This document shows, piece by piece, positions 1-64,000 of a stretch of 64,000 nt of DNA (position 1 is the first letter of the stretch; each line of letters starts with the position of its first letter). The notes beneath the pieces are model-generated. The model did no database searches and had not been told where the DNA came from. It worked only from the letters and a program-made list of their open reading frames with translations. The stretch comes from Polytrichum commune (lineage: Eukaryota; Streptophyta; Polytrichopsida; Polytrichales; Polytrichaceae): NCBI GenBank assembly GCA_950295325.1, contig OX485805.1, positions 7,004,501 to 7,068,500 of the forward strand, in the 5' to 3' direction. The position numbers and the translations under genes were made by a program.

Positions 1-3000
1 CCAAATTGACCAATCCCCGGGAGGATCAGTTCCTCGCACTTTCTCTCATTCGAATGTGGGCGAACCCTTTTTATTGGACCTCCAACCAACAGATTGCTCA
101 CCTCCTCAGCTAACCCTAAACAACACGCTCCTAACCCCGTCTCCCTCAATCAATCGCGCGCTCCAAATCGTTTCCTACTTCAACTTGCAGTCCAGTTCTC
201 TCCGCTACACTGCAAGTTTGTGTGCCCGGCGGAGCTCTGTGGCGTGCAATGATAAGTCGCGAGGAGCGAGGCTCGCAACAACGACGAAGTCCCCGCTGTC
301 TGCGCAGAGACTGTGCAGTCTGTAAACCCAAAGTCCCCCCTCGCCCGCCGTTGGCCCCACTCGGAATATCGAATGCCGGTCGTGGATCCAAATGGAGGCC
401 ATAGCAATTTTCCTCATTACTTATGGAGCTCGTACAAATAACTTATTCATTATCAAAGTGAACATTGTCGTGTTCATGAGATGGTCACGTAGGTTCCTCA
501 ATGATGTTGACCATTGAGTCCGTCATGATTATTGTATTTTGAGCACACGATTCGATTTCATTGAAATACATTTTCTTTTGGTATCCATTCTTGGACCCAC
601 ATACCATTAAAAAATAGGTGTTCAATCAAGAGAAGTAACCAAATTAGGCACATCTACCAATAATGGTAGTGGTATTCTTACTTTGGTTATGATTCTATGG
701 AGAAGGCATTATAAATGTTGAGCAGTTCCTTCAATCCCTATTTTGTGTGGTTAACCACCCTTGGGGTGATTGTTCATGTTTGTGCGGCATCACCAGAGTT
801 TCGTGGCCAAAGGTCTGGGGAGAAAGTTGAGGAGGCAATCACTTCAATCCAAAGCCAACAAGGATAATAATACATTGATTTTTTCTGAACCCCAAGACTA
901 AACCAATGATCGATTGTGAATTAGAAGATCGACCCCACCATTGACCACAACCACATGAAGGCAAGAGTGAATGGAAGAAATCGTAGTTGGGTTGTTTGTG
1001 GTGGTTAACCACAAACACGACCATGGCCACCTTCGTTAGTGTAAACAACCCTCTTAGATGAGAAGCTAGAAGTCATAATCCAATTTCATCCATGGGATTG
1101 TGTCAAATGGAATCCATGGAGTGATAGTATGTATTCATGTCTCACAATAGTAGTTTGACAGTTTTGCAACAAAGAAAAACTATGAAAAATACACACTTGT
1201 GAAGTTTCAATGAGGTTAGTGTTTGTGTTTTTGTCCAAGGTAAGTGCATCCTAAACGGAAACTTCCACTCTGCACCAACTTCCTTAAGGATATGAGGCAA
1301 GCAATCACTGCAAGATCTTACCATATTGACCATGCATTTCGTTCAAGATAATTAGCAAATCCAAATCAACTTCTCGGCCATTTTCCTAATAATTTTCAGA
1401 GTTGAAGACATCTTTATTGCATATGAAGGTGATAGATTTCTTCTTCTTCAATATACGATCATAAGGATTTCCGCAATTATGTTGATTATTGAGTCTAGAA
1501 TGGTTAACAAATTTTGAGCATGTAGTCTAATATCTTTTAAACACGTGTCTCTTTTGGTGTTCATTTAAGATGACTAACCAAATTAGGCATCCTTACCTTA
1601 AGTACAAGGAATCAATGTCCAGGGAGAACCGGTATTTAGTGTAATAGTAGCCAGTTGGTTTTGTGAAAAGTCCTGTTGAATTGGGAAAGTGGAGGATGTG
1701 AAACTAGTGCTTTTAAAAAAAACGGGTTTCAACCGGCAACCCTTTTGGGGAGCAGGATTTTTACCCGGATGAATTATGAAATAGGCGGATTTCATCCAGT
1801 TTGATTCATCTAGGGCCGGATAATATCTGGTTCTAGGGTTTAGGTTATGTGTTCGTTGTAGGCTTGTAGCGATTTGGTGAATGGCGATATGCGAAGCTTT
1901 TGCTTCGTTATTGCATTTCATTGTTGACGGCTAGCGTTTAGAATGTATTATGAGTGTGTGTATGGAAGATCTTCGTGGTGATTTTGATAATGTATTAATG
2001 GAAGCCATAGCTTTATGGAGGAACTCTACGAAGTTTAGATGGTTGTTTTCACATCCACAGAGATACCTTTCAGGGCGTTTTCCTCTTGAAGGTGAAGATG
2101 ATACTGTTGATTTTGACTCTAACAGTTGATGAATTTCATTTTTGTATATAGTTAGGTATGTTAGGTTACTCTTTTATCATGTTGTGGCCTCAAATCTAAT
2201 ATGAGGTTTTTAGACCTAGGTATGATAGAAGAGTAAATCCACAGCTATCAACCAATTGATAGGTTATTTTAGGTTCAACTCCTGCTATGGATAAATTGTT
2301 GATCATTATTGTTGTTTCGTGTATGTAATGAATTGTTCATCATTGTTGTTGGATGTTGATATCATTACAAATTATTTTTGTATGTTGATATGTTCTTTGA
2401 ACGTTGTTGTTGAATGGTGTATGTTGTTTGTAGATATAATTTAGCTACATTGAAAAACCGGCTTACTTATCCATGCCCAAGTTTTTGGCCGGTTGTCATT
2501 ACAATGAAGAGGAAATTAGCCGGCACTTGAAAAAAACATAGGATATTGGCCGGTTTAAATTAATGGCAACAAGTTTGCAACTGGTCAAATCCTTCAAAAA
2601 CCGGTTGAAGTTGTGAAGGGGCGGATTTTAGCTGGTTGAGCTCCAAAATCTCCCGAACCTTGCAAGGAATGCAATGTCCAATATGCCCACAATATCTACC
2701 ATAATCACCGTAGATTTTTGGGTTTTTATATTGGAGTTTTCCTACCAATTAACAAACAAACAACATAGTCTGGCTAACCCGGTGGGGAATTTTGCTTGAC
2801 ACCAAGCCCCATTTCACCAACGCGCTCAAGAAACAGTGTTTAGTGGAGGTAATCTTGAACATATAGAGTGTGAATGCATGGTAGTACCGCTACGGCCTTC
2901 AATGCATTTACTATATGCCACACCAATTCCAAGATATCATTGCTTACTAGCCATTGATATTTTTGGAGATACTCTATAATATCAAGATGTCCTTTGGTAG

Positions 3001-3520
3001 TGAAATAATTTCAAATGAATTTGAAGACAACCACTGTGATTCATTCGCAAAAGAAATTGCATGAGACTGTATCGTGGGCAAAAGTGAACACAATGAGCAA
3101 TTGGACATACAGCACAAAAAATTCCATTTCTATATATTGACGCCAGAATTAGAAATGAATCTGAATACAGTGCATCTTAATTGGGGCCAGTATAGATTAA
3201 ATAAACAATAAGCTGACAGGAAGCAACTTTTCGCTGCACCCTTCTGGTACACCTTTCTTTTGATAGTGTGTCACATACACTAATTTCTATACGTGCACCT
3301 TCATACGACTCGCACAATATTCTCAGGAGTAGGGACTTCGTTTATCATTGCCCACTTCAAAGCTAACATTCAAAGCTCTAGGCTTGGGCACAGTCAACAT
3401 GCATAGTTGTGGAAAACGCAGATGGGTCCTGCCAGTCCTCGGTGCAAAAGTTCAGCTCCAGTGAAGGTCTTGGCATGAATGAACATATGAAATAGTCTCA
3501 TAGGGAAATGCACTGACATT
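1..3520. other. Non-coding stretch with no supported gene
   Basis: I find no conserved protein in this stretch. The first 420 bases are more GC-rich than what follows, with overlapping short open frames on both strands; they could be a promoter or 5' leader of a gene lying to the left, but nothing supports a specific call. Segments at about 495-650 and 1,470-1,600 resemble each other and a third piece at about 60,330-60,460 (shared phrases such as AACCAAATTAGGCA and tattgagt...ttgagca), so an old dispersed repeat is present. A local concentration of CCGG-containing words occurs at 1,720-1,830 and 2,450-2,640, of unknown meaning. Confidence 0.5.
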
Positions 3521-6437
3521 CTACAGATATTTGGCGAACCAGTCGATCATGAGCTTGTGTGCTTCATTAGCTTCCTCCACTGCATGCTCATCGTTCTCAT
3601 CATATCTCACAGTCCAACCATGCTTCACACCTGGAAAAATCTTGACGAAGCTCTTCAGCTGCAACCACCAACACATTAATTCATAAACATCATTATTTTG
3701 TACTTAACACTGGTGTAAAGTGCGAATTGATTGTTACAATTGTCTACTGAAAATAAACATCACAAACACCTACGAACCAAGGAAATTATAACCTACAAAC
3801 TTGCCGACATGAAGGTTGATATGTGTATACTTTGGACACTCTTTGTGCCAAGTAATGAAGTTGCGCCTATCCAGTATTATAACAAGCCCTCAAAAGCATT
3901 AATAATCCAGATCCAGATTCGCAAGTTACAAATTTCTCAACAAGTTGCATGAAATGGAATCATGTACCTCTGTACGAGAAGCCAAGAGATCTTCATACTT
4001 ATCGATTCCATCTGTTGGAGCAGCCAGCACTGCGACTGGCACTGATATTTCTGCAAGGTTGTTGGAAAGACACCGACTTAGATGATGTTGAGCAGTACTA
4101 AGTCAAACACAGGAAAGCATGAGCACTCACACTAACTTATATTGCATTGCTTCCAACAACTGCAGACATGGGTCGTATCGAAGAAGATGACATTTCTGAA
4201 AACACGTACATGTAGAGACAAGTACAATTGTCCTGTTGAGACAATTTAGTGTACTCAGGATATATAAATTACATATATATATATATATCAAACATGACAG
4301 TTGCATAGTCCCCCAGAATGAATCAAGCAATCTTTACCTTCATAGTCTGAAGCTTCAACAAAACTGGGATGGCACTGTACAACAGCGTTTACACACTGCT
4401 TTGGCTTCATTGTCACAAGAGGATTCCACAGTCAGAGATACACAGTGCATGATCAAGTGCCACGCCTAAATTATAAATGTCCAATCACCCTATATATACA
4501 TTGTTTCTACTGCAATCATTGTCCCACGTTGTAAAACAATTGTGGATGAAAGAAATACACTAAACATTAACATGCATCATTTGTATTTATTTTTGTAACC
4601 ATATGCCGCACCAGAACAATGCAGATTTAGTACATACACCATTTTTTGGAATTGACTCATTGTTTAAGGCGCTATCTTTCTTTTGAAGTTCATTTATTTT
4701 TTCTTTGGCACCTACAGTAGAGACCAGAGCTATGTGGTCTCATAAAGGTGAGGTTTTACAAATGAAAACCATTTGCATGCAAAGTAGCAGACATAGGTAG
4801 GACGAACTTGATAAGACATAAGAAGAATTCCTTGGTTAAGAACAGTTAAATCAATTATTGACTCCCAACAGTAATTCACGGGGAAAACAGCATACAGTTG
4901 ATGAACAAGAGTGGGATTTAGAATTTACCTCCCCAGCAGAAGCCTCCAATCCCAATGGACTTTATGCCTCGTTCCTTCAAAACTTCCACTAGGCCCTTCG
5001 TCGCTTCCACTCTTGATGCCTGACAAGGTCAAAAACACGATGGAGAATCACTAGCTCTGTAGAATCATTGTCAGTCGCAACATCCGCCCTTAATTCAGCA
5101 GGTAATACACCCGGCTGAAGGGCCGTCAACATGGAACCTTTCTTGACCAACTTCATCTTGGAATCCAAATTTGTCATAGAATAGAGCAGCAGGAATTCTA
5201 AAATAACGCAACAGGCTGACCAAAATGGCACTAATCTTGAATGACTTGAAAAAAATTAAGAAATGGTAATTGGATGATGTGTCCAAATCTTATGTTGTGT
5301 GTGAGAGGGGTAATGAAATACAAGGTATGTAACAAAAGGTGGGGTGCAGAAAATTACTGGAAGATGCTTGGGAATCCATTGAGGAAAAGCTGCCATTACA
5401 TCCTCACCAACTGGTATGTAAGCATCACCATAAAATAGATCAGGAACCACTGCTAAGTACCCAGCTGCTCCTACTTTGTCAGCAAGCTTTCTGCAAGATT
5501 TTATCCAAACCTCTGTCAGCCGAAGCTTCTTCAATATCAATGTCAACACCGTGCATGTGAAGCTACACTCTTTCTTCTCTTTAGTGTGGGTGATTAAATA
5601 ATGTGCCATCAAATTAGGGTGGCCCACTACAATTGATGGTTTTTGTGGAAAATAATAGCTCAATAGAATAATCATCGTCCTCATGTGTCGTTGTGTAGGC
5701 TTCCCCCACCATTGTTTTACCACCATTCCTTGGGCACGGTCACCACTCTCAAAGTGAACAAAATCTCTAAAAGTCTCAAGATTATTTTTTCATGGCTTGA
5801 AGTGGCCACTGCTTGACGAAACTTTTTGCGGCCAGGTGTGTGCTTGCTCACGTTAAATTGTGAAATGCAATGTCTTGCAGACACCACCGATCTCTCTACT
5901 CCGTACAAAAAGTGTGTGTTCTAGTATAGTGTGCACCACACTAAACAGATGAAAAAATGTAGACACTGGGCAAATAAGGTCGAAACAACGTACCGCATGA
6001 GAGGGGGTTCAAACCCTGCACACAACAAGATAAAAAGAGGAACAGGGATCAATCTTTGTTTACGGACCATATCGAAGAACAAAATAAGACCTCACGAGAA
6101 TGTCAATTACCACCTGTTGCTGTCATGCCTACCCGAGGCTGAAGAAGGCAGCTTGTGGACCCTAAACCCTCCAAATCAAGATACTCCGAACTTGACCAAA
6201 ATTACCTCAAGATGCTTCAAGACTGTTTATGGGTGCATTCTATAATTGCAAACTTGAGATTCTAAGCTTGAAAGGATGAAATGACTATGTACCAAAAATA
6301 TCGGGGATCAAGATGACAGCAGCTGTGGCTGATGCTGAACCACTAAGATACACACGCAGACCGCCTAGAGTGTCTTCTCTTCCTTGCGAGTTGTCTGTGG
6401 CCGGAGGCGCAGGTGTGCAACATGCTTCTGTAGTCAT
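3521..6437 (-). pseudogene. Dienelactone hydrolase family gene, broken copy
   Basis: This is an alpha/beta-hydrolase of the dienelactone hydrolase (carboxymethylenebutenolidase-like) family, normally a soluble esterase with a Cys-Asp-His triad. Seven exons can be read on the minus strand: 6437-6293, 6015-5994 (only 22 bases), about 5501-5369, about 5020-4930, about 4406-4340, 4050-3968 and 3658-3521, with GT-AG junctions and phases 1, 2, 0, 1, 1, 0. The start MTTEACCTPAPP, the nucleophile motif GGFCWG, the acid region APTDGID and the histidine region GVKHGW are all visible. Compared with the plus-strand sister at 61.4 kb, exon 5 lacks 23 bases just after GAAGCCAAAG. This shifts the frame and brings an early stop, so the Asp and His would be lost. 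No alternative AG in the exon restores the frame. The upstream homology with the sister ends near 6,975, next to a transposase-like fragment. Confidence 0.85.
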
Positions 6438-6964
6438 GTTCAATGCCTCCTAAAAATCAAGACGAAGAAATTGTTGCACTTCTCTTGTCAGGGTATGATG
6501 TGAATCTGAAAGTCACTGAATATACCTGGAATTGAAAGGGGAACGATCATTGATTATCATATGGAGAAGAGATTCACAGAGCAACCCACACAGACACATG
6601 ACCTCAAACAGATGTGATGCTGCATTTGGTGTACATAGAACCGGAGCTATTTCTTATCATCCGTCTACACGTCACCAATCTAACTCACATAAATACACGA
6701 AAGGGGAAACAGGCTCCAGACTTTTCAAACGCAATCTGGACTAGGTTCTATACCGGTATGTCTTTGGAGGGCATGAAATTCTCATTTCAACTCTGTGAGC
6801 ATGTACACAAAGTCGGAATGTAGAAAACGTCACTTTTCATTTCTCTGCAGAGAAGGAAGTAATCATATGTAATTTCCATAACAGTTAGTCGTCTTCACAG
6901 ATCGATAAGTTTCAAATGGGTTCTGAGGTTTACCAAGAGAACACACATTAACCATATCTTGGGA

Positions 6965-7254
6965 GTGGAGCTCACCCTCTAATTGTGTACATGAAGGCTC
7001 AACAATTTCGGTTTTACATGCGTGACAATGGTATTTTGGCCATGCAATACAAGCTATTTTGCAGAATGCAAGATTGGAGCCGATCGGAGGGGCCTCTTGT
7101 TTCTCGTGTTGACGAGGAGGGTAAGGTGATGTTACCAAATGAGGAGACCAAACCTTGCAAACCAATATCCATGAAAAATGTGGAGGATATTATAAAGGAT
7201 AGATTAGGTTTTGTGCGGCGGACATTAGACCTACGATCTTTTCGGGGGAGGTAG
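6965..7254 (+). pseudogene. Fragment of the GHTHDDID-motif (transposase-like) family
   Basis: The plus strand encodes KAQQFRFYMRDNGILAMQ, followed by GKVMLPNEETKPCKP and a short EDII segment. This matches closely the middle of the gene at 17.0-19.6 kb (KAQQFRFYMRDDGLPAMQ, then EPKPCKPEPM and EIIKG). Only about 90 residues survive. The fragment is cut on the left where the homology of the dienelactone hydrolase duplication stops, and on the right where the foldback element begins. It is therefore an old partial copy of a multi-copy family rather than a gene. It spans the position of the second in-frame TAA of the 17-kb copy and reads through it with a sense codon. Confidence 0.75.
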
Positions 7255-8518
7255 GGCATAGGCAACCCCCTTAGAAAGAAATCGAGATTTTCTAGATGTG
7301 ACCAAAAACTTCTGCCCGCCCCACCCGACTTCGAAAAAACCATCGCCCTTGCATTCTTGAAGGCCACTTATTCACAAATCCCATTATATTGAGTGCACTT
7401 CACCTTCAAGGTCCAATATCCAATATATATGTTCCCTTTCATTGAGTAAATAAGCAATTGACTAGGATTTCGTTTTCGAAGTGAAACCATCAATAAAACA
7501 TGTAATTGACTTGGAAGTCAACAATATTACAAAACCCTCATTACCATTGAGGTTGTACTATTTTGTAACTTATCATTGCAAGGGCCTTTGTCATTCTAAA
7601 ATGGAACTAAAAGTAGTGTTTTATTTTTAGTATGTTTATTTTATAATAGTTTAGTTAATACCTTCTACTTTCACAAAGTATTCATACACATTAAAATTAA
7701 CTAAGTGTGTTTGAATGTAATTAAGTCTATTAATCCTAATTAAGACTGATTTAATCAGAAAGTATGCTTACCAAATTAATTAAGCCTAATTAATTATAAA
7801 ATGCACTTACTGGAATTAATCATGATTTTATTTAGATATGAGGAATGATGTGCTTAGTTACACTTGTTTAGGCTTCATGAGGCTTAATTGGGCTAAATGC
7901 ACTCACTGGCACTTAATCAGGCTTAATAAGTTCGAACATGTATATATGAATACTTGTAGAAACCTAGGCATTGCGCTCAATTTATCTTCTAATACGATTA
8001 TTTAGACTTAATTACATTCAATCACACTTAATTAATTTAAATGTGTATGAATACTTTGTGAAAGTAGAAGGCATTAACTAAACTATTATAAAATAAACAT
8101 ACTACAAACAAAACACTAATTTTAGTTCCATTTGAGAATGACACAGACCCTTCCAATGATAAGTCATAAAAATTACAACCTCAATCCTAATGAGGGGTTT
8201 GTAATATTTTTGACTTCCAAGTCAATTACATGCTTTATTGACAGTTTCACTTTCAAAATGAAATCTCAATCAATTTCTTATTTACTCAATGGAAGTGAAT
8301 ATACATATTGTATTTTGGACATTGAATGTGAAGTGCACTCAATATAGATTTGTGGATAAGTGGCCTTCAAGAATGCAAGGGCGATGGTTTTTTCAAAGTT
8401 GGGTGGGGTGGGCAAATTTTTTTGACCGGGTCTGAAAAATCTTGATTTCACTCTGAGCAAGGGTTGCCCTTGCCCTTATCTACCTCCCCAAAATAGCTTG
8501 TAGGGGGGTTTTAATATC
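7225..8518. mobile_element. Foldback element with >500-bp inverted arms
   Basis: The left arm (about 7,225-7,740) and right arm (about 7,985-8,518) are inverted copies: left-arm words such as CTTCTACTTTCACAAAGTAT, TTGACTTGGAAGTCAA and ATGCAAGGGCGATGG-type sequence reappear reverse-complemented on the right. The spacer is about 245 bases and AT-rich, with no open frame of note. The outer ends share GGGGAGGTAG and nearby bases. Arms differ by scattered substitutions and small indels, so the insertion is not recent. It has no coding capacity, hence a non-autonomous foldback or large-TIR DNA element. I could not fix the target-site duplication. Confidence 0.75.
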
Positions 8519-9239
8519 CATCATTTTGTGCAAGGGGAAGAGCTTTTTGAGCGTACCAATGACAAGTGCCATGTGTTTACATTATAATATGCAAGAGGAA
8601 GTTATTCTTGAGCATACTAATGGCATGTGGCATTTGTGTAAACTTTAGTCAACTTGTAGACCATTATGTAGCATAGGCATGCACCTCATAACATTTTTGA
8701 ACATACTCATGCCAAGATATTAGTAAGCATACTTGAACACCAAGTGTCATGAAGTGATACTTATGTTGAAAGTGTTAATCATCAATGTAAGCTAGCATAT
8801 GCCCAAAAATAGGGTAAGTGGCACTATTACGCTTGCGACACAAAATACCTTAACTACTATTCACAAGGTCTTAGCAATTTTGAATATCAACTACATATTG
8901 GCTACACTAAATATTGTACTACATGTGATATGATATTTTATATGAACGTGATAACTTTTCTAATGACACTACTCAAAAATAAGTTTACAAGTACTGTCAT
9001 GGATGATATTTGAATGAAATCCACGTCAAATATTGAAACAAATTTTGGTGCATTCTGCATCCTAACATTGAAAATGTAATGATTCAAATTTGGATGAAAA
9101 TCACTTAGTAAGTGACAATAATTGCAATATTGTAAATCTATAATGCCCTAATTGTTTTACAAGGAATGAAAATTAATGTTAAGTGTACATTTAGTGGTGG
9201 TGACACTACATGGACGGTTTACAATTGAGTATTGAGTAA
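8519..9239. repeat. Left copy of a diverged direct repeat
   Basis: No gene is seen here. From about 8,920 the sequence parallels 11,905-12,247: shared text includes GTCATGGATGAT, TAATTGCAA.ATTGTA, TTACAAGGAATGA and GTGACACTACA. The copy resumes after the MITE at 9,586-9,625 (AATAGACTTGGTGACACT versus AATAGAATTGGTGACACT at the right copy). The two copies flank the polysaccharide deacetylase relic as direct repeats. Confidence 0.65.
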
Positions 9240-9585
9240 GGGCATCGCCAGTGGATCTAGGTAAAGCTCACTGCAAACCAAAACCTATCTTTTGACTGAC
9301 CTAAAATTAGAAACTGAAATTACCACTCAGAAATTTGGAGGGAGTGTGGGAGGATCTTTCCATTTTTAAGCAAGATTTGGTGCACTCCCTAAATTTTGAA
9401 AATGTGGTGTTTTCAATGAGGGATTTCACCTACGTCAAAATTTTACAATTCTTTTTTCTTGAGAAATATCTCACGTTTATTTAGGTGTGCTTCTAATGAT
9501 GGTAATTTCAGTTTCTAATTTTAGGTCAGTCAAAAGATAGGTTTTGGTTTGCAGTGAGCTTTACCTAGATCCACTACAGATGCCC
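9240..9585. mobile_element. 346-bp MITE with 3-bp TAA target duplication
   Basis: The element begins GGGCATC and ends GATGCCC, flanked on both sides by TAA (9,237-9,239 and 9,586-9,588). Its terminal inverted repeats are about 85 bases long and nearly identical, for instance GTGGATCTAGGTAAAGCTCA at the left and its complement at the right. It has no open frame. TAA duplications and this size fit a Tourist-like, PIF/Harbinger-related MITE. The paralogous sequence near 12,240 lacks the element and acts as an empty site. A truncated second copy lies at the end of the window. Confidence 0.85.
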
Positions 9586-9859
9586 TAAGACAAATAGACT
9601 TGGTGACACTTGTTATGAAATAGAACTATCTAGAAGGGTCGTTACGAGGATGAATGCTCACTCAGCGGATGAGCGTACTCCAGGAGTCGTCTCTCCCGAT
9701 GATACAATCCTTGTGAAAGATTAATATCTTCATTTCGTTCTGTAGAGGTTCCATGTATGTAAGCTGCTGATTACTTTGATAATAAAGTGTACTTTAGAGT
9801 TTAAATATCATGGTGTATAGCAATGCGGGAATGTATGTGAGCTTGCCTGGTTCTAGGAA

Positions 9860-11297
9860 ACAATACGCCAACTGGGAGACGCGGACGAGGCCGAGGTGGT
9901 GATCGGGCACATCACGGGGCAACCCTGCCACTACCTCAGAGCACATTGTTTCAACTACGCAGCTTTCTTTAATGCAGAGGTGATAATAGAATTAGAGAGA
10001 GAGAGAGGCTCTTTGCCCAACCTTAGAGAGGGTACTCGCATAAGTATATAATCTCTCTCTCACCCCCGAGCCTCGTTTATTCATAGGTTGATTACATCTT
10101 AGTCTCTGGCCACTAGGACACCAATCACTTGGTTGTTCATCTACTCTCAAGCTTAAGCTCCTCGTCTAGAATATATAAAGTCACGATACTGTCTGTTGAA
10201 AGGTCGCTGAGGGCCACCTTGTGGGAAACCATGGCTATGGCGGGAATGCCAACTTGTGGATGTAGACTAGGCCGACACGGGGCAACCTTGTCACTACCTA
10301 ACGGTGCATAGTTTCAACTACGTAGCTTTCTTCAACGCTGAGGTGATGATAGAATTAGCGGCGATGTTAGAATTTGAGAGAGTGAGACTCTCCACCCAAT
10401 CTTCAGAGAAGGAAGTCACATACGGTGATGATCTTCCTCTCATCCTCGAGCCTCTTCTATTTATATGTAGATTATAAGTATAGTCTCTTGATACTTTGTG
10501 TCAAGAGACTAGAACAACAATCATTTGATCATTCATTTACTCTAAATTTTATGTCCCTCATCTAGAGACGCCAACTAAGTGACAGATTGTGACACCTTAC
10601 CTACCATGATGATAGTTACATCCGAAAGCATTTCAACCTATCACCAACCAGCCCTCTTACTTGTGAATGTGATCCAAAGGTTCATGAAAGGCCAAGTTTC
10701 AACCAAAGGCTCGTCCCACTGGCTACCTAGTACTTCGAGAAGGAAGTCACATAAGTTGATGGTCGACTTCCCTTACCTGGGAGCTCCTTTAATTCATATG
10801 TAGATCACACTTGCAATCTCTCCACACTTTTGTGTCAAGACACTAGAACATCAATCACTTGGTTGTTCATCTATTCTAAAGCTTAATAAGTTCCTTTGAA
10901 TCTAGAATGTATAAGTTCACTTCAATTTGATGCTTTGAACTAATTTAGGCTCATCTTCGAATTCCATCAGGTGACGTGCTTGGCCACGAGCTATGTTGTC
11001 GACGCTGATGTCTCCGGCGACGATTGGAAATTTGAGTATAATGGGTGGCCGGTCACCACTGCCGACGAGATTGTGCGCAACGTGTTGGAGTCGCCAGACC
11101 TAGGGCCTGGGTCGATCATCGTGTTGCACGATGGGAGCGAGTCGTCGGAGGCTTGCCGGCGGTTACTACGTCCTTTGCCCACCATCGCTGCCTTGCCACG
11201 CATCATTGCCGGCTTGCGGGAACGTGGATTGGAGCCTGTGCGTGTCGACCAAATGCATCTCGACGAGCCTTTGGAGTGGAAGGGGCAATTAAATTGA
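9860..11297 (+). pseudogene. Polysaccharide deacetylase (CE4/NodB) relic
   Basis: The family removes acetyl groups from chitin-like or other polysaccharides. Three pieces are recognisable. About 9,882-9,979 reads DADEAEVVIGHITGQPCHYL, ending at a GAG|GTGATA donor. About 10,213-10,355 begins GHLVGNHGYG, the typical deacetylase histidine motif, and then repeats the QPCHYL region with a broken frame. The last exon, 10,971-11,297, follows a CATCAG acceptor and contains DADVSGDDW, TADEIVRNVLE, GPGSIIVLHDG and LPRIIAGLRERGLEPV before the stop. The duplicated and frameshifted middle, and the absence of the N-terminal domain, indicate a pseudogene, though the last exon alone is open. Confidence 0.7.
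9985..10925 (+). repeat. Three diverged copies of a ~200-bp segment
   Basis: Segments at about 9,985-10,200, 10,365-10,570 and 10,735-10,925 share the same order of motifs: a GAGAGAG or AGAGAAGG start, GAGCCTC(G/T), an ATTCATAG/ATATGTAGAT run, AGTCTCT, ACTAGAACA.CAATCA and TTGGTTGTTCAT. They lie between pieces of the deacetylase relic, so the copy number probably reflects tandem duplication of an exon-plus-intron unit. Confidence 0.6.
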
Positions 11298-12970
11298 CAG
11301 GTGGAAATGATGTATACTCTAATTGTGAGCACATGACGTTAATTAGTCGCAAAGTATGTCAATATAGAAGGTATATTGTGGTGGGAGACCACATAACATT
11401 GCATAGCCTCGGGCTCCCTCACCCTTTCTAAATACAAAGAGATGTCATGTCCCATGGGACCTTGCCGTGGCACTAAGGGCACGTTTGCACTTAAAAGGCG
11501 TTAAGCCACGGCCCTTAAATGACCATGGTACCCTGCTTGTTGGATGAGAGTGTAGAGAAGCCATGGACTACGGTATAGCCCAAAGTCTTGTGGAGGTCAC
11601 AAGCCCTTAGTGTAAATCCAAGTGGGATCATAATGAAGACCTCACAATATTTAATTAGATATGAGAATGTATCACGGGGGAGAGAAGAAAGAAAATGTTT
11701 GTGGCTTTGTTTATGTATTGGTGTTTGTAGATTGGATAATTCAACAAGTTTGAGTATTCAATATCAATTTATAGGGTATAAAATAGAAAAATCAATTTTT
11801 TTTACTACACAAAAGTAGCTCAAATAGTCACATAATAAATGAAACATGAGTTAGTATTAGAATATGTACTTTTTAGAAGTTGTCATGGGAAAGGGGTACT
11901 ACACTATGTACATATGACATATGGCATTTTGTGTCACTGTGGTAAATTTCCAAATGACACTTCTTATGCATAAGTTTACAACTACTGTCATGGATGATTG
12001 AACTTTAGATGAAAATTCATGCCAAATGTTAAAAAAAACTTGGTATATTTTGCATGCTAACATTTTGGTATTGAGATATTGTCAAGAATGAATGAAATTT
12101 GGATGAAAAATCAAAAATTTAGTGATAATAATTGCAACATTGTATATCTATTGTGCCCAAATTTTATTACAAGGAATGACAAATAATGTTAGGTTTACAT
12201 TTAGTGTTAGTGACACTACACAGGCAGTTTACAAATAGTATTGGACAATACAAATAGAATTGGTGACACTAATACAATTTTGAGTATTATAATGCTAATT
12301 GATTGAGTTTTCATAGCGGACCCAACAAAGCTTGGGATTATGGAAGTGTGCTTCATTGATAGGGTCGCCATTTGAAATGGTTTTTTTTGTATATAATATA
12401 GGGACACTTGAATTGAAGAAGAAAACAATCTCCTGATGGTTCATTCAACAATTGAGCTAGGTTTGTGCATAGTAAGTTTTTCAAAAAGTGAATTCTTCCT
12501 CAGACATTCAGAATTTCTTGATCCAGATCTCAGTGCCAGAATATATTGCGAATATATTTTCTGAAAAAATGTATAGGCTGCTTCCCATGCTATTATACGG
12601 ATCAAGTTTGTTTCACTGGTCTCTTAAATCATGCAAACCACTCTTCAATAGATTGAAAATCCATCATCTAAGTGGAATTGATATTTAAAGCACTTGTAGC
12701 TCAATATATTGCCTCTGAGCCCAGTTCAACTCTTTGTTGCCAACACTGTGTCTAATGCAATGTCATGAGCGTTCAAAACCACTTAGCCACTGATCATGCT
12801 TGTGCGATTAGAGAGAGCAATGATGAGTTCGTTGTCTGAGGCAAATTAAGACAGAGAAAAGAGGAAATTATGGCAATCCTGCCAGAGGATTTCCTACCGT
12901 ATCCATGGAATCTATGTATCTCCGAGTCACCTAATGTTAACGGTGGAGGCTACCCATTGAAGACGTTGAT
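11298..12970. other. Non-coding stretch including right copy of the direct repeat
   Basis: No protein is recognised. 11,905-12,275 is the diverged partner of 8,920-9,239 and continues uninterrupted across the site where the partner carries the MITE. The remainder is AT-rich, with short spurious open frames only. Confidence 0.55.
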
Positions 12971-13560
12971 CGAATTCTTGAAGCTTGTACACATGGAGCT
13001 TTGGGCAATGTGCAAATTACCACCCAAGGAAACATGTGGAAAGTGGACATACCTTGTCAATGTTGGATCATTGGATCCAGTCCATCAACTTCTTTTTAGT
13101 TCATTACCTAGAGTTCTGAAAGAAATCCTCCAAATAATCTGAAGGTGAACTTAATCATTTTCAACCTGAAACTTGCAACGAACTGTACAGTGCAACATGA
13201 TGGCGTTCTTCAGTACAAATTTGATGTCAACCGCGGTTTGAGGATCACCAAAGGTAAGTTAAATTCTTGAAGCTTGTACAAAAACACATAGAACTTCAGG
13301 CAATTTAAGCTACCATCTAGGGAAAGCATGTGGTGAAGTGGACAAAACCTGGTGAATGGAGACACTGGATCTCGTCCATCAAGTTCCTTTTCCTAAACCG
13401 AGGTTTCCGAAAGAAATCCTTCACACGATCTGAAGGTAAACCGTAACGATTTAACCATTTGAAACTTGCAACGAATTGTACAGTACAACATGATGACCTT
13501 CTTCAGTACAAATTTGATGGTAGCCGTGGTTTAGGGATCACCAGAAGTATGTTAACCCTC
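12971..13560. repeat. Diverged tandem duplication, ~290-bp unit
   Basis: Two consecutive units (about 12,971-13,255 and 13,262-13,560) share AATTCTTGAAGCTTGTACA, GGATC..GTCCATCAA, GAAAGAAATCCT and TTCAGTACAAATTTGATG. The second unit contains the stop codon and last residues of the P450 relic, and the first contains a diverged copy of that same 3' terminus, so part of the P450 3' end was tandemly duplicated. Confidence 0.65.
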
Positions 13561-14081
13561 GCCATAATGGTGCCGAACCTCTCTGTCATGTCCAAATTCC
13601 TTGGATCCTTGCCGTGTGGCAATGCAAATTGAATCCTTGCGCGAGCCTCGCCACGCCGATCTAAGCAACAAGAATGCTTAAAGACATTCCCGGGCACATC
13701 CTTATGCCCGCACTGAAGGGGAGCAACTGGAAGTGGCTGCCTTTGAGATCAATTTGCGGATCTCGATAAATTGCTCGGGCTTGAATTCCAGGGCATTGGC
13801 CTAGTGCTTGGGATCCCTTTGAATGGTGTAGCAGTTGACAAAGAGTTGCGTGTTGGCGGGCAAACCTCTAGGGCTACGGTAGGGACCATGAGGGAGCTCT
13901 CTTTCACCACCGCTTGGAGGTAAGGCAGGTTGAAAAGATCGGTCTCCGAGACAACTCGATCGGTACCCACCATTGTGTCTCATTCACCTTGAAGCTTCTT
14001 CATGAACTGGGGGTGCTGAACCAGCTCTGCAACAGTCACTCTGGCGGTGGCCGTTGCATCGAAACCTGCAATCAGCATGTC
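13503..14081 (-). pseudogene. Cytochrome P450 last exon, degenerate (CYP71-clan-like)
   Basis: Cytochromes P450 are membrane-anchored haem mono-oxygenases. After a TTTACAG acceptor (exon start 14081) the minus strand reads DMLIAGFDATAT (I-helix region), then a TGA, then GTDRVVSETDLFNLPYLQAV (K-helix region), then a frame change into [10 protein letters not shown] and RDPKH. Further on come [13 protein letters not shown], matching the haem-binding FxxGxRxCxG motif, another in-frame stop, and in a third frame GKDPRNLDMTERFG and LLVIPKPRLPSNLY with a stop at 13,503. At least two stops and two frameshifts make it a pseudogene. The missing K-helix ExxR context and the P450 N-terminal half are not found nearby. 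Confidence 0.85.
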
Positions 14082-14539
14082 CTGTAAAATTCAATCAAAC
14101 AAAACTTTCCACAAGTCATTACACATGCAATTTTGTGAAGATGTGCACAATCTGGACCCATCTAGCTCGATGTTGATATGAAGAGGAGATTTGGCAATCT
14201 CATAACATCTTGTAAATCTATGAACACTGGCCTTATCAACTAAAATGAGCCAATTGGTCCGCTCAATTTAATGTAAGGAATGTGACGGGAACGTAATGAT
14301 TGCTAGTTGGTACAAGAGAATACCCGTTGAGGGTTCTTAAAATACACTCAACCATTCCAATACACCCACACATGTTTATAAAACCATGCAAATAATCAAT
14401 TGTAATATGGAAGATCTCATCAATTGTGACAAAAGGATTGTCTCATAATGGCCCAATTGGCTCATTTTAGTTGGTAATGAGCCAATTGACTCATTTTAAT
14501 TGGTAATTAACAAAAGGATTGTCTCATAAATCTCTAACT
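14082..14539. other. Non-coding spacer with short direct repeats
   Basis: AT-rich and without a gene. The phrases caaaaggattgtctcataa and gagccaatTg(g/a)(c/t)tcattttA each occur more than once, suggesting small local duplications just upstream of the copia LTR. Confidence 0.5.
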
Positions 14540-14670
14540 TGTTAGAATGCTTTCATCCAGTTTAGTTCTAGTACATCCCTTGATTTTCCATCCATAAGAG
14601 TAGTATATAAGTAGTTTCGATCTCATCAATTAGACTTTACTTCACTTTTTTAAAGTTTAGCATTTCTTCA
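14540..14670 (+). repeat. Copia 5' LTR, ~131 bp
   Basis: The segment starts TGTTAG and ends TTCTTCA, contains TATATAAG as a likely TATA box, and is followed directly by a primer binding site. A 133-bp homologue lies in the opposite orientation at 59,841-59,973. The length is very short for a plant copia LTR. Confidence 0.75.
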
Positions 14671-14682
14671 TGGTATCATAGC
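14671..14682 (+). promoter_or_regulatory. Primer binding site (initiator tRNA-Met type)
   Basis: TGGTATCATAGC directly follows the LTR and differs by one base from the common plant retroelement primer site TGGTATCAGAGC complementary to initiator methionine tRNA. Confidence 0.75.
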
Positions 14683-16290
14683 TGGGGTATCCTGGTGTGG
14701 AATCTTGTATAGTGTAGTGAGTTTGAGAGGCTGCGAGACTTGTACGGGATCATCAGTAGAGACAAGAGATTGAGGGTTTATGAGTACCATGGACAACGTG
14801 ATAGCAAAGGAAAAACTCTTAGAAGAACCCTCGAACTTGAGAGTATGGAGAGACACAGTTCAAAATGTATACGAGAAAGAAGACTTGTGGGACCTGTTAG
14901 AGCCCGAGGAAGAAGATCTTAAAGATGAACAAGAGCCAAGAGTGATCGATGAAGGTCCGCACAGAATAAGAGAATTCATTGGCACACCAGCAGGAGGCAA
15001 CTTCTTCGAAGAAGGAAACTGAGGGCCATCGGTATGCTCAAGCGAACCGTTTCGCCTAAAGTTCTACCTTTTATAAGAGATATCAGAGACCCAGCAGTAG
15101 CATGGTGGTTTTGAACAAAAAATACAAAACTCAAACAATTGCAGATACCATGGCATTGAGAAATCCGTGGGCTTCTTTCAGGATGATGGACAACATGGAT
15201 GTTGCAACCTTTATGCAAACCATAGCTGAACTCTTCATCAAGAATGAGCTCAGAACTGCCGGAGTCATTATTGATAATGACACAATCGTGCACAAGATAC
15301 TAACTGAGCTTCCCTCAAGATGTGAAATCTTCGTCATGACAATTCTCAATGAGCCGAGAATGCCAACACTCGACAATCTGGGGGCAAGACTTCATCTTGA
15401 GGAATCCAACCTCAAGCTCTGAAGTGGACATTCATCGAGACATTCATCTGAGGAAGCATTGGTCATGCGGTTGCACCACATGATTCGTTAGGGACCACAA
15501 CGCAAGTTATTAATTTTGGACCTCATACTTTAGTTGTTGTTTTACCAGGAGGACAGCCCAACTACGAACCATTTAGAGGTCATAGCTATTCTCGAGGTGA
15601 TGTTAATTTTTGTCTCCACTGCAAATAACAAGGTCACATCGCACGATATTGTGTAGCTCCTAGCTCGCTAGCTCAACCACCTCCTAGACAACCACTTGGA
15701 GCACACACAGAAGAAATAATGTTAGACCCAAAGGAAAAATCTTTTTGAACAGCTTTACAAGCGCTCTCATTAGAATCTTATTCACTCGGGAGCCTCCCAT
15801 CATTTCTCAGGAAATGCTCATGCTTTCACTGTTTTAAAACCTGGTTGTCTGTCTGGAACTGCAGTTTCCGCAGGAGGTGGTAATCATGCCATTCAGGGCC
15901 AAGGAAGTGTCAAAATCCCCTCTTCTTTTGGAGAAATAAAGAAGATCTCGTATGTTTACTACGTTCCAGGTCTAAACCGAGATCTACTTTCGGTAGGAGA
16001 ATTCACAGAGGTGGTTGTATGGTAGTTTTCGATGAAAGGAAATGCGTGGTGGTAACCAAATTCACACCATGCAGAATAGTGGCCACTGGAATCTGTAGTC
16101 CAGGTAATGACTTGTATTTCCTAAGGTATCTATCTGAAATCTATTCTGTGGTTTTAGATCTTCCAAATCATATACAACACAATCTCTCTACATTGGGAGC
16201 TAACAGCTTGTCATGTCCTTCTCAGATAGTAGTGACACCCTGCAAAGAGAGGAGTCAACTTCACTTGTAGACCATTCCTCATTGATACAA
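14683..16290 (+). pseudogene. Ty1/copia gag and protease remnant
   Basis: The gag part reads MSTMDNVIAKEKLLEEPSN and RVWRDTVQNVYEKEDLWDLL, followed about 80 bases after a stop by a UBN2-type helical region (KTQTIADTMALRNPWASF, DNDTIVHKILTELPSR). A zinc knuckle near 15,619-15,660 (CLHC..QGHIARYC) has a stop inside it. After this come the protease/pre-integrase region, with GAVSAGGGNHAIQGQG-like and YYVPGLNRDLLSVGEF motifs up to about 16,130, and a short tail. No integrase, reverse transcriptase or 3' LTR follows, so the element is truncated and inactive. Confidence 0.8.
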
Positions 16291-17012
16291 GCTACGACAA
16301 CTCAAAAAAATTTCAAACGATTCTTACTTATGGCACCGACGTATGGGCCATCTCAATTTTCACTATTTGTCCCAACTAAGTCGTCAGCATGTTGGAACAC
16401 CAAACCTTCTTCCAGCCCCAAGTGGTGTCAAACACTGTGATAGCTGCCATTGAGGCAGGAGTGCAAGAAATACGTTTCCGAATACTGCAACGCTACATAG
16501 ATCTTAGAATTGATTCATTCGGAATTGTGTGGTCCTTTAACAATCAAATCTTTAGGTGGTGCGTATTGTTTCATCACATTCACTTAAGATTTTTCACGAA
16601 AGACATGAACACTATATTCGTTAATCGGAGACTTTTGAAAGTCTCAAAATAAAATATGCCCATAGTTTGGGATGCCAATATTGTGGGCATATGGAATGTT
16701 GGGAACATCAAGAACATGACAATTTAAAAATTCGCACGTAAAGAATATTCCTAATACTAAAAATAGAAAATTGCAATTATAATGAAAACGTGAACTCCAT
16801 GTGGAAAATAACAAGCGAATATAAAAAACAAATGGTTTATGTCATTATAGAGTTTGGGGTGCGCATCCCATAAGTAAGGTTCTTATGGTTTTGGATGGCA
16901 CATCCCAAACGTATACCACAATGGAGTGTGACAAGTCTACTAAGTCTATTAAAAACCAAGACTACTAAGTACTAATGTTTTTTCCCGCCGTTAACTTTCA
17001 CCTATGTTATGT
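16291..17012. other. Non-coding stretch
   Basis: No gene recognised. A small hairpin-capable stretch, ATGCCCA...TGGGCAT, sits at about 16,656-16,691, and a TTTGGGATG word recurs inverted near 16,900, perhaps the ends of a small inverted-repeat element; this is weak. Confidence 0.4.
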
Positions 17013-19590
17013 TTACCCATCTCCATCTTCCGCTTCATATCCATTCTCGGCGTCATTTTCCGCAGCTGCAATACGTGCCAAGTTGTCTTTGGCAAAATGT
17101 ATATGTTTTTGGGGGATGGTCATTGCTTCTGTGTTGGAACCTTTGCGCGGCTTCCAAGCACAAAGTATAGTATCCGTGTTTATCCAAACCGGTGTGTACG
17201 CTGAGTCCACTGTCCACTTAAAATTCTTTTTGGTGTCCCAACCTAAATAAGTGCGGAGCACGTTGTGGTCTTTAGTGCTTGGACGACAATATTCCACCTC
17301 AATTTGACGAAAGTTGGGGCTAGTTCGAACAAAATTGGGTGAAGACAATGCTTTTACCAACCAAATTGGCTTGGGATGCTCCTCATCCCCAGCTCGTACG
17401 AGGACCAAATACCCTTCATGGCAATCAACACCTACACGAAACGACGGTGCCGGTCGATTGCGGGCAGGGCCAACGTAATGCTCGTCCATTGCGAACTCTT
17501 CACGAACGTCTCCATTGCTGAAAAACATAGTATCGGACTCGACAACCGTCAAACGACTTTGTGGCCAAAATCCTTGTGTCAAAGTCGTACGGGTGTCGCC
17601 ACCAAGTGTCATCAAGGCTGAGCGAATGCGATCCCAATACGCGATCAACGGTTCATGGGTATCTCTAACACGTCTTGTGATGTCCTCCTCGCACAACTCT
17701 TTCCAATATTCAATGAATCCGGATATGCCTTTGATGATTTCCGGCCCATTCCTCATGGGTTCGGGTTTGCAAGGCTTTGGTTCCCCATCCGGGACCAAAC
17801 ATTTCCCATCATTGTCTTAACGCCATACGAGTATACCATCATCCGGGCCCCAATTAGGAGATGTGCACAAAAGCTTGAATTGCATGGCCGGGAGACCATC
17901 GTCCCTCATATAAAATCGGAATTGTTGTGCTTTGGTATGCCCCACCAAACGGTCCCCTCCCTTCAACATGTATGGCTTGATGAAGGCCTTGAAATTTGGT
18001 ACTTCCTCAATCAAGTGCGGAATTACTGGCATATGGTCCAAATCCATATACGATTTCATAAGAAGATGTATGGTTGGAAAATCTTCTTCATGCAACTTCA
18101 TGCTCCACCGTCCGAATGATGCATCAATGTCGTCGTGTGTATGTCCCACCATCAAGAAAGACACAAACACCTCCTTGAAGATTCCTTTCGCCACGAGCAA
18201 TGACCAAAAACAAAATACGTATCGACATTTGTTGTCCTTCGCACAATTATCAAGTTGAACGTGGAGAGTTGGAGGCAATGGTTTTGCACAAATGGGCTCT
18301 CCGGGTGGTTCTGGCAATGACGACATACAAACCTCCTTCCCCAAAAGCACTGCCTCATAAAGGGATGTGGTTCCACAACCATCAAAAAGTGCACGGGAAG
18401 AATGTACCGGTGGCTTCTCAAGATCGCGCAACAGTTTTGCAAATGAACCCACCGTGTGGTTAGCATCCCCAGGGTAAAAATCCAAACCATAATGGGCATA
18501 CTTTACGTCCCCATGGCCGTGGGCAATCATACCTGGAAAAAACAAACGATGCGTGACCAAAATAATCAAATAACCACTAAACGGATGTATGGAGTTGGAC
18601 ATTTGCCAAACACACCCAAGAAAATTGGATAGACTTTAAACACGTAGTTGTGATTTCATACAAACCTGTGACAGCTACGGGCAACTTGAAGAGACCATCC
18701 GTGGCCTTTATTTTGCGTGCATAACAAGGGCATGCGGTTTTGGCGTGGTCCATTTTATCATGGATGACTGTTAGAACCTCTGTGGGCCTCATTATGGATA
18801 GAGCACGATTCTTATAGTAATCTTGACGGTGTGCCTCTTGATTGTTGACATGTTCAATATATTTTTTCTGGTGTCTGGAATGAGATTCAGTGCCTATGGG
18901 GTGGGCGTCTCGAAGACCTTTGTATTTTTCACACGTCGTACATCTAGCGAACTTGTCCCCGGGTCTTTTCAGAATGTATTCCGCAAACTGCTGGTTTTTA
19001 ATCACACTCAACTTGGACAAAGAAATGGGCCCACATCCCGCTATGCGACCCACTTCATTGATGTCCGTTAAGATGTTCTTCCATTTTGTGCCCGTGGGCA
19101 ACACCATTTAAACAACCTTCTCCCCTGACGACAATGTCCTCGTCTTGTGGGGCATTGCATCGGCCAATGGCACTATGATGGTGGATAGTGTCGCGGACGC
19201 TTGCAGTGTAGCCTCCCTAGGTTTCTTTGTGCCCGAGTTGCCATGAAATCGAGAGCGGCGACCCAACGATGAATATTTTCGAAACCTATAAAAGTCAGCC
19301 TTGGAGACGGCGTGGATGGTATACCACGCTGTACAACACACATCAACATTCTCAAGTGTCACCACCTTATGCCCATGGGTATCAAGGTGCAAATTTCTGT
19401 GGACCTCGAGTTTCTTAGCCGACCTCATACGAAAATCCGCAAGCCACATCTCTTGACGCAGAGATCTAATTTTCTCCCGCGGGAAAAATTGGCAACATTT
19501 CCTCGCGCAACAATCCTTGCCGGACACTAGACGGATAGATTCGTCCCCCAAAAGCCGATCCCGTCGACGCTCCTTATCTCCGCGAGGCAC
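17013..19590 (-). pseudogene. Transposase-like gene with LDN / GHTHDDID motifs, two in-frame stops
   Basis: The minus strand encodes one long product in a single frame apart from one intron (about 18,661-18,537, GTTTGT...TTCCAG). Segment 19,590-19,108 has a C-x4-CC cluster and a conserved ENVDVCCTAWYTIHAVSK stretch and ends at TAA. Segment 19,107-18,577 follows directly in the same frame and includes CTTCEKYK and the pair DHAKTACPCY. The third, 18,535-17,817, has AHYGLDFYPGD, HVQLDNCAKDNK and SFLMVGHTHDDIDASFGRWS, and ends at a second TAA that is again followed in frame by 17,814-17,013. The spaced acidic motifs suggest an RNase H-fold transposase or integrase, but that is inference. I recall plant proteins with this motif set as an uncharacterised DUF family. 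Two stops argue for a recent pseudogene. Confidence 0.7.
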
Positions 19591-19619
19591 ACTGTGAACC
19601 CTTTGAGTGGTCCACCACT

Positions 19620-22330
19620 CTGCGGGATCACTTTTAGTTAGAATGTTAGCATTAAAAGTTAGAATTGATAGGGAATTTAGGAAAAATTAGTTCATTTAGC
19701 ATTTAGCCTAGAAGAAGGAAGGTCAAAATGAAACTAAGTAGTGCTAGAAGATAGCAAAGTAGAAAAAATGTGCTAGCTAGTAAAAACAACTAGCTAAGCA
19801 AATATTAGTAGATGCTAGTTATTAAGCAAATGTTAGTAGATGCTAGCTAAGCAAGTGTTAGTTTATTAGTTAGTGTGAGGCACACAAGACTATTGGAGGT
19901 GTTTTATGTAAGAAGATAAAATCGGCGTGAAGAATTTTGAAGAAAAAAAGAAAGAAAGCAAGGGGGATACTTGCCCACTTGCCCCCTTGCCAACTCGATG
20001 GCGGAAAAATTAGAAAGATTTCTAAAGGTTTTTTGTCGGAGCCACCTCGGCGAGAGGGTGGCAACCTCAACCGGGAAAACCCCCGAGCCAAAATTTCGGG
20101 AAAGGGTTTGAAAAATGGATCCGGTGGAGGAGGGGTCCAACCCTTTTGTGAGAGGGTTTAAAAACCCCTCCTTCCACCTTGTAGCTCTCTCTCTTTCTCT
20201 AGTTTTTGGGTGAAGCCCTGCTTCAATGTAGTTAGGAAAAAATCCTTTAGCATGTATTCTCAATGGTCTAAAAGAAAGGCTTGAGAACCTCCTCTACTCT
20301 CTCTCTCCTAGTTAGGTTGTGTGTTTATTAACACACCAACAAAATGATTCCTTCTTTTGTAGAGGTAGGTTGGATGGTAGAATTTTGAGTGGAGGCATTG
20401 TAGACCTCATCTGCCAATGCCCTGAAGGCTTAGTTCAGAAGCTAGAACAAGATACTTATCATTTTTCTCTTAGAGAGATTTCCTATAGCTATCCATAGCC
20501 GTTTCCCATTTGTGATTTGGTTAAGATGACAATTAGTTATGAATTTTCAAAGATGGAGTAGAAAAACTGGGTGGTCTTGTGGGTAGCGGCTGTTGGATCA
20601 GACCTGCGAGCCCAATAGGAATTTTAATTCCAAGAAATTATATTTTTCCCAAGTAGAACTTTTGTGTAGCTTTCCAAAATGGCTTAGAACATTTGATTTG
20701 AGCATGATTTGAATTAGATATGAATTGTGCAAGATGGGACACATAGTTTGAGAACTTTTGGTTGACTGCTGCATTACAGAGGACCTGCTGGGTTCACTTT
20801 GGCTTACCTTTCTAATCACATATTTTTATCAAATACATATTTTTAATATCTCTCCAGGGTCATATAGAACGTTTGATTTGACTAAGATTTGAATTAGATA
20901 TGAATTGTTGAAGGCGAGATACATAGTTTAAGCCTTCTTGATTGACTGCTGTGTTACAAGGAGTCCGCTGAATTTCTATTAGCTTAACCTGCTGATGTCA
21001 TAATTTTTCTAGTTAGAGCTTGTTCATAGCTTTCCAATGGTATAAGGAAAGCCTAGATCCAAGTAGTAAGGAATGTGCTATGAATTTTTGAAGTTAGAAG
21101 GTAGATAGGTGGGTTGGAAGGGTCGGTTGAATCGACCTCACACTTCCAACCCTCATAACTTTTGCATTTCTTATCCGATTAGAGTGATTTTTAGATCATT
21201 GGAAAGATAATTTGGTGCACTAAGTATAAATATTATGCTTAGGATTAAATTACAGGGCAGAATAACACTTTATATTTTAATTGTTAACTAAGGTACGCTT
21301 ACTACCAAACTAGTTACAAAGAAGGAGGCAAGGTCGACGCTCGGAAAGTGGAGCAAGGAAGGAGGTAGCGGCTCGGCCTACATCAAGCCCAAATCAACCG
21401 AGGAAAATTGAGGTAAATTAACTAACCTTAAGCCTTCCATTTAGGATTGGAGGGAGCACGGCTAAGGTACGCATTTCTAAACCCACTCACCTATCTCGTA
21501 AGGTCAAGTGGCTTGACCACTTGACCGCCAAGGGAGTACCCAATTCCATTGTTTTCGGGGCCCTTGGTATGTTTTGTAGTAGTAGCTTCATTTATTAGCA
21601 AGTTTCGTGTGTGGTAAGTCGGATTAATCACCGACACGACCACTCTGAATGTTGTTGGTGGAAAGGTGGGGTTAATGACCCGCGAATCCACTATTATGTT
21701 GTTGGCCCCATAGATTGGGAGTAATAGCCCCAATTTATGAAGATTGCGCAACAGGTTGAACCTACAGGTCGCCCGTCACCCTGGTCCCATTGAGTTGCAT
21801 TTCGTGGTCTATCCAGTGTAAACACATTTAACAATCAAAACATACAAAATAAATCGTAAACCCTTGTTGGCAAGAGACCCGAGGTAAGGGGTGATGCCTA
21901 ATATGTTAATGTAGTGAGTTAGGACGTGCAAACAAAAGTAAGTAATTAAGAAGGAATTTGTGTGAAGGGTGGGACTTAGGCCAAGTTCCCCCGCTTAGAA
22001 AACTAAATAGAACTAAATAAAGAAATAGGAAGAATTGAATGGTCCATCAAATTGTCGTTATTCCGTTCGTTGAGTTAGGGTGGTATGAGTCACACCCGGT
22101 TGGGTGTATCAGAACCATCCCAATTCACAAATTAGGATTGCCTTGGTTTCAAGGCTGGTGCGTCTGCGCGTAGAATAGGTTGTAGGTTAAGGTTAGAACT
22201 AGATATGAAATTGGTTAGTGGAATTTAAAGCCACACTAGTAAAAAACTAAGGCCTAACCTCCGGAGGTACTACGACGCATATTTAATCTCCCTTAAAAAT
22301 CTAACTACTCACGTTATACACCTATCATCC
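19620..22330. repeat. Non-coding LTR-like region
   Basis: No coding sequence of note. About 20,515-20,640, 20,690-20,815 and 20,870-20,985 are three diverged copies of a unit with GATTTGA.T.AGATATGAATTG and TTGACTGCTG..TTACA. The segment 20,140-20,210 holds TTTAAAAACCCCTCC followed by a CT-rich run, like an LTR core promoter, and 21,150-21,230 has the shape of plant LTR leader sequence. This may be an old LTR plus leader, but I could not define TG...CA ends or a target duplication. Confidence 0.35.
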
Positions 22331-22391
22331 GGGTTCGGCTTGGGCGCCTGCAAATGCAGGCCACCTTCACCGAAGGGCTTGTGTGATACTT

Positions 22392-23162
22392 TTAGGCTCC
22401 CTCGAAAGGGGGTGGCCCAAAAGTACCACACACACGGTTTGAATCATATCTACGGAGGCCTTTGCGAGGACGTGTTGTGGCCAACAAAGCTAATTGTGTT
22501 TGCTTATGCCGCCGCTCATGATCCCACAAACTCACTTCCTCATGTAGAACTCGACGAAGCGGCCATCGACGCAAGGAAAATCTCCATGTCACCGGGAACT
22601 CTACCGGAAGCAAAGAGTTCAAGATGCACACGCCAACATCATCGAGACCTAGGGCGTTGGCATCGACACAATCACGGGGATTGGAGTTTCTACATATACC
22701 ATCTGCCACCGGGACACCAACCTCGTTGAGTAGAACGACATCAAGGCCAACCCATTGCTCCCTCCCGAAACCGGCACACAACGGAATGTCATCGTGGTCA
22801 TCTCCGGAATGCAGAGATTGTTCGTGGACTTCCAAAGATTCATGGGAGGATGTATCCATAAACACCCCCCTCACGTTTGGCACACCATTACTATCTGCCG
22901 ACGGGGAAGACAGTTCACATTCAGCATCGGATGACGATGCATACGTCGACAACTCCAATGAACTATCACCCACATGCAACGCCATACAGCCTAGACCAAC
23001 CACCAGGACATGATCAACCCAACCACCACCGCAATGCATACAAGAGAGGATAGAATATATGTGGAGATAAATGGCCCAAAATTGACAAACAAATTTTGGT
23101 GCACCATTGGAGAACCTCACGCACAAAGACGAACGCGCGTCCCAAAAAAACGTTTTAAGCAT
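22392..23162 (-). CDS. Hypothetical 256-residue open frame
   Basis: A long uninterrupted frame runs on the minus strand. It is serine- and acid-rich in the middle (STYASSSDAECELSSPSADS) and basic near the end, without any domain I recognise. The plus strand of the same interval is also largely open in two overlapping frames, so the interval may be an exon remnant read on either strand. It lies immediately upstream of the relic of the DGQH/HAD gene's 3' end and of the palindrome array, so it could belong to that older copy. No start context or intron pattern supports expression. Confidence 0.3.
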   Translation of the reverse strand: MLKTFFWDARSSLCVRFSNGAPKFVCQFWAIYLHIYSILSCMHCGGGWVDHVLVVGLGCMALHVGDSSLELSTYASSSDAECELSSPSADSNGVPNVRGVFMDTSSHESLEVHEQSLHSGDDHDDIPLCAGFGREQWVGLDVVLLNEVGVPVADGICRNSNPRDCVDANALGLDDVGVCILNSLLPVEFPVTWRFSLRRWPLRRVLHEEVSLWDHERRHKQTQLALLATTRPRKGLRRYDSNRVCGTFGPPPFEGA

Positions 23163-23450
23163 ACGTCTAGGTTGTTCACTAATGTAAACAATACATGGAC
23201 AAAGAGGAGAACACTCGTTAGTCGTCCAGGAGGGCCCTGCTGTTCGGACCAGCGCCTGTCCACATACAACCGACGACGAAATCAGAAATCCGAGAACGCC
23301 ACATGCATTTACGAACGCGCGTTCGTGACCTCAGTAACTTCTCCATATACATCCGGCGGCCTTCGAGATCCCTCAAATGAGAGCACCCTGAGGAATATCG
23401 GTTTTGTAGGTCAAAGTACCATGTTAACTTAGGAACCTGCGCGATATACT
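23130..23450 (+). pseudogene. Relic of the 3' part of the DGQH/HAD gene
   Basis: This stretch aligns with 44,031-44,250 of the large gene: GAGGGCCCTGCTGTTCGGACC versus GAGGGACCTGCTGCTCGGTCC at the end of its exon 3, a palindrome, then CATCCGGCGGCCTTCGAGA versus CATCCAGTGGCCTTGCGAGA at exon 4, and TTTTGTAGG in both. It is diverged, and the exon 4 acceptor AG is lost. It shows that the large gene belongs to a family with at least two copies in the window, in the same orientation. Confidence 0.7.
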
Positions 23451-24379
23451 ATCACAAGAGAACACTTGTCCATACGCACAAAATTAGCAAATCTGCAGAT
23501 GATGCCTGAATCAACTCCAACAATATTTTGAACACTGAGCACCTCCATATTGTGAATTTGATTATGTTGACTTTTGCGTACCTACCCATTTACGAACGGA
23601 CGTTCGTAAATGGGTGCGACCCCGTGTTCACATCCTTCACGGACGAGCGATGAGCATATTTTTCTTGCTATTCTGTGTTCGTAAATTACTGCCATACTGA
23701 TGTGCATGAATGAAGATGTGTTGCTGGATGCGTAGACAATAATGACATGTATTTACGAACGAACGTTCGTAAATTCCCGACCATCAGGTAACAATAGATA
23801 CGGGTCAAATAAGTATGTATGATCCTCGAAGGCATATTTACGAACGCACGTTCGTAAATGACTATCATGGATTAAGTGCATGTGACTAACCATATGAGTA
23901 CCTCAATCCAGAACATGCTCTCATGTGGGATTTACGAACGCACGTTCGTAAATTACCGACCAACAGGTACCAATAGACAAGGGTCAAATATGTATGTATG
24001 AAACTCGAAGGCATATTTACGAACGCACGTTCGTAAATAAATGCCATGGATGATGTGCATGTGACTATCCATGAGTAGCTCAATCCAAAACATGATCTCC
24101 TGTGGGATTTACGAACGCACGTTCGTAAATTACCGACCATCAGGTACCAATAGATAAGGGTCAAATATGTCTGCATGGTTCTCGAAGGCATATTTACGAA
24201 CGCACGTTCGTAAATAACTGAGATGGATTACGTGCATGTGACTATCCATATGAGTAACCCAATCCAGAATATGCTCTCATGTGGAATTTACGAACGCGCG
24301 TTCGTAAATCCTTGCCATGTCCAGGTCCGAATCGTTTGTCTAAACCTGAAGCTCTTCATCTTTACGAACGTGCGTTCGT
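23311..24379. repeat. Array of 16-bp palindromes (cluster A)
   Basis: Ten copies of ACGAACG-NN-CGTTCGT occur at 23,311, 23,592, 23,755, 23,840, 23,934, 24,019, 24,111, 24,196, 24,290 and 24,364 (start positions). Nearly all extend by TTT on the left and AAA on the right, giving 10-base arms around a variable 2-base centre (CA most often, also GC, GA, AA, TG). From 23,755 the copies sit in about three and a half tandem units of ~178 bases, each unit holding two palindromes 85 bases apart followed by a 92-94 base interval. The remaining unit sequence is also repeated (GGTCAAATA, CATGTGACTA, TCGAAGGCATA). Confidence 0.9.
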
Positions 24380-24771
24380 AAAGTTCCGGTATTTACGGCG
24401 GTATATGCGGTAGGTACAGCCTGTACTGTACCTGGGTGGTGTAGGGTTGGCGCACACGAAATGGCTTGAGCGCGTTCGGTGAGGTCTGTAGAGCGCACAC
24501 TTGCATGTGCCGCTGAAAAGAGCTTTGTTGTGGGGGGAAGAGCTTTAAGTACTTCACCCCGCTGGTTCAAAATCCCTTGGATGCTCTTTAAAAAGCAGAT
24601 TCCCGCCGCCTTCTTTGACCTAACAATCTCCCATTCCATCCATGCGGAATTATATAAATAGCATTGTCATGTATGGAACATGCCTTGCATGCACGCCAAC
24701 ATATTGAAAATATATAAATCGGTTGCACACCTTAGTTGTGACCAAGGTCTCATCGAAATATATGTATATAC

Positions 24772-24816
<45 letters not shown>

Positions 24817-24931
24817 ATGTCTAAATATGGAGATGGTTAACATTGAATATTTAATGATTTGCGACTAAGGTATGAAGTCCAAGTTAATTGACAATTGATG
24901 CCTAATAAAGTTATGAATGTCGAAGTCATAG

Positions 24932-24970
<39 letters not shown>

Positions 24971-25949
24971 CAATGAGGTCAGAGTGGCTAAGAAACATGT
25001 TGCGGACGCCCCTAAAATTATAGGTATCATATGTTTCACATCAAAAAATGACCGTAATATGGTCACCAAGTGCATGAATACAACTAAAAAATCGGGTTAA
25101 TCCATAATGGCTTGCACTAGGGTAGATTGAGGACACTATGAACTAATTATACCTAATAATATATGTAAGTTAGGTCTTCTTTCAAATGGTATCTAGGTGT
25201 GAAAATAAGGAATTAAAATGGCATGAGTAGGAAGGATTAATCAATTTGTAATGCTGCATAGTATGATAGCGTAATGATCATTGAGACTTGAAACCATACT
25301 AGCTACCGTAACGTTGAATCATAGTTACAATTATTATGTGTTTGACGTCCTATTGGAAATTGAATTTTCGTCCACTTGTTGTAAGGGTACGGATACACAT
25401 TGGTTAAATGTTTATTAGATCATTGGTGATATTTATAGTGGAATGCATTGTTCGATTGTTAGTTTAAGTTGACACATGATTAAATGAGTTGAGGTCCTAT
25501 TGGAAATAGACTTTTAGGGTTTGGGGAAATGCACTATTAATTTGGAATGGTGCATACAATAGTATGTACTTACAATTAATATATGTTTTGCATCCTATGA
25601 GAAGGATGTGCATCATCATAGCTTAAAGTGTTGATATAAATTGAAGTCTTAAGACATGCATGTTATTATAATAAGATCGTGGATTGTGTGATGAAATTTC
25701 ACTCAGAACTATTAAGGTGAAAGTGGGAATATTTGAAATTTCACTTATCACTTAAACCAAAGTTTTATCTCAAATCTATTAATTTGGAATGTGAAATTGA
25801 CAATTGCCATCATTATCAATTATTATAGTTGTTATGAACGGAATTAAGCATTCTCCATCCAACCAACATTGGTAGACCAATTTGACCTGCCCTCAGAAAA
25901 CAACATGGCCACATATAAGAAAGGTTGGTAAGATAAAAAGATGCAGGGA

Positions 25950-26025
25950 TGTAGGGTTTAGGGTTTGCGGTTAGGGTTTAGGGTAAGGGTTTGGGGGTAG
26001 GGTTTAGGGGTTTAGGGTTTGTGAA
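25950..26025 (+). repeat. Interstitial telomere-like repeat
   Basis: Several degenerate tandem copies of GGGTTTA (TTTAGGG-type, the usual plant telomere unit) are interrupted by variants such as GGGTTTGCGGTTA and GGGTAA. The tract is short and diverged. Confidence 0.8.
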
Positions 26026-26879
26026 AGTTGTGTATGTGGTATTTGGGTTTAGGTTTTAGATTGTTACTAGGATACATTACACACACAAACAATATTGACT
26101 CCTCAAAAACCCTTGTAATTGCATTAACTTCATTCATCGCAAGCTCGTAGTTGATGCTAGCAAAGTAGTTGACCACTCCAGAAATGCATTAGTTCAAGCT
26201 AACACCTAATATTAGAACTTGAATTGACATCCTATCGTATAGCAACTCTGTGCAATCTCATATTATTATGAATTCTTTTTTGCATGTAATATTTATTTGA
26301 GGAACCATCGAATTAATTGAAAGATATCTAGCTCTTACATAAACTATATTTTAAAACACCATATATATATCTTTGGGGGTGGATTCTACATTGACAACCT
26401 AGGGAGTGACATGCATTGTTTATTACGAATTAACTGAGCATATTTTCCTAAAATATGTTTACAAGGAATCCAAATGTAGAGGTACTAAGGAAATAAAACG
26501 AGTAAAATTCATGTATTTGAACTAAGCTTGTCAAGTTAATGCCTTAAACGCGTCCATTACATATAAATATGTCAAAGCATGAGAATAACATGAAGGGTTC
26601 CAATATACAACCATCTCCCATCTCCCATCGCATCCCATCCCATCCCATCCCTTCCCATCACCTCCCATACCATCCCATCCCATCTCTCTCCCAACCCTAG
26701 CCAGTGGAGTTGTGCCACGTGGCAGGTGCTGGGAAACCTTAGCGGCGCACCTACCTCCCCGCGCCCCTTCCTCTTCTCCTCATTTGTCATTTCGAGGAGA
26801 GGAGGAGCGGAGCGTTTAGAGAGCGAAGCTCTTGCTTTTTTTAGTCTTGAAGTTTTAAATTAGTTTTGTTGCAAGTTTT

Positions 26880-27195
26880 GAGAGATTTCAGATTGAGAGC
26901 TTGTGTGAAAGCTTTTGAGTTTGTGAAAGCTTTCATTGTGAAAGCTTGTGAGTTTGTGAAAGCTTTCAGTGTGAGAGTTTGTGAGTTTCAAAAGCTTGAG
27001 TGCTTGAGTAGGAAAGCTTCAGAGTTTCGGATTGAGAGCTTGAGGGTGATCTTTAGAAGCTTCAGAGTTTAAGGAAGCTTCAGAGTTGAAGCTTGAGAGT
27101 TTAAGGAAGCTTCAGAAGTGAAGCTTGAGAGTTTAGGGAAGCTTCAGAAGTGAAGCTTGAGAGTTTAGGGAAGCTTGAGAATTTAGGGTTTGCTT
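26880..27195 (+). repeat. GAAGCTTGAGAG tandem repeats
   Basis: Units of about 37-38 bases built on GAAGCTTGAGAGTTTA(G/A)GG and GAAGCTTCAGA recur at 27,060-27,190, preceded by related GAAAGCTT(T/G) units. Similar GAAGGCTTGAGG text appears directly right of the gypsy element (about 38,725), so the retrotransposon split this repeat-rich region. Confidence 0.7.
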
Positions 27196-27246
27196 AAGAG
27201 TTCAGAAGCTTGAGAGCTACAAGGTTGTGAGTTTTGTGTACATAGG

Positions 27247-29365
27247 TGTGAGGCCAAACCCCCCACCCTTAAGCGTCCGTAGTCCGAGTAGTGGGTTTGG
27301 GCTCACATTCCTCCGCGGTATTGGATTTGGACTTGGATGAGTCCATAGTGCAAGGTTCACCCTTCAAGTGGTCTTGGATTTAACTGGAATTTCACTTTTA
27401 ACAACTCAATGTACGATTTCAATACGTGTGTGGAGAATGCACAAGTTAACTATGTTATTTTAACCTCCTTATGCTCGGGTGCTATTTTGTCTTTGTTTGC
27501 TTCTAACGTCCATCCGGCTGCTTTAGCTACACAAGCCCTTAAGGATATCCCTCTCCTAAATGGAGTCCGTGCCGTTGACTCTATACTACCACTTGAACTA
27601 TCACTTGTGTATTCCGTATCGCTACTATAAGAGGTCTCACTTGGTGTCTCCATACCGTACATAAGCCTTTAAGTATTAAGAAATACTTATGTGACTTATG
27701 TCAATCTCTCCCTCGCACCTTTGGTCTTTGCTTCCTTTGTCTTGCCATCGCGAGAGTGCTCCACATTCTCCATTAAGTTGTGCACGTGGTTTATTTTTAA
27801 AGAGAGGATGCAAGTGAAAAAAAAAACACTATTCTCTATAGTCAATCTCAAATACATTTACTTGTGAAAGCCACACATAACACTAACTAGCATAATGTAA
27901 CTAACTACTTGTCTATGAGCTAATTAGGTAGGCTATCTACTAAGCTCCTTTATGAACCCATCTCTTTACTTTCTAATTACATAAACCTAGCTCCTTCATA
28001 AACCCAGCTCCTTCATAAACCCAGCTTCTTAGCTTCTAACTAAACAAACCCAGCTCCTTCATAAACCCAGCTCCTTCATGAACCCAGCTCCTTAGCTTCT
28101 AACTAAACAAACCCAGCTCCTTCATAAACCCAGCTCCTTCATGAACCCACAACTTTGTAGTTGTAATCCCCAACTACCTCACTAATTATTCAAGCCCTTA
28201 ACTAATCTTCCTACCTAATTTCCCTAATTCTACTAACAACCCCTTTCTAATCACACAATTCTTCTCTAATCCTAAAATCCTAAAATCCTAGAGAGGAGAG
28301 GGGGAGAGAGAATTTCCTAACTTCACTAAGACTAACTAATCCACACAAGTATATTTTTGCACTCATCACAACATCAAGTGCTCAACTCTTAAACATGGAA
28401 CTTGCAACCACGTGTATTCAAAACATGAACTTTAAGTACCACAAATTGGAATCATGAATTAACTTTAAAATCCTTCACGTCAACACTAATTCTACCAAGA
28501 GGTCAAGCCCTCTTCAAGGCTAACAAGCTTTGGCTCTCAAACTAAAAACTAAGCACACACATGTGCTCCAATATGGCTTCCCACACCCACACTTATAACT
28601 CGTGGGGTGCCTTGGAGCACAAAGGAAAGAGAGGATGAGTGAGGGAAGAATGAGGGATTATATAGTAAGCTTGAGGGGGTGAGCACCCTCAAGGCTCACG
28701 ATAAGCCCTTGAGATTTCCTCCTACTTAGTAGGCGCCAATCCTATCTTCTAAGCCTTCCTCCCTCAAATGATCAACAAGGATCCTAATTCGAACATTTAA
28801 CTAGCCTTGGCTTTCTACCTACCACACTTTACCAAACTTGGGATGCTTCAACCCAAACTTAGCCTCCTTCGCTTTCCGCCGCCATAACTTTCTCCCCTTA
28901 CTTTCCCAAATCGTCGCTCACCACTTAATTCAAACCACGATGCTTAACTCGTGATTTGATTGGTGCTTTGAGAATTTGCTTATCCTCCACCTTGCATTTT
29001 TCCTTGGGCCTTCCCCATTAAGTGGCCATGATGAGGTGGTCCACTTGTGCGCTCCATGTGATCCTCCATTCATCCCAATTCGAATGCACTTGCCTCTTGA
29101 GTCACTTTGGTTGTCTCCATCCATTTGTACTAGCCTACTCACTAACTACTCAATCCAAGTTCTCCTTACCTATCCTCATTCACTCAAATCCTTCCGAAGG
29201 TAAAAACACAATAACAACTCACATCCTAGCCTCTTACAACATGGTACTTCTAAGACTAACATTTCACTCTTTTTATATTTTTGTGAAGTAACATGCTACT
29301 TCAAAGTGCATCAACTAACGTTTCAAGGGTCTAAGACTAAATGTGGGCACCCTTTTGGGCTCACA
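27247..29365 (-). repeat. LTR (3' LTR in element orientation), 2,119 bp
   Basis: The sequence is the same as 36,576-38,694 as far as compared. On the minus strand it holds CTATATAAT followed by CCTCATTCTTCCCTCAC, a plausible TATA box and start region (about 28,655-28,665). An internal tandem repeat of CTCCTTCATAAACCCAG units occurs at about 27,990-28,150. Confidence 0.95.
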
Positions 29366-29426
29366 TAATTGGCGACCATCGGGGGATGAATCCAAACATC
29401 TCTTGCTCCAAGGGTAAATTGCCTAG

Positions 29427-32400
29427 TCAAGCTCGGTACTCCTTACATCTACTTCCCGATGTACGGGTAGAAAAGAGCTCACCATTCAACGTTTCCAATT
29501 GAATTGAATTATTAGGAAAGACCTCATAGACAAGGTAAGGTCCTAACCATACCGCATTGAATTTCGCCGGAAATTCAAGCTTTCGTGCGTCTTGAATCAT
29601 GACCATCATTCCCGGTGTTAGGGCCCTTCTCTTATGTCGTTTGTCGAAAGTAATCTTTCTCCTTCTTTGGATTGCCTCAATATGTTGAGCCGCCATTCTC
29701 CTCCCTTCGTCAAGTGCTTCCAAATCGGTTAGTCGATTTCGTAAGGATTGACTTTCGGTAAGTCTCGTACTCACGGCCACCCTAAGTGACTCGACTTCAT
29801 ATTCGATTGGTAGTGTCGCTTCAAGACCATAGACTAAGGAAAATGGTGTAGCACGCGTAGTTACCTTATAGGTTGTACGGTATGCCCAAAGTGCCGCCGT
29901 TAGTTTCGTATCCCAATCCCGCTTCGAGTCTATAACCGTCTTGCGTAGTATACTCACCAAAATTCCGTTAACCCTTTCCGTTTGTCCATTGGTTTGTGGG
30001 TGGTAGGGAGTAGTCTTCCGGTGATCAATTTTAAATTTCTCTGTCATCTCTCGAATCAAGTCATTCAAAAAGTGAGTACCCCTATCGCTTACTAGGATCT
30101 TCGGCACCCCGAACCGCGAAATTATGTTTTCGTACATAAATGTTGCCGCGTGTTCCGCCGTGTCGGTCTTCACCGCTTTGGCTTCCGCCCACTTGGTGAG
30201 GTACTCGGTTGCCACCACAATATATTTCATTCCTTTTGAAGATTGGGGATGGACCTCACCCACATAGTCGATGCCCCATTTTTCGAAAGGAATTAAGGGT
30301 AATGATACATGTAAAGGCATCTCCATTCTAAGGTCGTCTCGGGCATACCGTTGGCAAGCGTCGCATTTCCTTACATAGTCATGGGCGTCCTTAAATAGTG
30401 TAGGCCAAAAGTAGCCCGCTCTAAGTATTTTTTGCCCGGTGAGTTGACCCGAGAAGTGACCGCCGCAAGCGCTATCGTGGCAAGCGATTAAAATCGCTTC
30501 AACCTCCGTTTTTGACACGCATCGTCGTAAAATACCATCGGACCCCCTTCTAAACAACCTATGGCCCACTACAACAAATTGCCTACTATTTACCCTCACC
30601 TTCCTTCTCTCTTCTTTTGTCCACTCTTTGGGCAACTTGTGGGTTGTTAGAAATTCCACTATGCCCGCATACCACTCCGGTGTAGAAGTGACCACAAAGA
30701 GGCTATCATCTACTAACATATCATTTACCGGATTTTTTCCTATCTCCTCCGACAACCTAGACAAGTGGTCCGCTTGTAAATGCATACGACCCGGTTTATA
30801 TTCCACCGTGTAGTCGAATTCTTCTAATAACAAAACCCACCTAGCTAACCTACCACTTAACTCCGCCTTGTTAATTAGATACTTGATAGCCATGTGGTCA
30901 ACAAAAAATACAACCGGGTTGCACATGAGGTAATGCCTAAACTTTTTAACGGAAAACACCATGGCTAGGCACTCCCTCTCCGTTGTAGAGTAGTTTCTTT
31001 CGGCGGGGGTCAATTGCTTACTCGCATAAGCTATAGGTTGATCCTTCTCTTTTTCTCCCGTTGCTTGACAAAGCGCACTCCCTATTGCCACATTACTAGC
31101 ATCACAATAGACGTGAAAAGGTTTACCCCAATTGGGTGGTATCAACACCGGATAGGTGCTCAACCTATCCCGCAATTCCTCAAAGGCTTTTTGACAAGCA
31201 TCCGTCCACTCGAATTTGACATCCTTTTTGAGCAAATGGGTAATGGGCACCGCTATCTTTGAAAAATTAGGAATAAGTTCCCGGTACCATCCCACATGTC
31301 CTAACAACTTAGAGATCCCCTTGGAATTGGTTGGAGTTGCCAAGTCGCTTATGGCCGCAATCTTATCCGGATCGGGTTCTCTACCTTTCTCACTAACAAC
31401 ATAACCCAACAACACTCCCTTATTCACTCCCAAAAATGTCTTATCCGGGTTCAATGCTAACCTCATCTTCCTACACCTCACCAATGCCTCCCTAACACAA
31501 TGTAGGTGATCATCCACATTACTTTGTGTGCTAAAATCGTCCACAAAGACGGTCATGGATTTGAACAACAAGTCGGTGAAGATATACATTACTAATCGTT
31601 GGAAAGTAGCCGGGGCATTACATAACCCAAATGGCATCACTACCCACACAAAAGTACCCCAAGGTGTAGTAAAAGCCGTTTTATGGATATCTTGGAGGGC
31701 TATGGAAATTTGATTATAACCCGCATACCCATCCATAAAGGTATATCGCGAATGACCTCCAACCTCCTCAAGCAACAAGGTGATAAAAGGTAAGGGGAAG
31801 TGATCCTTTTATGTGCACGAATTCAATTTCCTATAGTCGACACAAACCCTTAATTTCCCATTTTTTTTCTTTACTAAGACTATAGGAGAAACCCAATCCG
31901 TGATTTCCACCGGCTTGATAAACCCGGCCTTCAATAACCTTTCCAATTCCGCTTTCACCAACAATTGCAATTGAGGATTCATCCTCCTCTCCTTTTGTCT
32001 AATTGGCCTCGCCCCCGGAATTAAAGGAATCCGGTGCTCTACCATTTCCCTAGGAATTCCCTTAAGCTCATCGTAGGACCATGCAAAAGTATCACTAAAC
32101 TCATCCACCAAATTGCTATACTCCCTAACCTCTTTCTCCCCCAATTTGGAGCCCATCTTCATTTGTCGGGTTTTTCCATTCTTTAATTTCACATCCACGT
32201 ACCGCCAATCCGCTTCCGACACATGTGCTTGTTCCTCTTTGTTCCGATACCAATCGGAAGGCACATTGGGGTAATCTTTCACATCTTGACCTACAACTAT
32301 CCCCGTAGACGTGGTCTTGAAATGTAAAGGCTCCTCCAATTTCGATGACTCAATAATCACATCCTCCTCTTGAGTCCCATCTACATGAATTAAACTAACC

Positions 32401-35400
32401 TCACCCTCTTCCACGTCATCTACCCAAGGTGTTAACCCACCGCTAACCCACTCTTCCTCGGTGAGCACCTCACATGGCTCCAACAATGAGCCCTCTCCTA
32501 AACTAACACTAGGAAATTCACTCCCTAAGCCTACTTGGTGAAATGTAACCATTACATCAACCTCGGACTCGGGGTACTCCCTTAGCCATTGGGCATAATC
32601 CCCATTATCCCCATAATTGTAAAAATTAGGACCTAGACTTCCCGAGCCCGAATCTATAACAACCCTTTGACCTTCGGGATGGACGACTCCCACCAATGCC
32701 TTGCCAATCTCATTCTCGTTTAAGTCATCAATTTCCTTCTCCAATGGCAAATACATCTCCTTCTTCATCCATCCTTCTAATGAACCAATGGACACTATGA
32801 CCCTATTACCCTCCGGACCATAAGTGATGGATGGTTTAGGTCCACCCCAATTGACCATAGCATTCGCCATCCGCAACCAAGGCCTACCTAGCAAAATGGG
32901 GAAGGTGTCCTTGTTGGAGTGCATTTTAATGACATGGAAGGTGACCAAGTACTCCTCACCTCCCGTAGTCATTCTACAATCCTTGATCATCCCCAAAGGC
33001 GTAGTCGAACTTTGATTTGCCATATTTATGACCAAAGGTGAAGGCCCCGTGAGTCCAAGTCCCAATTTTTTCATAGTATCCTCCGGTAGTATATTTAGAC
33101 TACTCCCTCCGTCGACTAGCACATTAGGAACCACCTTATCTACTATAACAACTTCTATTTCTATAGCTTTCACGTCTCTTCCACCTTGTGATTGGATCCT
33201 AGCGGCTATTTTAGCTTTCACCTTCCTCATCCTCTTGTGTACCGGCATTCCCTCCTTTAATGTTTTCCTTGCCGTGGGTGAAATTTCCAATAGTTGGCCG
33301 AAAGTAATATCCGCCTTGAGTGTACTAAGGTCCGCCCACAAGTCGTACCCGGTAGATCTTTCCACCTTAGAATTACCCACTACGTCGAATTCGTCTACGG
33401 GAACCCCCGGTCCTTCCCATTCACCCACATCGCTATTATCCAAGTCATGTACCGCATTAGTCCTCTCCCTATCTTGTGAAATTATATTTTCCCTCTCCAC
33501 ATCCTTAGTAGCTCTTCTAGCTACCCTATCCAACTCGGAGAGATTAATCTCTTCATCCGAAGAGTAATTTCCTTGCTCTCCTATTCCTACCTCCAACGGG
33601 GCATCCCCTCTCCTAGCCCTAGTAGTTACCGCTAGTGCAGGTGCTTCTTCAACCACACCCTTACCCTTCACTAACTCATATGTAATAGCATTGGTGTGAG
33701 GAGGCCATTGACTTTGCTCCTCTCCAATTCTCGTTGGGAGAGGAAGCATGTCATCACATGTGGCCTCCAACACTCCATCCATGAACCTAACATCTTGGGA
33801 GTTAGATGGTCCCGGATCCGTTGGAGGCGCTTGTCTCCCGTTACTACCATTAGGTGGAACTCCTTGTCTATTTTGTATTGGAATGTAACCGGTTGTAGTT
33901 TGCAAGCCCGCCGGTGGATGAAAAGTTTGCCTAGCATTACTATGGTCATAGTATAAGTTAGGTGGCCTAAGTTCATTGGCCGGTACTCCTTGTGGCCTAG
34001 CACCTCGCATATTATCCCTTGCTTGTTGTTGTGGATTAGCCACCGGGTAAGGGACATTAATTATTTTGTCCGGTTGGCGACACGTATCCGAGGGATGACT
34101 TCCTCCACAATTGCTACAATTAAACTCTTGACCTTCGGACCAACATTGTCCTTGAGCGTGCCACCTTCCACAAAAGGGATGAAATTCCTTCTTCTCTAGA
34201 TTTTGGCCACCTTGCCCTCTAGGTTGTGGTCCTCTATTGCTTCCATTTCCATAGTGAGGTGGTGCTTGACCTCGTTGATTTTGTTGAGGTGGGTTACCGT
34301 TTCCTCTTTGGTCACGGTTTTGTCCACTTCTACAAAATTGACGCGTGTGGCCCGGTTGGCCACATTGGACACACCATAATCCGGAAGAATGCCTACCCGA
34401 CTCAACCGGGGGTGGAGGCCCCGGTTGTTGACTCCGGATCATTAATGACATTTGATCCGTGAGGCTTTGCATTTGTTTTATCATAGCCTCTTGGAATCCT
34501 AGTTGGCTAGCACCTAGTCTTCTCTCAACCTCCTCCAAGTGTGGATCCGTTCTAGGGGCCGGTAGTGCCAAAAGAGGTGCCGGTTCCCTAACCGCTAAAG
34601 GTCGGGGACCGGTGTCCACAATGGCATATGGAATTTGGTTCTCATACTTAGCGGGTTCTACCGCTACCACCCTAGGGCGTATGGGGATGAATTGTGGGAT
34701 CAATTCATCCTCCCTTCTCCATAGCCTTTCGTGATCTTTATCCAAGTTTTCAATATCTCTAGCCGCACGCTTGGCATCCGCCAAGGTCAAGGGATTCCTT
34801 TCTAGAACACCCCTAATAGTTCCGGACTTAAAAAACCCTTGAATGAAAAATTGCTTTAGCGTGTCGTCGTTGAGCATGGTACCCACAAATCTAGTGCACA
34901 CTAAATCAAACCTCCTAATGTAAGCCGAAATTTCTTCCTCCCTTCCTTGCTTCAATGACGACAATGCCCTTAATGCGGTACTTTGACCCACTTCCGGCCT
35001 AAATTCGTTAAGAAACTCCCTTTGTAATTGTTCCCATCCCCTAAAATGTCCCTCGGCATGATCCCGATACCATTCATAGGCTTCCCCCTCTAGAGTGGTA
35101 GGAAACCACACTAACCAATAACCCGGGTCGGTTATGAGGAAGCTAGCCAACCGTTCGATATACCGTTCCATGTGCCGAGAGGGGTCCTCATCCTTGGTCC
35201 CATAAAATTTAGGGAGATGAGATGGCATATCCATCGCCGCTAAATTTTGTGGAACCACAATTGGTAGGCCTCTTGGCCTAACCAATGGGTCTATTGGAGG
35301 TATAGGAGGTATGGGCGGAATTGGGGGTATGGGTGGTGGATCCATCCCCCGTTCCTCGGCCATGGTGACCGGTGAACTATTCAACAATCCCCTATCAACT

Positions 35401-35666
35401 TCTACCGGGAATTCTTCTCTAAGTGTGTAATTTTCCGAAGAAGTTTCACCACTCAATTTGGAGGGAGTGATCTCCTCTTCAAGTTGAGCTCCAAGTTCTA
35501 AGGTGTCTAGAATTGACCTAGTCCTAGGTTCGACGTTCAAACAACTCTCTATTCTAACATTATCTTGTTCTAATCTATCACTGATTTTAGAGGACCGCCT
35601 CTTTCGAGTAGATTTCTCTAGTCCTACTATCAAACTTGGTTTTTGTGAGCGAGTCCTACCTTGCAT
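29427..35666 (-). pseudogene. Gypsy gag-pol, one frame with one in-frame TAA
   Basis: Translation starts at MQGRTRSQ (35,666). Capsid-type gag follows (FYGTKDEDPSRHMERYIERL region), then zinc knuckles CVQCGQPGHTRQFC (about 34,330-34,372) and CSNCGGSHPSDTC, then an aspartic protease VDGGSSLNIL (about 33,085-33,140). Reverse transcriptase begins near 32,000 with the LVKKKNGKLRVCVDYRKLN region. A TAA at 31,809-31,811 interrupts it just before KDHFPLPF, after which the same frame continues with the MPFGLCNAPATF and FVDDF motifs, RNase H, the integrase H2C2 finger and a D-D-E core (GIDYVG, VSDRGTHF, GQTERVNG), ending at TGA 29,427. Apart from the single stop it appears intact at about 2,080 codons, so it may be mobilised in trans or be a very recent casualty. 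Confidence 0.92.
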
Positions 35667-36575
35667 TCCATAAGAATCGATCGACCCTCACTTGACCACA
35701 CATAATCCTAGCAATTCCCCTCTTAATATTTTCACTTGTCTTGGTGTGGTTATAATTTTTTTAGGAGGTGAAGAAAAGAACCTGCAAGCCCACTTAGGTG
35801 AAAGAATCCCAATAGGGGATAGGCATGTTCATGTTAATTTTTTGGTTAAGTCGGAGCATCACCTCCGCACCTTCCCGCAAATTAACACTCACCACAATAC
35901 CGATTGTGAGGGGGTGACCTTCCGAGTAGATTATGTTAAAAGTCGAGGCTTCACCCTTCAACTTCTCACACCATCCACAATTTGGGAATTATCCTCTACA
36001 ACGGATAACAACAATCACGAGTACAAAAGGCATTCCTTAATTAGTTAATGAGTTCACTTTGAAGAAATAAACATACCTTGAGCAATCGCATCCCCCTGTG
36101 AGTTAGCACTCCCCTCAATCGTGACTCAATGTAACAACACCATAAACTTTGTGAAATATTAATTTAATCTAGAGCATGAAATGACAACTCCCAAAACTTT
36201 GAGACTCACCCCGAGGTGAGTGTCAAAGTTCAATGTCCTAAGGTGAATTTACCCTCTAATGTTTTAATGAGCTACTAGGTTATAGGTTCCTTTTAAGTTC
36301 TTAGCAAATCCCCAAAAAGGTTGAGGACGTACCTTCGCCGCGCTCCTTCCTCAAAAATGAATTTGCGTAATTGACAATGCAATTCATTCCAAGGAATAGT
36401 TGAAATACAATGAATTCAAATGTAACCCAAAGAGAGAATACTTACCGAGTTTCGGGTGCTCCTTCCCTTCTCTCAAGTTTGTGTCTCCAATTTTTCCTAG
36501 TTGCCTCCAAGTCTCCTAGTCGCCTCCAAGTCTTGTAACTACCTTCCGCTTCGCTCCCGGCGGACGCACCAATTA
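35667..36575 (-). other. Gypsy 5' leader with primer-site region
   Basis: This is the untranslated leader between the 5' LTR and gag. Reading inward from the LTR on the minus strand it begins TAATTGGTGCGTCCGCCGGG, the expected position of the primer binding site and typical of gypsy primer sites in starting TTGGTGC. I do not assign the tRNA. Short open frames here have no recognised similarity. Confidence 0.6.
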
Positions 36576-38694
36576 TGTGAGGCCAAACCCCCCACCCTTA
36601 AGCGTCCGTAGTCCGAGTAGTGGGTTTGGGCTCACATTCCTCCGCGGTATTGGATTTGGACTTGGATGAGTCCATAGTGCAAGGTTCACCCTTCAAGTGG
36701 TCTTGGATTTAACTGGAATTTCACTTTTAACAACTCAATGTACGATTTCAATACGTGTGTGGAGAATGCACAAGTTAACTATGTTATTTTAACCTCCTTA
36801 TGCTCGGGTGCTATTTTGTCTTTGTTTGCTTCTAACGTCCATCCGGCTGCTTTAGCTACACAAGCCCTTAAGGATATCCCTCTCCTAAATGGAGTCCGTG
36901 CCGTTGACTCTATACTACCACTTGAACTATCACTTGTGTATTCCGTATCGCTACTATAAGAGGTCTCACTTGGTGTCTCCATACCGTACATAAGCCTTTA
37001 AGTATTAAGAAATACTTATGTGACTTATGTCAATCTCTCCCTCGCACCTTTGGTCTTTGCTTCCTTTGTCTTGCCATCGCGAGAGTGCTCCACATTCTCC
37101 ATTAAGTTGTGCACGTGGTTTATTTTTAAAGAGAGGATGCAAGTGAAAAAAAAAACACTATTCTCTATAGTCAATCTCAAATACATTTACTTGTGAAAGC
37201 CACACATAACACTAACTAGCATAATGTAACTAACTACTTGTCTATGAGCTAATTAGGTAGGCTATCTACTAAGCTCCTTTATGAACCCATCTCTTTACTT
37301 TCTAATTACATAAACCTAGCTCCTTCATAAACCCAGCTCCTTCATAAACCCAGCTTCTTAGCTTCTAACTAAACAAACCCAGCTCCTTCATAAACCCAGC
37401 TCCTTCATGAACCCAGCTCCTTAGCTTCTAACTAAACAAACCCAGCTCCTTCATAAACCCAGCTCCTTCATGAACCCACAACTTTGTAGTTGTAATCCCC
37501 AACTACCTCACTAATTATTCAAGCCCTTAACTAATCTTCCTACCTAATTTCCCTAATTCTACTAACAACCCCTTTCTAATCACACAATTCTTCTCTAATC
37601 CTAAAATCCTAAAATCCTAGAGAGGAGAGGGGGAGAGAGAATTTCCTAACTTCACTAAGACTAACTAATCCACACAAGTATATTTTTGCACTCATCACAA
37701 CATCAAGTGCTCAACTCTTAAACATGGAACTTGCAACCACGTGTATTCAAAACATGAACTTTAAGTACCACAAATTGGAATCATGAATTAACTTTAAAAT
37801 CCTTCACGTCAACACTAATTCTACCAAGAGGTCAAGCCCTCTTCAAGGCTAACAAGCTTTGGCTCTCAAACTAAAAACTAAGCACACACATGTGCTCCAA
37901 TATGGCTTCCCACACCCACACTTATAACTCGTGGGGTGCCTTGGAGCACAAAGGAAAGAGAGGATGAGTGAGGGAAGAATGAGGGATTATATAGTAAGCT
38001 TGAGGGGGTGAGCACCCTCAAGGCTCACGATAAGCCCTTGAGATTTCCTCCTACTTAGTAGGCGCCAATCCTATCTTCTAAGCCTTCCTCCCTCAAATGA
38101 TCAACAAGGATCCTAATTCGAACATTTAACTAGCCTTGGCTTTCTACCTACCACACTTTACCAAACTTGGGATGCTTCAACCCAAACTTAGCCTCCTTCG
38201 CTTTCCGCCGCCATAACTTTCTCCCCTTACTTTCCCAAATCGTCGCTCACCACTTAATTCAAACCACGATGCTTAACTCGTGATTTGATTGGTGCTTTGA
38301 GAATTTGCTTATCCTCCACCTTGCATTTTTCCTTGGGCCTTCCCCATTAAGTGGCCATGATGAGGTGGTCCACTTGTGCGCTCCATGTGATCCTCCATTC
38401 ATCCCAATTCGAATGCACTTGCCTCTTGAGTCACTTTGGTTGTCTCCATCCATTTGTACTAGCCTACTCACTAACTACTCAATCCAAGTTCTCCTTACCT
38501 ATCCTCATTCACTCAAATCCTTCCGAAGGTAAAAACACAATAACAACTCACATCCTAGCCTCTTACAACATGGTACTTCTAAGACTAACATTTCACTCTT
38601 TTTATATTTTTGTGAAGTAACATGCTACTTCAAAGTGCATCAACTAACGTTTCAAGGGTCTAAGACTAAATGTGGGCACCCTTTTGGGCTCACA
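36576..38694 (-). repeat. LTR (5' LTR in element orientation), 2,119 bp
   Basis: Equal in length to the partner at 27,247-29,365 and apparently identical over all parts checked by eye, including the internal tandem repeat. It would drive transcription of the minus-strand element away from the large gene on its right. Confidence 0.95.
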
Positions 38695-38699
38695 ATAGG

Positions 38700-39157
38700 A
38701 GTATACTAGGGTTTGTATATAAGCTGTGAAGGCTTGAGGTCTGCATTAGAGAGTTATCTGAGTGTGCATTTGAAAGGCAATTGAGTGTGCAGTTGTGAGG
38801 ATTTCTGGGATTTTCAGAAAGAGAAGAAGCAGGGATTGCAGTGTGCAGCATTTCAATGTAATTTGTTATCCTTTCCAACTCCTCTCACATTCTGAAAATG
38901 TTGCTTCTTGAATTCAATTTCTTTTGTTACATGCAATGTGAACTATCACTCTTTTCTTCATGTTTCATTCTGCATCTCATTCTGCATCTCAATTGCTTTA
39001 TGATTGAAGAATTGCATCATTCTGACCAAAATTTTGCAGGCACGGCTGCAAGCAGAGTAGCTAATAAGTGAGTTATATATATATACGTATATATACGTAT
39101 TCGTATATACACGAATACATATATGTACGGACAGGGGATCCCAAAACCATCACATAT
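38700..39157 (+). promoter_or_regulatory. Upstream region of the DGQH/HAD gene
   Basis: After the gypsy target duplication the sequence has TATATAAG at about 38,717-38,724, a plausible TATA box, then some 300 bases of transcribed-looking T-rich sequence and a TTTTGCAG acceptor-like site near 39,040. A (TA)n/ACGTATA run follows at 39,075-39,120. It could be the promoter plus an untranslated exon of the downstream gene, or the end of an old LTR. Neither is proven. Confidence 0.35.
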
Positions 39158-39783
39158 ACGAACGCTCGTTCGTAAATGGACATACACTGCATACCCACCT
39201 CCATTTACGAATGCTCGTTCGTAAATGGACATACACTGCATACCGAACCTCCATTTACGAACGTGCGTTCGTAAATACGCACTCCACGTTCTTTGAAATG
39301 ATCTATATTTACGAACGCACGTTCGTAAATATACTCAAAATATCACTCAGAAGGAACCTTAACTTAAATATGAACCTCTATGAATATCTAAAGAACAAAT
39401 ACAATTTTGCGAACACCAATAAGACAAATCACATGTACTTACGAAAGATAAATCAACCAAATATCCGAAAAGATAGACCAAATGGACATACTTACGAACG
39501 CACGTTCGTAAATGAATCCAAACCTATAAAACCTATATCTTTTACGAACGATCGTTCGTAAAAATAACCAAATATATTACAAACACATTCATGACGAGTA
39601 GTCTCTTTGATCTTCATATCTTTTACGAACGCTCGTTCGTAAACTCAATACTAAAAATTTATATGATCTTGCAACCCCTCATTTACGAGCGAACGTTCGT
39701 AAATATAATTACATCAATTGCAAAGACGCATTAACACTGCGTAGTCTGTGGGATATGCATGTCACTTACGAACGTTCGTTCGT
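39158..39783. repeat. Palindrome cluster B1, upstream of the gene
   Basis: Nine copies of the ACGAACG-NN-CGTTCGT dyad start at 39,158, 39,207, 39,257, 39,311, 39,494, 39,544, 39,625, 39,685 and 39,768. Two carry single arm changes (ACGAATG, ACGAGCG). Centres are TC, TC, TG, CA, CA, AT, TC, AA and TT. Unlike cluster A, the DNA between them is mostly not repeated, so the palindromes themselves are the conserved unit. The last one ends 32 bases before the probable start codon. Confidence 0.92.
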
Positions 39784-39814
39784 AAAGTCACTAATTGTTT
39801 ATATTCTGTTGCAA

Positions 39815-42800
39815 ATGGCAAGATCAAGCAGAAGCGCCATTGAGATGTTCGCGGTGAAGGTCGATGGCCTCCCAGAGTCGGTGTTAGACGATAACGGCAA
39901 CGACAACTATGTCCCCAAGGAAGACTTCATGGGGGAGTGGACGGCACTGCCAGAGAAGATCGGGGACGGCCTCTTCTGCATGCGCTTCACCTACGAGCTG
40001 GAGACAAGACCGGACCAGCCCGAACAGTGGGTTCAAATGAAGACGTGGGAGATAGAGTCCATAGAGGCCCAGGGGGAGTATGTAATTCTGGACATGAAGA
40101 ACAAGAAGGATCATATCAACCTCTTGTTGCATTTTCAGAAAAATACCTTCTCCTACCAATACGCCACCAATAACGTAGCGGAAGATGCCAAGCACTTCGA
40201 CCTGGACGGCCTCTTCTCCAAATATGCGTTGAGCCCATACTGGACTGCAAGGAAATTGACCGCCCTTGCATTGAACATCTCCAAATACAACAGTGTGGTC
40301 ACTGAGGCAAACAAGAAGAAGAAGAGCCCCAGGAAACCATCCACATCAGGGGCAGGAGGATCTAGAAGTGCACCCAGGCCTGTGCCTTCCGCTAGCAGGG
40401 CGACGGAGGGCCCCAGTAGACACTCCACGCCATCGAAGAGGACAAGGGAGGAGATGGAGAAATCGGGAGTAACGGAGACCGCAGAGGTGACCTCGCCTGT
40501 CGTAATGCCCACCCCCTTGAAAAAGGGTGAGAACCCTGACGCTGTGAAGGCCACGAGGATCCTTCGAGACTTCAACAACTACTCGAAGGATTGCTGGCCC
40601 ATGGGACGCCACTTCACATTCAACGTGGACTGCTTCAAGTGCGAGATGTCCCCCAACAAATGGGTGGTTCGCTCTCGCGAAAGCGGTGGTGTGAAGTGGC
40701 AGATAAATAATCTAATGAACAACGTCAAGTGGGACAGGCAGACCGTCTGCGTCATGCCGAAGGGGCTGACATCCCGTCCGACGGAGAAGGACTGGCCACG
40801 GATCCAGAATGGAGAGTTCTGGATCATAGACGGCCAACACAGCTTGGAGGCGTCCCAAATAATTCTCAAGGACGACAACTTCCAGCATGAGCTGAAGGAG
40901 GACTTGCGCTACTGGAAGGCGTTCTTGGTGTGGTCGGACGATTGGGACAAGCTGCGGAAGATATCCACCTTCCTCAACTCCGGCAACAAAATCAAGGCCT
41001 TCGAGGCGTCGTGGGCAGCCAACATAGTGGCTGCAAGGGACGTCTGGGTCGCCCACGGGTGCCCCCCTAAAGAAAGGGAGAACGCGAAGACGCCGTCTCC
41101 ACAATGGAAGGTGAGTTTACGAACGAACGTTCGTAAATATCTTTGACATTCAAATTTTCAAGTTCTTTGACATTCAAACTTACGAACGTGCGTTCGTATT
41201 TTGTGCGTTACTGATGTTTTTCTTGCTGCAGGCATTCTGCGACGCGATGGTGGACAAGTTCTCCTCCATCGACATGAAGTCTACAACAACCAAGTCTGTC
41301 CTGGAGCTCAAGGGTGAGCTCCGCCTCATCTGTTGCAACAGGGACACTTGGGAGTTGTGGACACAATTTTTTGATGCGCACAACTCGGGCGATCTGGTCA
41401 ACCCCGACACCGAAGAGAAGTACAGCGCGGAGAAGACCGGGGAGGCCCCTCCACTACTGAGGGAGTTCTTCAGGTCCCTTCAAGGATTAACAGAGTCCGA
41501 GTTGCAGAGGTGCGCGGTGCATCTTCTTGGGAACACTGTGGGAAGAACCATCCCATACCCGAAGATATTTTTGAAGAGGCCAAGACACAAGCCCGGCACG
41601 TATTCCATCAAGGAATGGTGCGAACACCGCAAGCTGAAGACTGCTGCAATGAGGGAGTTGAGCGCCCTAATACCAGAGTACGCACTCATCCTAGCCGACG
41701 GGGACATTAATTGGGCCAGCTAGAAGATGTTCAAGGTCGACTACAACATCTCCGGACCCTCAATGCGTTGTCTTGTCAAGGAGCACGCCTCCATTTTGAA
41801 GCAGAAGGGGAACAAGAGGACAAAGAAAACCGAGACGGATCCCCAGGAGGTGGAGCAATACAGAAGCTTTTTGACGCGGAAGAGGTTGGCCACATTCGAA
41901 GGAGTGGCCAGATTTTGTCTGTTGACAAAAGGAGTGGAGAGGGTGACATTTTCCAAGTGGGACCGGACCATGAGCAGGGCCGAGGGAGGATCGACGGGGG
42001 TGCCCATTTGCCCTGATCGATTTCAGGGGGATCCCCGGTGCGTCGAGGCAGGGGGGGAAGGACATACCTTTCTACGACCCTTTCATGGCCAAGTTCAAGG
42101 AGCACAAGTCTCCGGACATGAGGGAGCCTCACGTTTGGCTGTGGATAGTCGAGCAGGAGAAGCTCTCTGCTGTAGTCGACATGTACGAGAAGTCGATCAA
42201 ATTTGAGTACAGCATCTTCCACAGCACTTACGTGCCCGCCAAGACGGAAGGGATCGTGGCCATCAACGAGGCCAGGGGGAACAAACAGGTGGGGGCGGTC
42301 AGCCTCGTCTTCTTGACGTACAACGCGCTGCGGAATGGGCGAGCCCCTGTCAAGGCGAACACTACGTTCAAGAAGATCTACAGCATCCCCCATCCCCCTC
42401 CCAAGGATCTGCTGCAGGAGACCTTGTACACTGTCTTCCCGGCGATGGAACTCAGGTTGGAGTTCTACGTCTCCGTTTTGCAGAGCGTGGCAATAAGCGG
42501 AGAGACCGTGTACAACGTTTGTGGCGGCAGCAAGTTCATGTACGCTGCGATGGTAAGCTCTCCAACTAATATTTACGAACGCTCGTTCGTAAAGTTCACC
42601 TCAACTTGTCTTGGGTTTGATGACATTGTTTCTCGTCGTTGATGTTTACGAACGCACGTTCGTATTTTCTAACATATTTGCTTGAATCTCAGATGCTGGG
42701 GCTGGTCGTCAACAGCTTCATTGAAGCCATCGACGAGGAGGACTTCCACGTGCACAGGGCGAAGGCCTCCACGATGGACCTGGAGGACATGTCCCTCCCG

Positions 42801-45494
42801 AGGACGGACATCAACATGCCCGCCATGGAGACGGACGACGACGAGCCCGCGCCCTCCTACAACGTCGAGGCGATCCTCCGATCCTTGGACGTCACTCCTC
42901 TCCGCATTTTGGCGCCGTCGGGAAATCCATCCGACGTGCAAGGGACTCCGGGTGGATACACGGGGTCGTCGGCGGGGACAACCCAAGATGTCCTCCCCGC
43001 GAGAACGTCTGGAGCGGAGGCATTCGGCACTCCCGGGGGATGCTCGACATCCGTGTCGCCCAGGCCGATCGTGGTTCCCAAGATGGAGAACCTCGACCTT
43101 CTGGACCAACGGTCCCGACCGACGTTGGACCAGTACCGCAACACAAGGCGGAGGATGAAGAAGACCCCCTACGTGGAGCTGCCTCCGGGGGCAATCATCG
43201 AGGTCTCCGATGAGGACGAGGGCGACATGGAGATCATGGTCGAGCTGGGGGTAGACTTTGACAAAAACAAGAGGGTCAAAGAGGAGGCGTTGTCCGTCGC
43301 CGAGCTTAACGCCAAGCTCGAGCAAAAGATGAAGGAGGACATGGCGAAGGCGGCAGAGGAGAATGCCAAGAAAATGTTCGCAATTCAGGAGGAGCTGAGG
43401 CAGTCGAACGAGAAGACGGACGCCATCCTCGCCATGCTCCAGCGTATGCAGAGCTTCTCGGCGCCCCCCCAGCCGGCCTACCCCTTCCCTGGAGGATACC
43501 CCTCCCAATCCCCTCCACCGGGCATGTTCACCGGAGGGCCTTCCCGCCAGCAGGCGCCCCACCCCACGCCTGTTGGCACTCCTCCGCCACCAGAGGTTCC
43601 CTCGACCACCTCCCACGATGCTGTGGCGGCGGCCATCCAGGAGGACGAGGATTTACGAACGCGCGCTCGTGAATCTTCAGGTCCTCCAGTCCTCACCCCT
43701 CCCCCTTCAAGGGTAGGACTGCCCTCATACACCGATGCATCGTCTTTCACCGTCGTCCCCAGGGTAGTAGACAGACATGGCGATGACTCTGCGCGACACA
43801 CTGACATGGTCATTGTGGAGGACACGCAGGGGAGCCCCAATGACGCACCAGGGGTGCATGGGATGGACGTGGAAGAAACCCATGCGGCGTGGATGGAGGA
43901 TGTCAGGATGGACGCGCTCGACCTGGGCGCCGAGGAAGAAGACGCGCTGCGCATCCAGGCGACACAGGCCTCTCAACCGGAGCGTGAGGCAGAGGCCATG
44001 GAGACAGAGGCGGCTGCAGCTGTGGAGGTTACGAACGCGCGTTCGTTAATCGTTGAGGAGGGACCTGCTGCTCGGTCCAGCGCCGCTACCCCTCCCCCCG
44101 ATGACGAGGTAACTCTCCTCTGAGAATACCATTTTTTAACGAACGCGCGTTCGTAACCTCTCTAACATCGCGATGTTTTTCTCTTCATCGACATCCAGTG
44201 GCCTTGCGAGAGCCCTCTTCAGCGGTCCCCCTTAGGGCCGAACAGTTTTGTAGGACACGGCATCATTTTGCCTTAGGAAAATGTGATAGACTATCATGTG
44301 AGAAATGTAAATATTCAACGGATTAATATATGAGCCTATGTTATCTGCATCGCGTTGCTTCAAATTCTCTGCCCTCGACCCCTTCTCGTATGTTGTATAT
44401 GTTGATGAGATTATGTTCATTCTTGCATACCCACCTCATTCGCGAACGCTCGTTTGTGAAAGGCTGCGACCCACTGTCCACCTCATTCGCGAACGACCGC
44501 TCGTAAATGTACGTGTAGCCGCGCTCACGAACGAGCGCTCGTAAATGATGCGCACCGCCCCCGCAGCCTTCATTCACGAACGCTCGTTCGCAAGTGTGCC
44601 CTTGAGCACATTTTCCTTGCACTCTCCTCACTTCCTCGTCTTTCCCCATAATGCACCGTCTTCATTTTCTACGCAAAATTTCATTATTGGATCATAGAAT
44701 TAAACTAGTCGAGTTGTTCATCACAGGACCCCCCGGAGATTGGTCGCAACCCCTCTACCAGTGGACCTCCCACCCGGAACAAACCTTTCATCGTTTTTGA
44801 CCTCAACGGGGTGTTGTGTCACACCCAACACATCCCAAGGGTCCCCACGCGTCCCTTCCGTCACCCCGACGAAAGGGACTATGACGGCGAGCTCGACACC
44901 CTCATTAACCGCAAGGCTGTCCGCGCCCGTCCCGGCTTGCGTGACTTCCTTCGCGAGGTGGTCGAGTTCGCTCACGTCATTGTGTGGAGCTCCATGGTCA
45001 TGGAGAACACCGAGCCCATCGTGCACTTCTTGTTCCGCGATCTCCCGAGCCCTTGCCTCGTCCTCGGCCAAGAGGACTGCGACGAGCTGCTCGACGAGAA
45101 AGGTCAACCGGTGCCCAAGTTTGGCGGTCGGGGCGGAGGACAACAGTTCCTCAAGGTCCTCCGCTCGAGACTCTGGCGAGGCGTCCCCCGTCTGCAAGGG
45201 ACGCCGCACGGGTGGTGGCCGACTCCAGAGAACACCGTCCTCATCGACGACAGCCCCACCAAGAGTGTCTTGAACCCCCCGGGCAACGTCATCTTCCCGG
45301 ACACTTGGACCGGCGATAGGCAAGACACATTTTTGGTCGATAGGCTAGCCCCCTACCTTAGAAGGCTCGTGCTCCACGCCGGTAGCATCCCATTTTTTGT
45401 TAGGTCCAACCCCTTCGGCAATGCGGCGCTAAGCCCCCGCGATAATGTATTCAAGAGCATCATGAGGCTCGCCAAACTCAATAAATTGATTTGA
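39815..45494 (+). CDS. DGQH-motif protein fused to FCP1/NIF-type HAD domain (predicted)
   Basis: Predicted exons are 39,815-41,110, 41,232-42,552, 42,693-44,108, 44,199-44,249 and 44,727-45,494. All junctions are GT-AG and phase 0. Exon 1 starts MARSSRSAIEMF, has a basic Ser/Pro linker, and carries EFWIIDGQHSLEASQ (D339 to S343), resembling the DGQHR/ParB-like DNA-associated superfamily, then FLNSGNKI. Exon 3 holds an acidic IIEVSDEDEGD patch (SUMO-interaction-like), a coiled coil (VAELNAKLEQKMKEDM onward) and Pro-rich sequence. The last exon has FDLNGVL, RPGLRDFL and LIDDSPTK, a HAD fold of the FCP1/NIF type with Asn replacing the second motif-I Asp, so phosphatase activity is doubtful. Exons are GC-rich at third positions; the introns are AT-rich. 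Exon 2 contains TAG at 41,721 and a frame change between 41,974 and 42,060, so this copy may be a pseudogene. The HAD exon could alternatively be a separate gene. Confidence 0.6.
41111..41231 (+). other. Intron 1 with two palindromes
   Basis: The intron runs GTGAGT...TTGCTGCAG. A palindrome begins eight bases after the donor (41,119) and another at 41,182, 35 bases before the acceptor. A CTTTGACATTCAAA word occurs twice between them. Each palindrome could form a 10-base-pair RNA hairpin in the pre-mRNA. Confidence 0.75.
42553..42692 (+). other. Intron 2 with two palindromes
   Basis: The intron runs GTAAGC...GAATCTCAG, with palindromes at 42,575 and 42,648, again one nearer each end. The second has TATTTT in place of TAAA as its right flank, the same departure seen in the second palindrome of intron 1, suggesting the two introns or their 3' halves share an origin. 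Confidence 0.75.
43655..44046 (+). repeat. Two palindromes inside exon 3
   Basis: ACGAACGCGCGCTCGT at 43,655 (one arm change) and ACGAACGCGCGTTCGT at 44,031 lie within the open reading frame of exon 3, encoding DLRTRARESS and VTNARSLIVE. Both have GC centres. They keep the frame open, so the repeat has been tolerated in coding sequence. Confidence 0.8.
44139..44591. repeat. Palindrome cluster B2, introns 3 and 4
   Basis: One palindrome lies in intron 3 (44,139), and four degenerate ones lie in intron 4 at 44,442, 44,489, 44,527 and 44,576, several with CGCGAACG or CTCACGAACG flanks and GC changes in the arms. The intron 4 sequence around them (GCTGCGACCCAC, TTTCCTTGCA) resembles cluster A around 23,600-23,680, which fixes the homology of the two loci. 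Confidence 0.8.
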
Positions 45495-45605
45495 AATGCC
45501 TCCATGTCTTTGCTTGTATCATGTGGTTCACATTTACTAATGCTTGCTTCGTTTTTGGATGTCTTTTGTTGTTGTGATTGTTGTTGTTGTTGTTCTTGCC
45601 CATAG

Positions 45606-46606
45606 TCTGCCCCCATATGCGACGCCCCTGTGGTCGACGGCCCTTCCCGTCCCCTCTCGCCCCCTGCCTCCCCTTCCCGCGACGTCACGGGCTTCCAAAT
45701 GCCATCCCTCTACCAGTTCTCGGCGGTCGACGCGGCCTCGGCCGTGGATTACTCCCGCGACGTCGGCATCGACGACGGCGTCGTCAACAGCCCGCCCCCA
45801 CCACTTGTCGCCCGCGCCTACGCCCCGTCGCCCTCCCCCCTCTCCAAGGAGAAACGGACGCTCGTTCGTTTGGGACACCTCTCGCCCTCGAGGGACGACG
45901 CCATCGCTCGTCGCGGGCCGAGCCGGCGTCTCCGCATGGAAGGCCCCCGTTGCCACACCTCCCCCGCCGACTCCGTTCCTCCCCCCGCAACGTCCTCCGC
46001 GATCGTGGGCCCTCCACGCCTCGACTCCCCCCCGCCATCCAACATAATTGCAATAGTTCCATCGGCTCCGGATGCTCCCGTCGACGCCCCCCTCGTTCCC
46101 ACCGTTCCCCGCATGGACGTCCCCAAAGCCAAGGTGCCCTCCTCAACCCTGAACCCCTTTCTCGCTTTTGCTTTCCTTGTCTTCCGTTTGCGTGCCGTTC
46201 TCTTTACGAGCGCCCATCCCAAACCGCCCTCATTATTTTCCCCACTCCATTCCTATTCTTATCTTCCTATGACGTTGTTTCGCAGGTGGTTACCCGCTCG
46301 CTTGGTGCCCGGCCCTCCTCCACGTCCTCCTTGGATAGGCACGCCCTCAAGGCCGCATCTTCCGAGTCCGATCGTTGTCTGGCCCTCCGGAGAAGCGCAA
46401 GACGTTCCCTTTCGCAAACACCCTCGCATTCTACTTATAATACCACCTCTTACAATTCGGGAGCGCGTCCTGAAACATGCAAGAACGACACATATTCCTG
46501 TCCAGGCAACACACAAGGATACAGTCGTGGGCCTGAGATTTTTAGAGCCATGGAGGCCGCCAAAAAAAAGGGCTTAGCCGCAAAAAAAAATAATGGGTCG
46601 GACTAG
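45606..46606 (+). CDS. Hypothetical Ser/Pro-rich exons downstream of the HAD domain
   Basis: After a CCCATAG acceptor at 45,605 the plus strand is open (SAPICDAPVVDGPSRPLS onward) with strong GC bias like the upstream gene, up to an AAG|GTGCCC donor at 46,133. A CGCAG acceptor at 46,285 then leads, in another register but compatible phase 0, to VVTRSLGARPSSTSSLD and a lysine-rich end KKKGLAAKKNNGSD with stop TAG at 46,606. This may be extra 3' exons of the DGQH/HAD gene, reached by a donor inside the HAD exon before its stop (an AAT|GTATTC at 45,446 is possible), or a separate gene. A decayed palindrome (GGACGCTCGTTCGTTTG near 45,855) lies in it. No domain recognised. Confidence 0.35.
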
Positions 46607-47000
46607 TGTGACGTCTAGAAGCGTACTAGTGGGACGGACTCCCTAAATGGGCTTAGGTGTAGAACATATTTAAGTGCTTACTTTCTATGCTATTCCAAGT
46701 TACTCAAGACATTGATGGTATTTCCATTATAATTGTATTTCAATCCCAATTAATTCATTCAACTTCCATTCATTCTTCGCACCTTCCCTTCCATTCATAA
46801 CGAGTTGTGATTTCATACGCAACTATTTTCATGTATGCCTCACATTTTTGTTCACTTCCATGCCTTTATGTATAATAATAGTAGCATACCATTATACATA
46901 TGGAATTTTTAGTCGTCATTACTGGTCCAATTTTGAAAGGTGCATCCTTATATAGTCTCATAATCAACAAAAAGTCTCCAAATACCGAATATAGTGTTCA
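46607..47000. other. Non-coding spacer
   Basis: AT-rich and without a gene. It probably includes the 3' untranslated part of the preceding exons; no clear polyadenylation signal is asserted. Confidence 0.4.
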
Positions 47001-48490
47001 TGGATATATTTTATGTCTGAGAAGGATCAAACATTGTCAAAGTTAAAACCATTCAAGGTAATGATCGAGAAACTCATGAAAACAATATGAACTGATGGTG
47101 GGGGTGAGTACACATCATGAGAGATTACTGGGTATTGTTCAGATGTAGACATTTTGAGAGAGAACACTGCAACCTACTCAACTTTTCAAAATGGGTTGGC
47201 AAACGACATAACCGGTCCATTCTTGAAAAGACTAGGAGCATGATATTAGGGGCAGGTGTTCCACCATTTTTGTGGGTGAAGCTGGCAAAGACATCGATGT
47301 ATCTATTGAATCGCTTATCCAGAAAAACCAATTCCAGTCGTATACTTGAAGAATTTTTTTTTTTGAAAAACTCCCAACTTGCGACACTTTTGTGCAATTT
47401 GATGTTAAATTAACATTTGTCCATGTTTCAAAGAGATACAAGAACACGTTGCAGCAGAAAATAGAGAGAAGAGCATTTGTTGGGTATGATGACTCAACGA
47501 AAGGATATCGTGTTTACCTGCCACACAAACGTGCAGTGACTGTCACATGTGACATTGATTTTAATCAATCTCGGGTTTACAAAGGAGACATCACTGCACT
47601 GCAATTTGATGTGGAAAAACTCATGGAGTGGAGGCCCACTTATTCAATCCCTGAGTACCTTGAAGTTGTGCATGATTACTTATTTGAAAAGCGACAATCT
47701 TCCACATCACCACAAGAAACTTGGCCAATAACTATTCCTAGAGATGAAAACGGTGGTATACAAACTACAACCAAATATAGTGACAATGGTAATTGCAAAA
47801 CCACACCAAAAGCCACCATATTGTGTGAGCATTATCATGGTGTTGTAGAAAATCATGAAAGAGTAAATTCTTCTACTACACTTTTAACACCAAATGAAGC
47901 TACTCCCCACAACTCAAGTGGAACAAACTCAAGGAGATGTTTCCCCCATTCTTTCAGGGCCTACCTCCACGTTCCAAGCCAGATTTTTCACAACATCCAA
48001 CTCAGCAAGGTTCCTATCCTAAATTTTTTCCACTCAAATGGTTGCTCTTTCATTTGCTTCCAAAAAATTCGGTATGCAAGGTCATGACACTTAAAGCAAG
48101 TTGTCTCACACTTTTGATCCATACTCTTTCAAAGAATTCTCAACATCTCAGCATTTCATTTCTGCATCACTCATGTCACCATGTGAATATATCACTCACA
48201 CCTATGATTCACTAAGTTGGCCAAACACAGACCTTCTAAATGATCTTCAAAGTTTCCAATCAACTTCCCCAAATTTAGATTTTGACATGGAATATCCAAA
48301 TTTCAAAGCTCTTATGGACTCAAAAACCTGCACATCAATGTCAGCCTCCGTGATGGATGAAAGATTATTTTGTAGGCACACTTGCATTGCCATTAGAATC
48401 AATCTTTGTGGAGGAGGCAATGAACATCAAGGAGTGGTTCGCCGTAATGAACGACGAGATGGACTCAATTCATAGAAATGATACATGGTG
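47001..48490 (+). pseudogene. Ty1/copia integrase to reverse-transcriptase start, remnant
   Basis: The readable parts are TDGGGEYTS (about 47,090-47,115), a decayed finger, KRHNRSILEKTRSMILGAGV and LWVKLAKTSMYLLNRLSRK, then in another frame the QQKIERRAFVGYDDSTKGYR and KRAVTVTCDIDFNQSRVYKG segments typical of the copia integrase C-terminus. After a spacer, NIKEWFAVMNDEMDSIHRND at about 48,420-48,480 is the start of copia reverse transcriptase. There are multiple frame changes, a stop and no LTR on either side. It differs in character from the 14.5-kb copia piece. Confidence 0.75.
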
Positions 48491-51400
48491 TGATACGATT
48501 TTTTGGATAGAATAGGTTTATTTTTTTAAATTTTGAGGCAGTTTAGGATCAAAATCAGATTAAGAGTTGTGAAACAATGAAAACATAGGCAATTAGTGAT
48601 TATTTGATGGAAATGGAGTGAAAGTGTATTTTCTCAAGTCACCGACCTTAGACCAGAATGGGAGACACGTCTGGGAAAGACCATAGTCAAGTGATTAATC
48701 AGGAGAACTTATGAATTTGGCTATGGGTAGGCACACCGGTTAGGAAGAGTGGCTTGTGACTCGGCTATGACCATAGGCAAAGGGAGAGGGAGATTATTAT
48801 TAACACCTTCCTCTCCTGAAGAGAGTGAATTCTTCCTTCATCAATAGGCAGGATCATAGTCTAAAAAATTATCGGGTGTGAAGCCCTATATGATGTAACA
48901 GTGTCTTCCTATAATATAAGATTGCGGAGATTATTTCATCGATCTAATTGCAAGGACTATTGTCTTGGAAGTAGTGCTCTTAGTGAAGGAAGTGAATACA
49001 AGGCAAATGTGGTTGTGTATTGGGAAGGGTCCGGAAAGACTCAAGATACAGGGAAATTAAGTGAATTTGTTTATCATTTGAGTTATCTTGTGAGTGGATA
49101 GGTTAAGAATCAATATTTAAGATAGTATTCCTTGATCCCTGGGAAAGGGTGAAGCGTAGTTTGGTGTAATTGTGAGGTCGACTTTTTAAGATATTTAGAG
49201 AGGAGAGACCATTGACAATGACCTCTTGTGAAGAGAGAGGATTTTCCATTATCATGATCATCGTGCATGCAGTCAATTCAAGTGGGATCCATTTGTGTTT
49301 TGTAGAGAGTAAATGAATATTAAATTCTAGGGTTAACTCATGTCACTGGCCATAGTCTTTTGGGATGAAATGACAAACTCATGTGGGGAAAGTCCATGGT
49401 GAGATTGACTAAGACCATAGACATATGAGTAATAAAAGAACACGTCGATGAGAATAAGGCAAGTTATCTCCTCGAGAAGGGAGAGAATCTTCTTCCCCCC
49501 TGGGTCAAAGTGCACGTTCTTCTAAATTAAAGTGATTGAGGGTGTGAAACCCTGATTGTGAAAGAGGGCAGAAAGTTCTCTAGAAGTGACCATTTGTTTA
49601 CTGGGATAGTAATTCACCAAGACAATAATCTTTGATTAATTGGAGGTCTAAATCTTGGAAATTAATCAAAGATTCGTGAACAACTTTGATTTAATAAATT
49701 TAACTTCAACCTATTGTAGAGGGCTATGTTATGTGAAGGGAAATATCATCTTGTGGCATCGTGAGTTATAATTAATCATGAGAAACCAATTTCAGCGTTT
49801 GATTTGAAGAATGATCATTGCATGCAACGAGGGCGATAGTCTGAGAACGACGAAGAGTTGGAGATGAGGAGGTAAACCGAACCAAGAAGGAGACGAGGAG
49901 TTATCCCATATCGTTGGGTAGGACACTCAAGAGCCACCATAAAGTGAAAGGAGGCCAAATATATGTTTGAGAACTAGACGCTTATTGGTTAGTAAAGACT
50001 ATGGCCTACAATATTGATATTGGTGATTTGGTTATTGGGGCTATGGTTGACACTTACTAGGCTATGGACTCATGTATGTGTAGATTTGATCGTTTAGTTA
50101 TGGTTTGCTTAGGTTTTGATCCTTGGCACTTGTAACCAGACTTTTGCAAATTACAACAACTCATTTTAGAGTATTAAATTAAAAATGGGCTTGCTAATTT
50201 GGGAGAGATGAAAAGAGATTGAATATAAAATTACCAACTTTTATTAATTAATTTTAAGGCCTGAGGGGTATAATGGAGATATGTTGGGCGTGAATGCTAA
50301 CTTGTAGTATGGCCTATAGTCGATGGACACTTAAGGTAGAGACTATGGATGAAAACAAGGTGCCTTGGCCTTGGGTGTATGAGATTATTGTTTACTCAAT
50401 AAACTATTGTTGAGCGATGACTCCCCGTATTCTAGAATCATGATAAGAGAGATGATATTGTCGAGAGTGGGTCATGAGGGAGGGACTGAGTTAGCGTTTA
50501 GTGACCTTAATTACCCAACCCTCAATTTAATAAGTCCCAAAACTCACTCCAGAATATGTATCCCCTGGGTTTGTCCTACCAATTTCATTATGTTATCCCT
50601 GCGATCTATCAATCAACCTAATAATGACACCTAGATGTAAAATTTGACACTCACTTAGTCTTCCATATGTGGTTTTCTTAGTTGGAACCCAAACCAAAAA
50701 CCTATCTACACATGGGGTATTGGAAGTCTTACCTCAAGGAAAACAACCAATATATATGTGATATGTGTTCAAGACAAAACAAAACGTTGAAAGGGAAAGT
50801 AATTAAGTGTAAGGCTTGACTTGATGAACGTTGTGGGTCATTCATTTACAAAATAGCTAAGAGGACTCACGGTGTAACATCATGTAAATTTATAATCGTT
50901 TGAGAACTATTGTGCCTCATTAATATGCTTGATTCTTAATTTAATAACCTCTCTTTCTCCTTGCAATTTGAATATGATTATTTGAAGTTAAACAATCTCA
51001 ACCTTACTTAATTCCACTCTCAATGTAAGGTTCATTGATCATGAGAACAACTGAGATAGAGGAGGTTTTAGAGGTATATCAATATTCTAAATTTTCATCC
51101 ATATCATTCAGAATTACATGATATAAAATAATATCATTGATTATTAATGACAAAAGAACTCTTCAAGAGCTTGCAATTAAGTTTTTCCGAAGATAGTCAA
51201 CATTCATGGTTCATTATATAAGTTCTATAGTACATAAACTTCAACCCCAATCATTCATACATGTATTTGTGTCACTAATATTTTGATATCATTGTAAGTA
51301 TGTGTAAATCACTTCTTTGATAAGTTATGATAGTAGTGAGGAGAATTACATGTTCTTGAGTCTCGCTTCTTTAAGCTCAATTATTGTCACTTAAAATATA

Positions 51401-53840
51401 ATATTATGATATTATAATTAAAACAAGAATGCATATGACAAGTATGATTATATTGACACACTTATAACATCAATCTTAATTATTCTTAATCTTATAACAT
51501 TTCTTATAATAGCACAATATTCTTCCATATTTAAACATAAATTGTAGTTATTTTATTTGTGATAATTCAAATTTAAAATTATGTGTTCTTTAATTTTAAA
51601 AAAGATGAATTAACTTAAGATTATTTCAACATTATTTTTCTTATCAAAGCTTCGTTAATCAAGTCATTAATGAGAGCCTCCTAAACATTATTTTACTCAT
51701 CAAAGTTTCATAAATCAAGTCATTGATGAGAGTTTTTTTAAAACACTATTTGTATTCAATATCAAAATATCAAATATCAATATCAATATTCAATATTAAC
51801 TCTTCGTAATCTTGAGCGTTTGATCTCATCCTTATACTACTCTTTTGAATGCTTACTAAAAAATGCTACTCTCCACGTAACAATAATCAATTAAGTGTCA
51901 CGACATCTAACAACTCACAAAATAAATTAAGAGAAAGAAAAGTTCCAATTTTTAGTAGAAGAAAGTTGTAAGTATATTCATAAAAGTGTCTCTAAGAGTG
52001 AAGATACAAGATAAGCTCAAGTGTTTTTGACACTCAATCTTAAGATTAATTTGTTACTATGAAATGAGGTAATTACTCCTAAGAACTTTTTGCTTTATAT
52101 AGTCTTTCTTCTCTGATCCTAAATCCATATTTTGAATGGTTGTCATTTCCACCTTCCTAGATATCTACCTATCTATGACATTTGTGGATGATGTTTATCC
52201 CAAGCGGTCATAACCGTCAAACTACTTAAATGTCCATATTCTAAGTTTTTGCTCATATCTATGTGGTGACTACATGGTATGTTGCTAAAACATTCTTGAG
52301 AATTAAACCAATTCTTCCAAGATTATCGTGGTGACATAATCAAAATGATTTAAGTTGGTAATGAAAATTTAACGTTAGATGCTAATTACTAGTCTTATAT
52401 TCTATGTCCTATAATATCTTTATACGCAATTCTAATTAAGTTCTAGTACTAATAATCCTAATTCTCCTTGCAAATTAATGATTTCCTTCATCAAACCCAT
52501 TGTCTATCCTATCTCCATGGTTAGCCCTCCTATAACCGTGCGTCTTCCTTGTAATTTCGAAGTCGGTGACCTATTACTGCACATCTTCTTGTAATTCCAT
52601 GGCAAAATACCTATTTCTATGGCCGAGTACTTATTCATGTGGCCGCTTCTCGCTTCGACCTCTTTCCATTTTTCTTGCATTCTTGTCTTCCTTTAGCATG
52701 TTGACCCTCTCCTCATTCATCTTAGTTGTAAAACAAATGTGTCTCTCATCATGATTGCAAAAATAGATCCTTTAACCCTCCAAAAAAGTAGGTAACATCT
52801 TACTATAGGAAGAAGTTGGATAAGGTATGTACGATCACAACAAATATTAAACTTGCAATATGACTACTAGGCTTATAAACCATATTTAGGGCATAATTCA
52901 TGGCCATTCACCATACCCTCACCATAAAAAATAAAGATTTCCCAAATGAACTTGCATATATCACATATATTGCCTTAATGGTCTATATGTGATTAAGAAC
53001 CAAATAAAACACCCTACACTACATAACAACCACCCCGATAAAACCATCCTAGAAAAAAAAATTAACTTTATTATACAAATAACTCAACCCAGGATACTAT
53101 ATAGAGTAAGAGCACATGCAAACATCAAAGGGGACGAAGAAACCGACACACTTGCTTAAAATATATATATCAAAAGAATATTACAATGCCTCACAACCAC
53201 ATGAATTTGCCCACTCAACATCGTACTACTACCAAAGAGACGACTAGCCATCAATGGGAACAACCCCCGACAAATGACTTACTAGATTCCTAGAATCACA
53301 AAATGCGATAAGAATATAAATCTAGAACTAATCCCAATTATGATCCAACTGTTAGGGACATGACCTCTAGAACCTTCTAGGTTTATTTATTTTATTTTAT
53401 TTTATTTTAGAACTTGTTGTTACTTTAGAACTTGTGTTTACTTTAAATTAAGTAAATCCTTTTACTTTAGATTAGGTATATATAGGGGTCAAGGCTGAAG
53501 AGTCTTTCAATCTTGACAACGCATCTCTTGGAGCTCTCGCTCACCCCTCTTGTTGTTGTTCGTTTTCTCATATATTAATCTAAGTTCATATCAATTTCCC
53601 TCTTGAAACCTTATTTAGTTTTCTGAGCTCGTGTCATATATTTGTATCATGTGTCCTTAATAGTTTGTTACCTCCCTCTCAAGCGACAAGTCCCAAGAAG
53701 AGCCTTAGGTTTATTCGGATAAAGTCGATGAAACTCATGTACCAATTTAGACACGTTCACAAGGTTCTCATCTGGTTCCCACATTCGTTCATTGATATCA
53801 TAACCAGTCTAATGTACCAAATAATTCAATTTGCCCCACC
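48491..53840. other. Long AT-rich region without a gene
   Basis: I see no coding sequence. 48,600-49,100 and 49,330-49,640 are loosely similar (GTGTGAA.CCCT, GAGAAGGGAGAG, CCATAG words), perhaps an old tandem copy. 51,640-51,760 has a local duplication (ATCAAGTCATT.ATGAGAG). About 53,350-53,640 begins TGTTAGGGACATGACC, has TATATATAGGGG near 53,468 and a TATCATGTGTCC after it, and looks like the promoter-bearing part of an old LTR in plus orientation; its other end is not defined. Confidence 0.4.
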
Positions 53841-53844
53841 TTCA

Positions 53845-56800
53845 TTACGAGTCTAGTTTTTTTTCCACATCATATTCTTCGTGATTCTCAATCTCAATAC
53901 TAGGAGGTGGTTGATGTACTCTTAATGGAAAAAATGACTCTCGATAAAGTTCTAAAAGAGAAATATGAAAAACTAGATGTATCTTCATGGAAGTTGGCAG
54001 CTCATGACGAAATACTACTGGATTGATTTGCTTCTGGATGGCGAATGGTTCCAATCTCTGATAGTCCAACTTATCATAAGGTTGTTTGGTTTTGATATTT
54101 TTCTGAAGAAACCATGCTTTATTTCCAACTTAAACAGCATGTGCTTGGTTGCGAAATTTATTTACAGATGTTTTGTAAGACGATTGGGTGGCCTACAGTC
54201 AAAATATCTTAAATTTGTGATAGTTACTATGCAAAGTCATCCGTTGTCGGGTTACTATTTACCAGTGACTCAACACATCAAACTTCAGATGATAACCATA
54301 ATTGGGATAAAATGAAGTTTGTTGAATTGAAGCATGAAGAGTATTGTTACGGCAAGTATGTCGTCCAGTTGTTTTGTTGATAGTTGATACTGCATCATAA
54401 ATACTGCTTAAGAATTTTATTAACCCATTTTGTTTGACCGTCAATTTGAGGATGAAAAGCTAAAGAGAAGTTGATCTCCACTCTCGATATTTCAAAAAGA
54501 GATCTCCAAAATTTTGATACAAATTAAGTTTTTTGATCTGATATACATCTAATAGACCATGATAGCGATATACATTATCAAGAAATAGTCTTGCCGTGTC
54601 TTCATTTGACAAAGACTTATTGCAAAGGATCGACAAAGTGCGTCATCTTTGTAAACCAATCCAGCAGTGACAACAAAAATGTTGTTATATGAATTTGATA
54701 ACAACAAATTTGCAATGAAGTCTATAGAGACCAAAGACCATGGCCATCGTGGAATAAACAATGGTTGTAAGAGATTGTAAAGGCGATGCCAAGGATTTTT
54801 GGATCTTATACAAATGACACAAGAGGTAACAAAATACTTCATATCCTTTCACATTTTGGGCCACCAAAAATTTTTGGAAAGAAGTTTCAAAGTCTTGTTG
54901 TATCCAAAATGACCTGGTGCTGGGAAGTCATAGCGGGATGGAAGAACTTAAAGTTGTGTCTGACCTTCAAGAATGAATAAGCATTCTTTAAAGTATAACA
55001 AATCTCCCTCCACCTTAAATTTGTTGTCTTTACCAAGGTGATGTTTGATATCGAGGGCCACAAGATCTCTAATGGTTGCAATACGTACATGATTGAGGAA
55101 GTCAACATCAATTGAGGCTGACATAATAGTAGCGCTAAGATGAAATAACTTTGGATTCAACAAAATTCTACATTGTTGATCAAATGATGTTTCTCCAACT
55201 TTGGGCGCAAAATACGATCTCTTCGATAGAGCGTCAGACAATCTTTGTTGCTTTCCCGGTTGATAAGTGCTAACAAAAAACAAATCGGAATAGCAACAAA
55301 TTCCATCAAGTTTGATGTCGATTTAAAGCCTAAAATGACATGAAATACTTCAAATTCTTGTGATTTGTATATACAATCACTGGATATGCAACACCTTGAA
55401 TGAAACGATGCCACTCTTGAAAAGAAACCACGATAGCAAGAAGTTCCTTACCATGGATTTCATAATTAATCCCGGCAGCAGAAAACTTGCGAGAGTAAAA
55501 TGCAATTGGATGAAACTTCTCATTATCCCCCATTTATAAAAGTACAACTTCCAAAGCAAAATCTGATGCATCACTTTTGAAATAGAATGTCTTCATAAAA
55601 TCTAGATGCACTAAGATTGACGCGATTGTGAATGTTGCGGCTTTAAGATCTTGAAATGTCTTTTCTGGTGATGGCCCCGATCAAATTTGTCTTTGCATGT
55701 CAACCAAGTGAGTGGAACAATCACTAGTGAATAATTCTTAATAAAAATTCGATAGAAGTTAGCAAAGCCAAGAAAACATTATAGACTTCGAACAATCTTT
55801 AGAACTTCCGAAGACACGATAGCTTCCACCTTCTATGGGTCCATCTTCAAACCTTTTGTAGTTGCAATGAATCCCAAAAACTCCATCTTGATTTGGTAAA
55901 ATAAACACTGATCTGGTTTGGCATAGAGTCCTCGCTCGTATAATTTTTTAAGGACCAACTGGATGTACCTCTCATAATTTTTTTCATTCTTAGAAAATAT
56001 CATAATATCGTCTAAATAGATGATAACAAAGTCATCAAGGTGATCCTGAAAATGACATTCATCATGTACTGAAAAACTGTTGGGGCATTCGTAAGGCCAA
56101 AAGGCATGACATTGTACTTGAAATGGCCATATCTTGTACGAAAAGTTATCTTCCATTCGTATCCTTCATTGATTTATGCAAGGTTATAAACACCACGCAT
56201 GTCAATTTTGATAAAGACCTTCACATTTTCGAGTTGTTCCAAAAATCTAGAGATTAAAGGCAATGGATAGCATTTTTTTTGTCACATTGTTGAGACTTCA
56301 ATAACTCATGCACATTTGAATTGATCCATCATTCTTCTTCACAAATAAAATAGGCGCTCTAGCTGGTGATGACTTAAAGTGGCGAATATAGTTATTGGCC
56401 AAATTCTCGTCAATATACTTCCGTAATTCTGCCAACTCCGTTTGCAATATATTGTAGATTGGGCCAAAAGACGGTTGCACTCTTTCTTTTATATCAATTG
56501 CACAATCATATGGACATTGCTACGGAAGTATGTCAACATTCTTCTTAAAAAATACATCTTCAAAATTCTTAAATTGCTTTGGAAATACTTGGTGTTAAAG
56601 TTTTCTCTTCACTAGTTGGAGCAGCATAAATCACAAGTGGTGTGCCGTCCTTGGACGATCTTACAAATTCACTTGCTCCATTGAATAGGGGTTTCTTCAT
56701 TCGTGGTTTTCTAACACGTTTGTTAAAAAAATTTCTAATATAATTATTGTCTGGATGTTCCAAGGGGAAGGGGAAAATCATCTTTCGCAACTTCTAGTCT

Positions 56801-57830
56801 GCATATGGGTTGTATTTTTCTAACCAGAAGATACCAAAAATAATATGGTTTGATGGGGTTTTAAATGACATTGGAGATAATATGGCTACTATGGCCTTCA
56901 AATGTCACCTCTAAAGGCATCATGTCATGCGTAGCATTGCTTGAGGACAAAGGTCGTCTATCTATCACTTTTACATGGACGGGTTGAGATTTCTAAATTG
57001 GAGGGAATTTGTAACTCTTGACAACTTCTTCATCTAGAAAACAAACAAATGAACCTAAATTTAACAAAACAATGGTTTTAAGTTTCCGAGGACCAAAAGA
57101 CAAGGAAGTTGTAAAACAAGGTGCATGTTGAGCAAAAAGAGAGGAATCTAAATGGTATTGTGAAATTGAGGTATCCAACCGCACGGTTCCTATTGTGACT
57201 GGGCATCTTCATTTTACTAGACTATGGCAACGTTGGTCTTGATAAAACGTTGATTTGGCTTCATCGGGCAGTTGTGAACTTTGTGATCTCCTTGGCTGCA
57301 ATACAAACATAGTCTTTCCTCCATCCAATGCTTCTTCTCTTGTGGAGTAAGATGTTTGACACGTATTGTGTCGATTTGCAATTATGCAACCTCCGAATGA
57401 GAACTCGGGTTGCGTGCTGACATAGATGAGGTTATCGGGTCATATGCTCCCTTGACGGAGTCCATGAGCTCTAGTCATGGCGACGTTGGAAGAGTCGGTT
57501 GTCGCACTTGACCGCTTGACTAATTGCCTCATTGAGCGTTTGCGGGTCAGGGAGTGACAACAACATATCCTTCATAGTATCCTTCAAGCCCCAATAGAAT
57601 TGGCTCATAAGTGTTGCTTCATCCCAATTGATGTCGCACGCAAATTGTCTAAAATCTGAGGGGTAAGCCGATGTAGAACGTGTCCCTTGCTGTAGAGACC
57701 GAATCTTTGTTGTTGCCCAATGAGCCTTGTCATGTTCTATAAATGCTTCTGCAAAGGCCTCCAGAAAAGTGTCAAAATTGTTCAAGATGGATGAATATTT
57801 CTCAAACATGGGAGCAAATTGTTCTTTGGC
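53845..57830 (-). pseudogene. Ty3/gypsy remnant, gag to integrase (chromovirus-like)
   Basis: The minus-strand order runs as follows. Gag, 57,809-57,471, contains RSLQQGTRSTSAYPSDFRQF. The zinc knuckle CLYCSQGDHKVHNC is at about 57,262-57,310. A decayed protease lies near 57,060. Reverse transcriptase, 56,480-55,833, is split by frame changes and has [15 protein letters not shown]. RNase H is at 55,533-55,330 ([20 protein letters not shown]). Integrase is broken, 55,283 to about 54,260. A C-terminal piece, 54,069-53,845, contains KIHLVFHISLLE, the sequence that normally precedes a chromodomain. Many stops and frameshifts show it is long dead. No paired LTRs were found. Confidence 0.8.
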
Positions 57831-59080
57831 AGGGAAGCCTTTCCACCAATCACATGCCCCATATGTAACTCTCTAAACCATGATTAATGGCTACATGTGC
57901 TTCTAAAGTGCAAACAACACCACATATATGCCCTTTGAACCAAAAAACACAATAAAGCAATATGGGAATTAAAAAAAACTGATAGTGGCATCAAAAAATT
58001 CAAGATGCTACGTTCTCATGAATGCAAACACATTCAATAATGACCCCCATAAAACATTGTCCGTCCATGGCTATTACCTTGCACATATGGCCAACAAAGA
58101 TGCCACTGCAATGCCAGATTCAAACCAAACCTTCTATGTGTGAAAGGACTACCATATTAGTTTCCACCACCAACAGGACCTAATGAAAACCTAACAATGC
58201 AATTCATTTAATTTACATACTATAACGATAGAATACCATATAAAACTATAATCATAAAAATAAAATATATAAACCACTAATAAACAATGTTATCAACAGA
58301 GACTGAAAGGTAGATCCACTAAATAGTCATCACAACATGTGCTAAGGCAGCCACACACATTTTTTTTGATGGAAAGTATTGAAACAACATTCAAAATCCC
58401 TAAACTAAGCATCAAGTACACATTTGAGGAAATCAACATCATCACCATACAACATGCTATGTCCATAATTCTAGACAAAAGGAGGATATAAAACAACGAA
58501 CCACTACCAATAAACACACCCCTACCATAGTAACCCCTAATATCCACCAACCAATAAATAATTAGGATTACAAAAGAATAAATGGCAACATTGGCTAAGG
58601 AATTGTCACAACTTACAATAAGGTTGGTGGTTATAGGATACAACTTTCATGCCAAGTAACTCACATAACAAATGCCAAATCACTCACATCACAATACAAT
58701 GCTCATACAAGGCCAACAAGGATCAAATCCGGACCACTAAACATGTGATGTTACCCCGCACATACAATGAACCACTGAGAAGTCTTATGATTCAGCGGCC
58801 ACCTCATGAAGAAGAATGATCCTATACCCCTACAACACCACAACCACACTAAACCCCACCACTTCAAAGATCATCCAATCACTCAGTTCCCATGGTCACT
58901 TTGGTTACTTTGGTTACTATAATGCCCACCCTCAGAGGGGTTAGTACTCCTGCACCGCTGATATCATGTCTAGTGAACATAATACCAAGGGTGGTTTGAA
59001 CGGGCATTTCAATCACGCCAATCCCGCTAAGGTAAATGTTTCTTCTCTCTACAAGGCTCGATCATCCATGACTAATCTCC
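57831..59080. other. Non-coding stretch
   Basis: AT-rich, with CCACTA and CAACA-rich words but no recognised gene or structured repeat. It may include leader sequence of the adjacent gypsy remnant. Confidence 0.4.
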
Positions 59081-59395
59081 AACATGCAGGAAGATTCAAT
59101 AGATCCAACTCTGTATAGATGCATGGTAGGAAATCTTTTACATTTGAAGCATACACGTCCAGATATTACTTATGCGGTGAGAGTAGTTAGTAGATACATG
59201 CAAACACCTCAAACCTCCCATTTACAGGCACTAAAGAAAACTTTTAGAAATCTAGCAGGAACGTGGGACTCAGTCATTCTGTTCAGACGAGGGGCAAAGG
59301 AATTACAGGGGTGAAGGAATTACAGGATATTTCGATTCAGACTATGCTGGAGATATTGAAAGTGGTAGGTCAACATCAGGTTTTATATCTTTTGT
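59080..59395 (+). pseudogene. Copia reverse transcriptase/RNase H junction fragment
   Basis: The plus strand reads DPTLYRCMVGNLLHLKHTRP, DITYAVRVVSRYMQTP and LFRRGAKELQG, then in a shifted frame GYFDSDYAGD-like sequence, all characteristic of the end of copia reverse transcriptase and start of RNase H. It ends abruptly at about 59,385-59,400, where a gag fragment in the opposite orientation begins. Confidence 0.75.
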
Positions 59396-59840
59396 TCAAA
59401 AACCGCCATGCTACTGCTGGGTCTTTGATGTCTCTTATGAAAGGTAGAACTCCAGGCGAAACGGTTAGCTTGAGCATACCGATGGCCCACAGTTTCCTTC
59501 TTCGAAGGAGTTGCCTCCTGCTGGTGTGCTAATGAATTCTCTTCTTCTGTGTGGACCTTCATCGATCACTCTTGGCTCTCGTTCATCTTCAAGATCTTCT
59601 TCCTCGGGCTCTAACAGGTCCCACAAGTCTTCTTTCTCATATACATTTTGAATTGTGTCCCTCCATACTCTCCAGTTGGAGGGTCCTTCTAAGAGTTTTT
59701 CCTTCACTATCACATTGTCCATGGTACCCATGAACCCTCAATCTCTTGTTTCTACTGATGAGCCCGTACAAGTCTTGCAACCTCTCAAACTCACTACATT
59801 ATACAAGATTTCACACCAGGATATCTGAGCTATGATATCA
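59396..59840 (-). pseudogene. Copia gag fragment, opposite orientation, with primer site
   Basis: The minus strand encodes MDNVIVKEKLLEGPSNWRVW and VYEKEDLWDLLEPEEEDLED, clearly the same family as 14.78 kb. At 59,829-59,840 the TGATATCATAGC primer-site sequence (one base off the 14.67-kb copy) abuts the LTR. It lacks the rest of gag and pol. Confidence 0.8.
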
Positions 59841-59973
59841 TGAAGAAATGCTAAACTTTATAAAAGTGAAGTAAAGTCTAACTGATGAGATCGAAACTAC
59901 TTATATACTACTCCTATGGATAGAAATTCAGATGCGCAGATGCAAACTAAAACTAGATGAAAACATTCTAACA
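59841..59973 (-). repeat. Copia LTR, ~133 bp, minus orientation
   Basis: Homologue of 14,540-14,670: TGTTAGAATG start and TTTCTTCA end on the minus strand, with TATATAAG inside. Confidence 0.75.
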
Positions 59974-61427
59974 AGTGCATTCAATGATTTCATATGGCAG
60001 TGATTGTATCTTCCTCACTCATAACTTAGGTCATTGTGAAGCCACCATTCGGTCATATTATGCATTTCCAAAAATTAACTTCAAAAATGCATCATAATTT
60101 GTTTTTTGCTTTGATGAGAAAACTTGAGACTTATTAAACTCTTTTATGTAAAAAAAATTATTTGACCAAGATGAAGATTATACATGCAAACTATTAGAGT
60201 ACATGATGGTTTACATAACAAAACTTTTGTTACATTTAACAAATTTGCAATGAACCATCAACAAAAATCAAATAAAATTTTTATGAACCTCCTCTCATAT
60301 TGTTATGCTTAGCGGAAGTGCATGATTGTTGATTCTTTAACTAAAAACATAATCCTCCCAATCATGTTCACTATTGAGTGTGGAATGGTTAATAAAGTTT
60401 GAAGACGTAGTCCAATCTCTATTACATGTGTATCTTAATGATTTTTGTTCTTTAATCCTCACCTAACCACACACCAAGTGTCCGATCAAAAACAAGCAAC
60501 CGAACAACACCCCTAGAGTTCTGTGTAAAGTGGAAAGTGGCAGGGAAAGAATGCTGTGGTTGAAGCTCAAGTCGACGCTTCGGGACAAAGGTGCACTTCG
60601 AAGCAACCTTCGAGTATCCTCTTCTAATCCCTTCTGTATAAGGTTCAGCTGCTCCATGCCAACTCTATCTGACCCTCTCTTGCGTTCCTCTTTCCCGACG
60701 AACCGAACAAGGTAAGATGAGTCATAATGGCGCTTCTCATCGCGAACTCCACTGCCCACTTCCGAACTCCATGTATGTACGAAGGACGTTGACTACCTTC
60801 TCATCTTGTCTCTGTTCTCGCATTCTCTCGCATTATGAACCTGAATGATATCTTGAAGGCAACTGAATCTTGTTTTCAAAAAAAATACAATGCTCAAAAT
60901 AGTATTTCATGTACGGGCTGAGAGTGTGCGATTGGGAACGTCGATACGCTGGATTTGCGTAGAGTCAAGGAAGGATTTTGTTGCGCATCGGTGATGAGTT
61001 GTGGATCTTTTGGAACTTTTGGTTTCATTCCTTAGCTCCTTTTGATTGGGAGATCTCTTTCCATTGTGCTAGAAAAGGAAGGGAAATTTCGGTGTCGTTG
61101 CGGCACAATTTGATTACGATAAATGGTTGAATCTGTGTTCTCTTGGTAAACCTCAGAATCCGTTTGAAGCCTATCGATCTGTGAAGAAGAAAAGCTGTAA
61201 TGGAAATTATTTATGAGTACTTTCTTCTCTACACACTAAATGCAGCATCACATCTGTTTTAGATCATGCGTCTGTGTGGGTTGCTCTGTGAATCTCTTCT
61301 CCATATGGCAATTGATGATCGTTCCCCTTTTAAATCCAGGTACATTCAGTGACTTGCAGATTTACATCATACCCTGACAAGAGAAGTGCAACAATTTCTT
61401 CGTCTTGAATTTTAGGAGGAATTGAAC
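59974..61427. other. Upstream region of the intact dienelactone hydrolase gene
   Basis: No protein is assigned. 60,330-60,460 resembles repeats at 495-650 and 1,470-1,600. 60,520-60,715 is GC-richer and ends ACAAG|GTAAGA, a good donor, so it may be an untranslated first exon; joining it to the ATTTTAG acceptor at about 61,414 would put a stop ahead of the gene's ATG in the frame tried. Homology to the inverted copy begins near 61,110 (GTGTTCTCTTGGTAAACC). Confidence 0.4.
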
Positions 61428-64000
61428 ATGACTACAGAAGCATGTTGCACACCTGCGCCTCCGGCCGCAGAGACCTCACAAGGAAGAGAAGACACTCTAG
61501 GTGGTCTGCGTGTGTATCTTAGCGGTTCAGCCTCAGCCACAGCTGCTGTCATCTTGATCCCCGATGTTTTTGGTAAATAGGCACTTCATCCTTTCAAGCT
61601 TAGGATCTCAAGTTTGCAAGTCTAGAATGCACCCATAAAACACTCTTGAAGCATATTGAGGTAATTTTGATCAAGTTCGGAGTATCTTTATTCGAAGGGT
61701 CTAGGGTTTTGGTCCACAAGCTGCCTTCTTCAGCATTGGGTAGGCATGACAGCAACAGGTGAGTGGTAATTGACATTCTCGTAAGGCTTATTTTGTTCTT
61801 CGATTTGGTCCCTAAACAAAGATTGATCCCTCTTCCTCTTTTTATCTTGTTGTGTGCAGGATTTGACCCCCCTCTGATGCGGTACGTTGTTTCGACCTTA
61901 TTTGCCCAGTGTCTACATTCTTTCTTTTGTTTAGTGCGGTGCACACTATACTAGAACTCACATTTTTCCTACGGAATAGAGAGATCGGGAATAGAGAGAT
62001 CGGTGTAGTTTGCAAGACATTACATTTGACAATTTAACGTGAGCAAGCACACACCTGAGTGCAAAAAGTTTTGTCAAGCAGTGGCCACTTCAAGCCTTGA
62101 CAAGCAATCTTGAGATTTTTAGAGGTTTTGTTCACTTTGAGAGTGGTGACCGTGCCCAAGGAATAATGGTAAACAAGGTGAGGGAATTCCACACAACCGA
62201 CACATGAGGACGGCAATTATTTTATTGAGCCATTACTTTGTGCAAAAAACATGAATTATAGTGTGCCACCCTAATTTGATGGCACATTATTTAATTACCC
62301 ACACTAAAGAGAAGAGTTTAGCTTCACATGCACTGTGTTGACATTGATATTGATGAAGCTTTGGCTGACAGGTTTGGTGGATAAAATCTTGCAGAAAGCT
62401 TGCTGACAAAGTAGGAGCTACTGGGTACTTAGCAGTGGTTCCTGATCTATTTTATGGTGACGCTTACAAACCAGTTGGTGAGGATTTAAGGGCAGGTTTT
62501 ACTCAATGGCTTCCCAAGCATCTTCCAGTAATTTTCTGCACCACACCTTTTGTTACATACCTTGTATTTCATTACCTCTCTCTCACACAATATAAGATTA
62601 GGACACATATGAAATGGAGAATGTGTTAATGGTGTACTTGGATTGGTCTATCTCTGAGTATCATCTCCTTTACTTGTGTTTGCGAATGTGGTTGTGTTCA
62701 TTATGTAACATGAAGTGGATTCCTCAGTCATTCAAGATTAGTGTCATTTTGGTCAACCCGTTGCATTATTTTAGAATTCCTGCTGCTCTATTCTTTGACA
62801 AATTTGGATTCCAAGATGAAGTTGGTCAAGAAAGGTTTTATGTTGACGACCCTTCAGCCGAGTGTATTACCTGCTGAATTAAGGACAGACATTGCGACTG
62901 ACAATGATTCTACAGAGCTGTTGATTCTCCATCGTGTTTTTGACCTTGTCAGGCATCAAGAGTGGAAGCGACGAAGGGCCTAGTGGAAGTTTTTAAGGAA
63001 CGAGGCATAAAGTCCATTGGGATTGGAGGCTTCTGCTGGGGAGGTAAATTCTGAATCCCACTCTTGTTCATCAACTGTAAACTGTTTTCCCCTTGGATTA
63101 CTGTTGGGGGTCAATAATTGATTTAACTGTTCTTAACCAAGGATTTTATCTTATGTTCTATCAAGTTCGTCCTACCTATGTCTGCTACTTTGAATGCAAT
63201 TGGTTTTCATTTGTAAAACCTAACCTTTATGAGACCATGTAGCTCCAATCTCTCCAATCTGTAGGTGCCAAAGAATAGATAAATGAACTTCAAAAGCAAG
63301 ATAGCCTTAAATGATAAGTCACTTTATTCCCAAAAATGGTGTACGTACTAAATCTGCATTGTTTTGGTGCGGCATGTGGTTACAAATATAAATGCAAATG
63401 ATGCATGTTAATGTTTAGTGTATTACTTTCATCCACAAGTATTTTTACAACGTGGGACAATGATTGCAGTAGAAACAATGTAAATATGGGGTGATTGGAC
63501 ATTTATAATTTAGGCGTGGCACTTGATCATGCACTGTGTATCCCTGACGGTGGAATCCTCTTGTGACAATGAAGCCAAAGTAGCAGCTTTTGTGGGCAAG
63601 GAGCAGTGTGTAAACGCTGTCGTACAGTGCCATCCCAGTTTTGTTGAAGCTTCGGACTATGAAGGTAAAGATTGCTTGATTCATCCTGGGCAACTATGCA
63701 ACTGTCTTGTTTGATATATATATATATATGTAATTTATATATCCTGAGTACACTAAATTGTCTGAAATCTGGAGGGAGTGTGGGAGGATCTTTCCATTTT
63801 TAAGCAAGATTTGGTGCACTCCCTCTAAATTTTGAAAATGTGGTGTTTTCAATGAGGGATTTCACCTACGTCAAATTTTTACAATTCTTTTTTCTTGAGA
63901 AATATCTCACGTTTATTTAGGTGTGCTTCTAATGATGGTAATTTCAGTTTCTAATTTTAGGTCAGTCAAAAGATAGGTTTTGGTTTGCAGTGAGCTTTAC
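61428..64000 (+). CDS. Dienelactone hydrolase family protein, partial (five of seven exons)
   Basis: The family comprises soluble alpha/beta-hydrolases acting on lactone or ester bonds, with a Cys-Asp-His triad. Exons are 61,428-61,572, 61,860-61,881, 62,395-62,527, 62,953-63,043 and 63,575-63,664, joining in frame with phases 1, 2, 0, 1 and 1. The product starts MTTEACCTPAPPAAET, contains VILIPDVFG, KLADKVGATGYLAVVPDLFY, GGFCWG with the probable nucleophile Cys, and NAVVQCHPSFVEASDYE. The last two exons, with the Asp and His, lie beyond the window; their sequences are visible in the broken inverted copy at 3.5-4.05 kb. Acceptor choice for exon 5 (GAAG|CC) was made because it yields WGAKVAAF; a second AG five bases on is possible. 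The fifth intron carries a MITE fragment. No stop or frameshift is seen. Confidence 0.88.
63764..64000 (+). mobile_element. Second MITE copy, truncated, in intron 5
   Basis: From GAAATCTGGAGGGAGTG to the end the sequence tracks 9,336-9,572 nearly base for base. The left terminal repeat of the 9.2-kb copy is absent, and the right one runs to the window edge. The matching intron of the broken gene (about 4,225-4,240) has no insertion. Confidence 0.85.

Follow-up and report, generated by a model that had tools for sequence, protein, structure and literature searches.

Lineage-specific palindromes of one geometry in a Polytrichum commune DNA transposon diverge together with a predicted ParB/methyltransferase-like element protein

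A 22-bp palindrome (m1) recurs in Polytrichum commune as an internal cis-repeat of a DNA transposon that is ~16 kb long and present in many copies, and related lineages of this transposon carry their own palindromes of the same geometry, with conserved placement and in step with the divergence of the element proteins. On balance, we lean towards the explanation that the palindromes are lineage-specific cis-sites of the transposon and that its own ParB/methyltransferase-like protein most likely binds them, activating or un-silencing its own element. We infer that this second protein is the reader and that it would occupy the dyad as a dimer, both in the introns and upstream of the two main genes; through anti-silencing or activation, the bound protein would hold its own lineage in an active state or bring it into one, and related lineages and the host genome would be left alone through the private palindrome. 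The data suggest that each lineage recognizes itself by a private DNA barcode.

The window, i.e., the whole stretch of 64,000 nucleotides analyzed (contig OX485805.1, positions 7,004,501 to 7,068,500), contains 37 matches to m1 (ACGAACGNNCGTTCGT, core ACGAACG-NN-CGTTCGT) at ≤3 mismatches, some being the same site read in shifted, overlapping registers, where 100 shuffles of the window gave a mean of 0.75 and at most 3. Twenty-three sites are exact, 10 at 23311–24379 and 13 at 39158–44154, and an extra site with one mismatch lies at 45854. A sequence-only reading had noticed about 20 copies within 39158–44591, mostly with TTT/AAA extensions and with a freely varying center. We also counted 20 there (one reading per site, ≤2 mismatches), the extensions are common, and the center dinucleotide is variable; over 169 sites from five element copies, the full-length form is TTTACGAACG-NN-CGTTCGTAAA. 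With exon limits predicted from open reading frames (ORFs) and GT/AG sites, nine of the 20 (seven exact) lie upstream of the ParB/methyltransferase-like gene (39158–39783), two exact ones in intron 1 (41119–41197), two exact ones in intron 2 (42575–42663), and two in exon 3 (43655–44046; the site at 43655 has one mismatch, that at 44031 is exact). The last stretch, 44139–44591, holds one exact site in intron 3 (44139) and four weaker ones (44442–44591) between the predicted gene end and a phosphatase ORF. The array of 10 exact palindromes at 23311–24379 sits upstream of the divergent DUF7869 gene, mostly inside a 179-bp tandem repeat. Beside it, the gene relic proposed earlier was recovered as a duplicated 3′ end of the second gene (23215–23462, plus strand, 67% identical to 44043–44304).

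The same reading had called this palindrome family private and tied to one gene, and neither description held. Across the 408-Mb genome, we counted 7937 m1 sites at ≤1 mismatch, where the reversed pattern gave 125, and the two site blocks of the window belong to a single transposon that a retrotransposon has split. Nor did we find the sites evenly spread and unconnected to homologues of the gene: among the matches listed for chromosome C1, they cluster in element copies.

Alignment to copies A–D delimited a whole copy of the first family (fam1) at 16608–46998, which spans 30.4 kb through two later insertions (~19593–22430 and ~27247–38694). It is flanked by a 4-bp target duplication (CATG/CATG) and bounded by a left terminal inverted repeat AACACTATATTCG (16608–16620, plus strand) and its right counterpart (46986–46998, minus strand). 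Genome-wide, the terminus occurs 776 times in forward and 807 times in reverse orientation, where the reversed control gave 3 and 10. We analyzed 15 elements in all, including 12 further terminus-paired elements taken from C1, and 13 of them have an exact 4-bp target duplication, the exceptions being EC_5765k and E21542k. Copy C is uninterrupted (16,074 bp), and its DUF7869 frame on the minus strand, the three large exons of its second gene, and its NIF-type phosphatase are open. The insertion at 27247–38694 of the window is a Ty3-type retrotransposon inside the DNA transposon; with 2119-bp LTRs that are 100% identical, it is a very recent insertion. The other insertion, of ~2.8 kb, sits in the DUF7869 gene.

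Copy C carries 30 m1 sites at ≤1 mismatch. Ten of these lie upstream of the DUF7869 gene and nine upstream of the second gene; intron 1, intron 2, and exon 3 contribute two each, four precede the phosphatase ORF, and one is in the right part. The remaining compartments counted had none at this threshold. Twenty-seven of the 30 fall outside the listed exons and ORFs, the exceptions being the two in exon 3 and the one in the ORF-holding right part. Similarly, none of the 34 sites of element E10973k lies in exons 1 or 2 or in the phosphatase ORF. The sites are not subterminal, as the left 3.8 kb of both elements is devoid of them at ≤1 mismatch; copy C has one in its right 1.5 kb, and neither end stretch of E10973k has any. 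Elements reduced to gene fragments (ED_639k and E16407k) retain 33 and 18 exact sites, respectively, and E14016k and E21542k, which have no detectable second gene, retain four and six.

The element encodes a putative transposase of the DUF7869 family (17016–23330, minus strand; PF25273, E 1e-40; placed by ORFs and tblastn). In the window, the insertion at 19593–22430 disrupts this gene, which is also broken by a stop in frame near 17817; in copy C it is open except for an intron. The protein has conserved D421, D546, H582, and D588, and a profile search with it found no relative in the PDB. Its named relatives point to a moss as the probable host. The second gene (39815–44276, plus strand) was delineated from ORFs, splice sites, homologues, and models, with predicted exons at 39815–41110, 41232–42552, 42693–44108, and 44199–44276; exon 2 of the window copy has an in-frame stop and a frameshift, and the gene of copy C is open. 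While Pfam assigned the first protein to DUF7869, it placed the second in no family, and searches against Pfam, NCBIfam, and PDB profiles gave no sequence-level ParB or methyltransferase match for it. However, it models as a ParB-CTPase-like domain joined to a DNA amino-methyltransferase-like domain without DPPY, and fold matches to both a ParB/Srx-like fold and a methyltransferase fold were found in the models (mean pLDDT 73 and 68). N6A/N4C DNA amino-methyltransferases have the catalytic motif [DNS]PP[YFW]; in its place, the second protein has DF[RC]xxP in all 26 sequences, the equivalence being judged by eye. The P-motif arginine, reported to be conserved and needed for nucleotide binding in proteins of the ParB-CTPase fold (PMC12704722), is missing as well (DGQHS in 14, DGQHT in one, and DGQYS in one of 16 sequences). 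Hence, neither NTP use nor methylation should be assumed. Downstream lies a NIF/FCP1-type phosphatase-like ORF (44709–45494, plus strand; PF03031, E 2.8e-16).

We then compared the element families. The second one (fam2) includes six full-length relatives whose DUF7869 protein is ~58–66% identical to that of fam1, with ~34–35% identity in exon 1 of the second gene and ~43% in the NIF/FCP1-type phosphatase ORF, which is common to both families. The six full-length fam2 elements contain no m1 site. In an unbiased palindrome search, ACGAACG-NN-CGTTCGT was the commonest palindrome of fam1 (128 sites, all seven elements), and TGGGTCG-NN-CGACCCA (m2) was the commonest of fam2 (173 sites, six of seven elements), the seventh element, E11508k, having only the DUF7869 gene. 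The full form of m2, GTTTGGGTCG-NN-CGACCCAAAC, has the same 10-NN-10 geometry as m1 and occupies the same compartments; 10,055 exact sites were found genome-wide against one for the control. Across the 15 elements, m1 and m2 are mutually exclusive, and E11508k and a decayed relative, E15651k, lack m1, m2, and the third palindrome, m3. The latter was predicted from database proteins that read through exon 1 into intron 1 and was then found in the DNA. It was deduced as ACGGACGNNCGTCCGT and has the form TTTACGGACG-NN-CGTCCGTAAA, again with the geometry of m1 and m2. Two loci of the third lineage, fetched after the prediction, have six and nine exact sites, and 1394 exact sites were found genome-wide against one for the control. 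Among the 50 m3 sites listed, there are six clusters on C1, five of which lie within ~10 kb of a listed third-lineage gene and three inside listed terminus pairs.

The read-through tails also allowed the palindromes to be compared with the protein phylogeny. Among 88 database proteins covering exons 1 and 2, scored for tails able to separate m1 from m3, m1 was found in 24 of 49 group-1 proteins and none of 35 group-3 proteins, m3 in 10 of 35 group-3 proteins and none of 49 group-1 proteins, and m2 in one of four group-2 proteins; the tail was non-informative in 53 of the 88 proteins. None of 120 DUF7869 proteins had a palindrome-coding tail. We built a quick tree from 35 exon-1 proteins, 28 of them with a known motif (eight short database proteins, one with an m3 tail, having been omitted beforehand). 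On it, the motif type changed twice, which is the minimum, where shuffles averaged 11.6 changes and none of 200 was as low. The three groups had SH-aLRT supports of 91, 100, and 99, with long branches flagged. As near copies ease such clustering, we put the weight on the mutual exclusivity of the palindromes and on the successful prediction of m3. The DUF7869 protein and the phosphatase co-diverge as well, so the reader is not pinned to the second protein, and the DUF7869 protein is a possible reader.

The sites themselves are better conserved than their surroundings, as their arms differ between copies A and C at 7 of 154 aligned bases (11 sites), while the flanks differ at 85 of 342. Variant sites are mostly changed in one arm: 77 one-arm and 18 two-arm changes in fam1, and 50 and six in fam2. 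With conserved arms and a free center, the best fit is a dyad recognized by a protein that is probably a dimer, as the sequence-only reading had offered. Its other proposal, a mobile palindromic cassette, fared poorly, since the sites travel with the transposon that hosts them and increase in number within tandem repeats, the units of which differ between copies. The many perfect dyads, some of them within introns and one exon, could still point to such a cassette, or to a cruciform or RNA hairpin, spreading or acting by pairing; yet compensatory pairs were found in only 5 of the 95 variant sites in fam1 (among the 18 two-arm changes) and in none of the 56 in fam2, and tandem duplication of longer units fits the multiplication, making this explanation highly improbable. 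It had also seemed unusual that the arms keep their CpGs. However, the whole element is CpG-rich, with an observed/expected ratio of 0.90 after removal of the motifs against 0.51–0.56 elsewhere in the window. In three near-identical copies, transitions affected 5 of 510 motif CpGs and 16 of 4755 other CpGs, i.e., motif CpGs change at least as often as others and decay after insertion, so that no lasting hypomethylation is apparent. As single insertions are unprotected, we attribute the conservation seen between lineages to selection acting on active copies, not to lasting protection.

Which protein reads the dyad, and to what end, could be answered differently. The putative transposase might bind the sites, or they might serve synapsis or excision, like the TnpA sites of Spm/CACTA: they are short lineage-specific repeats within a DNA transposon, the largest array adjoins the DUF7869 gene, and elements with few gene remnants retain sites. 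We nevertheless find this unlikely, given the scarcity of sites at the element ends described above, the nearly identical termini of fam1 and fam2 despite their different palindromes, and E11508k, which has the DUF7869 gene, both termini, and a target duplication yet no site at all. Placement upstream of genes and in introns would also suit promoter or enhancer sites that the element borrowed from its host and that a host transcription factor recognizes. This is more doubtful still, because three lineages have three exclusive palindromes in matching compartments that track an element protein, and because, among the C1 m1 matches listed, all lie in element copies save one lone site. A more serious contender, though one we hold only tentatively, keeps the same reader protein and gives it another task (copy-number control, repression of rivals, or element protection) instead of activation. 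The binding logic would be identical, and the fused methyltransferase-like domain would allow several outcomes; by analogy, the presence of VANC motifs in the same kinds of places favors anti-silencing. Finally, in a ParB-parS-like system, the palindromes would load the ParB/methyltransferase-like protein as a clamp that spreads across the element from promoters and introns and keeps its chromatin open, the lineages being mutually blind protein-palindrome pairs; we consider this version improbable, too.

For the preferred reading, activation or un-silencing by the second protein, the closest working model would by analogy be VANC acting on VANDAL elements. VANC motifs of the Arabidopsis VANDAL elements (MULEs) are described as lying in non-coding regions and introns, multiplying in tandem repeats, and changing with the protein, and VANC binding and demethylation as demonstrated by experiment (PMC5735166, PMC10398659). 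Both systems involve a multi-gene plant DNA transposon with many copies, a short motif confined to non-coding parts, including introns and the region upstream of a gene, growth of the motif in tandem repeats, and variation between related families together with an element protein. However, the VANC motif is oriented and has nine bases, where ours is a dyad of 22 bp whose center varies freely; our candidate protein is modeled as ParB-like and methyltransferase-like; the transposase-like gene is a DUF7869 gene, and the target duplications are of 4 bp. VANC action is experimental, and our system is known from sequence and models.

TnpA of En/Spm, a CACTA element, has subterminal sites of 12 bp, and CACTA elements have CACTA termini and 3-bp target duplications. 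Our element resembles En/Spm in being a plant DNA transposon with an element-encoded protein and repeated short sites, and its termini contain CACTA; in contrast, its sites are internal, and its AACACTA termini come with a 4-bp target duplication in 13 of 15 elements. TnpA is reported to activate Spm, with demethylation (PMC10398659). With the ParB/parS, Noc, and KorB systems of bacteria and plasmids, the element shares a predicted ParB-CTPase-like fold, a mobile element, and repeated palindromic sites, but it is a eukaryotic transposon with a 22-bp dyad around an NN center, no P-motif arginine, no ParA, and no sequence-level match. Fusions of ParB folds with N6/N4 methyltransferases are reported to be frequent in phages (PMC12704722). 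The DGQH motif within a ParB/Srx-like fold recalls DGQHR/DndB and GmrS (DUF262) proteins (PMC4619093); however, all 16 sequences have S or T, not R, as the fifth residue, and no Pfam or NCBIfam match was obtained.

Detailed knowledge of sequence-specific self-recognition in plant transposons comes from the VANDAL elements of Arabidopsis. If our reading is true, this second, apparently unrelated system, based on a ParB/methyltransferase-like protein and a dyad, would mean that lineage-private barcodes arise repeatedly, and it would supply natural protein/site pairs for testing how recognition specificity changes. It would also place the ParB fold in a new eukaryotic setting, as this fold is reported in eukaryotes mainly as sulfiredoxin (PMC12704722).

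Three minor observations concern individual palindromes. A lone exact m1 site directly precedes the gene in a third-family element that otherwise has m3 (L136:1549–1564); it may be a relic, an exchange, or a sign of a second function. Bases 5335–6584 of E610k (G000 C1:610757–628840) contain 17 m2 sites at a near-regular 78-bp spacing within a 461-aa open frame. Lastly, additional variants of the palindrome, e.g., ACGGCCG-NN-CGGCCGT, are suggested near the base of group 3 by the LRPRGRK, LRPRVRK, or TAGRP tails of proteins P0018, P0022, P0174, P0176, and P0183.
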